Shown here piece after piece: positions 1 to 64,000 of a stretch of 64,000 nucleotides of DNA. The position numbers and the translations under genes were made by a program. The notes beneath the pieces are model-generated. The model was not told the DNA's origin, did not search any database, and worked only from the letters and a program-made list of their open reading frames with translations. Numbering within the stretch: the first letter of the stretch is position 1; every line of letters begins with the position of its first letter. Origin of the DNA: Pseudisothecium myosuroides (lineage: Eukaryota > Streptophyta > Bryopsida > Hypnales > Lembophyllaceae); the NCBI GenBank assembly GCA_951799445.1, contig OX637297.1, positions 12,028,001 to 12,092,000 on the forward strand, written 5' to 3'.

Positions 1-451
1 AACATTTGTATGGTATGTAACTACTTGTTTTTCATTTGTTATTTTGTTAAGTAGTATTTGAAAATTGTTTTATAACTTGTAGGCAGAGGAGTCACCAATA
101 AATTTGTCACAGGACGAACAATGCCAAGTGACACCGAGGACTGATGAGATGCAACAGCCAGAGATTGGAGGTGAAGAAGATGCACATTTTTAGATTGGGG
201 ACATAGATGAAGATGAAGAAAAAGAATTGCTCAAGGATGAACTACAACAATTGCAGAAGGTGGACTCCATGGCCACAATTGTGAGTTTGAGATTAAAACC
301 CGAGAATTTTTCAAGATTTCAAATTCCTCTTTGCAGACTCGTTCCAATGCCTATGGTGAGGCCAACCCTCTCTTCCGATTTAATGAAACTGGAACAAGAG
401 TTTGTTCACGGTTACCGTGAGGAAGCGACAGTGTTCTATATATATAATTCC

Positions 452-667
452 ACTAGAAGAAAACTGTATTAAATTCCTTGAAAATGCGTCACCTTGTTTT
501 TGTTGAGTTCCCGTTTCAAAACACAGGAAAAACGCAGTCAAAATGCAAAAAACGCAAGAAAACGCAAAAAACTGCGTTTGTTGGCTTTTCCACTTCATTT
601 TGAAACAGGAACTCAACAAAAACAAGGTGATGCGTTTTTAGGAAATGTAATGTAGTTTTCTTCTAGT
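452..667. mobile_element. Foldback MITE inside an exon
   Basis: The left arm starts ACTAGAAGAAAACT and the right arm ends AGTTTTCTTCTAGT; the arms pair over about 70 bp with a few mismatches (shared inner block CACCTTGTTTTTGTTGAG). A smaller inverted pair of ACGCAGT/ACTGCGT type lies in the centre. It splits the second coding block of the ParB-methyltransferase-like relic: coding sense resumes straight after it. No coding capacity, and no target duplication I can fix with confidence. Confidence 0.75.
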
Positions 668-3600
668 ATATGTATCCACAACCAATGAATCTGGGGAGAG
701 CTTGGAGTTTACGGAAGATGAGATGAACCGCTGGGACCCATTGTGGAAGCAAAAAAATGAAGAGTTCAATCAGTTTTTGGAATTGAAGCCAGAGCTAAAA
801 TTCATGAAGAACTTGAAGTTTTTTGTGTGCGACGGAAATCACCGTTGCATTGCTTGGATGAGTCACATAAGAAGGTGATATTCGGCGGACTGCAATTGGC
901 ATATTTTTGTGGACTATATTGTTCTTGAAACAAAAGGGAGAATCGAGTTGGTCATGCAAGTCATGCATGATATCAACAAGTGAGTATTTTTTTATATTTC
1001 ATATTAATGTGTAGTTTGTTATTCATATTTAGGAATTTGTGTGTTGTATTATGCTTACAGCTTTTAGTTGACTAAGCATATTGTTTGGTTTTAGGTCCAC
1101 GAAAGATTTTCACATGAAGACCAATTTGGTGCATACACTCTACCGTGTGCAGAAGTATGGGCGTTTTCCGCTAGATAAGTTTATGGAGATGCTGAGACCG
1201 TCAGAGAAAAAACGTTGTGGAAACCCATTCAAGCGGGAAGAAATCATGGTACACTATGCCTCAAGACGTTTTCACGGCATTCAATTTTAGAGTGAGATCC
1301 ATTTTTCCTTTGTAACTTAAATTTATTCTAGATGTATTATATATGTTGCATTATTATCTTGGATTTTTTAGAGAAGAGCTTATTGAAATGTTGTTCAATT
1401 TTTGCAGCAAGAATTTCTCAGGTGGTAGACATAGCGGCACGAAAGTACAAAGAGAGCATGCACTGCAGTTGAGGAACAAAAACCGGAAGGCATCGCTAAT
1501 GCCATGAGGATTGGAGCAAAAGATAAGGCTGGAAAGTTGTATGTCAAGATGGGGAAGTTGCAAGCGCTAGCAAATCCGGAACTAGGTCCTGAATTTCTAG
1601 AAGAAGTATGTGTGGTTTGTAAATCAATGTTTTATTGTGATTTTATTTGTTTGACCTTGTATATGTGATATTTAAATCATACCATTTCATTTTTCAGGTG
1701 GAGAAACACTTGTCAATGAATGAGGATCCAGAAATGACTCTAGAGAAGCTGCAAATGATTGTAACATGCAAAACACCAAAAGAGCAGATGGTGAAGTACA
1801 TGAAATGGTGGAATACCTCTAATCCATCTCAAGAGGCACGCAAATTCCCACTACACCCTGTTTTTTAGGAGAAATTGTTGCCCTTCCTCAATAAGTGTGT
1901 GTAGTGGTCCGGGGTAAGTTTTTCCATCGTAGAATTTGAGTATTATGTTTGTCTTGTTGTCTTAAGTTTTCTTATCACTATATTTTGTTTTTGATTTTCT
2001 TGCTTTGTCATTTATATTAGTACTATGCAGATGAGTATAAATGAATTTGATACCTGTGCAGATTGAGATTGATGCTCAGGAATACTTTGAGAACGTGGTG
2101 AGCAAAGACAACCTTAAAATCAACATGGAGGTCCCACTAGAGCCACAGTCACTTATAGAGTACATTGAAGGATGGAGAAGGAAAATATGGGAGCAGGGAT
2201 TTGGCCCTTATCTGAAGGAGACTAATAATTTTAAGAAATCTGAGTTCTTCTCGAATTATAAAGGATCAGACTAGGCCGTGCAAAGAGTTCTTTTCCGGTT
2301 AGTGTTTGAAATTTGTCAATCAAGTACTTCCTTCCTCCCATTTGATTTGTAGCCATTTTGATTTTTAGTTGGTGATTGTTTTGGTTGATGCAAGTAGCGA
2401 CTTCATTAGAAATTTTCATTGAACCAAAAGTTGGGGTACTGTGAGGTACTCCAACTTTTGGTTCTATGAAGATTTTCAAATTCTTTTTTTTTGTTTTAAG
2501 TTTTTTTCTAAAAATTCTGTAATTTTTTTATTTCTGTTGAGGTCCATCCAATGTTATTTTGATTTGAATTTACATGTTCACATTTAAAGAATTTTTGAAC
2601 CCTAAACACCTCTTTGTAAAATTTTAAAACTCCAAAATTATTAGTTAGTAGCCGTTGTGCCTAGTGTAAAGCAAAAATTTATAAAATACTTGGAAGTATA
2701 AAAAGTAGAAGTACTGTGAGGTATTCTAGAAACCTAAGTCGGGTGCGACTGATGTTTTTGGAGTACTTCACAGTACCCCCAGTTTTGGTACTATCAGAAA
2801 TTGTATACATATTTCATTTTTTTGTGGAGTTATTTTTTATTTCAATATGTTGCTTTTTATTTTTTGGTAATCTATGAGATGCTTGACTTATTTCAATGTA
2901 CTTGTTATATTTTTTTTAATCAACATTGCACAACTCTATATAATAGTTGAATAATGGAGTAAATGACTAACATGAGTAAGTTTGTTTTTTTGACAGTTAC
3001 TTCAAGCTTGAACTTGTAGCAAAGAAAGCTTTAGCACGTGAGGATCTTCCTCCATTCTTGTCCTCTTGGTTGGACCGGAGTTTGGAAGAGTGCATGTACA
3101 CACCGATTCAACTTCAGACATTCACAACTGTAAATCTCAGTGGAGGAGGGTGGTATTTGGATTGCCTCGTGACATACACTCATCCAATGGAGGTGGGGCT
3201 TCGGAAGTCATTTAATGGCCTTAGTGTTATTGACATGGAGGTTTCAGAGTTTGCGGATCTTTCAAACACAAAGAAGAAGAGGGCCACTGCAAGGAAGATG
3301 GTTGCTGACAAGAAGAAAGAAAGCAAGGAGCAAGAAATTATAGCAAACAAGTCAAAGAAGGAAGCGAAGCGTTTGGCAAAGTTGGCAGAGAAGGAAAAGG
3401 AAGCTGAAAAGGAGGGCAAAACAAAAGGCAAAGGAAAGAAGAAGGTGGAGGGCGGTGAGCAAGTTCTAGCGTCTTCAACGGTGGATCAGAGCTCTCACAT
3501 GGAGTTTGGTTTGCGTAGTGGAATGAAAAGGAAGGCAGTTGTGAAGGAGCTCACTGAAGACATGGTGACGCAAGGCACACAAGTCATCATCATCGGTGAT

Positions 3601-4207
3601 GATGAAGAGGTGTACTCAGAAGAGGTGATCCTCAATGACTTTATGATTGACGTGATGGAGAATGAGGCAAGTGAGGATAAAACATGCTACAAGGAAGTGA
3701 TGAACTTCTTGGAAAAGGTAATTTCTTGATATTTGAAATTTCAAAGTTAATTATGTTATTGGATGGCATGATTGTAATAACATGTTAATTTTTGTTTGTT
3801 TGTTCAAAATTTGTTTGCTGTTGTCCACTAGGAAAGTTTATACATTTGGTAGAGAAGTGACCAAAAAGCATGGAGTGGACCTTATTTTCTTTGATTGTGA
3901 AGAGAATTTGCCCGTCCCGGGAGTGTCAATTCCAAATTCGCATGTGCCAAATTGGAATGCCGACAAGGGATACGAGGAAATCCAACAGGCTTTTCACTTT
4001 GCAAAGAAGCATTTGTAGGATCATGGGTGCATTGTGGTGTTTCATTCGTGGAGCGCAAAAGCGAAGGGTGTTGTTGCTGGACTTTGTAAGGTGTACCGAT
4101 TTGTGAAGATGAAAGAGTGGTTGGAAATCAACCGCATGCACTTGACCTCCAGCATGGATCCTTCAGACACGGTATAGTATTATGATTTTTCTTGATTTGA
4201 ATGGCAT

Positions 4208-5849
4208 CATTAGAGGAGATTTGGGCTTCTAAGAGCCCGTGAGTTCCTAGACTGTGGGAACTCTGCAGGACTGTTGGGATGCTGCCGCATGGCCAATCTG
4301 ACGTGGCCAAGCAACTGCCACGTCATTTTTTCTTTTTTACTTTTTACTTTTTTAAGATTCAATATCCAAATGTTAGATTTATTTCTAAAAATAAATTTCT
4401 TATGATTAGTATTATTTCTTCGACCTAATGGGGCTATTAAAAGATGCATATGCTCACAAGGTGTACAATTAGATTGACAAACACCAAGAATCTATATCCC
4501 ATGTTTGGATAAAAGTCTGAAATTCACAATCTCGCTTACAAAGATTATCAAACGCTTCAGTCATTACTGAGGTAATTTACAGCTATCAAGGGAACTAGGC
4601 AAGCTTTCAAAGCAAGATGCCAATGTTTTTAACAATAAAAGTTCACACAAAATTTTGTTGACGAAAATCCGTTGAATCTGAACCATTAGGAGATGGACAA
4701 ATCAATGGAGAACTAAAACGAATCAGCTGGCAGTTTGTCAGGCCCTCGTGCCTTTATTGCTCACACAGAAAGAAGACCAAACTTTGATTGGGCAAGGCCT
4801 TGAGTGGGTCCGTTAAAAAAGCAGATGGTCTGGCTTATTATAACTGACTCTATGGCTTGATCAAGTGTGAGACACTGAGAGGTCTCGGGAGCTGAGACTT
4901 TTTTTGAGTAATCTTTGTGCTGTATTATTGGCTGTTTTTAATAGAGCAGAGTGAGAGTGCTCTGCAATGTGAACAATTTGAGTGATCTTCTAGCTGTAGT
5001 ATTATAGAGACAGCAAAAGAATATTGATTTTTTATGATTGTGATTACAACTACCTTATAGTATTTCCAAGAGAGATTGAGCAGGAAACGTGGAGTCATCA
5101 CAGCGTTCCAATAGCAACCAGGTTTTGAGAAATATTACTATGGAATTTGTAAAATAGGGATTTTTTGCTTTGCTTGTCTATTCTTCTTCTTGTGAAAGCT
5201 ATAACACGCGCTTGTGGACTGTAAACACCCGTTGTACCTTACTAACACCACATTTGCTTGTCTTGTTTTTGGGATGGGCACAGGTGAGGTCCATAGCCTC
5301 TTGAAGATGAAATAAAAAAAAAAACTTGGCTACCCTTACATTCCACCTATTTAGATACATGCTCTAGAATTGGATTCTTTTATGGTACTTGGATAAATGT
5401 AACTATTATTCTACACTATAGGATGTGCCTTGACACTTATGTGATTTACGAAATATATTGTGAATTATATTTTATACCTTGATGAAAAAAATGGGGTATG
5501 AAATAGCAATCCTCAAGTCTCAAAAGAAAAAAATATAGAGTATTCTTTTCTATGCATACTTCAAAAATATGAACTATATATGCTTTGGTAAAATTTGTGT
5601 AGAAATTTTACTCTGTAGGTTTCAAAGAAAACAAAGCTTGGAACTAGCATGAAGCTTATTCCCTATGTTTTAATACATAAAGCTTTAGAAACTATTAGAC
5701 ATGAAACTATGAGATTAGAAATAAACGGAAGAATGCTCTCCAGTAGGGATGTTCCAGAAACTAGCTTTTTTTTTCTAACACCGGGGCTGGTTCCCAGCAT
5801 TGGGAACAGCCCTGAAACGGTCTTCCAGAGGCCCAAATCTCCTCTAATG
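4208..5849. mobile_element. TIR DNA transposon, copy 1, non-autonomous, 1642 bp
   Basis: It starts CATTAGAGGAGATTTGGGC and ends with the complement of the same sequence, so the terminal inverted repeats are at least 18 bp. Subterminal hairpins lie at both ends: a TGACGTGGC/GCCACGTCA pair near 4298-4325 on the left and a GGCTGTTCCCA/TGGGAACAGCC-type fold near 5785-5815 on the right. It lies in the intron between the motif IV and motif I exons of the methyltransferase-like relic. The interior shows no transposase. A second copy with matching ends lies at 46914-48821. Superfamily unknown; no clear target-site duplication. Confidence 0.75.
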
Positions 5850-6823
5850 GTTAAAAGGCGTATTACATTATTCATTTTTGATGTATTTTTTTATTCTTTG
5901 CTTGCAGACAATGAAGTTTGGTATCACCCTCCTGGTGAAAAAATTTGACAACGGCCGGAAATCAGAATTGGCTTTCAAGCTCACAGAGTCCATGACAAAA
6001 GCAAAGGTGGACCTCCACCGTGACGTGTTGCTAAACTATACTTCAAAGGATACAATGTCGATGAATGGGCAAGTTCCGTGGCGTGGGCCTCTCGAGAAGG
6101 ACGCTAGGCTTTTTCAGTTCATCATTGAAGGAACAACCATTGAAGGAGATATTATTCTTGATTGTAGAGCAGCTACTGGTGAGTTTTGATATAAATGATT
6201 GTATATTGAAATGGTAATTTACATATTTATCATTCAATTAATCAATTGGATGTGGTTTATAACAGGTGCATCGATTACGGCTTGTCGCGGCACATGGCAC
6301 CACATCATAGCTTTGCAGGACGACAAAGACATCTTTGACACAATTCTCCTACCCATGCGGAGGAACACTCCGTTGGTGGTGACAATAGAAGCAGAAGAGG
6401 AGGTTCAACTGTTTCAAGATCCAGATGCCATGGAGGTCAAGGTTTTCAAGTTTGCTCGAAAAACTAAACCTAGTAAGTAAGTTTTAAAAGGTGTAAATTT
6501 CATATAAAAGTGCAATCATTGTGTTTAATAATTTTAATATGTTTTCGTATGTTTTTTGCAGCTGTCAGAGGTTGATGTTGGCAAATGCAATTTTGCAAAA
6601 ACAAAGGCTTCTCTTGAGTCCAGAGAAGTCTTTTGATCTGCCAATTTATGCAGAGCAGTTGGCATCAGCGTTCGTAGAGTTCGGTTGCTCTAGACGAAAA
6701 AAGCGTAGAGATGTTTATGCTTTGAACGTGTTAGAATTCTTAGATATTAGTGCATCCGAGGGTAGAGAGACTTCCAAGTCTTCTACCAATAAGGATTCCG
6801 CGACCGAGTCGACTGCGACTTAG

Positions 6824-9124
6824 ACTCATGAGATTGACATATCTCTCGAGTTATTGTATGGTGTGTTGATTTTCATTATGAGTGGATTTGTGTGTTTTAT
6901 GGCTACATCTTGGACGTGACTTATTTCTCTTAATAGTTTTGCTTTGTGTGATATCAACCTCATCAAGTACAATTGGGTGTTGCAATAAAGAATTTTGAAA
7001 AACATTTGTAAGTGACTTTAATTTTGAAAAAATGAATTGAAATTTTACAACCAAAAAAATTATATACACCCACAGTCGTAGGTCTTTCATACAATTTTTT
7101 TCAAAAAAATTCCAGTTCATAGGCTCACATGCTAGCAACCCTACAAGGTCAATATACATTTTGTGAATACTCTTAATGGATAAAAATAGATCATGTTGGA
7201 ACCTTGTCCATTCTAAAAAAATCTTCACATTAGGCAAGGGTGTGAAGAAGCAGTCAACCTACAATACTTCTAACTAAAGTATATTATCCATATCAATGAT
7301 CGACACCTTCAATCCACTGGTTATAAGCGTCATCATGCGAAAAGCTTTCAAAAGTGACCATTTTTTAAGCATACATGCCAACTAAAAGCTATAGGTGAGA
7401 GTCTAGAGAATTTTTCAACTTATCCTTAAGGAAAATAAGCAAATTAAAACATCCTTTGACTTCTATAGAACTCATAATTTGTACAATGGCTACCTTTGCC
7501 AAATTGAAGAATTCAAGGATAGCCTTAACATACAAGATAATTGCAACAAACAGTTCACGTTTTGGCTCAAAAACACAGTTTTTGGCCATAGGATTGGAAG
7601 TACTATAAAGTACTATGATGTATTACAGCATCCTTGTAGATCAATTCAAGGTGCCTACAGATCCAAATCGTCAATCCAATACTATGCAACATTCTAGACT
7701 GCTACAGGGTACTGCAGAAGCCACTAGAAGTAGAAAATTGTAGAAAAAGGATTTGTAGACCTTTTCATTTTTAGTAATTAAAAAAAATTCCAAAATTCCA
7801 AAAAAAATTCTTTTTCTTCAACTTGAAGATGCTTCTTCTCAATCATTTGCATCTTTGGGAAAAAAATGTATTCTTTGCATGTGTGCAAAAATAGTGCACA
7901 TTGAAAGCATGTGGAAGATAGATACTTTACTATTTGAAAAAATCCTTTGTGGGCTTGTAAAAATTTAGTAGAATCCCTTGTATACCAATTTTCACCTTCA
8001 AATTTGCATTTTTAGATCGGCAAAAAACTAATACTCAAAAATTCCAAAATGGCCTAGGTAGACATTCAATTGGGCAAGTTTGAAAATAGTAAACTAAATT
8101 TTATAAATTAGAAAAAATTATTCAATGTCTTAAAATACCACAAATACCTTCATTTCAAATTTCATAGAAAATGGACATATGACGCAAAAGTTATGAGCAA
8201 AAACTACCTGTCTAAGGCCAAGGGGACAAAAAAAAAGGACAAGTGTTTCTTGCAACGCCTCTACAAAATGGTGCATGCATTAGATCCATTTGCATGAGGT
8301 TTAAGGTTTACATCAAATGGAGGATCCATAAATTTACAAGCATTATTGAACATTGCTATCTTAAAAATGGACTACTGAATTTAAGGCCTTATTTGTTAAA
8401 TTGAGACAAAATGCTCATTTTGAGACATCCAAATCACAAATGCAAAGCTCCATTGAAGTAATAGTTACTGAACCCAAAGATAAATAGAGCTCAACCTACA
8501 ACAATTGAAATTATAGGCAGGGTCAACAGAAATGACTTGGATACACTAAGGGCAAAACTTCATAAAATTATACAATGGAATACATTTTTTACATATGATG
8601 TGTAAAGAAGTACGCAAGATATAGAAAAGTGAGCCAATTTACATTGAATAAGCTTAATTTTCTTGAGAGTTTGAATACATAAAGAGCATATAATTGTTGC
8701 TCATAATGTCACTTGAAGTGAATGAATACTAATCTTTGAATTTATAGAATTTTTGTAGAAATGAAGAGGCTTATTTTTTGTATTTATTTACCATGCTACT
8801 AATAGAAAAAAAGGCTCAGAAGCTGATGGCTTTGAAAATTCAAATTGCTTGCCTAAGCATTGCTATTAGTTGTACAATTGATCTTTGTTTCCTCCAATGC
8901 TTTCAGCTTGGCCAAACCCTTAAAGATATCTTTGGATCAAGAAAGATAGTGCATCCCACTTCCATGGTCCGCCGAAAAACTATCCTTCCAATTTTGCTTG
9001 CGGGTTCTTTAAGGAACCTTAGACCCTCAAAGATGTGACCTCGACAGTAACGTATTGATACTGGTTACATGCAAGTGTCCAGTTCCATTTGGCCTTGAAT
9101 TTGAAGACCATTGATGGTTTCCCA
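6824..9124. other. AT-rich stretch without recognisable gene
   Basis: Long runs of A and T, no exon series I trust, no hairpin element and no obvious tandem repeat. A short open stretch at 8778-9038 (+) has somewhat coding-like composition near 8900-9038 but no recognisable motif. Confidence 0.5.
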
Positions 9125-10615
9125 AAGGAAATCACTACTAAATTTTTAGAAAACCGTGTGAGTTAAAAGATAGGAACTATTTAATTCAAAAGGGAGAAAT
9201 TTTATATAATGTGTAGGTCTACTTTAGGGTTCATGAGTTGCTACATACTATAATATATATAAATTAGGCTATTTAAAAACATCATGTAGTAGGAATTTTA
9301 TTAATAAATTACCTTTGACAAATAGGGCCCAAGCAAAAATTTTAGAGTATAATAAGTGTACTTGTGGATAGATAATTTCATGTAGATGATAAAATGGATA
9401 TAGATAAGAGAATCTGCGATGAAGGATGGTTGACTAAAATTGTGCCACAATACTAGTAGTGTACATATAAAAAAAACTAAGTGTAAATGTAAGACATTGA
9501 CCAAAAATAGCATAAATTGTCACTTTGCACAAATAGGGAAGTTTCTCTTAACGGGTTCAACAAATTGAAAATTGTATATATATAGTTAAATGCAAAGATA
9601 GAATTTGTAGTCCACTTAACTTCAATTTCTGAAGCTATGTATTAAACACACTCATATTGAATGGAATGTTCACGGAATAGTTTTATTATGGATTTTAAAG
9701 TGTTCATTAGTAAATTTCTTGTTAATTCCTAAGGGTCGGAGGGTGTTTTGGAAGAAGAAATATCCAAAATTTCCAATTATTGATACATTGTCTAAAATTA
9801 TTTTATTTTATTTTTTATTTTTGGATTTCAACTATGAAAAGTGTTTTATACAAGTAAAGCAATTTGCAGAAAAAATTTCAGCCTATGTGGCCAAGTGGAT
9901 TGAAAGATTATTATGTGTGAGATGAGATTTTTTTTTAATTCCTTCAAAATAGGGTCAATAGACTTTGAGCCTTCTTAGTGTAAAATTTTTTATCTACACA
10001 AAAATGAGGATTTTCACCATTCATAAGTGTATGATATTAGATTCACTGACAAAAAATTTCAAAAGCAAATATAAAGTCTAGCTCATTCTAAATCAACTTG
10101 CAATGCCATGAGGTTCAGTGAATTAGTCAATTTTTGATGATTTTATGCATAATGAGGAAGTTTTTAGTTGAAATCCAAATGGTAGAAAATTAGGGACAAA
10201 CATTCTGAATATGTGGAAAATTTTTAAGGAACTTTGACTTCATAGCATGCAAGATAATAGGGCTTGAAGTTAGAAAGAAATGTTTTTCTCTTGACGCAGC
10301 TCCATTAAAGCTAACAAAGTTTGACTCCTTTAGGATGTGATTTAAAAACTAACATTTTTTTGATAAATGTATGCCATATTTTACTAACTACACACATGCC
10401 AAATTTCAAAAGTTGATAAGGGTTTTCAAAAAAGATGTCCAAATTGCCTGGGTTGCCAAAAAATTCAGGGCAACATCATTTTTGATTTGGGGTTTAAGGA
10501 GGTACATATTTATACCTTTGTCAAAATTTCTTGAACTTTCGACCAAAATTGACTTAATAGGACCCTACTCGGATGTTCAATTGTCCATTCAACAGACAAT
10601 TGGCCTTTAGGACTT
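9125..10615 (-). repeat. Dispersed AT-rich repeat, copy 1 (inverted relative to 49.2-50.8 kb)
   Basis: Reading the minus strand gives the same order of landmarks as 49195-50770 on the plus strand: a FYCCATTCAAYRGACAAT-like block, a GTTGCCNTGAATTTTTTGGCA-like block, and a conceptual peptide sharing CTLLVLWHNF (copy 1) with YTLLVLWHNF (copy 2). Divergence and small indels indicate an old element. No intact protein is encoded, and I found no ends with inverted or direct repeats. Confidence 0.65.
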
Positions 10616-11649
10616 AAAAATTGCCACTTGGTCAATGGCACTTGAATTGAATTGATTGTTATTGATTTCATGGTGTATACCCTATACATATATGTAGTAG
10701 AGGGAAGGAAAAATTTGCGAAGAAGGGTGAAAGTAGGAAAAATTAGACACGTAAATTTTTCTATATAAGATAGCCACACTTAAAAAAACTACATGGATGA
10801 ATTCTCTGATCCCACAATGCAATTGCTAGTTTGAGTCCTCTGATTTGGAGAGGAAGATGCACAAATAGAGATGGAACATCATCTTTGAATTGAAGTCCAA
10901 CAATTTAGCTTTGCTAATGGAGAGGTCCAATTTTTAGTTCAGCGCGGCCTTTATATGCAAAGTTGGCAAAAACGAGTGCCCTTGACTCAAAGATGCTCAT
11001 TTCATCGGGGATGGGGAGTAAAGATTGAGGGATCTTCAACGGTTCTCAACTTGTGGGGCTATCTGCAATGCTATTTTTAACATTTTCTTTGAAAGAATTG
11101 ATATTGCTATAGGTAGCGTCCATAGTGGAGCACATTATGTACGGCTTTGAATATGGAGATGGCGCATAGTTCAATACCGCTAATTTAGATGCCTTGAAGA
11201 TCAACCCTTCTAATTTCAAATGCAAGCTCTTCTTCAGTCTTTGCCCTTGGTGTAGGGACAAAAATTAGAACCTTCAACCTACAAGTCTTATAAAATTCAA
11301 AAGTGCCCTATACATAATTTTCCATTTTACAACAAGTGAATAAAAAAGAGGTCCCAAATTCAAAACAGAAGGCAAATGGAAATCTTGGAGTACAAGAAAA
11401 ATTTGAAATCCAAAATTAGAATTCAATATATTATTTACAAATAAATGTAGCATAAACAATTATAAAATTCAAAAACTTCATTTCAATTCCAATGTAGGGC
11501 CACATAGAAGTCAAGGTCCTACAATGAAAAATTCTATATCTAAATTAACCCTAGGAAGTTCAAAACGGGACCTTAGGTTTTGTGCAAGCTTTTTCATTTC
11601 CTTCATAATATGGTGATGATAGAAGGTAGAAGCAATCAACAAATTTGAG
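10616..11649. other. AT-rich stretch without recognisable gene
   Basis: No conserved motif, hairpin or tandem repeat seen. It lies downstream, in minus-strand sense, of the HAD-phosphatase relic and may hold more of its decayed exons, but I cannot support any of them. Confidence 0.4.
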
Positions 11650-12341
11650 CCAATATGGTTGGCCTTGATATAATCCTATAGAGGATCCTATTCATAATTT
11701 GAGTGTAGGCTTTGGAGCGACGGGAAAAGGTTTCCCATGAAGAAGTTGTCCTTTGATGCTCTTGATCCTAGATATTGAGGAATATAGCATTTTCCTTCTC
11801 ATTACACACTCTTTTCTGGAAAGTTGTCAATGAGAAGGGTATTGTCCACATTGAAGGACATGCCCTTATTAGGATTGGAGAACAATTGTTGTATTAGAAC
11901 TTTGAAGAAAATCATTTGCAATTGTTTGCGGGGTGTCCAAGGAACTTCCTCCAAGAGCGCTCTATCTTCTTGCAGTGATCTTAATCTAGGATGTCATAGA
12001 GGGCTTTAGACTTGCAAAATAGGAATTTTGCAACCATTTTTGCAGTCAGTTGCATCATAGAGATCCACATAACAATCTAGTCACTGATCTAGGAACCTTG
12101 TAGAAGAATTCTACAGATTTGACAAGCACATATAGCCTTTGGTCCAACCATTGTAGGATTTTTGCAACACAAAACATTGTCCTTGATCTGGTTTGGCTTG
12201 AATTTTGTGGCATAGGATGCCATTCAGGTCAAAGACAATGTTCAACCAATTTTTTTGCAGTTGGGACACTTTATGTGATACATTCTTTGGCACAACCTCT
12301 TTGTGGTCTTGTGATTCTACTTCATCAAAACGTAGCAACAT
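11650..12341 (-). pseudogene. FCP1/SCP-like HAD phosphatase relic
   Basis: Minus strand. Near 12195-12230 the reading frame gives NIVFDLNGILCHK, matching HAD motif I in its FDLNGVLC variant common in plant FCP1-like proteins. About 370 bases further on, near 11820-11855, it gives NVDNTLLIDNFPEKS, matching the later acidic motif (TLLIDDSP). Several stop codons and frame changes lie between, including right after YMCLSNL at 12111. The family dephosphorylates Ser in targets such as the RNA polymerase II tail. Here the domain is broken, and because two more HAD copies sit at 53-55 kb in a mobile-element context, it probably came with an element rather than from a host gene. Confidence 0.55.
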
Positions 12342-14080
12342 AAAAATGAAATAACTTGTTTAAATGCAGAAGTGCGTGAACCAGAAAGTAGGAAGAAACA
12401 TTGAATCCTACTAATTGACTATGGGCTTCTTTTAAGAAGCGGTTTCATTGGCACTGAGTGGTGCTTACTTTTATATTTTTTGAGCTGAGCAAAAAAAAAT
12501 TGAAAATAAAATACAATTAGACCGCCGTCCACTTGAAATTGAATTGCTCATATTTTAATTTCAAAGATTATATAATATATCCAAAAAATGTTGCTGTCAT
12601 TTGAAGCTGATAGAATTTTACAATTGAGTACAATACTACACTAGACTACGTGGATTGCAATCACAAATGGATTTGATGTTAGTGCCAAAAAATCAAGGAG
12701 TGGCCACACCACCTTGTCAACCAGCATAAATACAATTGAGAGTCCAAAACTAGTAATTGACTTGTTGCTGCCAACTACACAACACATTCATGATTCAAAG
12801 TTTTGTGGATTTAATCAAAATTATAAGTGTAAATTGACTATACCTCAGCAGATTTTCTCCCTTGTAGTTCACTCCCTTTTTGAACTGCTGTGTTTGTGGG
12901 ATCTTTATTGACCTCTATAGTCTTATTGTCCTCCTTGCCTTTCCTATAGTCAATCCTATTTTTGTCAAATGATGAAGGCGATTATGTGGTTATAGTTTCT
13001 ATGGACATCGGACACACGTACACACTCATAGCTGCATTAATGGCTTCTTTTTTTCTCACAGGAAGGTTGACCTCAGTTGAAAGCTGTGCCCTTTACAACC
13101 ACTTCTTTGCTTTGAAAAATATGCTTTTTATCTTGGGTGCTACCTATTGCAAGTGTGAACCACCATAATGGTTTACTTTTTAGTAAATAGAAAAATATAA
13201 ACATTATGTGTGAATTTATAAGCCCAAAAGTGATTTTGCTTCAGATTAAACTACAACTACTAGTCAGGGAGTTTTTTTGTATATAGGAATAAGAACATGG
13301 GGGAGGTTAGGGCAAAATGCTAAAAAATGACATTAGGAGAAAATGAGGATAAAATTCTAGAGGAAAAGTGGGAATTTAAAACTAAAAAGACATTAAGCAA
13401 GATTTAGTAGAGTAATCAAATTCATTAGGAAAAAATGGAGCCTGCAAAGGGCCGTCTAATGTTCGTTCCCAAGCCTGTGGTTACCATGTTCTCAAATCCA
13501 GTCAAACACCAGGGAGCAAGTTCACACGTAGGCACCTGTTACTTGAAGCTCTGACTTTCTGAATGGGTCAGACGGATGTAGAATGGGTCAAACGGGTTTG
13601 AAGGCTGCGTCTTGCGACGTGTGTAAACTTCTTTGTAGGTGGCAATTTCTAAAAGATAGCACCTCCGACGTCCAAAGTTCTTGACCACGTCAGATGATTG
13701 CGTGTATGGATCGGAATATCTTTCATGAAAACAGAACAAGAACTGCCGGGAACGTAAAAAAACTCACGGCCCTTTTGCACCTCCCTTTCCCTTCTAATGA
13801 GGCTAACGGTAAAATGATGATAAGATGAAAACCAAAATATTACTAAGTAGGAAACCAAAAAGATAACAAACATAAAAATATAAAATCAAAATGAAAACAA
13901 AATACTATTGATAAAAAAACGGGATTTTAATTAAATTGCAACCCAAAAAAATACAAAATACAAAAATGCAAAATGAATTAAAAACAAAAGACTAGAAGTA
14001 GGAAATGAAACCAAAAGAAATTTGAAAACCACAAAAATAAGAAATAAGAAAAACACAGAAGAAGTTAGTACAATTAAAAC
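12342..14080. other. AT-rich stretch, no supported gene
   Basis: Holds A-rich tracts (13.85-14.05 kb) and a region near 13.55-13.75 kb with CGGATG/GGGTCAAACGGG-like motifs. One weak open stretch at 12962-13168 (+) was considered and rejected. No hairpin element or tandem array was seen. Confidence 0.4.
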
Positions 14081-14084
14081 TACT

Positions 14085-14310
14085 ACTTGAATACTAGAAT
14101 AGTAAGGAAAACACTAAAATAGTGGTAGAAACACTAAAATAGAGGTTCACAATAATTTAGAAGTTTTTACAATAATTTAGGGGGGTTTACACTAAAATAG
14201 TGCAGTTGACACTAAATTAGCGTAGTTTATTCTAAACTCACATTTTTTAGTAATTTAGCGCAATTTGCACTAATTTAGCAAATTAACAATAAATTAAGGA
14301 TGGATGAAAG
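14085..14310. repeat. Array of degenerate CACTAAAATAGTG-like motifs
   Basis: About ten spaced copies of a partly palindromic motif such as ACACTAAAATAGTG, ACTAAATTAGCG and CACTAATTTAG occur at 15-30 bp spacing. The unit drifts from AAAATAG-rich on the left to AATTTAGC-rich on the right. Looks like a decayed short-period tandem repeat. Confidence 0.5.
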
Positions 14311-14729
14311 TAGTTATGAGCATTACTTTCTGAAGGTTTTTGGTTATAGAAAAAATTAAGCCTCTCAATTACTCCCTCAAAGGTACTCGTGTTTGCATTT
14401 CAATTGGGCCAAATTTACAGTTCTTGAGCGATCAAACTGCTCTATCGGAGGTTAGCAAAATTCCCCAAGCTGAAACAAATGCTTTATTTTTCATTGAATT
14501 GGATGCTGTGAAAACCAATGTTTAATCTTTTTACAAAAATTTTGAAATGACGATTCTCTCGGCGAGGACAATTTTGTAAATGCCAAAATTGATTTTGATG
14601 CAAATATACCTCAACATTTACAATACCTTAGCATTTACAGAAATTATTGCATTTACAATATATTTGTATAAATATTCAAAGTGTATTTATTGCTTGATCC
14701 ATGTTTGACTATAATTTGTTTTGATTTGT

Positions 14730-15420
14730 AGAAGCCTGAAGATTTTTTGAAGATGCCTCATGACAAGCATGAATCAATCAACATGCATGCACACTGCAAT
14801 GACTTTTGTTGGATTTGGTGTCAAAAAGTTGGCAGATGAATAAAGAGTATGCAAGAATTAGCAACTCAAGGAGGACGTCTTCTATATAGGAATGTTCTAT
14901 CTAATAGTGTCCAGTAGCTTAGGATAGCGCTGAGCTTTACTACTATAAAACGTTTCATGGATAAAGAAAACAAATTAAGATTCTAAAAGAAATCCAGTCT
15001 TGGAGATTAGCAAACTTTGTTGTGGTCACTTTCTACTGCTCGTATGTTGCATCATATTCTTGAGTCCTTTTTGGGCTTGTTGATAGTAAATGAAGACAAA
15101 AAGAAATTAAAGGACATATGTCTACCTCCTCTACAACTAGTCACTAATTCATGTGTTCTTTAGTTACAAAATTGGTTATAACTTAAGCTTGCGTGCTGCA
15201 AATACTCAACACAAAGATTGCGAAGACAAGAGTTTATGAATTGGCTTTGGGCCAAAGCTGGTAGAAGAGGTTCATGGAGCCCAGCTTGAAAACTGCATTG
15301 CAAAACTTGCTGAAATCATGGTTGCGATAAAAACTGAGCAAGGCATGGGGAAAAATTTGGCTTGAAGTGATGAAAGAGGTACTTCAAGACTCAAGTATCA
15401 GTCACAACTGTTGTAATACA
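14730..15420 (+). pseudogene. Unrecognised coding-like relic
   Basis: Codon-like blocks in several frames are broken by stops. The clearest, near 15250-15365, reads GPKLVEEVHGAQLENCI followed by AKLAEIMVAIKTEQGMGK in one frame. An acceptor-like TTTGTAG precedes the first block near 14730. I do not recognise the family. Probably an old transposon exon. Confidence 0.25.
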
Positions 15421-15439
15421 ACAAAGCACAAATCCCTCC

Positions 15440-16130
15440 CTTAGGTGTTAAGTTAGTGTAAAATACCTTAGATGACTCATGTATTGTTCCCACAGGATTT
15501 TAACTCGTAGTTTCCTGAAAATAACCAGAACAGGATCCGGAACACAAACCCAAGACAAAAGGAATCCTGGACTGAAACCTAGGAACTGCACACCTTTATC
15601 CGTATTCCTTATACTTCCTCCTTTTTCAACTTCCACTATTTGACAAATTACCAATCAACAAGGAATAAATTTGAATCTCTACCCAACAATAGCAGTAATT
15701 AGGTATTCTACTTAACTAAATGCGGAACCGGAAAGAGTGTTGGGATCCTGTACCTTTCCCGAATCCGGATCCAGTAAGCAAAGTAACCGATATTATAGTT
15801 TACCCTCTATATCAGAGGGGTCCGCTCTTGGATTTAAGGAAGGGAACGTATACCCTACCCTTCAAAGGATTAGAGTGAATGAAGGTTCACTAAAGAAAAC
15901 ATAAAACACACACACAAAACCCGGATGCGGATTCTTCCTCACAACTGATCCGGAGGTCAATCTGGACTAGCAGGTCACTCAGGAAACCCCCACAATCCCA
16001 CAAGTACTACAACGACAGACCTATCCAAATCCGGTTTCTAAGGTAGAATCTGGTAACTAGATAACTAGGTGATCCTAACCACTTGCACATCACTCACTTC
16101 TGGTTATAGTAGGACCTCATCAACACTTCA
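15440..16130. repeat. Patch dense in CCGGATCC/ATCCGG motifs
   Basis: Within about 700 bp there are repeated GGATCCGG, AATCCGGATCCAG, CCCGGATGCGG, GATCCGGAGG and ATCCGGTTTC motifs, far denser than in the AT-rich surroundings. The same vocabulary recurs at 31.5-35.3 kb. No gene seen; probably a fragment of the same mobile family. Confidence 0.45.
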
Positions 16131-16779
16131 AATCAGCATACATCTGCCTCCTGCAAAATGCACCAAATCTAAGAGTAGCTATCCCACATAGGGTGAAAGC
16201 ACACTACGGTTGTCCAAAATTGTTGTCACGGCAGAATTTCTGCACAGGATGAAAGTTTAGAGTCAATTTTACTATAGTTATGGTCGTTTTTTTGAGAAAA
16301 AAAAAATAAGGTGAGGTCTTACATCTCGGGTACATTGAAAATTGCATAACAAAAAGTGACTTTCATCTATTAATTCAATATAAGGAGTACAAACATAAAA
16401 TGTTTGTACTGTCACAGATTCAGCTTTAGCATTGTTGTACTTATTGTGTCAAGTTTAGGGGTTCATTCTTGCAATGCAAAGAGCTACATTCAATGTTCTA
16501 ATGTTTAGGTACAATGTTTTGGCATTTCATTAGGATTTGGGAAAGAAAATAAGAAAATATCCTTACAAATGTGTGATTTCGGTACGAGGCCCAAATTTTG
16601 ACTTTAAAATGTATTTTTTTCATTTTAAATTTCAGAATCTATGAGAAGACCTTTTCATTGATATGGGCCAACATTTCATTGATATGGGCCAACATTTCAT
16701 TTTGGTGTAAATGATGTTTTGGTTCCAGTTTTCTCTATCGGAGATTTTTTAGCTTGAACCCCGTGACAGCCTCTAGGGT

Positions 16780-16960
16780 TCGCCCATCGTACATGGAGCG
16801 TACTGTGTGTACCTGTTGTACAGCATATACCAATAGCTGTCCACCACATATCATTTAAATCGGGATTCACCTGCAACTTCCAAGTTTTACGCTGTGCTTT
16901 TGCAGCGACATTTTCTCCCAGGTGCACATTTGAAAAAATGGAGCGGTATCCTAGTCTTGT
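16780..16960. repeat. Left copy of a ~150-bp direct repeat flanking the RING-like relic
   Basis: Shares blocks such as TGTCCACCACRT and TCACCTGCAACT with 20785-20950 in the same orientation and order. Both copies contain GTAC-rich sequence. The pair brackets 17.0-20.8 kb, so they could be terminal direct repeats of one element, though similarity is patchy. A 24-bp tandem duplication (CATTGATATGGGCCAACATT type) lies just left, at 16658-16701. Confidence 0.4.
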
Positions 16961-17283
16961 GTAGTTGTGTCTAGTTGCTTTGAATTTGCAGTGAACGGAA
17001 GTTGAAGAAATTGACCTCACAGGTTGCAAATTCGTGGAAGCGTAGCAAGGAGGGACGCTGAACACACTGAGGTCGATTTCCGCAAAGGTTGATTCCTGCC
17101 CAGTTTGTTTGAAAAAGCATTTCTTGTTTACGGTACTTTAGATTAGAACGCTTGTCTTGTTTAGAACGACTGCCTTTGTTTACGATATGCGATATTAGAT
17201 TTATGCTCAGTGCAAGGCTCACCTACGGTGTTCATTTGCCGATTACATTTTTTTCGCGGTTGATTTACAACACGTCTCCTTCA

Positions 17284-17695
17284 CGGCGTTCAGTGGCTAC
17301 AATTACTGTACAATATGTACAATGTTTTAGTACAGTGTGTACGTTGTTAGATTCAGCACACCTTGATTACAGAGTGCAGGCATTGTTTACGGAGTTCATT
17401 GGGTACAATCAAAGTACAATATGCACAATGTTTTAATATAGCCGTTACTTTGTTACTTGTTACATACAACATGCCTCCTTCACGGAGTTCATTAGGTACA
17501 ATCACTGTGCAATATGTATAATGTTTCAGTACAACATTTCCGTCGTTAGGTAAGCAATGATTTTCGTACAGTTTCGAGAGTCTACATTGTCCTGACCAAG
17601 GTACATGGTTTTCCTTGAAACGAGACGAGAGAGTTCAATAGTACAGTCATTGTACAATACATACATTGTTTAAGTACATTTTGTACTTTTTAGAT
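17284..17695. repeat. GTAC-rich imperfect tandem array upstream of the RING-like relic
   Basis: Four imperfect units of roughly 90-140 bp start near 17286, 17388, 17480 and 17632. Each begins GRGTTCANTRGGTACA-like and contains ACTGTACAATATGTACAA-like sequence followed by GTTTNAGTACA. The array ends about 75 bp before the first ATG of the downstream gene, so it occupies its promoter position. TGTACA is a palindrome and recurs through the neighbourhood. Confidence 0.6.
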
Positions 17696-17771
17696 ACATT
17701 TTTTACGAGTTTGCGGACATATTTGTTTACAACGACTTTTTTTGACCTTTTTTCGGTAGTCGTTGAAGACG

Positions 17772-20149
17772 ATGGCGTCCGACGACGAGTGGGTGGTTCG
17801 GAGCCATCTTTTTTCAGGGGAAGATGAGCACTGTAGCATTAGTGTTTTCAACAACGACGAATTCATTATGGAGGATATTCTCGCTACCTCGCCAGAGGCC
17901 GAGGATACTGTAGACGCGAAGGTGGAGCAGAGTCCTTTGGAGAAGGAATTAGAGAAGTTGGCTTCTCTGAAGAAGCATCCTCCTCCTCAAGCTGTTACTA
18001 CGGAGGAGTTTGAGACCAAGTATGGCTTACCCAAACACGGTAAAAACCCACATAAACTTAGAATTCCACACGATCTTGTTGCAAAAGATGTGAGCGATGT
18101 TTTTGGACCAGCGAAGGGGAGAAATGGAAGATATGGGTACGGTTATGCGGAATGCAAGGATGAAGAAGTTCTTCATCGTATTCTTCAAATTTTGCCACTT
18201 GTATATTTACGAGATCTTCCAAGGTCCAAGGTGATAGCAAAGCAATTTGCTAGGGGGATCATCATGGAGAAGCACAAAAAAAACCCTGTAAGTTGGGCAG
18301 AGTTTGCAGGAACTTCCAATAAAAATCAGCGGAGCAAATGGTTCAAGAAGATTACGTTGTATTTGGCGGCCATTGCCGACATCACCGGCTCCAACAAGAA
18401 GGAATTGTACAAGGCAGAAGGCATCGACGACCTTTTCAATGACCCTACGGCAGAACTTTGAAAGACTCAGTACAAGATGGACAGTGTTGTACGAGACGGT
18501 ACAGAAAGTGAAAAAGACATCACATACCTCATCGACTTGACGAAGTTGGTAGGATTACAGTTGCATGCTGTAATAGAAGACTATGGCAATGTTGGAAAAG
18601 AGAGAACAGAATTGCAATCCAAGGCCTCACAAGAAGGAGTGTTGCGGAGAACTAAAGGCAAAGTTTTGATGTTACAGCATGAAGCGGAGTACGTGGAGGT
18701 TGCCACGGATAAATTGGAAGCGTACAATGAGATGGTAAAGGATGCTGTGTACGATTACGACGCAGCTGTACTAGAGTTGGACCAATGTACTTTGAGGTAC
18801 AAAGATCTCGCAGCTTGGGAGAAATGTTTAAAGAGGCAATTTGATGCCTTGTCATCTCAAATTGTTAAAATGAAGAGAGGTGAAGTTGGAATAGATTTGA
18901 GACCACGACCTTTGTGCTCTCAATTCGAACCCAAAATTGTTTCCAACTTTGACACCATTTCTTTTAAAGACTGTGCACTTTGCTTCAGTGGATTTCCCCG
19001 CAAGGACATTATAGTGTGCACATGCGGCCACTTATATCATCCATGGTGCGCAGGGGTTTAGGTTTGGAGTTTCTAGCCACAGCGCAGATACATCTTGCGG
19101 TACAACAGTGCATCCCTCTTGGTTTACTAGTTTCGGATTCGGCAAATTACACGCAACTCTTCAACAATTGGTACAGTCTTCGAAGTTAGAGGAGGAGCAA
19201 GAGAGGCTCCTCGCAAGCTTGACATCGAAAGTTTTGGACTCCCATCCACATATTGGTACGCAATTCTGTCCTGTTGAATACAGCCTTATGCAAATAGTCA
19301 CAAATTTTATACTATTTAGTACAAACAATAAATATTTAGTACGTGAGATAGATATTGGTACATGAAAATCTAATGTCAAGTACAAACCTCTGTACAACGA
19401 AGGGTTGTCTATTGATTTCCGGTCCCCATCTATTGATTTACAAACTCACTAAGTTACCTGTTTTTTTTTGTTATTCAGATCCAGAGAAACTATACCAAGA
19501 GCAATTGAAAAGATACACGGTGTCCACACGGACTCGAGATTTGGACGACTCTAAAACTGCAATTTATACAGAAAGCACACTTCCTGTGATGAGCCTCAGT
19601 GGGACCGTCGGGACCGATGGCTCGACTGGTGGGACTAATTTGTCGCAAAGTTTGGGCAATGGCAGTGCTGCTGGTAGGGGAAAGTCTGTCAAACGTTCCC
19701 ACCTATCGTCTATAAATGAAGTCGTAGATCCTATTAAGAACAGCCTAGAGGTTCTAGTTGAAATTTAGCCTGATGCTATCACAGAGCCTCTTGCTGTTTT
19801 TTCTAGTATGTCTTGCAAGGTAGGAGTTGAGGCAGAGCTACAGGAGCATATTAGAAAGTTGAAAGAAGGAGATGCAGAATTTGAATGAGTAGAAAAATTA
19901 AGACAAGAAGCTGCAGACTTAGAGCGTTGAAAAAAAATAAGAGAGCAAGCTTCCATCTCAGATGGGGTGACTAGGGGGTTGGTGAAGGTGCCTCAACCCC
20001 CACCATTGCCTCCACTTGACAATGACATTGCAATATCCAAGCGGAAAACGAGAAGTGAGATCGCTGCGGAAGAAGCAGCAAAAGAGGTACAGGAAGCAAA
20101 GAAGAAACCGAAGAAAACCAAGAAAAGTCACAGAGTTACCCCACTTGGC
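17772..20149 (+). pseudogene. RING-like zinc-finger protein of mobile-element type, decayed
   Basis: I start at the ATG at 17772 (MASDDEWVVRS). The frame stays open across a single TGA at 18459 and continues to 19058. The N-terminal ~230 residues are unrecognised. A helical Lys/Glu-rich middle follows, then a zinc-finger core CALCFSGFPRKDII, CTCGHLYHPWC near 18965-19050. After a TAG at 19059 and a frame shift, sense resumes as SCGTTVHPSWFTSFGF and SKLEEEQERLLASL to 19252. A later exon (about 19478-20149, GT-AG style) encodes DPEKLYQEQL and a charged tail ending KKPKKTKKSHRV, with TAG 19766 and two TGAs (near 19887 and 19928). RING fingers are often E3 ligases, but this finger seems tied to a repeated mobile gene. 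Function unknown. Confidence 0.5.
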
Positions 20150-20784
20150 TAGAGTTAGGGATGCATTCGGTACGTATTGTACATCTCAGTACGTCATGTT
20201 GTATGCTGGGCCACTTGAACGAGCGAGTGAAGGCCTTATTGTATTCCGACTCTGAAATAGCAGCATTGTATTCCGAATTTGAAATTCCAGCATTCTATTC
20301 CCAGTGTTTTTTTGGAATAGTAGAATCAATCATGCCCTCACGACGTTGGTGCATTTTTGGAGGGATTGTCTTGGCTAGGCTAGAATTGTCTCACAGCAGC
20401 AACAAATAGACCAAAAATAAAAAAAGTTCTGGTGTGCATACCAATAATTTTGCCCATAGTTTTGCATACAGACTGCATTCCGAGTTGTACTTAGTGTATC
20501 AGCTTGTAGTTAGGTAGACATCAAAAATTAGTTACTGAGTATATTGTTACACAATTGCATTAGGTTTTTAGGCTTCAGTTAATGAAATATTGTGCAGCTG
20601 CATTGGTATATATCCATATCTTTGTAACCAGATATTTTTGCAAATAAATGTAAAGATTTCTGCCAGGTTTTTTTCCCTGTGTACTGTTTCCCTTTTATCA
20701 ATGGAAATTGTCCATGGGTTTCAAAAAATATATATATATTCTTGCAAATGTGTCTTCTGGGTTGGAAGCTTCAGTTGACTTCAA

Positions 20785-20950
20785 GAATGTATGAAGGAAT
20801 ACAATGTGTACATGTTGTATGTAGGGGACCAATGAATGTCCACCACGTGCTGTCTAAATCAGGGTTCACCTGCAACTACATCCAGATTATGGGGTGTGCT
20901 TTTCAGGTGCATTCCCTTTTCCACAATTCAAAAAAAGGCGGAACTCTTAT
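20785..20950. repeat. Right copy of the ~150-bp direct repeat
   Basis: Partner of 16780-16960, same orientation, sharing TGTCCACCACGT and GGTTCACCTGCAACT. It follows the last exon of the RING-like relic by about 640 bp. Read on the minus strand, both copies give a similar short peptide (LQVNPDLNDMWWTAIG and LQVNPDLDSTWWTFIG), so the repeat may preserve an old coding segment. Confidence 0.4.
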
Positions 20951-21236
20951 CGTGTCATTTATCCAAGGAAAAGATTGGAATCCGATGTGCACTCAAAGGC
21001 AGGGTTTTTGTTTCGAGCGAAATGTCGCTCAGCCCGCCAAAAATTGGCCTCCGACGACAGGTCCCTCCATAAATTAGCCTGTAGAGCAAGGCCACCAAGC
21101 ATACATGCGGCCAAAACAAAATCCCTGACAAAGGCAGAGAACATGTGTACAATAATACTAGCTCCTGTGTATTTATAGTTGCATGTTCTCTTTTATAAGG
21201 AAAACAACAACCTTCTCTTAATATCGTCACCTGAAG

Positions 21237-21297
21237 GTCTTAGGTCTTAGGGCTTAGGGTTTAGGGTTTAGGGTACAGGGTTTAGGTTTTAGGGTAT
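21237..21297 (+). repeat. Interstitial telomere-like repeat
   Basis: About seven to eight consecutive units of TTAGGG/TTTAGGG with variants (TCTTAGGTCTTAGGGCTTAG then GGTTTAGGGTTTAGGG). This is the plant telomere unit within chromosome-internal DNA, directly next to a 106-bp tandem array. Confidence 0.75.
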
Positions 21298-21309
21298 TAA
21301 AATCTTAAT

Positions 21310-21783
21310 CTGGATGGATACTTTAAATTCTTTCGGTAAGTAAAGGATTGAATTCAAAATAATAAAATCATCCAATACTAGGTGTATTCCAAATATTGTG
21401 GATTCCTATTTTGTTTTTCGTGGATGCTTTAAATTCTTTTGGTAAGTAAGGGATTGAATTCAAAATAATAAAATCATCCAATACTAGGTGTATTCCAAAT
21501 ATTGTGGATTCCTATTTTGTTTTTCGTGGATGCTTTAAATTCTTTTGGTAAGTAAGGGATTGAATTCAAAATAATAAAATCATCCAATACTAGGTGTATT
21601 CCAAATATTGTGGATTCCTATTTTGTTTTTCGTGGATGCTTTAAATTCTTTTGGTAAGTAAGGGATTGAATTCAAAATAATAAAATCATCCAATACTAGG
21701 TGTATTCCAAATATTGTGGATTCCTATTTTGTTTTTCGTGGATGCTTTAAATTCTTTTGGTAAGTAAGGGATTGAATTCAAAA
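21310..21783 (+). repeat. 106-bp tandem repeat, about 4.4 copies
   Basis: The landmark AATTCAAAAT recurs at 21351, 21457, 21563, 21669 and 21775, a constant period of 106 bp. Units 2-4 look identical; the first is slightly diverged (TTTCGGTAAGTAAAGG versus TTTTGGTAAGTAAGGG). The array breaks off inside a unit at ATTCAAAATATGCC. Very low divergence means recent amplification. Confidence 0.9.
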
Positions 21784-21865
21784 TATGCCATATTTAACTA
21801 CTTCTGGACTTTCAATAGTCCAAAATTAAAGAGGCGGTGAAATCCCCTGATGTTTTTCTATGGAT

Positions 21866-22480
21866 CTGGAGATCTCCTGAAATAGGAACGCTTTGCATGC
21901 ATCCAATTCATCACCCACAAGTATGTCGGGGAGTGCTTCATGTGCTTGGAAATGAAAGAAATCATGTAGTTGTAACATAGCGGATCCGTGGTAGAGTTCA
22001 CATGATTGTATTGGGAGATCTGTGGACCGGGTTTCCGTAGTTTAGGCATCCAATTTACAGCACAACTGAAGTCTCAGAACCTATCGAGAGATCCCCCGAT
22101 GACCACCACTTGTTGCAAACATGGCTCCCATCCCATATTAATCCCTTAGTGAGCGTTGATCTTCACATAATTCTATTGGGAGATCCCCTGATGGGGGTGT
22201 AGAATATGAGTCGGCTTCACTGACAATCTTGGTGTCGAAGTGGGGTACAATTTGATTCCTGTGCTAAAGTGCAAGTGATATCCGAGTTCATCAAGAATGA
22301 TTCACAATAAGGCACGAGGGGGGCGATTCTTTCAAAGATATATGGTATCCCGAGAGTTCAAAGGAAGTACACACAAGTGGATTTGAAATTCAAACATCAG
22401 TTGACAATTACTAAATGAGCAATTGCTCTTGGGAATAAGGAGTCCAGTTCTAGGATTCACCGGGAGATCCCCCGACGGAC
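21866..22480. repeat. GATC-centred palindromes, variant CGGGAGATCCCCCG
   Basis: Near-palindromes centred on GATC occur at 21866-21879 (CTGGAGATCTCCTG), 22084-22100, 22175-22192 (ATTGGGAGATCCCCTGAT) and 22459-22476 (CGGGAGATCCCCCGA), with weaker ones near 22010. Surrounding DNA shows no gene. They precede the more perfect copies at 23.1-26.6 kb. Confidence 0.55.
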
Positions 22481-23120
22481 TGCTAACATAGTGGAGCTAA
22501 GGTAGTCAGGATATGACGAAGTGACAGGGGCATATCACAGTAACTTACTCACAGTGATATTTGAAGAACTGTAGACCACTGAGTCACAGGTGCTCAGACG
22601 TTCAACATACATCTGAAGATGAATAACGGCTAAGTAAACATAATATTCCATCCGAAATAATGACAGTAGTTTCAGTTTGTGTAAAGAACATCAAGGTTCT
22701 TTCACTGCAAAAAATAGATTCGTACTTGGTTGAATGTCCGCTATATAATTGTGAAGATGCAAAACCTAGAAGACTAGAATTCCAACAGTGTAACTGTGAG
22801 AGAAAAGAAATGCATTATTCAGACTCATTTGAGTGCATGTGTGACCCGAGCAATGTATTCTGTTCCGGACACAAACATAAACCACTTCCATTTCAGGAGA
22901 CGAGAGGAAGAAAGACATCCCGCGCTTGTGCTATCAAGTCATTGCCCCCGTGCCGCACGCAAAGAATAGAAATCATAAACATATTAATATATTCATACAG
23001 ATTTATTTTACATATACAAGTCACAAAAAGCAGCTCTGAAAAACTAATCGAAGAACAGTCCTACTGACTCAACGGACTGTACTTCGAAACCCCCACTTGC
23101 GGCTGCGCTTAGTGGATGTA

Positions 23121-23243
23121 GAATGCGTCGTGCGATATCATGATGGCAGTCGCGCCCCGCAGAATGCATCGTGACATCTCACGATTGCCGCGACGACCGA
23201 CACAGTGCATCGGGAGTTCCCACGATGGCAGTAGCGACCACAG
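23121..23243. repeat. Three tandem ~40-bp units each built on a GATC/ACAT-type palindrome
   Basis: Each unit reads (G/C)AATGC, an 18-bp palindrome-like core, then GGCAGTCGCG-like sequence. Cores are 23127-23144, 23168-23185 (ATCGTGACATCTCACGAT) and 23209-23226 (ATCGGGAGTTCCCACGAT). Outer arms ATCGTG/CACGAT are kept while centres differ, as expected if the arms are what matters. Confidence 0.65.
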
Positions 23244-23574
23244 ACTAGGCACTCAATCATGGGTCCACCACGTTTGCCCGATTCAAATTCACTAAGGCAG
23301 CCTCCCTACTCTTCTGAGGAATCGTCCGTGATATTTGATCCACTCTCCTGGACCAATTCGCATACACTGCAGCACCCGCGTCCACCGAGGTGGGGGGACT
23401 TTTTTCAACGACCCATTTACCGTACCAGCAATTCCGATAAATCAATTCCAGACTCATTTTGAAGTTATCGGGTCGCCAGTACTAAAGCAAGAACTTCCCG
23501 TTATTCACATCTCCTTCCAATCTGCATACAGTAGACAATGATCTTCCCTGCCAAACAGCACATGATTCCGGGAC

Positions 23575-25725
23575 TTACGGTCTGACAAGTACCCAACAGC
23601 CTGGTCGTATGTCTAGCCATGGATTAAAGCTTTCCCTTGGCGCTTCATTTGCAGGGCCGCAGTAAGGCTCCGGCTCCTCTTCTTCCTCCGGAATCACGTC
23701 CATGGGATTCATCGTCGATCCTGGGCGAGGGACTCCATTACGCGCCACCCTCCAATCGTGTTGTGGCCAGAAGCCTTCCACCAACTCCAGAGGACACTCG
23801 GGTAATGGTTCCTTCAGCTCATCGAGAACACACTTCCAGTAATCCACGTATGGACTGAACGCAGTTGCAAATCCCTCGCATCTAGAAATATCGTATTGCC
23901 AGTACTGAATGTATTTCTTGAGTCCTACCAGCATGAAACCCTTGTTCAAGGTAGCTTTCCGCGCCGCTTCCCTTGCCTTCTCTTGATTTCCATGCGGTAT
24001 CGGAACCTCGCTGCCCCACATGGGCTTAAACGGAACAGGCTTTGGATAGCCGTGAGGGAGCATGGGCCAACCATTGCTGTCTGTCTTCCAAATGCGTTCA
24101 GAAGGTTTCTTCGACGGCAACCAGTTCAAATCAACTGCTGACCTTTTGAAGTTCATGACGGGGACCCCATCAGTGTCCACGTAGAACTTGAACAGGTGCA
24201 TCTCCCCCAATCCAATTAATTTTTCCCCGCGATCACATTGGTAACCCTCCACGAACGACTTGAAATCCCCCACCTCCTGTATGAACTCCAGCATAAATGA
24301 CAGTTCTTGGGACTGCATGAAGGCTTTCATGAGGTCAGCAACGACAAAAGTGTTCTTGGTCTTCAGGGCCTTGGAAAGGTGGCTGAAATATGCATCAATG
24401 TCCTCGTGAGTGTGTCCGACTAGTAGAAACCCAACCTGAATTTCCTTGAAGACACCTCCTGCAGTGAGCATTCCTCCGGGAGGAAGGAATTTTAGAGTGT
24501 CCATTCGCCCGTTCCTGATGCCGCGCAATTGGTGGGGCATTTGATCAGCATTCTCGTCAATAATGGCTTTCATAGTCCCAGCAACCTGAACAGTCCGAGC
24601 CCGCGAGCGCTTAACCCCTTTGTTTCCGTGCGTCCCTGATACGATGCCGTCGTTGTACATCTCGATGTAACTGTGGTAAGTGAACTTCGGGATGCCGTGA
24701 ATTATGTGCCACGCCTTGCCACAAACATCAACTCCCTCTAGCGTGACGTATTTCCACTTCCGCTCCCGCTCCCCGTACCTTTCGTGTAGTTGTCCTCCCA
24801 TTCCAATCCCATATTCACGGCGCTCGTCAAACAACTTCAAGTAGTACTTCTGCCTTACTAACAGCGTGAACTCCTGGTTATAATGCTGACAACAGAGACG
24901 TCTGCAGCACTTCTCCGAGCTGACTTTCCGAATCTCCTCGTCTGCCGTTTTGCGGGAGTACTGCGATTCCTTCAGTTCCAGATTGGATTTGCAAACTATA
25001 AACCGGTATGGTGCTTTCATTCTACCTCCGAGGTAAGCGAGAGGGTCGTCCATGTCGGGAATGGCGGCAAAATGATCCACTGTCTCCTTCAACGAACGAC
25101 CGTTGGGAAACCAGCACTTCGAAATTGGCCACCTGTCGTGAGACATTATGGCTTCGGTGTCACCCACAAAAACATCGAGGACTGTCACACCTATTAAACC
25201 TTCACCAAGTGCCTCCTCTTGGAAATGATCCTCCGGCCTCCAACAAATGATACGACCTACGGAAACGAGGAGTCCGTCAGCATCCTTCCGATGCACATCA
25301 AGTCCAAACCAGGCTCCTTGACGAATATACGGACATGGATCCATCGGGGGATCCACCGACGCTCTAACAACATCGGCGGCTCTCCACGAAACTACATTCT
25401 CTTGAACATCCTCTAATGTGTTCATACCCCTCTGACAAGGAAAGCATTTCAAATCCTGGAATTTTAATTTGATAGAATGAGGTCGCACCAGAATGTAAAT
25501 CCAAGGCTCAACAGGTATGGGCACACCCAGCCACTGGCCCTGGGGACGAACCTCTTTAACGATTCCTGATCCAACTTCACCGAATCCAGGCACAAACAGC
25601 TTAACCCAATCACCATTCACAAACGCTTCACATCCACTGGTGGAATCCTGTGATTCACCCTCTACATGCGTTCCGTCCACATACGGAACTATCGCGTTAG
25701 CAGCAGACTCACAGAATGAATCCAT
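23575..25725 (-). CDS. Transposase-like protein (VGHTHEDID family, DUF7869-like), 716 codons, open
   Basis: The longest uninterrupted frame in the window, from ATG at 25725. Residues ~37-115 form an SH3/Tudor-like block (GDWVKLFVPGFGEVGSG) also seen in the gene at 62.6 kb. Residues ~265-370 carry KCCRRLCCQ and then the VDVCGKAWHIIHGI pattern typical of this transposase family. Near residues 420-450 is VGFLLVGHTHEDIDAYF, its hallmark. A charged C-terminus follows (PEEEEEPEP). The frame ends LVRP at CCG-TAA inside a good donor-like GTAAGT, so the protein may continue by splicing. In relatives I recall, a longer segment with conserved Asp/Asn lies between the LPPG and GVFKEIQVGF blocks; here they are almost adjacent, suggesting an in-frame deletion. 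GATC palindromes flank it and one lies inside (25343-25360). Probably nuclear DNA transposition; activity doubtful. Confidence 0.7.
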   Translation of the reverse strand: MDSFCESAANAIVPYVDGTHVEGESQDSTSGCEAFVNGDWVKLFVPGFGEVGSGIVKEVRPQGQWLGVPIPVEPWIYILVRPHSIKLKFQDLKCFPCQRGMNTLEDVQENVVSWRAADVVRASVDPPMDPCPYIRQGAWFGLDVHRKDADGLLVSVGRIICWRPEDHFQEEALGEGLIGVTVLDVFVGDTEAIMSHDRWPISKCWFPNGRSLKETVDHFAAIPDMDDPLAYLGGRMKAPYRFIVCKSNLELKESQYSRKTADEEIRKVSSEKCCRRLCCQHYNQEFTLLVRQKYYLKLFDERREYGIGMGGQLHERYGERERKWKYVTLEGVDVCGKAWHIIHGIPKFTYHSYIEMYNDGIVSGTHGNKGVKRSRARTVQVAGTMKAIIDENADQMPHQLRGIRNGRMDTLKFLPPGGMLTAGGVFKEIQVGFLLVGHTHEDIDAYFSHLSKALKTKNTFVVADLMKAFMQSQELSFMLEFIQEVGDFKSFVEGYQCDRGEKLIGLGEMHLFKFYVDTDGVPVMNFKRSAVDLNWLPSKKPSERIWKTDSNGWPMLPHGYPKPVPFKPMWGSEVPIPHGNQEKAREAARKATLNKGFMLVGLKKYIQYWQYDISRCEGFATAFSPYVDYWKCVLDELKEPLPECPLELVEGFWPQHDWRVARNGVPRPGSTMNPMDVIPEEEEEPEPYCGPANEAPRESFNPWLDIRPGCWVLVRP

Positions 25726-25885
25726 TGTCAGAGTGAGCTCTATCGAATCCCGTGGACGAGATTAAAACGATCCGTAAAACCTGTACATCATACCTTCAAG
25801 GAGTTAGGCATGTCTACAGAAGAGCGCTCCATTCATGGCATTGTAACCTCACGACATGAAGGACAGAAGCATCAACGTCTGTACA

Positions 25886-26566
25886 GTCGTGGGAACTCAC
25901 AATCACACGGCAATGCAACATGAACAAGTGAATCTAGTTACTGTCAACAAGAAGTTTGAAAGCCCAGACGCGATAGTGCGATCTCAAGAAGGCCGTCCCA
26001 GAACCACTGGGAAGAAGCCAAGGCATCCAGGAAAACGTTGCAGAAGTTTAGAAGACATTAACCAAAGAACGTTCAGTACATCGTGGGATCCCACGACACT
26101 CTTGGCGCTTAATCACTCAAACCAGAGATCGCGATATTCCAAGATCCTCCTAAGGGATCACATAGACCGCTACAGAAATACAAATGAAGTAGTGGGTCAA
26201 ACTGAATCACTCTGATGAGTCCCCGACATATTATCAATCAATCGTGGGATCCCACGAGTTCAGTATCCTGTAAAATCCGGAAGAGTGTTTGTGAACCCCC
26301 CCGAGTAGGAGAACCTGGTGCCAACCAAAAATGTGATCGTGAGATCCTACGATGCTTATACAAGATCGACGAGAAGTATGACGGTCATCGATAAGTAAGG
26401 CACCTAGACGTACACCAGGAAGGTCACAGCCAAGGTTCAATCGATCGTGGGATCCCACGACGAAATGATAGAACATCCCTCGACTACCAGACCGCGATAT
26501 CTCTATACTCGAAGACTGAGAGGTCTCGCCCACGCTCAATACGCGGAGATCGTGGGATCCCACGAT
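25886..26566. repeat. Perfect GATC palindromes ATCGTGGGATCCCACGAT, six sites
   Basis: Sites: 25886-25903 (degenerate), 26080-26097, 26241-26258, 26336-26353 (ATCGTGAGATCCTACGAT), 26444-26461 and 26549-26566 (perfect 18 bp). Four share TCGTGGGATCCCACGA exactly. Spacing is irregular (95-190 bp), so this is not a tandem repeat. They lie just upstream of the transposase-like gene start, on its promoter side. Confidence 0.85.
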
Positions 26567-26569
26567 GCT

Positions 26570-27898
26570 TACGTATGTTGGATATATACACGTATTCTAC
26601 TATCGTAGACCGACGTATTTACCAAAGATCGTGAAATTAGGTTTCCTGTCACTGGTTTCATGACATTCGACACTCTATAACTATTCTCAGTTACTGTACA
26701 AAAATTCTCTACTTTTAAAGTGGATTTTGTTGTAATTCAGACTCCTGAACCTCCATGGGTACAATAAGAAACGTTCTTAGAAGTAGTTGAATTTGATGGC
26801 TGGGTTTTCCTCATGTAAGCCCGCCTAATTCCTAACGCAACCTAATTTCAGTACTTTGTGAAGACGTTCTGACTGGTTGTCATCCACGTACAAGGTTCTC
26901 ATATCAACTTGCCCTCAGGGCAGTGCCGTCCCGCGATTCAAAAGGAACCTTGATGTCACCACAGCATGGTGATCCCTTAAGCACGTGAGTTTTTCGCAAA
27001 ATGAGACCAATGCGCGAAGAAAATTATCTTAGACTCCGTTTCACTTTCAATCTACGACATCCTCAGTTTGTGATAGAGTGCAGTGGCGTCAATTCGACTA
27101 CAAAATCCTCAACATTCGGAATCGCATAACACTTGCAAGGGATGCATTCTTACCTTGCAGCAACTGGCTCGGTCATAACTTCGTGCGCCTCCACGCCCAC
27201 TCTGTCGCCAACACCGGCAGACACCCACTCGCCACTCCGCAGCCTGCTCCGCCTGTTCACGTGTGCAATCGAAAAGAGCAAGCTCCAGGTTCTTTTCGGG
27301 TTATGAACCAGGTGGCTGGTTGGAATTCTTCAGCTCTGAATTCCCGCCGCGAATTTTGAAATCACCAAGCGATCCTTGATTCCGAATGTTGGATGCGTTC
27401 TTGAATGCCGTGCCACAATCAACAACGGCTGGGGGGTACGTGCGGTCCTTCACTTCGGAAGTTGATTGCATTCTCAAATTCCGCGCATCTCCGACTACAA
27501 GGAGGGAGGGCGTGGGGCTCTTGACTTTCTGACTGGAACTTCGCAAATCCAGGCTTCACTGAAATTCCGATTCTTCACTGACATTTTGAAATTCGCCGCA
27601 TTCAAGGATGGTATCGTTGCACCGTTTTCTAGGAGTCAATGATGCTTTGACCAAAGCGGATCAAACTCTGAAGACTTTCACTTCACAGAATGTCACATGC
27701 TTCCCCGATCAATACTCGAAATTCTTCCCCTACACGACCTGATCATACGTATCCTACAGAAACGAACTGTACCAAATCTCGTGAACCCGAAAGCTTGAGC
27801 ACCTGAAACATGTGGAACACCTCACTTACAAAAAAAATCAACAAAAATTTTGAACTCTCGAATGTTCATATTTGTTATTTTCTATTCCAATGAATGCA
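26570..27898. other. Non-coding stretch upstream of telomere-like tract
   Basis: No gene recognised. Between 27.08 and 27.6 kb the DNA is GC-richer and repeats short motifs like ATTCCGAAT and GAAATTCCG, but no sustained reading frame or conserved motif appears. Confidence 0.4.
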
Positions 27899-28120
27899 AT
27901 CTTAGGGTCTAGGGTCTACAGTCATAGGGTCTACAGTCCACGGTCATAGGATTTAGGGTACATGTTGTAGTGTAGTGTTCACGGTTTCAAGGTCATGGTT
28001 CTTGGTTTCAGGGTTCAGGGTTTCAAGGTTTAATAGGGTTTAGGGTATACAGTGGCAGCGCTTTACATTAACGTTTTTAGGGTCTGCAGTTCATGGTTTA
28101 CGGCTTTTAGGGTTTAGGAT
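27899..28120 (+). repeat. Degenerate telomere-like tract
   Basis: Scattered units such as CTTAGGGTCTAGGGTC, TTTCAGGGTTCAGGG and ATAGGGTTTAGGGT are interspersed with TTCATGGTT-like variants over ~220 bp. Same strand sense as the tract at 21.24 kb but far more diverged. Confidence 0.6.
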
Positions 28121-28383
28121 ATTATGAAAAATGAAAATGACGCTGATTATTTGTTTCCAATTTTTTCCTCAATTAAGTTTACGTCATCTCAGACTGCGAA
28201 CATATAAACTTAAAATTCAATCTAACTCAATATTGCTAATTAAAAATGTCAGTTAACAGATTGATTTCATATATAATTCTTGTTATGTAGTACAACATCC
28301 TATGGTTTAATATGGGACTTTACGGATTAAACAATGATTGACACAATTTTTATTTCATCTACGAATTTTTAAATAAAGCACCA

Positions 28384-28533
28384 GGGGCTTTTTTGCGTTT
28401 CCCTCTCTCATTTTTTCCTGCGTAAACGGCAATCCATGACTTCTCCTTGTGTCACAATCCGTTGACACAATGAAAAGTCATAAGATTGTTGTTTACATAG
28501 GGGAAAGTGAGAGAGGGAAACGCAAAAAGCCCC
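28384..28533. mobile_element. 150-bp MITE with 34-bp terminal inverted repeats
   Basis: Left end GGGGCTTTTTTGCGTTTCCC and right end GGGAAACGCAAAAAGCCCC pair over about 34 bp with one indel and few mismatches. A second nested inverted pair (ATGACTTCTCCTTGTGTC with GACACAATGAAAAGTCAT) lies in the centre, so the whole element can fold into one cruciform. No target duplication is obvious. Confidence 0.8.
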
Positions 28534-28844
28534 TTGTGAAGGACTTTGGATGTTCAGTCATGATGGAACAAAGAACAAACTGAACCATTTATTTATTTTG
28601 TATTTTAAATCTCAGCCTGAATGATTTAATGAGTTAAATGCTTTCAAATTTGTTAATGCACTTTGACGGGTGATGAATGCTTAAACCTGGAATCATGTCA
28701 TTCATGAGAATATTGTAGGTCATGCAATCTTCATCTGGATTTTTGAAATGATCGAACGTGGTATACATCTACATCATTATTTGACAACGATGTACGTAAT
28801 ATTGTTATTTGTTATTGTTATTTGAACAATCTCCACCGATGTGA

Positions 28845-29475
28845 AACAAAAAATCGGGAATGAAATGCGTGATGGCTTGAAACGGCTTAAATAATATTTA
28901 AAAAGTCATGAAATTTCATACATGCATGCATAAAATTTGATTTAGAAAAATGTAATTGCTCCAACCTTAAATTCCACCACTATTTTCTAGTCTTGCCCGT
29001 TTGAAAAATTCTAATTCACATGAAAATAAAAAAATTGGGAATGAAACGGGCCCTACCATTGAACTATGGCTTCATTTTAAAAATGTCATGGAATTTCACA
29101 CGTGCATGCATAAAATTCTACTGTGGAAGTTGGAATTGCTCTCAGGATTTAGATTCCACCACTATTTTTACTTTTTGCCCGTTGAAAAATCCATCTTAAC
29201 GTGAATTAAAAAAATGGGGAATAAAAATATTGGGCCCTGCCATGAAATGGCTTCATTTTAAAAACGTCATGGATGGTTCATACATGCATGCATAAAATTC
29301 TATCGTGGAAGTTGGAATTCCTCTTAGGATTTAGATTCCACCACTATAATTATTCACTTCTTGCCCATTGCAAAATTCTAATTCACGTGAAGTAAAAAAA
29401 ATTGGGAATGAAACGGGCCCTGCCATGGAATGGTTTCATTTTAAAAATGTCTGGCAATTTCATGCATAAGACAGT
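28845..29475 (+). repeat. ~180-bp tandem repeat, about 3.5 diverged copies
   Basis: The block GCATGCATAAAAT recurs at about 28924, 29104, 29286 and 29460 (spacing ~180, 182, 175). Each unit also carries CTTGCCCGTTTGAAAAAT-like, TTGGGAATGAAACGGGCCC-like and ATTCCACCACTATTTT-like blocks. About nucleosome length. No coding capacity. Confidence 0.75.
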
Positions 29476-29477
29476 GC

Positions 29478-30655
29478 ATGTCGATATGGAAAAAAAGGTA
29501 CAAGTTCAAAATACTCCGCTCATGAAGTGAAGAGGCATGAGCGGGAGAAGTCCATGCTACGTTTTTCCGAACTTACCACGTAACCTAAAAAGGTCCTCCT
29601 CCGCCTGCGGTTCATTCAAAGAACTCTCATTCCATAAATCATACATAAAACAGTACATGTCGGTATCAAAAAAAGAATGTATAAGTTCTTAATCTTCCGC
29701 TCATGAAGTCATGAGCAAGAAAAGTCCATGGATTGGTACGTTTTCCAAAATTGCGATACATATTACATGTCGATTTAAAAACAAAAAATTGAAGTTGTAA
29801 CTTAAAATTAATTTTTTTTTCATAAATTGTAGATCATTTCTGAACGTCCTTTGTTTGACATTTTTTTTTAATTTCCATTTTTTGCAAGTAATTCCAAGAT
29901 CATGGGCGGCTGGGCTTGGTCACATACTTTGGAGAACTGTCTCCAGATATGCTCCAAAACACAAGTAAATTAAATAGATTAACACCTAGTATGCCCCTAA
30001 AACCGCGGGCAATCACGCTCTTGTCCACATCTATTCAATGATCATTGCAAGACAATTAATATAGAAGACAATAAGATAATTTAGATATTATTTCTTCATT
30101 ACACATTTGCCAATCATGTTGATTGTATACATGAAAATGATTGCCTAGGAGATGAATGAGAAAGAATTATATAGGATAATCATCAACAATGTTCCCTGTA
30201 CTTATGTAATCGTTACAGTCATTTCTATTTAATTAAATAATTTGGACTAATCATTTTCTAGAAAAATGACACAAGTGCAAATTAGAAATCAAAGTTCATT
30301 ATGTTAAAGGCATATTTAGCGGCTTGTAAAAAAATAATAATCATCGAAACCAAAGGTTAAACCTAGAAATCAATGTAGCAATCTATGAAATTAAACCGCT
30401 CATGATTCGTAACTAATGTTTGCATGGGCAGAGTATTTAAAATAGTAAAACTACATTTTTTTTTGTTAAAATTAACTCGTACAACATCATGCATGATTTA
30501 TGGAATGAAGGGTCTTTGAATCGCAAGACCGAGTTTTTTTTTTTAGATTACGTGGTAAGTTTGGAAAAACGTAGCATGGACTTTTTCCGCTCATGACTCT
30601 TCACTTCATGAGCGGAGTATTTACAACTTGTACATTTTTTTCCCATACCGACATT
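29478..30655. mobile_element. TIR element with ~115-bp inverted ends
   Basis: 29478-29590 and the complement of about 30538-30655 match closely, sharing ACTCCGCTCATGAAGTGAAG, GTCCATGCTACGTTTTTCC and AACTTACCACGTAA. A third, shorter and more diverged copy in the left orientation is at about 29650-29755. The interior is AT-rich and encodes nothing recognisable, so it is non-autonomous. Exact ends and target duplication were not resolved. Confidence 0.65.
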
Positions 30656-30939
30656 TAAAATAGTATAACTAGGTTGCCTTATTTCAACAAAGTTACTTTA
30701 CAAGCCATCAAAGTAAATAAACGTTTCTACAATTATTTTTATTTGTAGACATGGAGTTTCGAGAGTTCCAATAGCAACAATACTTAAATAACAAATAGTG
30801 CATTCTTATAGAGAAACAAAAAAAATGTATGTGATAATTATCGAATGTCACGAAATTAGTGAGGTGCAAGTGTGCGACCTAATTTCAGCATTTTGTGTAA
30901 TGAGTGATTATTTAGCTTAAGACTTCTAGTCAAGCCCTC

Positions 30940-31495
30940 CTCATGATGTCAGTAATCATGAGGAGGGTGGGCAGTCATGACCTCCGCCGTCTCTCACCTG
31001 ACAGCGCCACGTCAGCATTTCCCCCCGACGGTTTCCTCTCCTCCTGGTTTCCTTTCCTCCTCACGATGTCTGCTTGCTGTGTTTTTCTCCCGACGTCGTG
31101 TGCTTCTCCGTTCTCTGTTTTGCTTAGTCGTGCGCTTCTCCGCTTTCCTTGTGCGTTCATTCTCAGTTGCTGCAGTCCGTGAGTTTGGGTCAGTGTCTGA
31201 AGGTTTGCATTTCGAGTGAGTTTGGTTGTTTGGAGGTTCTCTGCTTGGTTCAACATTTGTGCGCGGAGCTGAGTGCGTCGGGGGACATCGAAGGAGCGTG
31301 TTCAAATTTCGCTGGCGGAGTCTGTGTGGAGCTGCGCGGAGAACGACACTGCTATCTCGTGGTGGAGTGTGCGGAGCATTTCCTGGCGGAGGCGGTGTGC
31401 AAGCTTTCGGATCTAGTGCGCGAGAAGGACAGGGTGTTCGCGAGGACGCTCACAGATGAAGAAGGGGTAATGTCGCAAGGTAAATTTTTGGTTTT
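30940..31495 (+). other. GC-rich island with donor-like end; possible 5' leader or first exon
   Basis: An abrupt change from AT-rich DNA to CT-rich then GC-balanced sequence, ending GATGAAGAAGGGGTAATG, TCGCAAG, GTAAAT, a plausible splice donor. A frame from ~31250 to 31490 is coding-like (AELSASGDIEGACSNFAGG) but lacks an upstream Met. A short hairpin ATGATGTCAGTAATCATGAG lies at its left edge. It may be the untranslated leader for the coiled-coil gene that starts at 31988, or an unrelated first exon. Confidence 0.3.
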
Positions 31496-31987
31496 TTGTA
31501 AGTTATCTAAATCTTGGAACGGAAACCGTGATCTGGGATCCGGATTCAAGTAGGAGGTAACCGATAACCGGAAATTAACTAATGGAACGGAATAGATGAC
31601 AATCCGGATTTGATCTGAATCTGAACCGGATTAAAGTTAGAACGGATCTGAGTTGGATCGGAATGGGTCAGGAACGGATTTGGTCATGATGACAGATCAG
31701 ACTATATATGGGCTGACCAATCCAGTGGCCACTCTTTTTCAATCTTCATTTGCGAAAATCTCGCTCCAGCGCGTACTTAGCCTCTCTTCCCAGCGTTTTG
31801 CTTTCTTGTTTTGTGAGTTGGTTTGTGTGTGCGTGTTAGTGAGTTAGAGCGCGCAGCACTTTAGTGTGCGTTGCAGGTTTAGAGGTATTCCGGTTGAGAT
31901 CGGAAGAGCGAAGGTGAGAAACGGGACGTGCGGCTAGGAGAGGGAAAGGTAGCCACAGTCAGGATCCGGTTAGCACAGTTCGTGTCC

Positions 31988-33757
31988 ATGCCTCAGCTCA
32001 GTAAGAGTAGAGCAGGGCCGTCCAGTTCCTCCGCAGCAGAAGTAAAACTCCGGAAGGTGTGTCCGGTTATTCCAACGGACGAGAAGGAAAAGGACAACCT
32101 GATGGAGGATTTGGCCAAGATGGGCTGCGGAGGACTGATCGATAAACCCTGGGGGTTTCGGGAGGAGCAGATGATTCGAGAGTTACTCGGAAAGCTCTCC
32201 AACCAGTTTGAGAGAACTCTCCGCGGAAGTCCAGGCAACTGGAAGGAGGAGATGTGGAAGGCCGTGTATGAATTCCGGTCTGGAGGTCGAGGGATGGCCT
32301 CCTCGAAGGAGGGTTACACTCGGGGGAAATTCCGGTGCGACGTGGACTCCAAGGATGGGCACGCGGTGGCAGACTGTCTGGACGACCGGCATCGGAACCT
32401 TCTCCAGTTCCTGGTTCCGATCATCCACCCGGAGAAGCCGACGAGGGTGACCATCGCCATCGGGAACCTCATTTTCGGAGCCCTGAGCGGGGAACGGAAA
32501 GTGGACTGGGCCAGGGTTTTGTTCGACCTGGTCAACCGGCTCATTCCGAAGATCGGAGGAAGTAGACCGACTCCGTTGAGTCCCTACCTCGTCCATCTGT
32601 ACAAGCACCATCAACTCCTCACGGATACGGAGGAGAAGGAGTGGAAGATGCATGAGTCACTCCTGAAATATGGAGAATCGGAATCGGAAGAAGAAGAACA
32701 GGAAGAAGTATCCGGTTCCGAGGAGGAAGAAGAGGAAGAGGAGGAGCTACACCGGCCGCAGCACAAGCGGCAGAAGACGACGCCTCCTAACCGGAGAGGA
32801 ACCCCAACCCCTCCGGTTGAGACCTCCAGCCCAGGGAAGAAACCGGTTTCTAAAGAACCGGGTCCTTCCGGATCGGATCCGACGGATCCGTTCAACCAGC
32901 TGGTCAACATCCTGAGTGATGTGCGAGCAGACTGGACGGTGAAGAAGCTGATTTTGAATCAGATCAGCGAGCTGCTGGGAGCACCAGTAAACAGCAACCT
33001 GGCAGGAGTGGTTGCAGATTTTATCTCCAGCCCGGACGAGATCCGGAAGCAAGAGGCGGAGATCCGACGACTCCAGGAGGAGAACGAGTCGTTGAAGACG
33101 GAAATGTTGCTCCTCAAGGAGGACATGGCTACCACCCGGGAGATGGCAGAGGCTACCCGGAAAGTAGCGGAGGATGTGAAGGCCACATTCGGAGCGACCG
33201 GAGAGGCTTTCACCTAGTCAAAGTTGTTTGACGAGGGAGTCCTCAAGGAGAAAAAGATATCCAGGACCAGGTTGGTCCGGATTTTGACAGACTACTCCGA
33301 AAAGGTGGAGTTAGTCATGATGGACGCACGAGAGGCTGCAAACCGGATGGAGAAGAGCAGCAGAAAGCTGAACGGAGTGACGTTGTCACGATCGTTCCAT
33401 CTGTCCGACCTTTCAATGCCCGGATCTTTTCCGAACGTGGGCATTCCAACGGAAGGAAAGGATCGGACTCCCCAGTCAAAGAAGAGTGGGAGGAAACTCG
33501 CGCACACCATCAACCTGGATTCGTCACCGGATCTCCCAGAACGTGAAACAGGGGAGCGGAACCGGAACCTGACGGACGTTTTCGAGTAGCTTGGAACGGA
33601 ACCGCCGAGAAGTCCCACACTGAACCCGGGGAAAGATCAAAGTATGGATCTGACCCCAGATCAGGGTGAGGATCAAGAACAGAGCGTGCACCAAGGCGAA
33701 GACGAAGTCATGGACGAAGGAACGGATCAAGGAGTAGATCCGGTTATGGTAGGGTAG
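31988..33757 (+). pseudogene. Gag-like / plant-transposon coiled-coil protein with two in-frame TAG codons
   Basis: Start at ATG 31988 (MPQLSKSRAGPSSSS). One frame of 589 codons runs to the TAG at 33755 except for TAG at 33215-33217 and TAG at 33587-33589. The first part is globular, with TIAIGNLIFGALSGERKVDW, ARVLFDLVNRLIP and LSPYLVHLYKHH, resembling domains of plant retrotransposon or mobile proteins of the Transposase_32 kind (weak). A poly-acidic stretch (SEEEEEEEEEL) and a Pro/Thr-rich linker follow, then a long coiled coil (IRKQEAEIRRLQEENESLK) crossing the first TAG. Base composition and codon use are much GC-richer than the surroundings. CCGGATCCGG-type motifs run through and around it. 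Both stops could come from CAG by one C-to-T change. No protease, reverse transcriptase or integrase was seen. Confidence 0.5.
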
Positions 33758-35300
33758 TTAGGATTTTAGTTGTAAATATTTGTTAGTTAGGACCGGACCG
33801 GATTTGATCCGGATGTGCCTGGTCTGGATCGGATGTTTTCCGGTCTGGCCGGCTCGGCGGGGACCGAAAGTTCCGCGCGGACTTTCCGGGCCGCTTTTTG
33901 TTGACTTTTGAGTTTTAAAATGTATATAGTCAGTCTCTGCGAAGGAGACTAGGAGTCTTTTCCCTTGAGTTTTTGTGCATTTTCTATTGATTGCTTATTG
34001 TACGTCTCTCCCGCGCGTGGCAGGGCTGTTTTGGTGAGGAGTTAGGAAAATGTGTGCAGATTCTAGAGAGATTTCTCCCCTTGGCGTATTTGTTTTGCTC
34101 TTATGTGCATGTGAGTGGGTTTTCTAAGTGTTGGGAGCGGATTTCAGTTCCTCAGCGCCTCTACAGTTCACAATTCCGGGCGAGAAAACCGTTGTTAGGC
34201 TAGGCGGATAGGGAAGGAGTCCTTAAACACGCTAGAACTCCTGGATAGGAAATCCGGTTGAGTGCCCGATCTCCCGTGAGGTCTCGCTGCCCTAGTTGGT
34301 AAACGGAAGAACTTTAGTTGATGTTGGAACCGACGAGTTCGCTTGTAACCACCTAATTCCGCACGGAGGGAACTTGGCATCAAGGTCGTTGTAGTATGAG
34401 AGGATCGTACGGGGGGTCTTTGTGTGACCTGCCAACCGGATCGCTGTCCGGGGGGCTGTGAGAGATCAAACCGGATCCGCGCTAGTGTAGGAAGTAGTGG
34501 ATTAGAGAAGTGGGTCTTCAGCCACTATAAGTCACGGAAGGAGTGGCGGGCCTGCCACTCTCAAAAGCAAGCGGCGAACCCTCTGATGGTGAAACAGAGG
34601 CTAAACTAAACCGGAGTGGAGTAAGAGTACGTGTGTGAGGACCGGAATGGATCGGTCCAGAGGGGTTCCAGGATCAGAAGTGTTAGGATCCTGGGTTTTG
34701 GTAGTTTGACAAGATCGAATAGCTTGACAGGCCGGAAGAAATAGAGAAAGGTCTGGTCGTTGTTTTCGGTGTGTTGTTGTTTCCGGTTTTAGATCTAGGA
34801 CCGGAAAGGAGAAATTGGATACTGGCTGAGCTTAAGTTGGGAATAGAGCTAGACACTTCACAGAATCTCGTGGGTTCGATCTTTAGAGTCATTTTGTTAT
34901 GCTTTAAAGTGGTTTTTGGGAGTATAACAGGGAATTTGCTTACTCTGTGCTGCGACACAAACCACCGCTCTGAGAACTCCAAGGATGCTCCACTATTCAG
35001 AATGAAAAATGAAGGCGGAAGTTTCCCCATTCCTGGATTTCTCCCAAACTATCCGTTTCCAGCCGTTTTAGGGTTACCGTTTCCGCCGCAATCCCGGAAG
35101 ACTGTGACCATTTAAATGACTTTCCCTAACTTCCGGTAGAGCCGTTGGATCTGAGGATTGCCCTAACGGCTTCCTACTGGCTCTCCGGTATCCTCCTGCA
35201 TATGTTCACGCCCGGCCCGGTACTTGGGGTAACTTCCGCATTGATACCCTGGTTCCGGATCCGGTTCCGGTTTCCTGATTTAATCGGGAAACTCTGATTC
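33758..35300. repeat. GC-richer non-coding DNA dense in CCGGATCCGG-type motifs
   Basis: Motifs include GACCGGACCGGATTTGATCC near 33790, AACCGGATCGCTGTCCGG near 34436, AAACCGGATCCGCG near 34468, GACCGGAATGGATCGGTCC near 34640 and the perfect palindrome CCGGATCCGG at 35255-35264. A TATATAG box-like site and C/T-rich tract lie near 33921-33990. No gene beyond 33757. Probably the 3' part of the element whose gene is at 31988. Confidence 0.5.
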
Positions 35301-35638
35301 TCTTTCTTAACCATATTATCTGTTTGGAGATATTCTAACACAAATATATCTTAATTTTGGTAAAACTCGTATTTAAGCCTTATAAAAAGCCAAAAATTTT
35401 ACCAGTTCTCACTCTTTCTTTCATATTTCTAACTAACTAACTTTATCCTTTTATTTTGTGCTCCTACATGCACCACAAGGTGTGCATCAATATGGGCTGG
35501 TTGGGAGTTGCCCAGATGAACGTACCCATTATTCCACTTTTGATAGTAAGTTCCCCGTATGATGAAGTCGCCAGCTTCAAACTCCGGGCCCCAAGCACAT
35601 TTGAACCTGCGATCAACCTCATACTTCCCCCTGGTGCA

Positions 35639-38630
35639 CTATAAAATATAGAACTCCACTCCCTCGCTGTTGCCTTCTACAGTAGGGACAACAAAGTTGT
35701 CACCTGGCCGAATGAGATTGCCAAATCCCTCGCCTTCCACGACCTCCTCCCAATCCTCGTCATCTGCAACGTCGTGGTCCGTCATATGGTCAGCAACTAG
35801 TTGGAGATCGTATGGCTTCAACTTTACCAAATCCCAGTTCTCAACATGGGACTTGTTAACGTAGTTGACGAAATTGCCATCAAGGCAATAAACACAGAAG
35901 CACGATAATTTGCGCACAAAAAGTTGCGTTGGGTCCTCAACAGCAAAAGAGTAAATCGAATGTAAGGCCTGCGACCCTGAAACATTCTTGCAATGGTAAT
36001 TGCGCACCCTCGTGACGTCCTTCGGTATTTCCCAGAAGTATCTCTGAACCTCTTTGATGCCGCTCTTCTCGAAGTTCGTATCCACAGTCCTTCCTATGGT
36101 CTCATTCAAAAACGCCACTGCACCGTGGGCGTTTTGCATCCTCCCCCACGTGTTGTGTAAGTGGGACTGCCTTTGAGCGTGCTTGACAACAGCACCAGCT
36201 CCATCCCACTCTCCCTTCCTGTGACTTGTTCCGAAAAAATTCCAGCTCATAGTGCAACCATTTGTCAGGCCGGGATATCTGGCCACAAAATAAAATAATC
36301 GGGCACCCTTGAACTGCCCCGCACAGCCGTCGGACCACACGACGTGGTGCTTCGGTCGAATCCCTATCGATGCACGTACAAAAGTCAATACACTCCGTAA
36401 CATTTACAAGTGTTGTACAAAATTGGTACAGAAAGTACATTTTACGGTACACACGCATCATAGTCAGAGAGTTCCATGCCACCCACAATTAACTCTTATA
36501 TAAGAACTAGGCATAGAGCGCAAATGAGAAAGAGATATGGTAAATACAAAACTTGGGGCAATGTGAAGCATACCTTGAGACTCTAGCCATCGCCAGTGTT
36601 GCATCAAGCAATGCTGTACAAAAGGGAATCGTGCTTTTCATCATCAGTTATGTAGAAATGGGATTCCTTCACCATAACTCCGTCTGGTTTAAAGCGATAC
36701 GTGATGTGGACAAGGATACTGATCTGTGTGGAGCACCAATACATGCTCTGGATCTGATTTTGAATCTCAAAAGTGTAGTTCTTAGCAAAATCAATATGTG
36801 ACAAAATCACATCTTTGCCCAAACTCTGCATAGAACGCTTGCAGTGGTCGTCCTGCCACCTCGCAATGAAATTGTGCTTCACAAACTGGGGTAGTTTAGA
36901 CTTGAAGTATTCAAAGAACACTTGTGGAGAGATCTCTTTGTATACCTTGACAATCCTCTTCCGGGGCTTCCCATCCCGTGTCACCCCAATGATTTCATTC
37001 TCAAAACACTTCCAGGTGACATTTGAAGACAATGATAACTCAAGAGGGCAAATCAAAAGCTTCAAAATACCACAGTCTCCGCACGTACCCATGACACATT
37101 GCAGAGCATGCCACTCTTCGTTCTCAGGCTTACGACAAACGATCTGTTGCCATAGCGCTGTTGTACCTGCATATGTCTTCAGATGCGCTTTACACTTTTT
37201 TTCTTCTTCCAGTCCAAAGAGGCACACATCTCACACGCACTGGCAATTCTCTAAGAAGTGGATTTCCTTTGTGCCATCTCGAATCCGATTGAACCCCTCC
37301 CTGAGCATGTCGATCTCCACGTGGTATCTACAATAGCAGACGTTCCTCTCATTGCACGCTCTAACAAAGTAAGGCTTCAATTTCTCAAAGGCTCTCTGTT
37401 TGATTGCCACGTCTGGGTGTGCCACCTTAAATCGCTGGTGGAATGCGGCCTACAAGAATGCAAATTTTCTTGAAAAGTCAAAAGAGGTAATACAAAAGAG
37501 GTAATCAAAAGTACAAAGCCCGTACAAAATATACCTTGGACCGTAATTCCCAGAATAATACGTCAAGTACAAGCCTCCAACAAAGCAGACCACCCGACTA
37601 CAAAGACTTTCTAAATACTTGACCATGAGACCCACAGTACTCTTTGTACATAATGTATAGTTGTTAATACAGCACGTACCTTGTAACATTGTAATCAACG
37701 TATTGCAGGGTACACATTCAGACCATCAGAGAATTGAGGGAGATACAACAAGGTGCATTGCGTACATGTTGGATGGAAACGATGTCTAGGATTGTATATT
37801 TGACAATGCAACATTTGTACAGGGTGCTGCGACACTGCAATCAAATCGATTCGTACCTGACTTTTGAGCAAATAGTGAGTGCAATGCTTGTCGTACGTAT
37901 TTGGACTTATCCATTTCTGTACAATTTCCTTCCTATTGGGACTTACACGGGTCTCTTCTGTCCACCACTTTGTAACGAGGTCTTTAATCTCGCCAGGTAG
38001 TCCTGGCCTCTTTCTACGTCTTACGAGTGCAAAAGGTGAAGCTTGCAATCGTACACTACTTTGACAGGTTATTGCCACCCTCAAATTGGATGGGTGAACA
38101 TTCAAAACCCGTGACAAAGCTTTGGTGTTTGTAACCCGAGTAGATGTAGCCACATCTAGGAGAACAGCCTTCCTAGCGAGCATATCTGTTGATTGAACAC
38201 CCTTTACAGCATCCAACTCCAACTGATAATTTTTTAGGAATTCGAATTGAGCCTTGGCATCCTGCCCACGAGGATAATACTCAGGAAGAAATGGAGAAGT
38301 ACATTCGTCCTCCAAAAAACGCTCCATAATTTTTAGCCTAGAAGATGCCTCCGAACAACCTTGCATCTTCATTGTGAAAAAATCCACAATTTCGGACGAA
38401 ACCTCCGCAAGCTGTCGTGAAGACATCTCCCTTCCGACCTCCAATTCATCCTGCACAGCAAGTAACCTCGCTACTTCTTCTCTCTCCCTCAACAGCTGTC
38501 TACGTTTACGTTGCCTCTCTGCTTTCCCATCTCTTAGACCCTCCCTCACCGCATTGTGATCCTCCGCCCTTCCACGAGGTCCCTTACTCTTGAATCCGGC
38601 ACGTTGCTCTCCAAGTCTTCTATTCGCCAT
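35639..38630 (-). pseudogene. Transposase-like gene (SDGCAGQFK / GEWDGAGA type), multi-exon, decayed
   Basis: Starts at ATG 38630 (MANRRLGEQRAGFKSKG); exon 1 runs to about 37860 at a GTACG donor. It contains an arginine-rich N-terminus, FFTMKMQGCSEASSRLKIM, and KWWTEETRVSPNRKEIV followed by THYLLKSQ. The 37441-36574 block gives KLKPYFVRACNERNVCYCRY, HVEIDMLREGFNRIRDG, a Cys motif NCQCV-stop-DVC (TGA near 37227), and ARWQDDHCKRSMQSL; a frameshift near 36626 leads to FVQHCLMQHWRWLESQ. After a short intron, 36403-35639 gives VVWSDGCAGQFKGARLFYF, WNFFGTSHRKGEWDGAGAVV and an acidic tail. These last motifs mark a family seen in plants and algae and look like an RNase H-fold transposase core; that fold is my inference. 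GTAC motifs fill its introns and flanks. Confidence 0.6.
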
Positions 38631-38913
38631 TATAAACCTTCTCAAGAAAACTGTAAATTCAAAAAGCATCAAAGCATTCAAGCGACTACCTGAAGCACTC
38701 GAGTTCAAGGATCCGTTGCCCGAGTTCACGGGTCCTTTGTCAAAGTACCGAAAAACCCGCCCGAATACGGAGCGTACTAAATGTCATACAGTTTGTACTA
38801 TGCGTAAATGTTTGTATATCGGGCTATGGGGGCGATCGTTTCAAAACTATCTACAGGTTGCAAACTTGAATTTCATTGATGAACAAAGATAAGTAAAACC
38901 TTCTAGAATTGAA

Positions 38914-39100
38914 CTAAATTGATCTCAAGTAATTCTCAGCCTCCTCTAGCTGTGTGAAACTTTGAAACTCTAAATTCTTGAAACCCTTGACCTCCCTCTC
39001 ACATTTGTGCCAAACACGGTATAATCCTGGATGATAGCTGTGTCTAACAGCATAATATTTCTTTGTGTTCACCGCACCAGTCGATGTAGAAATCGCATCA
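38914..39100 (-). pseudogene. RNase H1-type N-terminal hybrid-binding domain fragment
   Basis: On the minus strand the frame gives KYYAVRHSYHPGLYRVW then ECEREVKGFKNLEFQSF-like residues and EEAENYLRSI before a stop at 38914. This matches the small domain at the N-terminus of eukaryotic RNase H1 (YAVR..PGIY..W..C...V.GF...SF...EEA..YL), which binds RNA-DNA hybrids. The frame is open upstream to 39255. It lies 280 bp upstream of, and on the same strand as, the transposase-like gene start, so it may be an upstream exon of the same element. No RNase H catalytic domain follows. Confidence 0.6.
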
Positions 39101-39569
39101 TCAATCTCACCGGAGGTGTGAGCTTCTTCTTCCATCACGTGAAGAGGGGTTGAACTTTGCAATCTGATGAATCGTCCTAGGCAGAAGTCGAAGACTCGTT
39201 GAAGAATTGTCAAGAACAAAGCAAGCATCAAAATCTCCACCTGCAAGGCAACCAAACCTCTACATTATTAATTGCGTCTTTGAATCTTGAAAACTTGATA
39301 CACGTTCTTAGAATACTCACCATATTCATATTTGTAATGTGTGCCTGATATTGGATATATCTCTCACCTCAACCCAAGACATTTAACTGTCGAAGATACC
39401 ACCTTTTAATCTTGTTATCTCGATGAAGTGTTAACAAATATCAGTAGAGGTGCCTCGATATAACTTACTTCCATTCATTACACATTCATCCATAGTCGTA
39501 GTACCTACATATGAAGTTCATTAACTGATTGTCTGATTTTCTCTTTTGAGTTTATCCGTGTATGTATGT

Positions 39570-39755
39570 ATTGACCTGCTTGCTCCGTTGTAATGTCATT
39601 CTCTGACTTTTGATTTTGTATGTTTGTCAAGTTATGTGATTTGGTTCAACATATACATCTTTCCTGAAATGCTTAAAATTTGACGCTTGCAAGTAGTACA
39701 CCGACTTCTTTGAAACCAAAAACTGGAGTTAAAAGTTTTCTTTCTCATTTGAACA
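39570..39755. repeat. Segment duplicated at 41222-41400
   Basis: Shares TTGTAATGTCATT, AAGTTATGTGATTTGGTT-like, CATATACA and GACTTCTTTGAAACCAA blocks with 41222-41400, same orientation. Here it lies upstream of the intact-length transposase gene in minus sense; at 41.2 kb it lies on the other side of the transposase fragment, so one copy is rearranged. Confidence 0.6.
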
Positions 39756-40534
39756 ACCCATCTGATAGAATGGAGATAACGCATCAAAAACAGTAGATGA
39801 TTCTATGATAACCGAATGCAAATTACTTTGGAAATCCTTCGAATGCACATAAGCAACCAGCTCAAGAGCTGCAATGGTAGACACAGTAAATGGACAAAAA
39901 TAACCAAGTACAGGTATGTACAGAGAGTATGAAATTGTACAAAATGTAGTAAATTTTCTAAAAAGTATCTCTTAGTACTTACAAAAAGTATAGTTTTGCA
40001 CAGTTTCCAGACTGTGCACAGCAAAATTCAGTGCAATAGTTGCCCCCAAAGTACTATCTATTGTCCTCATTTATGTATTGGTGAACATATGCTTTGTGGC
40101 TTCTATGCTAGGTTCAAAGAGGGAGACGATGGTTCCCCAGATTCAATGGCTGTATCACCACCCACCGAAAATCCAACTTGTCTGCTAGTGGAACTTCTCT
40201 AAACAATAACTTCAAATTCAGCCGCACCCAAGCGCCTAAATGTGACCTAGTCGCCAACAACTATGCAATGGAAACAACAATAATATCTCCATCCTTGAAT
40301 AAGCATGACTTGTATCTGTCGCTTCTTGGTGTAGGATATTTTCACATTGACGAACAAAGAGTAAAGTTTCCCTATGTATCGAAGTCTAACAGTTCCTTCG
40401 TAAGCCTCTCCTTCAAAATCATCTCAAAACTTTTGGAAGAACCATGCGAGCACCCTCTGTGACCAAATTTAAAAGAATAAGAGATGTGCCCCTTTGAAAC
40501 CAAAAAAAACCCACCTAAAACCCAACAATTCCTG

Positions 40535-40813
40535 TTACATTGAGAGACACAATCTTTGAAACAGTAATGAAATTGCAGATGCAGTTACCATGATTCGAAG
40601 GGACGCCTTCTTCAAGGTCTTATGAAAAGCATCCCCTGCACACGGCGCTGTTCCCTCAAACGCGTGGGCAGGCGCCACAAATCCATCTGGCTGCGCATCC
40701 ATGGCATACTCGAGCGGGCACCAAACAATGAGGAAGTAAAAGTGGGCACCGAACAATGGCAAAGGGGAATGTGGGCGGCGGGACGAAGTAAAAACAGCCT
40801 GGAGCGGCTCCAT
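40535..40813 (-). other. Possible coding fragment, unrecognised
   Basis: A minus-strand frame with higher GC and coding-like composition (EYAMDAQPDGFVAPAHAFEG then TLKKASLRIMVTASA). No motif recognised and no splice borders I trust. It may be part of the neighbouring transposase element. Confidence 0.2.
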
Positions 40814-41221
40814 TACAGGCCGAGAGCCTCTACAAAAGATGAATGTGCAAAGATAATTTGATGTTTATAATACTAGTCATTTTAATTTCATTTGAGGATG
40901 ATGCCTACTATGTAGAGTAGGTCCAGTAATTTCTAATCATTGTCATTCATGGGAGAATGTAGTACAACTTTGTAAAACTTCAAATAACTATCATGGGTTT
41001 CAAGTGTGCCGATGACTATAATGCATTTCAAGTGTGCCGATGTGAGTTTTAAGTTTAGTAGTCATGCTTAAAAACTAAACAAATGCACATGAAGATTCAA
41101 AAAGGCAAGTGAGTACTTCTCTGTTAACACTCATTGTACAAAGAAGGTGGATATTGTGTACGACTACAAGTACAAACACGTACTTTTAAGTACGTTTTGT
41201 ACTGGTTAAGAAGCAGTGGGT

Positions 41222-41960
41222 GAACGCTCACCTGTTTGCTCCATTGTAATGTCATTGTATATTGATCCTGCATTTTTTTCTAGTTAAGTGATTTGGTTTA
41301 ACATATACAACTTTCTTGAAATGCCTAAAATCTCACACTTGCAGGTAGGACACTGACTTCTTTGAAACCAAGAATTAGACTCTAAAATTTTCTTTCGCTT
41401 TGAAAAACGTATTCAAATGACAACAATCGGAATACACAAAACAAAAAAGACCTATAATCTTCAGCCTAGAAGATGCCTCCGGACAACATTGCATCTTTGA
41501 AATGAAGAAATCCACAATTTCGGACAAAATAAACAATTGCTCTTGTGGAGACATCTCCCTTCCTACCTCCAATTCCTCGTCCTGCACAAAAAGCAAACAA
41601 GCTGTTGCTTCTCTCTCCCTCACCAACTAACGACGTCGATGTTGCCTCTTTGCTTCCCCGTCTCTCAGACCCTCCCTCACCACATTGTGATCCTCTGCCC
41701 TTCCACGAGGTCCCTTCCTCTTGAATCCGGCAAGTCGCTCTCCAAGTCTTCTATTCGCCATTGTAAACCTTCACAAGAAAACTATAAACTCAAAAAGCAT
41801 CGAAGCATTCAGGCGACTACCTGAAGCGCTCGAGTTCACGGGTCCATTGCCTGAGTTCACGGGTCCTTTGTCAGAGAACTAGAAAACCCGTCGGAATACG
41901 AGGCATACCAAATGTCATACAGTTTGTATTGTGCGTAAATGTTTGTATATCGGGTCAGGG
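41222..41960 (-). pseudogene. Second, truncated and rearranged copy of the transposase 5' end
   Basis: 41458-41960 repeats 38335-38825 closely: the start region CGCCATTGTAAACCTTC, the protein block ELEVGREMSPQEQL versus ELEVGREMSSRQLA, and the promoter-side sequence TTTGTATATCGGG. The copy stops at ASSRLKI, then AT-rich filler, then 41222-41400, which is the duplicate of 39570-39755. Only the first ~90 codons remain, with stops and indels. Confidence 0.65.
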
Positions 41961-42421
41961 TGCGACCGTAGCGTGCGATCACCCCACAAAAGCATTCAAG
42001 TAACTACAGTTGCTAAATTTCACTCCTAATACACACAGTCTCTTCAACCAGCTCACTTCAACTCCCGGAACTGGATTCAGACAAAATCCGGGGGTACTAA
42101 CCTAAACTAGTAGCCTGACCCAATACTTCAAATCGGGTATAGACTTTCTCTTTCTTTTCTTGATGTTTTTGTCTAGTCACAAAGGATTTTTTGCAAACAT
42201 AATAGACCTTTGTATGTAGTTGCGTTGTCCGTGGGAAGAAGGACAATCGATATCTTGGATGTTGTTTGATGCAAACCTTGATATGCGTTACTGTCTACTT
42301 CACCTGCAATTGCAATTGATAAATTATTGTATTGCAAGGCGCAAGAGGCGGGTTGAAGATCTAGCTTTGCTTAAAAATCTGAGATCATATGTAGCTCGTG
42401 AAGATTGTTCTTCTCCACAAG

Positions 42422-43556
42422 GTAATGACAAGCACACTTTTGTACATGATACTTTCCGTAGACGAGTATTTTAGTGTCCACTTGTATTGGGTGTACAATT
42501 TTAGGACAATGGTTGTACACACTACAAAGGTAAGCACCTCATGATCATTCATTGTTGTATGTTGAAGTTCTGAGTACTCTGCAAAGCTGATTTCTTATGT
42601 GTATATTCATCATTGATATTTTAGCATATACAATAATGTGCCTGTCATTGTGATGTTCACCTATTTCTTCTTGTGGGCAATTTAAGTTGAAGTGTTCACT
42701 TGTCTAAGTCGATAGTTCACAAGACTGTCATTGGCTTTTGATTTGGCATTCATTTGATTGTTTTTGGGGTCAGTGAAGGGTCTTGGTTGTTGTAAGGTTG
42801 CCAGTGGAAAATGCTAGGAAAAGACTCAGAATGGTGTTTGGAAATCCACTTGCTAGGTATGAGTTGGTGCATTTTAATGTATTGTTTGGTCTTTGTTGTG
42901 TATTTTGCATTTAGACTAGAATATTTGGAATACCAAGATTCATGCAAGAATGTTTGGGAATGTCTCTTGATCTTGTAGATGGTAGACAAGTGCACAGGTC
43001 AAGTTATTCAAAGATTTTGCATATGAGATTCTGACAATGCTTCTTAGGATGGTGGCACTGGATAAACTTCTGAGATGTGGTCGTTGTTGGTCACTAGCGT
43101 TGTTGTTGGTCATCGGCGTGTGAGCAACATTTGTACTTTTGCCAAAGTGACGTTAGTGTTTTTCTTGGTTTTAGGATGAATTCACTAGATGCAGATGCCC
43201 TAAGGGCTTTGACGAAAATGGCGAGAATTTCACAATTGGTTGAGTAGGTATGGGGCATCATTCCTTTTCTCTATAGTTGTGGTTGTCATCTATGGAGGCA
43301 TGTTGGATTATATGGATGAAGGGAGGACAGTTTTGGAGGGGTTGTTTTTTTGAGAGGATTTGAAGTCTTTCAAATGTGGGTCTTTTGTGGTTTGTAGACG
43401 ATTTCTGTTGGAGTGGCATTGGTGCAGATGTCAATGCATGTACAAAGAACATAAAGTGTCAGTGCCCCAGCTGCTTGTGCTCAAATACATGGGACAAATA
43501 CAATTGTCAATGTAGTGGGGATTTGTTATACATCAATGAGCATGACACATGCATCA
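42422..43556 (+). pseudogene. Vacuolar sorting receptor (BP-80/VSR type) pseudogene, EGF-repeat exons
   Basis: Exon 42422-42529 gives HDTFRRRVF-stop-CPLVLGVQF, matching the plant VSR pattern DTFRGRVCECP.V.GVQF, with TAG at 42472 and TAG at 42502 where Glu/Lys-like residues are expected; it ends at a GTAAGC donor. A block near 43185-43235 gives TRCRCPKGFDENGE, like CECPPGFKGDG. Exon 43428-43556 (AG acceptor, GTAAGT donor, 129 bp) gives VNACTKNIKCQCPSCLC, NTWDKYNCQCSGDLLYI and NEHDTCIS, a strong match to the last VSR EGF repeat. VSRs sort proteins to the plant vacuole from the Golgi. The PA domain, transmembrane segment and tail were not found. This is the only clear relic of a normal host gene here. 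Confidence 0.75.
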
Positions 43557-43559
43557 GTA

Positions 43560-46500
43560 AGTCTTTCTCCTTGCAGCTTTGGGCACATTTTGCTACTTTG
43601 TGAGGATTCAGTATTTGGTGGCATGATGGGAGGATGATGTAGCTATAATTTTTAACCAAAAGAAAAGTTGGAATATCTACAAATGTGAGCTTTTTTTAGG
43701 AATATGCTTATTTGAGTGATAGTCTACTACAAAAGTTCTTGTGGTTTTCTTAGATGTGAAATGTATTAGTGTCCGTGCTTGATCATTTTCAAAAAGCTTT
43801 TTGAATTGAAGCCATTGTAAACTGAGTGGATGGCTATGTGATAATGTTGCCGTCCTACAAACTTTTGCTTCAACTTGGTTATTTTCACTCTTAGAGTTTG
43901 TTTCTGGTGACTTTGTGTATAGTCTCAGGCCCAGCCACTCTTGGCTTCAAAGTCTGCTTACTCAGCGATGCAAGTTGTTTTGAAATGAATGTAGTCTACT
44001 AGATTTTAATTGGAAAACAATATATTTGAATGGAAAACCAAGGAACTTGTGGCAAGAACTGTGGGCTTCTTTAGGACCATTTCCGTCTTTCAAAAAATCT
44101 ACATTCATTGATGAGGAGCCTGCTGGGTAAGTTCCTACCCAGAAGTTTGTTAGTTTATTTATTGGATCTATCGCTGACTGACTAAATGGCTACATGTATC
44201 CATTTCCACATCTATAGAAGTTGAAATACATTGTTTTTGGAAGCCTCTTGTAAGTTAGCAATAATTCAAAGAGGATTCTAACACTTCAATTTTGAACGAC
44301 AATAGATGCTCTAAAAATAACAATAAATAATTCTTTTGCTTTCTTTTCTTTTTCTGGTGTAGGCACTTAGGGATGATAGATTCAGGATTTTCACTCTAAT
44401 GTCTTTGCCTGTGCTATGTTAAATTTCATGATTAAGGATGTGGATTGTCCTTCTTGACAAGATATGAGAAGATAATGACGTTAAACTTGCATCTGCTAGA
44501 AAAAGCACCATTGATATATTAGAAGGTGTGGCTCCATTGGATCTTTTGAGCAACTCTTTCTGGCTTTGGTGTATTTACAACCTTATCTTGTCTAGGGTTG
44601 TCTATGAAGTTTTTTAATTGATACATCATTATGATACTCAATGTATATTGCACTTGAATGAAGTCAGCAAATGTCATTTCCAAGAGACTTGAGTGTGGCT
44701 CACTTCATGTTCTTTTTGCTATTACAGACCAGTGCAGGCTTTGTCATTGTAGAGTCCGTTCTTGTAGCCAAAACAAAGGCACTTTGCCTTCTAAAAATTG
44801 TATTGCGAATTCCTTTAGCAGTATTGCATGTGTTCCAATTTAAACAACATGTAATCTTAGAGTTGAATTCAGTTCTGCATAGAGGAGATGGTGTCATTAC
44901 GATAACACTTTGACACCAATATTTCAACACATAGAAGAAATGGAAATGGAGAAGATGTTTTTTTGTGTCCAAAGTCCATTTCTAGTGTACCTAACCATAC
45001 TGTATTCTATCATTGCAGCACATTCACCATTATATTCATTCAACATTCTATACCTATACATTTTGATGTGCTCTTGACATTCCTTAGAAAAGTTTGTGAT
45101 GACTGTCCCTAAATCCTCCATGCCAATATTCAAGCAAGTTTGTGTTGAAGCTCCTAGTTGTTGGAGTAGTTGACTTGCTGTTGTCTCCACTATAAGTATG
45201 ATTGAATGCAGGTAGTAGCTAGCCAGCTTTACTGACATCTAAGTATAGAGAGTCAATCATGAGCCATGCCTAAACATTTGCTACCCTTGCAATGTGCTAT
45301 GCACATGAGCAATTGTACTGTGAAATTGGCTTCTCCCCATAGATATGGCACCTTCTTGTGTCCCACCTCTAGTGTTTTCTTGTAGAAAAGTAGGTGATGG
45401 CCTTAGTTGGCTATGTATTGAAGATGCAAGGTGGAGATGATTTTAGCTTCCATTAGTTTGTGGAGCTCCATATGAAGCTGTAGCGCTCATTTTTTATGCA
45501 AGTGCCCAAGGCACTTTCTGGAATGCTGGAAAAATAGGTATGAGGCTTCCTTCAGATGTCCTTGATTCTCATTTTTACCTTGATTTGCTCAATGACTACA
45601 GAGGTCAATTTTAGAACCACCTCATGTCCATTTCACAGCTGTTTACAAGGGCGGTTCTTAATGCTTGTGCAATTTTAGAGCCTCCCACCTTGATCTGCTC
45701 CTAAAGGAACCATTTGCTCTGTTTGTTCAAAAAAATAAAAAATAAAAAATAAAAAACATTTAAGAACTAAACAAAGAGGTGTTTGGCTTTTCTAGGAAGA
45801 TAATCTCCTTGAAATAGTTTTCACTTTCCAGTAAATTTTTATAGGAAGAAAATGGAATCGGCATGCAATCCAAGTTGTATCACATCTTTTGGATCTTCAT
45901 GGAATTAGTTTTAAATTTTTGAAGTTGAGACGCAGCGATCACTTAAAGCAACCACCTCTTGAAATGTACATTACTAGTATATAGAACTAAGCAAAACTTA
46001 CCTTCGTGTTGTAATTGCTTGTAGGACGTGGTTGTTTTTAAAGCAAACCACCTCAATATCTGGTATCCTTGAAAGGACAGGCCTACCATTATAGAATCAA
46101 TAATTAAGTGAATAATAATTATACCATTCATATGTGAATAACAAGCGGGAAATGGCAAGCATTCTTATTCCAATGAATATGTGTTATTTCTTAATGTCTC
46201 CTTTTGTATGAGTTTTAGTACAGTGTTAATCATCTCGTTAAAATTCCTGTGCGATTATTTTAGAACATTAACCCCTAACTGCCCAATTGACCATATATGG
46301 TCAACTGGGAATTTCAAGATTGTTTCCATGTAGGCAGTTATAATCCTTTGACCGTTTAAGAATTTCAGGGAGGAATTTTGAAGATTAACTATTGAAAACC
46401 ATCGTTTTTCACTGAAAAAAGTAAATATTTGATTTGCGAGAGGTCTATGAAGGCATGTGTGCATCAGTGGTGGAAGAATAAAGCTTGCCAACTTTACTTC

Positions 46501-46910
46501 ATTTTTCGGCTCTGAGCAAAGCTTGCCAATTTCACTGAATTTGAGATCTAAGAAATTATACAGGCTCATCCATTTGCTTTGAAAATGGTCTCAGTGGAAA
46601 GAGGAAAGTGTTTTTATGATTTTCACCACTGAAAATTTAAACATGTAAGTGTTGATTTGGAGCAATATGCCATTTCTACTCATTAAAAAAAAATTGCATT
46701 TCAACAATTGCAAGGTGTATTGTGTATTTTTATGTGAAAATAAGTTTTTTGGAAGTGCATTTTAGTGTACCAATATTCTTTGAAATTGTTCACATCACCT
46801 CCAATCCCAAATACTTTTGTATGCAAATTTCTAAAACATAGTGGAGAAAGGTGGCATACTGAAAATAGAAAACATTCATTCCTCTTGTAATAATCTCACA
46901 ACTCCTATGC
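43560..46910. other. AT-rich DNA with little recognisable content
   Basis: No VSR transmembrane exon was found downstream. A minus-strand frame at 44924-45238 has coding-like composition (ASQLLQQLGASTQTCLNIGM) but no known motif. A perfect 18-bp palindrome TTGACCATATATGGTCAA is at 46287-46304. The rest shows nothing I can support. Confidence 0.4.
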
Positions 46911-46913
46911 AAT

Positions 46914-48821
46914 CATTAGAGGAGATTCGGGCCTCTAAGAGACTGTGAGTTCCTAGACTGTGGGAACTCTGCAGGAACACTGGGATGCTGCCAAATGGCC
47001 AGTCTGACGTGGCCAAGCGACTGCCACGTCAGATTTTTTTTTTTTTTTTTGAAATTTATTTTTGTACTATTCTTTTAACATTTTAATAATTTTTTTTTTT
47101 TTAGACTTAAAATTCCAGGGTTATTCCTAGGTTTTTATGAAAAGTCTATCGCTGTTTGATATAAGTTCTATGATAATATATACCTCTATATGTTATGGAG
47201 GATATATTTCATATTTACAAATATATTTTTGTCAACAAATGGGACTCAGTACATCAAGAAACCACCTTTGAGCTTAAGTAACACCTTCTAAGACATACAT
47301 ACAAGCAATATTTCGACATTATTGTTGATACCTTGCTCTTACAATTAATCAAGCATGACAAGCAGTTAAGCTTCTGGCTTTCCTTCCCTAACATGTCCTT
47401 ATGATTAAAATAAGTGAAAATATGACGGCAATTTGGAAGCATGTACCTTAAATCTCCAAACTCAAGGCTAAGTAAGTATGTTGGTAAGCTACTAGTTGAT
47501 TAACAAGTACCTGCTGCGCCACTGCTTGGGGCCGTATTCACTGTTGGATGTTTCAAGCATCTGGTGAAACTAGAACATACCTAATTTGTTATTTTTTGAG
47601 TTGTTCAAAGCACACGGCAAACTACAAGGGGATTCTTTTTGCTGTCAAGAAGATTACTCAGGCATTAGATGACGAAATTGGTGCTTGGTTCCTTGAACAA
47701 TGGTCAGCAAGTGTTGGAATTTTGTTATTTTTTTAGCGAAGTCAAGTTAACTTTCAGAATGATTTTGCAGCAGTCTATATGTTTGATTGAAAAATTCTTT
47801 GGTGAATAAATGATAACAAATTGTGGTATCCTATAGATACCTCATACACATCTAGTGGCATACTAATAGTCTGCTGTTTGGTATGGGTACAAGTGAAGGG
47901 TACCACCTCCTAAGGATTTTTTTAAAGAAAATCACTCCAAATGATACTATGGGCGCATGAAGAGTGTTTGTTTGCAAATGAGTCTTACTCACATGTTACA
48001 TTCAAATACAAATGACAAAAGAGTTTATAGGCTTGAAGTTTGTAAGTTCATATATTTTCTATTCTGAGTGATAAGCTCCCATTTGGTGCTTGAGATACTT
48101 GCTAGCCTGGATTGCAATCAAGCCACAGATGGCTGGATTAAGGTTACCAAGGTATACACAGTGATATTTATAGAAGTTGTTTCTTTGTTTGCGGGTTTTT
48201 TGAAAAAAACTCTCAATTTTTTGATGTCCGTCCTGTATAAATTGATAGGAGGAGACTCTTCTTATTTTCCACTTTGTAGTTATTTTTAGTTTCTGGTCTG
48301 TTGAGTAATTCAATAGAAGGGAAATCTTTGAAACTCCCTATGTCGTGTTTTGTTGCTCATTGTCGGTTCGGTTGATGATGCTGGCCCACATGATGTAGTA
48401 CGAGGCATGCTGATCAGAACACTAGCTTGTTTGATTGATACAATAGCTGGTTACTAATGAGCCAAAGCTATTTATGATACAATCAAACTTAGTTGGAACA
48501 ACTGGTACTTTTAATCCAGTTTTATACTTCAAAAGTAGTATTTGATTTTCATATTGTGCATATTGATATTGGAAAACTGAAACTATAGTTTGTTATACTA
48601 TTTATTTATGTCCTCTTATGAATAAGATAATATTTTTTGTTTTTCAAAGAGTAAAAGATGCGTATTATCAATTAAGAGTAGGAAATTTGAAAGGGAGGTG
48701 GAATCTACTCTGATTTCAAGGAAGTATCAAAAAATTATTTTTTTCTGATAGCAGGGGGCTGGTTCCCAGCACTGGGAACAGCCCTGAAACGATCTTCCAG
48801 AGGCTCAGATCTCCTCTAATG
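46914..48821. mobile_element. TIR DNA transposon, copy 2, non-autonomous, 1908 bp
   Basis: Left end CATTAGAGGAGATTCGGGCC and right end AGATCTCCTCTAATG match copy 1 at 4208-5849. The first ~120 bp (including GTTCCTAGACTGTGGGAAC and TGACGTGGC...GCCACGTCA) and last ~70 bp (GGCTGGTTCCCAGCACTGGG) are shared. The interiors do not match, so the family keeps its ends and swaps cargo. No transposase was recognised. Confidence 0.75.
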
Positions 48822-49194
48822 TTTGTATTCAAAATTGGTATAAATACTTACTACTCCCTCTATTTCCAAATGATCTTCTTGGTGGCCATAATTTTTGTCC
48901 CAAAATGATCTTTTTGTTGACCGGAAAAGGGAATTGGCTAGCAATTTTGCACCCATCGTACCCAGGGAGATCACTCCTTGTAATTTAAGGTATATATTTA
49001 AGTTAAGAGGGTATTTGATATGGGGCTATTTACCTCAATTATTGTATTTAAGATGACCGTATTTTTATATAAAAAGCTACGAGGGGCATATTTCTAATAC
49101 CCTATAGTTTTTTAAAATTCATTCATGAAGTATTTTAAGTGGGGCTATCTTACATATAGAATTTAAGTGTCCAATAGACCAAGTGGTTGTTCTT

Positions 49195-49818
49195 AACCCC
49201 TAAAGACCAATAGTCCATTGAATGGACAATAAAAAATCTAGATAGGATCCTATAAAGTCAATTTTAATTGGTTGTTCACAAAATTTTCATACAAGGTGTG
49301 AACATGTACCCCTTTAGTGAGAATATACTTTTTTTCTAATTGAATACCCGAAACGAAAGTAATGTTGCCTTGAATTTTTTTGGCACCCCAAGCAATTTGG
49401 ACATCTTTGGGGCACCTTTTGCAAAAAAGTTCATCAATTTTTGAAATTTGGCATGTAAATTACTAATAAATATGGAATATAATTATAAAAAAATTAATTA
49501 ATTTTCAAACTTTGTTAGCTATGTTGGGGTGGCTTCAAGAATGAACATTTTCTTCTACTTCAAGCCCTATTATCTTGCAAATTGTGAAGTCAAAGTTCTT
49601 GAAAATTTTCCCACATATCGTATTCCAAATATTTGCCTCTAATTCCTTAATATTTGGATTTCAAATAAAAAATTTCCTCATTGCACAAGAAATCATCAAA
49701 AGATGACTAGTGTATTACAAATGCACTTAATTTTTTTACATTGCAAGTTGATTTAGAGTAAGCTAGACTCCAAATTTGCTTCTAAAATTTTTTAAGGGTA
49801 AATATAAGTATCTAAAAT

Positions 49819-49862
<44 letters not shown>

Positions 49863-50770
49863 TCGCAAAAAAAACATGAACTACCTGCAAACTTAAATTC
49901 CTCATAACTTTTGACTCATTGATCGGAATTGAATGATTCAAAGCTTCCCACACTTATATAAATCTAAAGAACCAATTTCAAATTTTTAATTTTTTTAAAA
50001 GTCATTTTTGAAGAAATTTTCAGAGCTGCCCGGGCTGCCCAAAGTTTAAAGAAAATCACATATCATGCAATAACGTTTTATCTATATAGTCAAAAGTTAT
50101 GAAAATTGTTGGACCTTAAAGCTACTCCTCGGGCACATGTTGTGTAAAATTTTCAAAGAAAAAAAATAAAAACTCCATTCATAGTGAGCTGCCCAAAATC
50201 GCTATGTTGCCAAAAAATGCAGCTTGGTCCTTTAGGGGTTAATTTAACATTTATGGCTTCAAAGAATGAAGTTAAACAAACTATAAACTCTATTCTTATG
50301 TTGTACAATTTTTAGTTCATTGAACCCACTAAGGAAATTAGGTAAACCTCCCTATATGTACACTGTGACAATTTTTGCCACTTGTGGTTATTGCCTCACA
50401 TTTACACTTAATTTTTTTGATATATACACTACTAGTACTGTGGCACAATTTCACTCAACCAACCTTCATTGTAGATTTTCTTGACTATGTCCATTTTATC
50501 ATCCGCATGAAATTAACTATCCACATCTATACTCATCATACTATAAAAAATTTGTACAACATCTATCTGCCAACTGAAGGCTAATTTATTAATAAAAATT
50601 CCTACTACAGGATGTTTTTATATACCCTAATTTATATATAATAGAATATGTAGAATTTTATAGATCCTATAGTAGCCCGCGTATTATATAAAATTTCTCT
50701 ACATTGAATTAAATGGACCCTATCTTTTAACTCATAGTTTTCTAAAAACTGGATAGTGATCTCCCCGGGC
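49195..50770 (+). repeat. Dispersed AT-rich repeat, copy 2
   Basis: Inverted partner of 9125-10615; landmarks are described there. Contains a TA microsatellite. Diverged, no coding capacity. Confidence 0.65.
49823..49859. repeat. TA dinucleotide microsatellite
   Basis: An uninterrupted run of about 18 TA units inside dispersed-repeat copy 2; absent from copy 1, so it expanded after the copies separated. Confidence 0.95.
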
Positions 50771-51480
50771 CATCGTAGCAACCATAGTGCTCAAATCCAT
50801 GAGGATAGAGAGCATTTCCAATTTTCATTGATCATTGCTCTCTTTGCTTTCAATTTTTCCATTGCAATATCCTGGTTTGCTTTATATTGTAGAGGAACTT
50901 GACCATAATGCCATATTTAACTACTTTTGGACTTTGAGGGGAATTTTGGACTTTGTTAGGATACTAATCATTGGGTGTTCTATCGATATTAGGATTTTAA
51001 AAGGCACAATGGCTTTGAAAGTAGGAAGGAATACATTAAATGGAGCATTTTTATATATGATTGAAAGATGGATTGCCAAGAAAATTGAGTAAGTGCAGCT
51101 AGAGTTAGTAGTGCACTAGTACTTGACATGAATTGTTCGGAGATTTCTCAATGTGTAGAAGATTATAGAAATTTGGGATTCCCCGTGTTGCACAAGGTAG
51201 ATGAATTCGGAATAATGTCAAAATGCGAGGGATGATAAGAAATACTTTTAGGCCAATTGCATTTCCGCAGTTTAAGATAGGGGAGATCTCTTGATATAAT
51301 CCCCACAACATTATAAGAGTACATACAAAATGACAAGGCAAATGCAATTACAAACACTTAGTACAATGGGATCTGAATTGAATGGTAAAGGTGGGTTCAC
51401 CACATTTTATTCAGGCTTATACAAAAAATAATAACATGCATCTATCAAATCAAATGAAGGCATTGCCTGCAATATCCATT

Positions 51481-51747
51481 CTAGTCCATTTTACGGTAGA
51501 AAGAATCCTTAACGGTTAACTTTGGTCCTCTATAGTAGGGACGTTGCAATTTGATAAGATCTACATCATCCCTCACACATATCCCGGGTCCTATTACGCG
51601 TGGATGATGCCAATTGAGAGGATCTACCTCAAGCATTGGAATAGTTTGATTCCAAAGAACGTTACAATATTTAGGATTATGTAAAAGATGCCTCAGCATC
51701 TCTGGACAATTTGGATAGGATTGTTTCTTGTCAGGTTGGGAAGCACC
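51481..51747 (-). pseudogene. Unrecognised coding exon
   Basis: Minus strand. An acceptor-like CTGTAG precedes GASQPDKKQSYPNCPEMLRH; the frame continues PLNWHHPRVIGPGICVRDD and KLQRPYYRGPKLTVKDS to a stop at 51481. Composition is protein-like (Trp, Tyr, Pro rich). No family recognised. No partner exon was found with confidence. Confidence 0.35.
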
Positions 51748-51984
51748 TACAGTGAAAATAAAAACCTTTCAAATCTCTCACGGAAGAATACTTTGAAGAA
51801 GTGTTGCAAAGTCAAAACATGCATGCACGACCACACGCCAAAGTGAATGCTTTCAACAAGATATTGGAAAAAGTTCTCAAAGCCTTGACGGTCCACTATG
51901 TCGATATTCTAAGGGAGATTCATCACAATTCCCTCAACGCATAAGGGACCAATCAATACACCGTACGAGGATCACCTTCTGCAA

Positions 51985-52410
51985 AGACCCAATGAACCTC
52001 AGTCATCAGTGAATGGTAATACAGAAGAACACCCGTCCAAACAATGAGAGAATACATGATATTAGATATGGATCAGGTTTAAGCCAAACCCATTATGACA
52101 AAAACACAAGGCAACTCAAAATGTTTCACTAGCAAAGTAAGTGGTGGAACCAAATGTACAAAACGGGCAGATAGTAGTTGTTATCCTCCAACATAAATAA
52201 AATTCTAATCTAGATCCAAAACTGGTTTTACTTAGTGCTATTGTGAGACCAAGTGAACCTCAAACATCAGTCAACTGTGAATACAAAGGAATACATCCTA
52301 TCACCTAGAGAACTCTTGATTTATATATAGTGTGTATAATTCAAACACACACAAAAACACAATAGATAACTCAAAATATTTCTTGCAAAGTAAGTGGAAC
52401 AAAATGTATG
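51985..52410. repeat. Diverged tandem duplication, unit about 250 bp
   Basis: 51985-52165 and 52240-52410 share GAACCTCA, CATCAGT, AACTCAAAATRTTTC and GCAAAGTAAGTGG in the same order. Not coding. Confidence 0.5.
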
Positions 52411-53109
52411 CACAAATTTGTTTACATTGCACTTGTAACTGATATTTAACTAATTATGGACAAATCCATAGTCCAAAAATAAGTCGGCCGCCCGCCAATA
52501 GAGTAGAATCCAACGTTCTAAGTGTAAAAAGCAATGAAAGAAAATGAACGCCATGAATACTGGAAATGAAACTCCATAATATATTGAAAGTGGCAAAGTA
52601 CAGAGTTCATAATTAGCTATGAAATGAAAGCTGCTAAGAAGTCGGAGCAGAAGTCTTGGCACACTGTTGGCCTCCAGCTGATACTCCGTAGCAATCAGAA
52701 AATTGCGTCCCTTGAACAAGGTAAGTTGTCTAAACTACGAAAACCGGGTAAGATTGCCAACTATTGAAAAAAGTGAAACACACTAAAGATGTGCCTTAGA
52801 CACTAACTACAACTGCTACAGTGAAATATTTGAGGAGTATCAGCTGGCAGCCAATATCCTAAAGAAGGTCTAAAGAACCACAGAACAGGTCCTAAAAGAA
52901 ACAAATGCGACGAAGGCGAAACAGCTGGTTTGGTTGATAGAGATGATGAAAGTTGATGCAGGTGACGAAGCAGACAAAGTTCACCACATTCGTCCCTACA
53001 ACCGAAGAAGGTTATCGGCTGGCAGCCCATACTAGAAAGGAGTAACTACCAGAATATTCCCCTCCAAGTAGGCTTCCCATACTTGATGGCCTATGCCACT
53101 TCATAGTAT

Positions 53110-53690
53110 CACTGGCCCAGTCTTTTGGAGACTTTCACATATTCCGAAACTGACTCATGCTCGTACATAGGATATCTGAACAGAACAATGTCAGTTGAAA
53201 TGTTTGGAATAACTCTACTATCATTTGGAAAGCCGAGTTCCCCCACAAACGGCAATGGAATATTTCACGCCGGATCAGGTGTCCTCCACAACAAAAGCAG
53301 GCAGACGTCAACCATGAGAACTTGGTCCATGCAACAGAATTCCTTGGATGGGCCTTTCTTAAAAAGAGTTTCGAGCATCTTGTAGCACCACGGAAAATTT
53401 TGATGATCAACACAGAATTCTCTCCCATAAACAAATGCCAGCTTGTCAATGACATGTCTCGGAAGCAGGTGCGCCAACAATGGACGAAGCTCTTGCATTG
53501 GCATCTTCGACCAAATCGCCACGTGGAACTTCTCAAACAATGTCAAGAACATTCCAACGATCCCTGGCTGTCTGACGACGTTACGGAAAGGGTCCCACTT
53601 ATCCACCGTAATATTTGGGTCAACAAAACAAAGCAGTCTCGTGACGCAAAGAACGACACATTTTTTGAATGAATGTGGTTGTCCATTGGT
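53110..53690 (-). pseudogene. FCP1-like HAD domain, downstream copy
   Basis: Minus strand. LLCFVDPNITVDKWDPF is placed like motif I. RQPGIVGMFLTLFEKFHVAIW then SKMPMQEL matches the FCP1/SCP region ending in motif II (VYIWSS). DKLAFVYGREFCVDHQNF corresponds to the segment before the last acidic motif, seen as CCMDQVLMVD. A later YPMYEHESVSEYVKVS is unassigned. Frame changes occur near 53300-53330. Family role: Ser/Thr phosphatase. Second of two HAD blocks in tandem on this strand. Confidence 0.5.
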
Positions 53691-54613
53691 TGACTCCTTA
53701 ACAATAAAGAAATGTGACGACGCAAGATAATGAGACACGGATAAGAGAGCAAAGAAGATTGCTAAATGTAATATCAGCTGCCAACCGATATGCACGACTG
53801 ACAATATAAACTGAACGACAATAAAAGCAACATTAATCCAGAAGCAATGATTCAGCCTGAACAGCATCCATGAGACACTAGCAGAAAATTCTTGAGGTAA
53901 AATGGGACTTGCCTGGCCATATATGACAGAGCTCGCTTTCGCCCTGAAAACCATCAAACGCTTCTTTAAAGAGTTTGGTGGTATAGCACAACACTATAAT
54001 CATGTGGTGCAGAGTTATAGGTGCAACCGGTGGAACTCCACCACACAACCTCTGCGACACGTAATGACAAAGTTCCTTCAGAGTTCAGCACCAAAAGCCA
54101 AGTCCAAACGTCTGCAAGACTATGTCATTACATGTTGCAGAGGTTTTGTAGTGGAGATCCAGCGGCTGCACCTGCAAAATCCACGACACCTGATTACAGT
54201 GTTCGTGCCAGAACGATCAAACTCTCGAAGGAAACATTTGAATGCTTCGAGAGCAAAACAAATATCCGCCTTGTATAGCCGGACATCCGGCCATAAATGC
54301 CTTTATTACAGCTAATTGCTTATGAAAATATTTTTACAAAAGTTCTAAAAAACCTAGAAGTTGTTGGCTAGGTCTAACAAGAATAAACACTATTTAACAG
54401 TTGTATGTCGGCTGCCAGCCGATACATTAAACGCCCTCCTCCGAAAGGTTGACGGGCGTCCTCAGCTGGTACATCCAAAGCTACTAGTTCTTCCTCCATG
54501 TAGGGCACCTCGAACCCCTTCTGACACTCGGGCACAACTGTAATGTATAAATTATACTCAGTCAAACTCGACATGCAGCGCGGCAGACCGACCTTGCAAT
54601 TGAGTTCGTAGAA
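53690..54613 (-). other. Spacer with possible decayed exons between HAD blocks
   Basis: Contains palindromes at 53772 and 54406. A frame near 53900-54060 (minus) carries FKEAFDGFQGESELCHIWPG, and two related blocks (ATGTAATGACATAGTCTTGC and TTTGTCATTACGTGTCGCAG type) repeat within 54060-54180, suggesting an internal duplication. No family recognised. Confidence 0.3.
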
Positions 54614-55340
54614 CTAGGGAACCAAGAGCCCCAAAGATAGTAAGCCCCTCAAGAACGGGATCATGAACTGCTGGAGGAAGGGTAGTTTCCCGGCCTTCAA
54701 TTTGTTCTCCGAGTACATTGTACATGGAGGTGGATGAACAGCATTGTAAGGCAGATTCAAAATGTTCCTGTAAGGAGCATGATTGACAATCAATGAATTG
54801 TTTATAGAAGCCTCGCTGTTGTACAACTGCGGCACGTTGCCGAGGATCCGTGCCAGACGCTTCAAAAAGATTAGTTTTCCGGGATTTCGCGGATCTCGAT
54901 AAGTGCTCATGTCACAGTACTCCTGCCCAAAGGCTAGGTACTTTCCTACAATGTCCGGCACCTTCCATCTAATACTGCCTAGACATAATTCCAGCTTCTC
55001 AAGGGGCAAATCCGACCAGAAAATAATCCTAATGTCCTAACTAAGGTAGAAGTTTAGAAAAGGTTGAAGTCCAAGACGATCTCTTATTGCAGACCTCTGA
55101 GTCATACTAGCTCCCTTGAAAATGGTAGGCTCATAGAATATTAAGGTTCCCGGGACCTCAAGGAAAAGAAACAATTTCGGAGACGCTACTTGTGGAGCGT
55201 CAGTTGTGGATGTGGTGGCTCTAGTGTCAAGAGCCGGTTGGCCAAACTCCACACCGCGTGCAGACAGGTTCCTCTCGGAGGGCTCTGAAGTTCCACAACC
55301 AGAATCTGCAACAACAAATGAAGTGAATAAAACATGAGAT
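54614..55340 (-). pseudogene. FCP1-like HAD domain, upstream copy, catalytic Asp residues missing
   Basis: Minus strand, one frame except TAG at 55037-55039. FLFLEVPGTLIFYEPTIF sits at motif I but lacks the D-x-D. LGLQPFLNFYLS-stop-DIRIIFWSDLPLEKLE covers motif II. LAFGQEYCDMSTYRDP follows, then SLIVNHAPYRNILNLPYN and AVHPPPCTMYSEN match the late motif (LLIDDSPYK then NPPYNAVHPP) with acidic residues changed. It is therefore a dead or pseudo-phosphatase version. It lies downstream of the ParB-like exons on the same strand, separated by a Pro-rich region. Confidence 0.55.
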
Positions 55341-55400
55341 GCAATACAAGGAATTGAAAGGGACAACAGCACAACAAAGTATCCGCTGGTAGTCGACACA

Positions 55401-56510
55401 CTACATGAATATTCTAGTCTGCATAGCTAAAGGCTCGAACTGACAAGTCCCACAGAACAAGTCGGAGCCAGGCAGCACTAACTGTAATTGACCGCTTCTA
55501 GATACTCCCCAAATAGCCGGGAATATGTCTATCGCGTACAAACCTCCAGATCGTGTTCGTTTAGATGCTGCCTGGCGAATGGGGGACAACACTTTGTTAG
55601 GGAAGTCCAGGTTGGGTGTGTCTTCAAACGCCGCGCCTTCGTCTCCCACCAAGTCGGTGCGATCCCGCTTCGGCTTTGATTGGCCCGAGCGAAGAGAGCC
55701 CGACCAAGTCAAAGTCAGTTCGACTGGGGCTCCTTTGCTCCTTTCTCGCCGCGGTTCACTGAGGGAAGCATCCCCTTGTATCGGTTGCCTGCCGATAAGA
55801 ATATCAGATGCGGTCGCCAGATTTTCCATGGCTATCGCTTGACCTGACGCCTGGGCATGAGGCAGAGCCGGGTTTAGATCCACGGGTCTAGTTCCAGATC
55901 TAATGATCTCCTTAGAAGGCGGGACAGCATGCAGGTCGACTACCATGGCCGCTTGCGTGCCGGTACCACCAACTCCTCCTATTCTTGCTTCCCCGGGAGG
56001 TGACGACTCCACTCGAGGTTCCTGAGCTGTTCTTGTAGGAGAGGGGAGCGGTCTAGGATCTGGAACCCGAGCTGGTGCAGGAGAATGAGTTCGACGGGTC
56101 CGCGATCTGCCGTCAAGGTTTTCTACGCCGGATTTTTCACTTTACGAAACATCTTGCGAATCCGGTTCTGCGAAGAGTGGCTGCCTTGGGACTGGCGTGC
56201 CCAAAGGGGGAGAGGAAGCAAGTTCAACAAAGCCGGCGATATCCTATCGAGGAGACATGGATGCCGACTTGGGCTGAGGCTGCGGAGCAGACGAAGGAGG
56301 CGTGAGAGTCCCCTATCCCGAGCCGCCAGCACTCCCAAATTCCATTACTCCGAGCAAATCCCGATGAGGAACCAACCGAGAAAGAACCACCTGAGCAGCA
56401 GCAAGTAAGTTCATTCCCTTCATGCGGTCATGTGCACTGGATATGCCATCCTCCTCCTGAACGAATTCCAGCACGGGTCGGCCATTCCTCTGGAGACCCA
56501 ACGAAATATA
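55401..56510 (-). pseudogene. Proline/basic linker region between ParB-like and HAD blocks
   Basis: Minus-strand frames are coding-like but of low complexity: PAPARVPDPRPLPSPTRTAQ, GEARIGGVGGTGTQAAMVV, SGSLRSGQSKPKRDRTDL. A palindrome at 55779 lies in the open frame and reads LIGRQPIQ. In-frame stops and shifts occur near 56130-56250. Likely a disordered linker or separate N-terminal region of the HAD protein. Confidence 0.4.
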
Positions 56511-56519
56511 GTCAGTTAG

Positions 56520-59500
56520 GTTACGTATCGGCTGGCAGCCGACAGGAATGAATTAAAACAAGATTGAGCAAAAGGCAAGACGAGCAGTAGAGTGATCAAC
56601 TTACCAGAGCAATCTTGGTAACGTTTCCACCTCCCCAAACGTTTATGACGGTGTAGACCTTGGATTTGAGTGTCGGGTTCAACAATTGCTCCAGAAGCCC
56701 GTGGCCGACGCTACACATCCCACCGTTCCAGTTCACCTTGCCCTCGCCATCCTGATTGTACTATTCCATCGGCCTCTGGATCCCGGTGTACTTCTTGAAC
56801 ATCAGAAAAATGGTGGATCGGTCCTCCGGCTTCGGGTATGTCAAGGTCAGAGTGACCATTGACTTTGGCTCCAGTTTGCCCTTCAGGAATCCACCACGAG
56901 GAGAAGGCTGGTAGTACAGCGTGTGGAAGTACCACGGAGATGTCGAAGAATAAGCTGCCAGTGCAAGGGAATCCTTAAAGCACGAGTTGCCAATGAGGAG
57001 CATTGGAAGAGGAATGTTTGCTTCCATGGAGAATTCACCTTCCTTGTCTTTTTCCGGGTCTGCTTCTGTGGCGCTTGTGATTTCTAAGAATTCGTGCTTG
57101 TTCACTGATATAGGGTCCCCACTCTCAGTGTACCCAAACAGCACCACTAGCTTCTTGTCTTCAATTTCCAGACATGAAGGCTCCCCCCCCGCCACAAACG
57201 AACTGCACCACCTTGTCGGTAGTCTCCCCCAGGCAACATTCGTACATCAACTCGGACCCACTCTCCTCCACTGGATCCACTGAGATCGTGGCGTATTGCG
57301 ACAAGGTCGTAAAGAAGACCCCCGGAACCATTCCATCGGTCGACTTATCCGTTGTCGGATGCATGGGGTTGACACGCTCGGTCAACCAGGTGTTGCCGTT
57401 CGTGAATTTCTTAACGTCCTTCCACACGTTCCTGATGATAGCAGGAGAATAGCCCTCCTTGTCTGCGAGTTCTTTCCACGCTTTGTCTGAGTAAGGCACC
57501 CAAGAAGCATCCTTACAAGGAAGGGGATACTTCTTCTTGATCCACATGATCTCGTTCATCACGACCCGGTTGAGCTTCTTATCCCTGCACTAGTCGATCA
57601 GAGTCACCTTCCCCGCAGAACACACCTTTGCCGTCTTCTTTATGCTGACACGGAGGGCGAGAATGTCCTGCAAGAGTTCACAGAGGTCTGAATCATGGAG
57701 GCCAAGTGTTGGTGTAAGATCCTCTTTGGTGATGTGCATCAGGGGTTTTTGATTGACGATTGAATTCGGAATAGTCCCGTCATCGCCAACAAGCTCACCA
57801 TTTTCCAAGGCGTCGAACACCTCCGTCCAGAGTTCCCAGGTCTTCTCCTTCATGAAGATCAGCGGAAGCTTGGACGACACCTTCTCGTCCACGAAATGCG
57901 CCATGACACTGAGCTTCGCTGCCTGGAGCAAATCACATCCCCAAATATGAGAACACGAAGAAGGGGTATCGGCTGGCAGCCGACAGGAAGGACACTTCAT
58001 ATGTTTTTTAAAAACATAGAAATATTTAGTAAGTAGGACAAAAACATAACTCTTGTCGGCTGGCAGCCGATATAATTGCGAAAGGAGAATGGATACATGC
58101 TTGATTATAGTTACTAATAAAAGAAACGGAGAAAATGATGAATACCTCAAACTCCGGCATCAGCTTGCCTCCACCACAGTGCGGCTCCGGACATCCCACC
58201 TTCACCCACGCCGCCCTCTCCATCTTCGTGCAGGACCGGAAGTTCTCCTTTGCTACCTTCTCCGCGATGTTCAAGTTTAATGCGTTCGAGATGCGGACGA
58301 GTGTGGCCGGGTCTCTACTAAAAACAGGAATCACCTGAACTCGAGGAGATCTATCTTGGCCGGCGAGTTGTCGGGGTACTGCTCGGCCAACTCTCGACAG
58401 GCAGTGACGGTATGCTGGCCCCCAATGATGTACCAATGCACATTCAGAGCCTTCCACCAGTCCACAGACACACCATCAATGACCACGTCGTCCCCTCAAC
58501 CGGACAACTGTCCATCACCGCATCCAGCCCATTGTCTGTTGGTAAGGGTGCTCGCTTCAACGAAATGCCGTGAATCTCGGGCTTTTTTTTGATAGACCCA
58601 TACCCCTTGTACATGGTCTGTATCTGAAGTCATACGAGATCTGAAGGTCAGAAAAGATGTTGGAATATGTCGGCTGCCAGCTGACATATGAGACATGAAC
58701 ATTATAAATTATGAAAGGGGCAATGACGGAGGACTTTGAAGGAATACCTGACCAAGTCGATCCTTCACGATCTTTTGGAACTTCAGGTCGGCTGGAGCAA
58801 TGTGGAGCCTATCTAAGGGAATGAAACCCGATAGTCGCCGCTTCTTGTAAGGAAAGGCGTGCGACAACCCCTCTTCCAGAGCCTGGTAGATGGCAGTCAC
58901 CTCGTTGTCTTTGGTCTTCATAGTTAGGTGATTCCCACAAACCAGTGCTTCGTCTAGTGTCAGCTTTATCATCCTATTGGGATCATCCTTCCCCTTTCCC
59001 TTCCTCGTGGGTTTGTTTGGCAATCCAACCTCCACAATAGCAGTTTCACTATCGGCTACCGTCGTCTTTGCCAACTGCTTTTTTGACGCGGGCACCTTCT
59101 TCTTGCCCTTCTCTTTCTCCTTAGTGAGAAGAGCATTCTCCTGGTCCCTCTCCGCGTTCAAAATTTCCCAGCCCATGACAAGGTCCTCAGCATCAGCGGG
59201 CGAGTTGCCCACAAATGTCATGCCCTTTGAAATTGACTTGTCTCCACATGCTTCCTCCGTGCACTTGTGGACTGGCAGCTCCACCGCAAAATAGTCCGGG
59301 TCGCCCTCCGGATTACCGATCGGGTGAAGGCAGATCATCACGTGGACGTCCCCACCAATGGCAACTACGGACAAGACGTTTCCGTGACCGGGCATCATGT
59401 TCCCCTTCAACTTGAAGGAACACACAATCTCCACCGGACGATCCGGAAATTCCCTCCAGCATAAACCCCACTCCTGGATAGCAGGATTTGCGTTCCATGT

Positions 59501-59593
59501 TGCGCGTGGCATGAACCCATCGCCCCATATGTGCGAGTTTGGAATACGCTCTCCGAGAAGTCTGGCCATCAATATTGGTTTCCTGCACAGCAA
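56520..59593 (-). pseudogene. ParB-like domain gene, multi-exon, decayed
   Basis: Minus strand, exons separated by introns that carry the 19-bp palindromes. Exon ~59580-58748 (acceptor GTGCAG, donor GTATTC): ARLLGERIPNSHIWGDGF through a Lys-rich stretch to PADLKFQKIVKDRLGQ. Exon ~58617-58140: GDDVVIDGVSVDWWKAL, NVHWYIIGGQHTVTACREL, then after a frame slip near 58336 VIPVFSRDPATLVRISNALN and LNIAEKVAKENFRSC. GGQHT followed by IPV and ALNLN is laid out like ParB/Spo0J nuclease-fold proteins. Exon ~57930-57161: TWELWTEVFDALENGELVGD to SDLCELLQDILALRVSIKK, then YPLPCKDASWVPYSD. After a slip in a C8 homopolymer at 57183-57190: KKLVVLFGYTESGDPISV to STIFLMFKKYTGIQ. Stops include TGA near 58487 and TAG near 57590. 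Molecular role inferred only: DNA binding or nicking. Confidence 0.5.
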
Positions 59594-60290
59594 TATTGAA
59601 GTCCTTGAGCTTAGTATACAGTTATCGGCTGGCAGCCGACAGACCTTGACAAGTTCTACTAGTCACAGACTAGTGTATGGGCTGGCAGCCGATACCTTGC
59701 AACATTTCCAGAATCATCCTAGTAAGAATTATATCGGCTGTCAGCCGACATACTTTGGTGGTAGGCTGCGGAGGGAAGGTGGGCACAATGTCGGCTGGCA
59801 GCCGATACATTTTGCGAGTACCTAAATCATTATTGTGCGAGGTATATCGGCTAGCAGCCGACATAGTTCGAGGACGGGCTATTCACGGCCTCTTGAACAA
59901 TGTCAACTGCTAACCGAGAGAAAGAGCAACGTATAGATGGGTGACACTACCAAATGAAGGAACCTCTCAAGAAGGCTATTACAATGCATGAAAGAAGGAA
60001 CCGTATCGGCAGCTAGCCGATACAACGGCAGGCAAGGTACCTTTCACTCTCTGGAGTTGAGGACGCCATTGTTGCTGGCTTTAGTCTCTTATCGGCTGGC
60101 TTGCATCTCCTGTCGGCTGGGAGTGATGCTCTCTCTCCTCAAGCGCAAAATGTATCGGCTGCCCTAAAAACCGTGCCGGCGGCGCCTGAAAACCTATCGG
60201 CGAGGACGTAGGAGCTCAGGGATCCGACGGCGTGTCAGCTGCAAGCCGGAGAGAGGGAGGGAGAGGGAGAGAGATAGACAATCTTTTCAA
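59594..60290. repeat. Palindrome-dense leader region
   Basis: Six 19-bp palindromes in 400 bp (59623-60022) followed by degenerate and half sites to 60245 and a GAGGGAGAGAGA tract at 60247-60275. No coding frame of note. It sits at the 5' side of the ParB-like exons and could be the element's terminus or control region. Confidence 0.6.
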
Positions 60291-62400
60291 TCTTTTCACC
60301 CCAGATCAGGGCATTTTCTGACAAATCAAACCTCAATCTATTTTCATGCGTATGTAAGAAGTGTACTACAAAATACAAATGATATCAACACTAGTAAGTA
60401 GAAATCCTTTTGCATTAAAAAATCCAAAATACCACAATACCAAACTATGAACCACTTGTGGCTCATGACTCAGTTGGGATGGTGGGTGGGTATCCTTTCC
60501 ACAGATTGAATCCCACATTCCCACTGTTCATGCTTTGATGTAAGCAATACTAAATAATATGCATGAATAGCATAATCATAAAGCAAGAAATAATGAGAGC
60601 ACATTGCCCAAGATAAGCTTGCAAGTAGAACATTCATTTGGATGCTTAGCCTGAACTTGAACTTCATATAAGTTCTTGAATCCTAGCTTCAACTTATGCA
60701 TCCTAGTAATATAGTTTGCACAAGTAAAGTGAATAACTCATGTTGAAACAAGAAAGAAAGAAAATGTTGCGATTGTTGAGTTACACTCCAATCTTAGGAA
60801 GCCACGCCTCACCTGTGCCCATGCCCACCAAACACACAAAAAGTTTGTTAGAGGACGTACACGAGGTGTCTTTAGCATGGCTTCACGTTGTTATCCGAAT
60901 CAAAGATTTTTGCGTAAAATAATATCACAATTCTAAGTGTCGTCCATGTAGCTTAAAGAAATATCATTGACAAAAAGCTACACGTGTAACTCCACATAAA
61001 AATTCACAAAGCATAGAACCTGAGTACTCATTTCTGTATCCATAGCAGTATCGATGGCAGTATCGAGGCAGTACGGCAGTTTGGTGCGACGCAAAGTAAA
61101 CCAGGCACAGCAAAAGATTGACCTCACACGCAAGGGTGGCAATGAGAAATGAAGGTGATCCAGAGACTACCAGTTTGTTTCATGGCACTGAAGATGGAGC
61201 AGTAAAGGCGTCCAGCCAGTAGTAGTTGCGCGCCAATTTCAAAAAGGTAGGGATTCCATACCCTGACACCTTTTCACTTGCTATCCATTTGCATGCTTAT
61301 CCACTTATGAACAGTGCATGCTTGTGAGGGTATTGCCCAGTACTGCAAGGGTATATAAAAGTGAACACATCTGTTATATATTGCCAGGTACAGCTCATTG
61401 CATATCCAATTGGGTATCAATTGAGTTCTTGGTCACTTGACTGGTAGGTGGTTGCTACATAGAAATGGAACCAATGAGTCATATGTATATATCTTCATCC
61501 TCATGTATGTAAAACTAGATATAAATACATCAAAATACTACGGACTTGGTCCATTCAAGATGCATTTTGGTTTTGCTCGATTTTGTGAGAATAATTTGTT
61601 CCGTCTCAACAACTCATAAACTAAAGAGAGAGAGGGAGAGAGAGAGAGCGAGAGCAAGTGAGCAGGTGGAAATGAGGGAAAATGAGAGTCGCCAGGAGAG
61701 TATACCCCCCCCTCCTCAATGAAGTGACGGCTGCCAGCCGGGAGGCGAAATGATGGCTTTCGTTAAGCGTATATCCCTTGTTTTCATCCATCCCGCATTT
61801 TTCATCCAACATCCGGTACATCTCTCCAAGCCAAGGACATCAAAGTGACAAACACTCATTGCGAGAAGATGCGTACATTTCGTTTCTTGATCCTGAAATG
61901 GATGTACCTGTCCCTTTTGTAATCACAACGAATTCATCCTTCTCCAGATTCAAATTTCAAGTGCCAAGTTGCTTCTCCCCCCTCCTTACTTAGGTCCAAA
62001 TTTGGCTCCAGTTCTTTCTTTCAGTTTCATTTGCTACTTGCGGGGACTCAGTCAGACCACGGAGGGTGCTTCAGGAATGAGTGGAATGCAGTGGAATTTA
62101 GGGCAATGCAGTGAATGACTTGAATGCAGTGGATTGCAGTGTTGTTGGGAGTGCACTGAAATGCATTGGATTAAGCTCAGTAGTTCAAGAAATAGTCAAA
62201 GACTTTGCAGTAAATCAGGGTTCAATCTGTGACTTCTTACTTCCATTAAGTTTGCAATGTCAGTCCATTTACAGCTCTCTTGGAGAATGTTTGGTCATTT
62301 GGTCAAAGCATACTACCTAGATCGTTGAATTTGATTTGGAATATTGCTTACTGAATGTTATTTAGGTTCTGATCTGCGCGGTCTAGGGTCATTAACTTGT
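60291..62400. other. AT-rich DNA, no supported gene
   Basis: Contains a GA microsatellite at 61621-61660, one isolated half-palindrome near 61728, and repeated GAATGCAGTG motifs at 62075-62165 (about seven copies of ATGCAGTG or near variants). No exons recognised. Confidence 0.45.
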
Positions 62401-62631
62401 CCGTACAGTCATTCTTGTCGGCTGCCAGCCCATAAGCTGGCTTCATGTCGGCTGCCTGCCGATAGAATCTACAGTAGCGGGTTGGGAGATAGAACTAGAA
62501 GCCTATATGCGGATTGTAGGTCGTCCTGCAGGTTGGTAATTAGCATATCGGCTACCAGCCAATAAGTTGATTCAAGGTCAAAGTGTATCAGCCGGTCCAT
62601 CATTGGAGGGGATTCTCGCCTATTCTGTATC

Positions 62632-64000
62632 ATGACTAAATCTGGTGACTACGGTTTGGATGCGAGTCCCATTGAGGCATTCATAAAGAATGGCAGTTCA
62701 GGGAGACTGAAGTTGCGGAAGGGAATTGTAGTTGTTCTAACCCTGGAAGGATTCTATTACGCTGGGCGGGCTGTCGTAGAAGAAGTCGTGAATCGGGACC
62801 CTTACCTTGTGCGTGTCCTTGTACTGGATGTCCCGGATAACCTAGACATGAAGATTCCGTTTCCGGAGGGGGACTTGCTTTTTCTCCGCCACTGCCCGGG
62901 AAGGTCTATCGTGTGGGAGGCAGGCAATCTTTATCCCCATGAGGAAGCGGAAGGGTCTCTTTGCGCTGGTGTCGGTCGGCAGCCAATACAAGTAAACACG
63001 GATAAAAAGCCCATTCAGCAGTTCCTCTCACTCACTCTTAATATGGAGGTTGCTCTCCTGCAAACTGTGGGACCCGACTTGCAATATGCGGGGGTTGGCG
63101 TAATTGAGGAATTCTCTCTGAAGGGTTTCTAGGAATGCTTCTGAGTTCCACACAGCTTCTTCCTGGTTGTTAGACTATTGGAAGTCGTTGATGAATTTAA
63201 GGATCACAATGCCTACTGCGAGATTCCAAATTACATGACCCTCAAACTCTGTGTCGGATACATAATTCTCTAGAGTGGTTACAAGGTCCGACCTATCGGT
63301 TCATCTAATGCGTCGCCTTTGACTGTCGGCGGCCAGCCGACATGTACCCGGTTGAACCAACTGGAGCAGCCATTTCTGGATGTTAACTGTGAAAGTGGTG
63401 GTAGCTCATATGACTTCCGCACTAACGTTGCCGAAGCGGCAGAGGGACAGAATCCTATCGTAGCATCGGACGAAGATGATCGAGAGGATAGGCTATACTT
63501 GTCCGATGATGAAAACCGCGGGTCTCCTGATCAGCGTTTCAACATGCATGGTTTTAGTAGCGATGGCGATTACGGATCCGATCCTAGTGCTGACGACAAC
63601 TTATTCGATTCGGACGCGTTTATTGGAACCAGTGGAAGTGGAGACCTCAACTGCAGCTCTGATGGAACACAGCCGATTGTTCCATTCCCTAACAGACCAC
63701 TTTGGAGAAATCAGTATTGTGAACTTTTGAATGACAACTTCTCTGTCTTCGGAAGGGCGATGATCCAGGTATGCCTTCCGAACGAGACCTGCGACGACGG
63801 CGTCCTCGGAGATTTGGATGTGGGTGTCATGTTTGATTCTGACCACGAGGAACTGCAAATGACAACCATGCGCTAGAGGTTGTTCCATACAAGATTAGAA
63901 GGGGGCAGGCTACTTTCAAAAATTGTCACGCTCTGTTCTGAGGCTGCTGAGATGAATGAGTCCGACGACGTTGGAATGCAGGGAGTTCCGAAGAATCCAT
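62632..64000 (+). pseudogene. Transposase-like gene related to the 716-codon protein, 5' part, runs off window
   Basis: Start ATG 62632 (MTKSGDYGLDASP). One frame continues beyond the window except stops TAG 63130, TGA 63142, TAG near 63271 and TAG 63874. Residues ~31-105 (GIVVVLTLEGFYYAGRAVVE, PEGDLLFLRHCPGRSIVW) resemble the SH3/Tudor-like N-terminus of the 23.6-25.7 kb protein. A second copy of that fold seems to follow (MEVALLQTVGPDLQYAGVGV). Then a long acidic Asp/Ser-rich region (SDEDDREDRLYLSDDENRGS). Two 19-bp palindromes lie in frame at 62970 (GVGRQPIQ) and 63324 (TVGGQPTC). No transposase core is inside the window. Confidence 0.45.

Follow-up and report, generated by a model that had tools for sequence, protein, structure and literature searches.

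A eukaryotic transposon that combines its own binding protein with clusters of the bound motif is not new. TnpA of En/Spm binds subterminal motif arrays. The Pseudisothecium myosuroides locus described here resembles that system in its repeated short sites and in their predicted binding by an element-encoded protein, but here the sites run along the entire element, coding frames included. For the VANDAL elements of Arabidopsis, the main text of PMC5735166, in which 'palindrom' does not occur, describes clusters of short motifs in non-coding regions, often in tandem, that are bound by VANC; the motifs are 8-9 bp long (YAGTATTAY; AGTTGTCC/AGTTGTAC) and differ between related families. As in VANC/VANDAL, the motif clusters here are restricted to elements and differ between families within the sample examined. 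Unlike those of VANC/VANDAL, however, the sites are 18-19 bp palindromes that also occupy introns and coding sequence, and the candidate proteins are a ParB-like protein and a DUF7869 protein. Pfam scans of the element proteins found no Mutator-type family and none of the models that we take to represent VANC. The first-pass annotation had proposed a new kind of eukaryotic mobile system; the element with its cloud of sites stands, but the VANC/VANDAL precedent removes the claim of novelty in this general form.

The locus is also reminiscent of bacterial ParABS, both in the order of the motifs GGQHT, VIP and ALNLN, recognized by eye, and in the clustering of palindromes around the gene. Unlike ParABS, it has intron-containing eukaryotic genes, ~30 sites per element and profile matches confined to weak PHROG hits. 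According to a 2025 survey, sulfiredoxin is the commonest eukaryotic form of the ParB fold (PMC12704722).

Palindrome A and the transposon that carries it

The window, meaning the whole 64,000-nucleotide stretch analysed, contains 22 sites that match the consensus TRTCGGCTGSCAGCCGAYA (palindrome A) with at most three mismatches, six of them exactly, against a mean of 0.03 in 100 dinucleotide shuffles, which bears out the earlier count of about twenty copies of a 19-bp palindrome. All fall between 52838 and 63342, and positions 1-52435 have none at this threshold. The leftmost sites are at 52838..52856 (two mismatches), 53013..53031 (one), 53772..53790 (two) and 54406..54424 (exact). Splice sites could be placed around four intronic sites of the minus-strand gene: 58668..58686 in intron 1 of the ParB-like gene (one mismatch), 57967..57985 and 58054..58072 in intron 2 (both exact), and 56526..56544 (exact); the site at 55380..55398 (three mismatches) is assigned to an intron by eye only. 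Three sites lie in reading frames, at 55779..55797 (two mismatches; IGRQPIQ, or IGGQPIQ in copy e1) and, within gene 2, at 62970..62988 (three; GVGRQPIQ) and 63324..63342 (one), the last two being 354 bp apart in all six copies compared. Together with the arrays described below, this placement agrees with the initial description of palindromes in introns, flanks and frames.

Upstream of the minus-strand ParB-like gene, an array (59623..60022) has sites starting at 59623, 59676, 59732, 59789, 59845 and 60004; its regular part (59623-59863) continues at the same 53-57 bp pitch, across diverged spacers, to a degenerate sixth member at 59901 with five mismatches (overlaps between neighbouring stretches were disregarded). 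Beyond it, at 60090..60161 on the plus strand, are three lone half-sites (60090, 60111 and 60153), the window's sole exact TRTCGGCTG besides 23 masked sites. A degenerate site follows at 61725..61743 (three mismatches), and three sites precede gene 2, at 62416..62434 and 62446..62464 (one mismatch each) and 62546..62564 (two). The pitch of the upstream array is subtype-specific: 77 bp, 53-57 bp, 53-54 bp or multiples of 30 bp.

Across 172 sites from six copies, palindrome A is constant in length, as first noted, and its supposedly free centre favours C or G (C 85, G 72, T 9, A 6). The second base is purine-degenerate (A 167, G 167, other 10, in 344 half-sites). Asymmetry is confined to the centre and positions 2/18; only there does the reported occurrence in 'both orientations' have meaning, since the site is otherwise a palindrome.

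Comparison of copies and their terminal inverted repeats places these sites in a large element, transposon A, present in the window as a broken copy of type ii (52440..64000). The copy totals ~15.3 kb, of which ~3.7 kb, with six further palindrome A sites, lie past the window; it ends at C11:12095718-12095723, so the 52838..63342 range given in the first-pass annotation holds sites but falls short of the element. Its left terminal inverted repeat, GATATTTAACTAATTATGGACA, is at 52441..52462 on the plus strand (one mismatch) and its right one at C11:12095697-12095718 (no mismatch). Elements are 13-15 kb long with terminal inverted repeats of ~25 bp; allowing small differences, CATATTTAACTAATTMTGGACAAAT bounds e1, e2, e5 and the window copy on both sides and was observed at a single end in e3 and in e4. 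Copies e1 and e5 are 99.4% identical over 13,125 bp with differing flanks (copy alignments below 150 bp were left out), and divergence between copies within one genome ranges from <1% to >30%. By eye, the flanks suggest a target-site duplication of perhaps 3-4 bp. In six copies, each element carries 26-30 palindrome A sites, most of them outside the upstream arrays and spread over ~13 kb.

Genome-wide, the exact palindrome occurs 605 times and its reversed control 0 times. Palindrome A was present at all 31 ParB-like loci examined, out of at least 54 found (the last 20 of the 31 were hand-picked, not drawn at random, from the 43 then remaining), and absent from 100,156 control bases outside elements, which partly adjoin elements and are not a random sample. 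Fifty of the 605 sites were listed, all on contig C1, and they coincide exactly with that contig's five ParB-like gene places below 36.52 Mb. These three results support the proposed co-location and contradict an even spread over the genome. Palindrome A is part of a large DNA transposon with terminal inverted repeats and not a free repeat.

Two candidate proteins and a sister family

All six copies viewed over their length contain a divergent gene pair, one member ParB-like and the other of the DUF7869 family. The ParB-like gene of the window copy is on the minus strand, with exon 1 at 58748..59582, exon 2 (IIGGQHT ... VIPVFSRDP ... ALNLNIAEK) at 58146..58617, interrupted by two frame breaks, and exon 3 at 56605..57922, with a stop and a frameshift. 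For a relative, P0001, available as a read-through frame only, peptides fitting the palindrome fall in the same two introns of the ParB-like gene. Searches of Pfam, NCBIfam and PDB profiles gave no match to a ParB N-domain in the ParB-like protein. PHROGs returned seven weak families, three of them ParB-like at E 0.097-0.23 and the best (E 0.0051) a function-unknown family. Two AlphaFold models were poor (mean pLDDT 37 and 48), and Foldseek with the latter gave no match at E 0.001. No convincing relative emerged from tblastn against phages and plasmids; a pattern scan of viral contigs gave two stretches that we judged to be chance, and two protein scans there were unproductive. Pfam scans of the submitted frames, which were not dedicated to ParA, contained no ParA. 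For the ParB-like domain announced by the first-pass annotation, support is confined to the weak PHROG hits; the Pfam, NCBIfam, PDB and Foldseek searches added none. We treat the protein as a putative ParB relative.

Gene 2 belongs by sequence to the DUF7869 proteins (PF25273; Physcomitrium patens A0A2K1KXP1, P0023), as does the gene of the sister transposon described below. Its broken 5' part occupies 62566..64000 on the plus strand (match to P0023, E 1e-25 and 2e-14), and the half with the DUF7869 domain lies past the window, at C11:12092792-12094768. In five of six copies its product shares 48-52% identity, across 631-665 residues, with the DUF7869-domain protein P0007; in e3 the match is in two pieces. 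DUF7869 was not mentioned in the open-licence PMC literature searched, and we accordingly found no published description of this element type there. Two further minus-strand regions lie in the left part of the element: an open frame at 53265..53993, HAD/NIF-like by eye and without Pfam support, and frames at 54614..55426 whose homologue by eye is L019:2029-2985 of e1; there the Pfam NIF phosphatase model PF03031 scores below its cut-off (E 0.013, 15.6 bits versus 21.8). A PDB search with the NIF-like frame was unproductive.

A second element in the window, transposon B (21789..26795), is a deletion derivative with the same left terminal repeat as A; its right end offers only a degenerate 17-bp inverted match. 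It carries a different palindrome, ATCGTGGGATCCCACGAT (palindrome B), in a cloud at 22083..26566 with eight sites at up to three mismatches (starting at 22083, 23168, 23209, 26080, 26241, 26336, 26444 and 26549) and weaker ones besides. Exact palindrome B has 173 copies genome-wide, and two further B stretches of 3 kb each, from other copies, contain B sites and no A sites. Palindromes A and B have ATCG...CGAT ends in common. The DUF7869 gene of transposon B (23260..25761, minus strand) lacks the middle of the family's proteins and matches PF25273 with 73 bits against a cut-off of 26 (E 3e-20). No ParB-like gene was detected in the window copy, itself a deletion derivative, or in the two partial 3-kb stretches. 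A diverged ParB-like gene (30% identity) at C11:12100 kb has a B-like palindrome lying past its second exon; genes of this kind therefore also occur outside A.

The palindrome-finding procedure also returned other candidates. A third cloud at C11:12096-12110 kb is weak taken alone (seven sites versus up to six in four shuffled windows). An AT-rich family in the window has ten sites, four of them within a 106-bp tandem repeat and the others scattered. ACTGTACAATATGTACAAT, also considered as a palindrome family in the window, was rejected because it is a plain direct repeat whose copies have their flanks in common.

Variation of the sites and their possible readers

In 12 collinear site pairs from one copy each of two subfamilies, identity was 0.86 in the sites, a value inflated by the choice of pairs in which both members were recognizable sites, and 0.51 in 60-bp flanks, with a baseline of 0.43 for random 60-mers; the flanks of coding pairs reached 0.75. 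Whether intronic, coding or in 3' regions, sites keep their positions across subfamilies, with flanks mostly near random identity. Among three type ii copies, six comparisons gave change of 0.075-0.101 in sites and 0.077-0.117 in flanks; because sites change about as fast as flanks, these copies are without clear present constraint. A GPP motif at coding-site positions is retained in distant relatives, suggesting that coding sites may be partly due to protein constraint. Off-consensus pair positions had changed on one side only in 132 of 137 cases, and such independent half-site variation is patterned as for two protein half-sites.

We favour, with a probability of about 0.68, the reading in which the transposon encodes a dimeric protein that binds these subfamily-specific palindromes and thereby marks its own element. 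The reader would most likely be the ParB-like protein, or else the DUF7869 protein. Its binding along the whole element would mark or coat the transposon, and by analogy with VANC on VANDAL elements the coating would most likely sustain expression against host silencing. The ATCG...CGAT ends could provide a common contact and the palindrome interior a family-specific one; the divergent genes would flank a shared control region, with the family-specific palindrome in promoter arrays, introns, frames and 3' regions. A more elaborate version, which we consider doubtful, has a eukaryotic transposon superfamily that uses a ParB-type, possibly nucleotide-switched clamp loading at ~30 parS-like palindromes and spreading over the 13-kb element to keep it open; each family's palindrome would be its own address, present even in its coding sequence and held uniform throughout the element. 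ParB as the sole reader is disfavoured by the B family, with its DUF7869 gene and no ParB-like gene detected in partial copies.

The same features of B allow a different division of labour, in which a DUF7869 transposase uses the palindromes for synapsis and excision in the manner of TnpA and the ParB-like gene is a passenger. DUF7869 genes and an identical left terminal repeat accompany both palindromes, and the B pieces read have no ParB-like gene; we nevertheless hold this possible rather than probable, as the sites are element-wide, the arrays lie mid-element between divergent genes and are not concentrated at the ends, and the gene at C11:12100 kb pairs a ParB-like product with a B-like palindrome.

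It is unlikely that the palindromes are simply bidirectional-promoter or enhancer sites, serving self-regulation by an element protein or host factor without coating or anti-silencing. Regular arrays do stand 5' of the ParB-like gene and, wherever gene 2 was observed, between the two genes, but the majority of sites lie elsewhere along the ~13 kb of the six copies, and a switch of site between sister families is not obvious for a host factor.

RNA hairpins acting in the intron, UTR or coding parts of transcripts would suit the many sites inside gene regions, as well as an excess, in transcript sense, of G.U-capable over A.C sites (50 versus 26; binomial 0.008, with copies that are not independent), a bias not expected if the sites act purely as DNA. 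Pairing was kept by two-sided change at only 1 of 137 positions, although choosing sites by their consensus limits double changes; arrays sit between genes, and an Rfam scan of the window gave no match. On the count of paired changes we rejected hairpins as the main reading and rate them very improbable. Hardly credible, finally, are self-spreading mini-palindromes common here by chance, for although the sites are short, palindromic and present in introns and frames, like the palindromic repeats in which, according to PMC2670323, Volvox organelle DNA is rich (a green algal case), the site-free control bases contradict a free or self-spreading repeat, positions are collinear across subfamilies and the first coding site shows by eye no insertion relative to relatives.

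How selfish elements mark only themselves is an open question for most transposons. Here, a palindrome code and its reader are directly testable, since the site and candidate proteins are defined, copies are graded in their divergence and two families sharing a left terminal repeat have different palindromes. If the reader is indeed a ParB relative, this would be, as far as we know, the first case of the ParB fold serving a eukaryotic mobile element in this way.

Two palindrome clouds and their transposons

The 19-bp palindrome A (TRTCGGCTGSCAGCCGAYA), which the first-pass annotation had put at about 20 copies, occurs in the window at 22 sites within three mismatches, all at 52838-63342, compared with a mean of 0.03 in shuffled windows (n = 100). 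A window-wide scan for any repeated palindrome, which yielded no more than 6 sites in four shuffled windows, ranked palindrome A first (up to 23 sites), followed by palindrome B (ATCGTGGGATCCCACGAT; 22.1-26.6 kb, up to 11 sites; 8 sites within three mismatches, shuffles 0.00). Other families from the scan were an AT-rich one with 10 sites (4 in a tandem repeat, the remainder scattered) and a 6-site one, an ordinary direct repeat. A near-palindromic repeat at 17305-17667 (ACTGTACAATATGTACAAT, four copies with shared flanks) is an ordinary direct repeat. Three exact lone half-sites lie at 60090-60161, between both genes of the palindrome A element; apart from those within full sites, the window has no other exact half-site.

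Six copies of this element, transposon A, were compared end to end (the window copy and e1-e5) and have a common plan: a ParB-like gene and, pointing away from it, a DUF7869 gene (gene 2), together with 26-30 palindrome A sites per copy, with an insert of about 5 kb, free of sites, making e4 longer. Judged by sequence, transposon A is a transposon that moved recently, because e1 and e5 share 99.4% identity across 13,125 bp, have unrelated flanks and carry the inverted repeat CATATTTAACTAATTMTGGACAAAT at both ends. The window copy (52440 to about 3.7 kb past the window end) is of subfamily type ii and has 86-92% identity to two other copies over long aligned pieces; stops and frameshifts interrupt it, while e1, a type i copy, keeps long open frames. 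A HAD-like domain may also be encoded in the element: a frame on C1 (9605029-9605985; 2029-2985 of the fetched stretch L019) has a sub-threshold match to PF03031 (NLI-interacting-factor phosphatase; E 0.013), with homologous frames in the window at 54614-55426 and one similar by eye at 53265-53993. At 50912-50933, a further terminal repeat copy with one mismatch probably represents a piece of a third element.

Transposon B (21789-26795) combines the palindrome B cloud with a DUF7869 gene from which the middle part is missing, and its left end in the window is a terminal repeat of the A type. Both palindromes have ATCG...CGAT ends and differ in their interiors. Across the genome, 173 exact copies of palindrome B were counted and none of the reversed control; among the 50 listed, none of the 14 on C1 lies in the five palindrome A clusters or at other C1 ParB-like places. 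Two B places fetched at 3 kb had 8 and 7 palindrome B sites within four mismatches, no palindrome A site, and a DUF7869 gene start 95-96% identical to that of the window over 162 and 132 residues. The window's transposon A has as its neighbour a diverged gene of the ParB-like kind (30% identity; C11:12100256-12100690, L024:8256-8690); past the end of that gene's exon 2, the position of intron 2 in A genes, lies a B-like palindrome, a single example with a weak cloud. P0009, a DUF7869 relative, has at its end a read-through with IGRSPD, which ATCGGGAGATCCCCCGAT would encode. Elsewhere in the window are degenerate TTTAGGG-like tracts (21235-21785, with a 106-bp tandem repeat of 4.4 copies and 99% identity beside it, and 27903-28120) and other open frames, transposon-like by eye (31898-33589 and 35639-37230, one with SDGCAGQFKGARLFYF), with no informative Pfam match for those scanned.

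Palindrome A and ParB-like genes across the genome

Across the genome (388 Mb, 222 contigs), palindrome A has 605 exact sites and the reversed pattern none. The 50 sites listed all fall on C1, in five clusters near 9.13, 9.60, 15.5, 30.3 and 36.5 Mb, the last holding at least the sites listed, as it closes the 50. Searching with P0001, a ParB-like relative, yielded at least 96 matches (84 of 388 candidates scored), or at least 54 places after grouping within 5 kb; below 36.52 Mb on C1, these are exactly the five clusters among the 50 sites listed. Palindrome A was present at 31/31 ParB-like loci examined, comprising 11 fetched larger (the window, five C1 copies and five other subtypes) and 20 hand-picked loci of 1.5 kb each, with 23 of the 54 places outside the sample. 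Those 20 held 59 sites within three mismatches, and 12 had an exact site. A control of 100,156 bases from elsewhere in this genome, a non-random sample outside these elements but partly adjoining them, contained none. The co-location with ParB-like genes, for which a genome-wide count had been proposed, thus holds at the loci examined, among the sites listed on C1 and in the control bases.

Positions, arrays and form of the sites

Intron 1 of the ParB-like gene contains one palindrome A site and intron 2 contains two; a further two lie between the halves of the DUF7869 gene, in a stretch taken as an intron; others occupy 3' regions, arrays between genes and three reading frames, with the two in-frame sites of gene 2 spaced 354 bp apart in 6/6 copies. 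Twelve pairs of sites are collinear when a type i copy is set against a type ii copy; mean identity was 0.86 for these sites, biased upward because the pairs were picked as recognisable sites, and 0.51 for their flanks, coding flanks being most alike (random 60-mers, 0.43). These pairs suggest selection between living subfamilies. Among type ii copies, sites decay at about the rate of their flanks, which suggests that selection on these copies has been lost.

Some relatives have peptides that fit a translated palindrome. P0001, known solely from a read-through frame, shows CRLPADT and CIGCQPIH where these two introns lie, as the palindrome would read in translation. In P0031, comparable peptides stand upstream (RRLPAES and CRLSADE), and each of the two coding places reads VGCPPT. 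More distant relatives, including P0023 from Physcomitrium patens, have GGPPI, GGPPT, GGPPS, DGPPI or SGPPI there; seen from the protein alone, this would fit another palindrome in their elements, with simple constraint on a GPP motif in the protein as the sober alternative. The host is likely a moss, since Physcomitrium patens supplied the sole relative with an organism name among the protein matches.

Across 172 sites in the six copies, A and G are equally frequent at the second base. Among the 137 altered pair positions, 132 differ on one side and 4 on both without pairing. Such one-sided changes suit two independent protein half-sites; a conserved hairpin does not suit them, with only 1 of the 137 altered on both sides and pairing kept. 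A pure DNA-binding reading leaves unexplained a sense bias at the asymmetric base pair, 50 G.U-capable to 26 A.C sites in the six copies, which is weaker than its binomial value of 0.008 looks because copies share history.

Array pitch is 77 bp in type i, with near-identical spacers beside irregular steps, and 53-57 bp in type ii, with diverged spacers; three further loci have 53-54 bp and two have multiples of 30 bp. Tandem duplication of motifs followed by spacer decay would explain a subtype-specific pitch. The same route is proposed in PMC5735166 for the motif build-up in VANC targets of the Arabidopsis anti-silencing system.

A predicted reader of the palindrome

We consider it likely, at roughly two chances in three, that a protein encoded by the element reads the palindrome. 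The first candidate is the ParB-like protein, because all loci examined hold its gene together with palindrome A, these loci having been found through the gene or listed with it on C1. For the ParB-like domain claimed by the first-pass annotation, the motif order, by eye, fits ParB boxes II and III, and PHROGs gave three ParB-like families (E 0.097-0.23) among 7 weak ones; Pfam, NCBIfam and PDB profile searches gave no ParB match. Structure models were too poor for use, and we name the protein ParB-like, as a candidate ParB. The predicted second candidate is the DUF7869 protein, because it is present with both palindromes. Binding of such a protein across the whole element would mark the element and keep it expressed.
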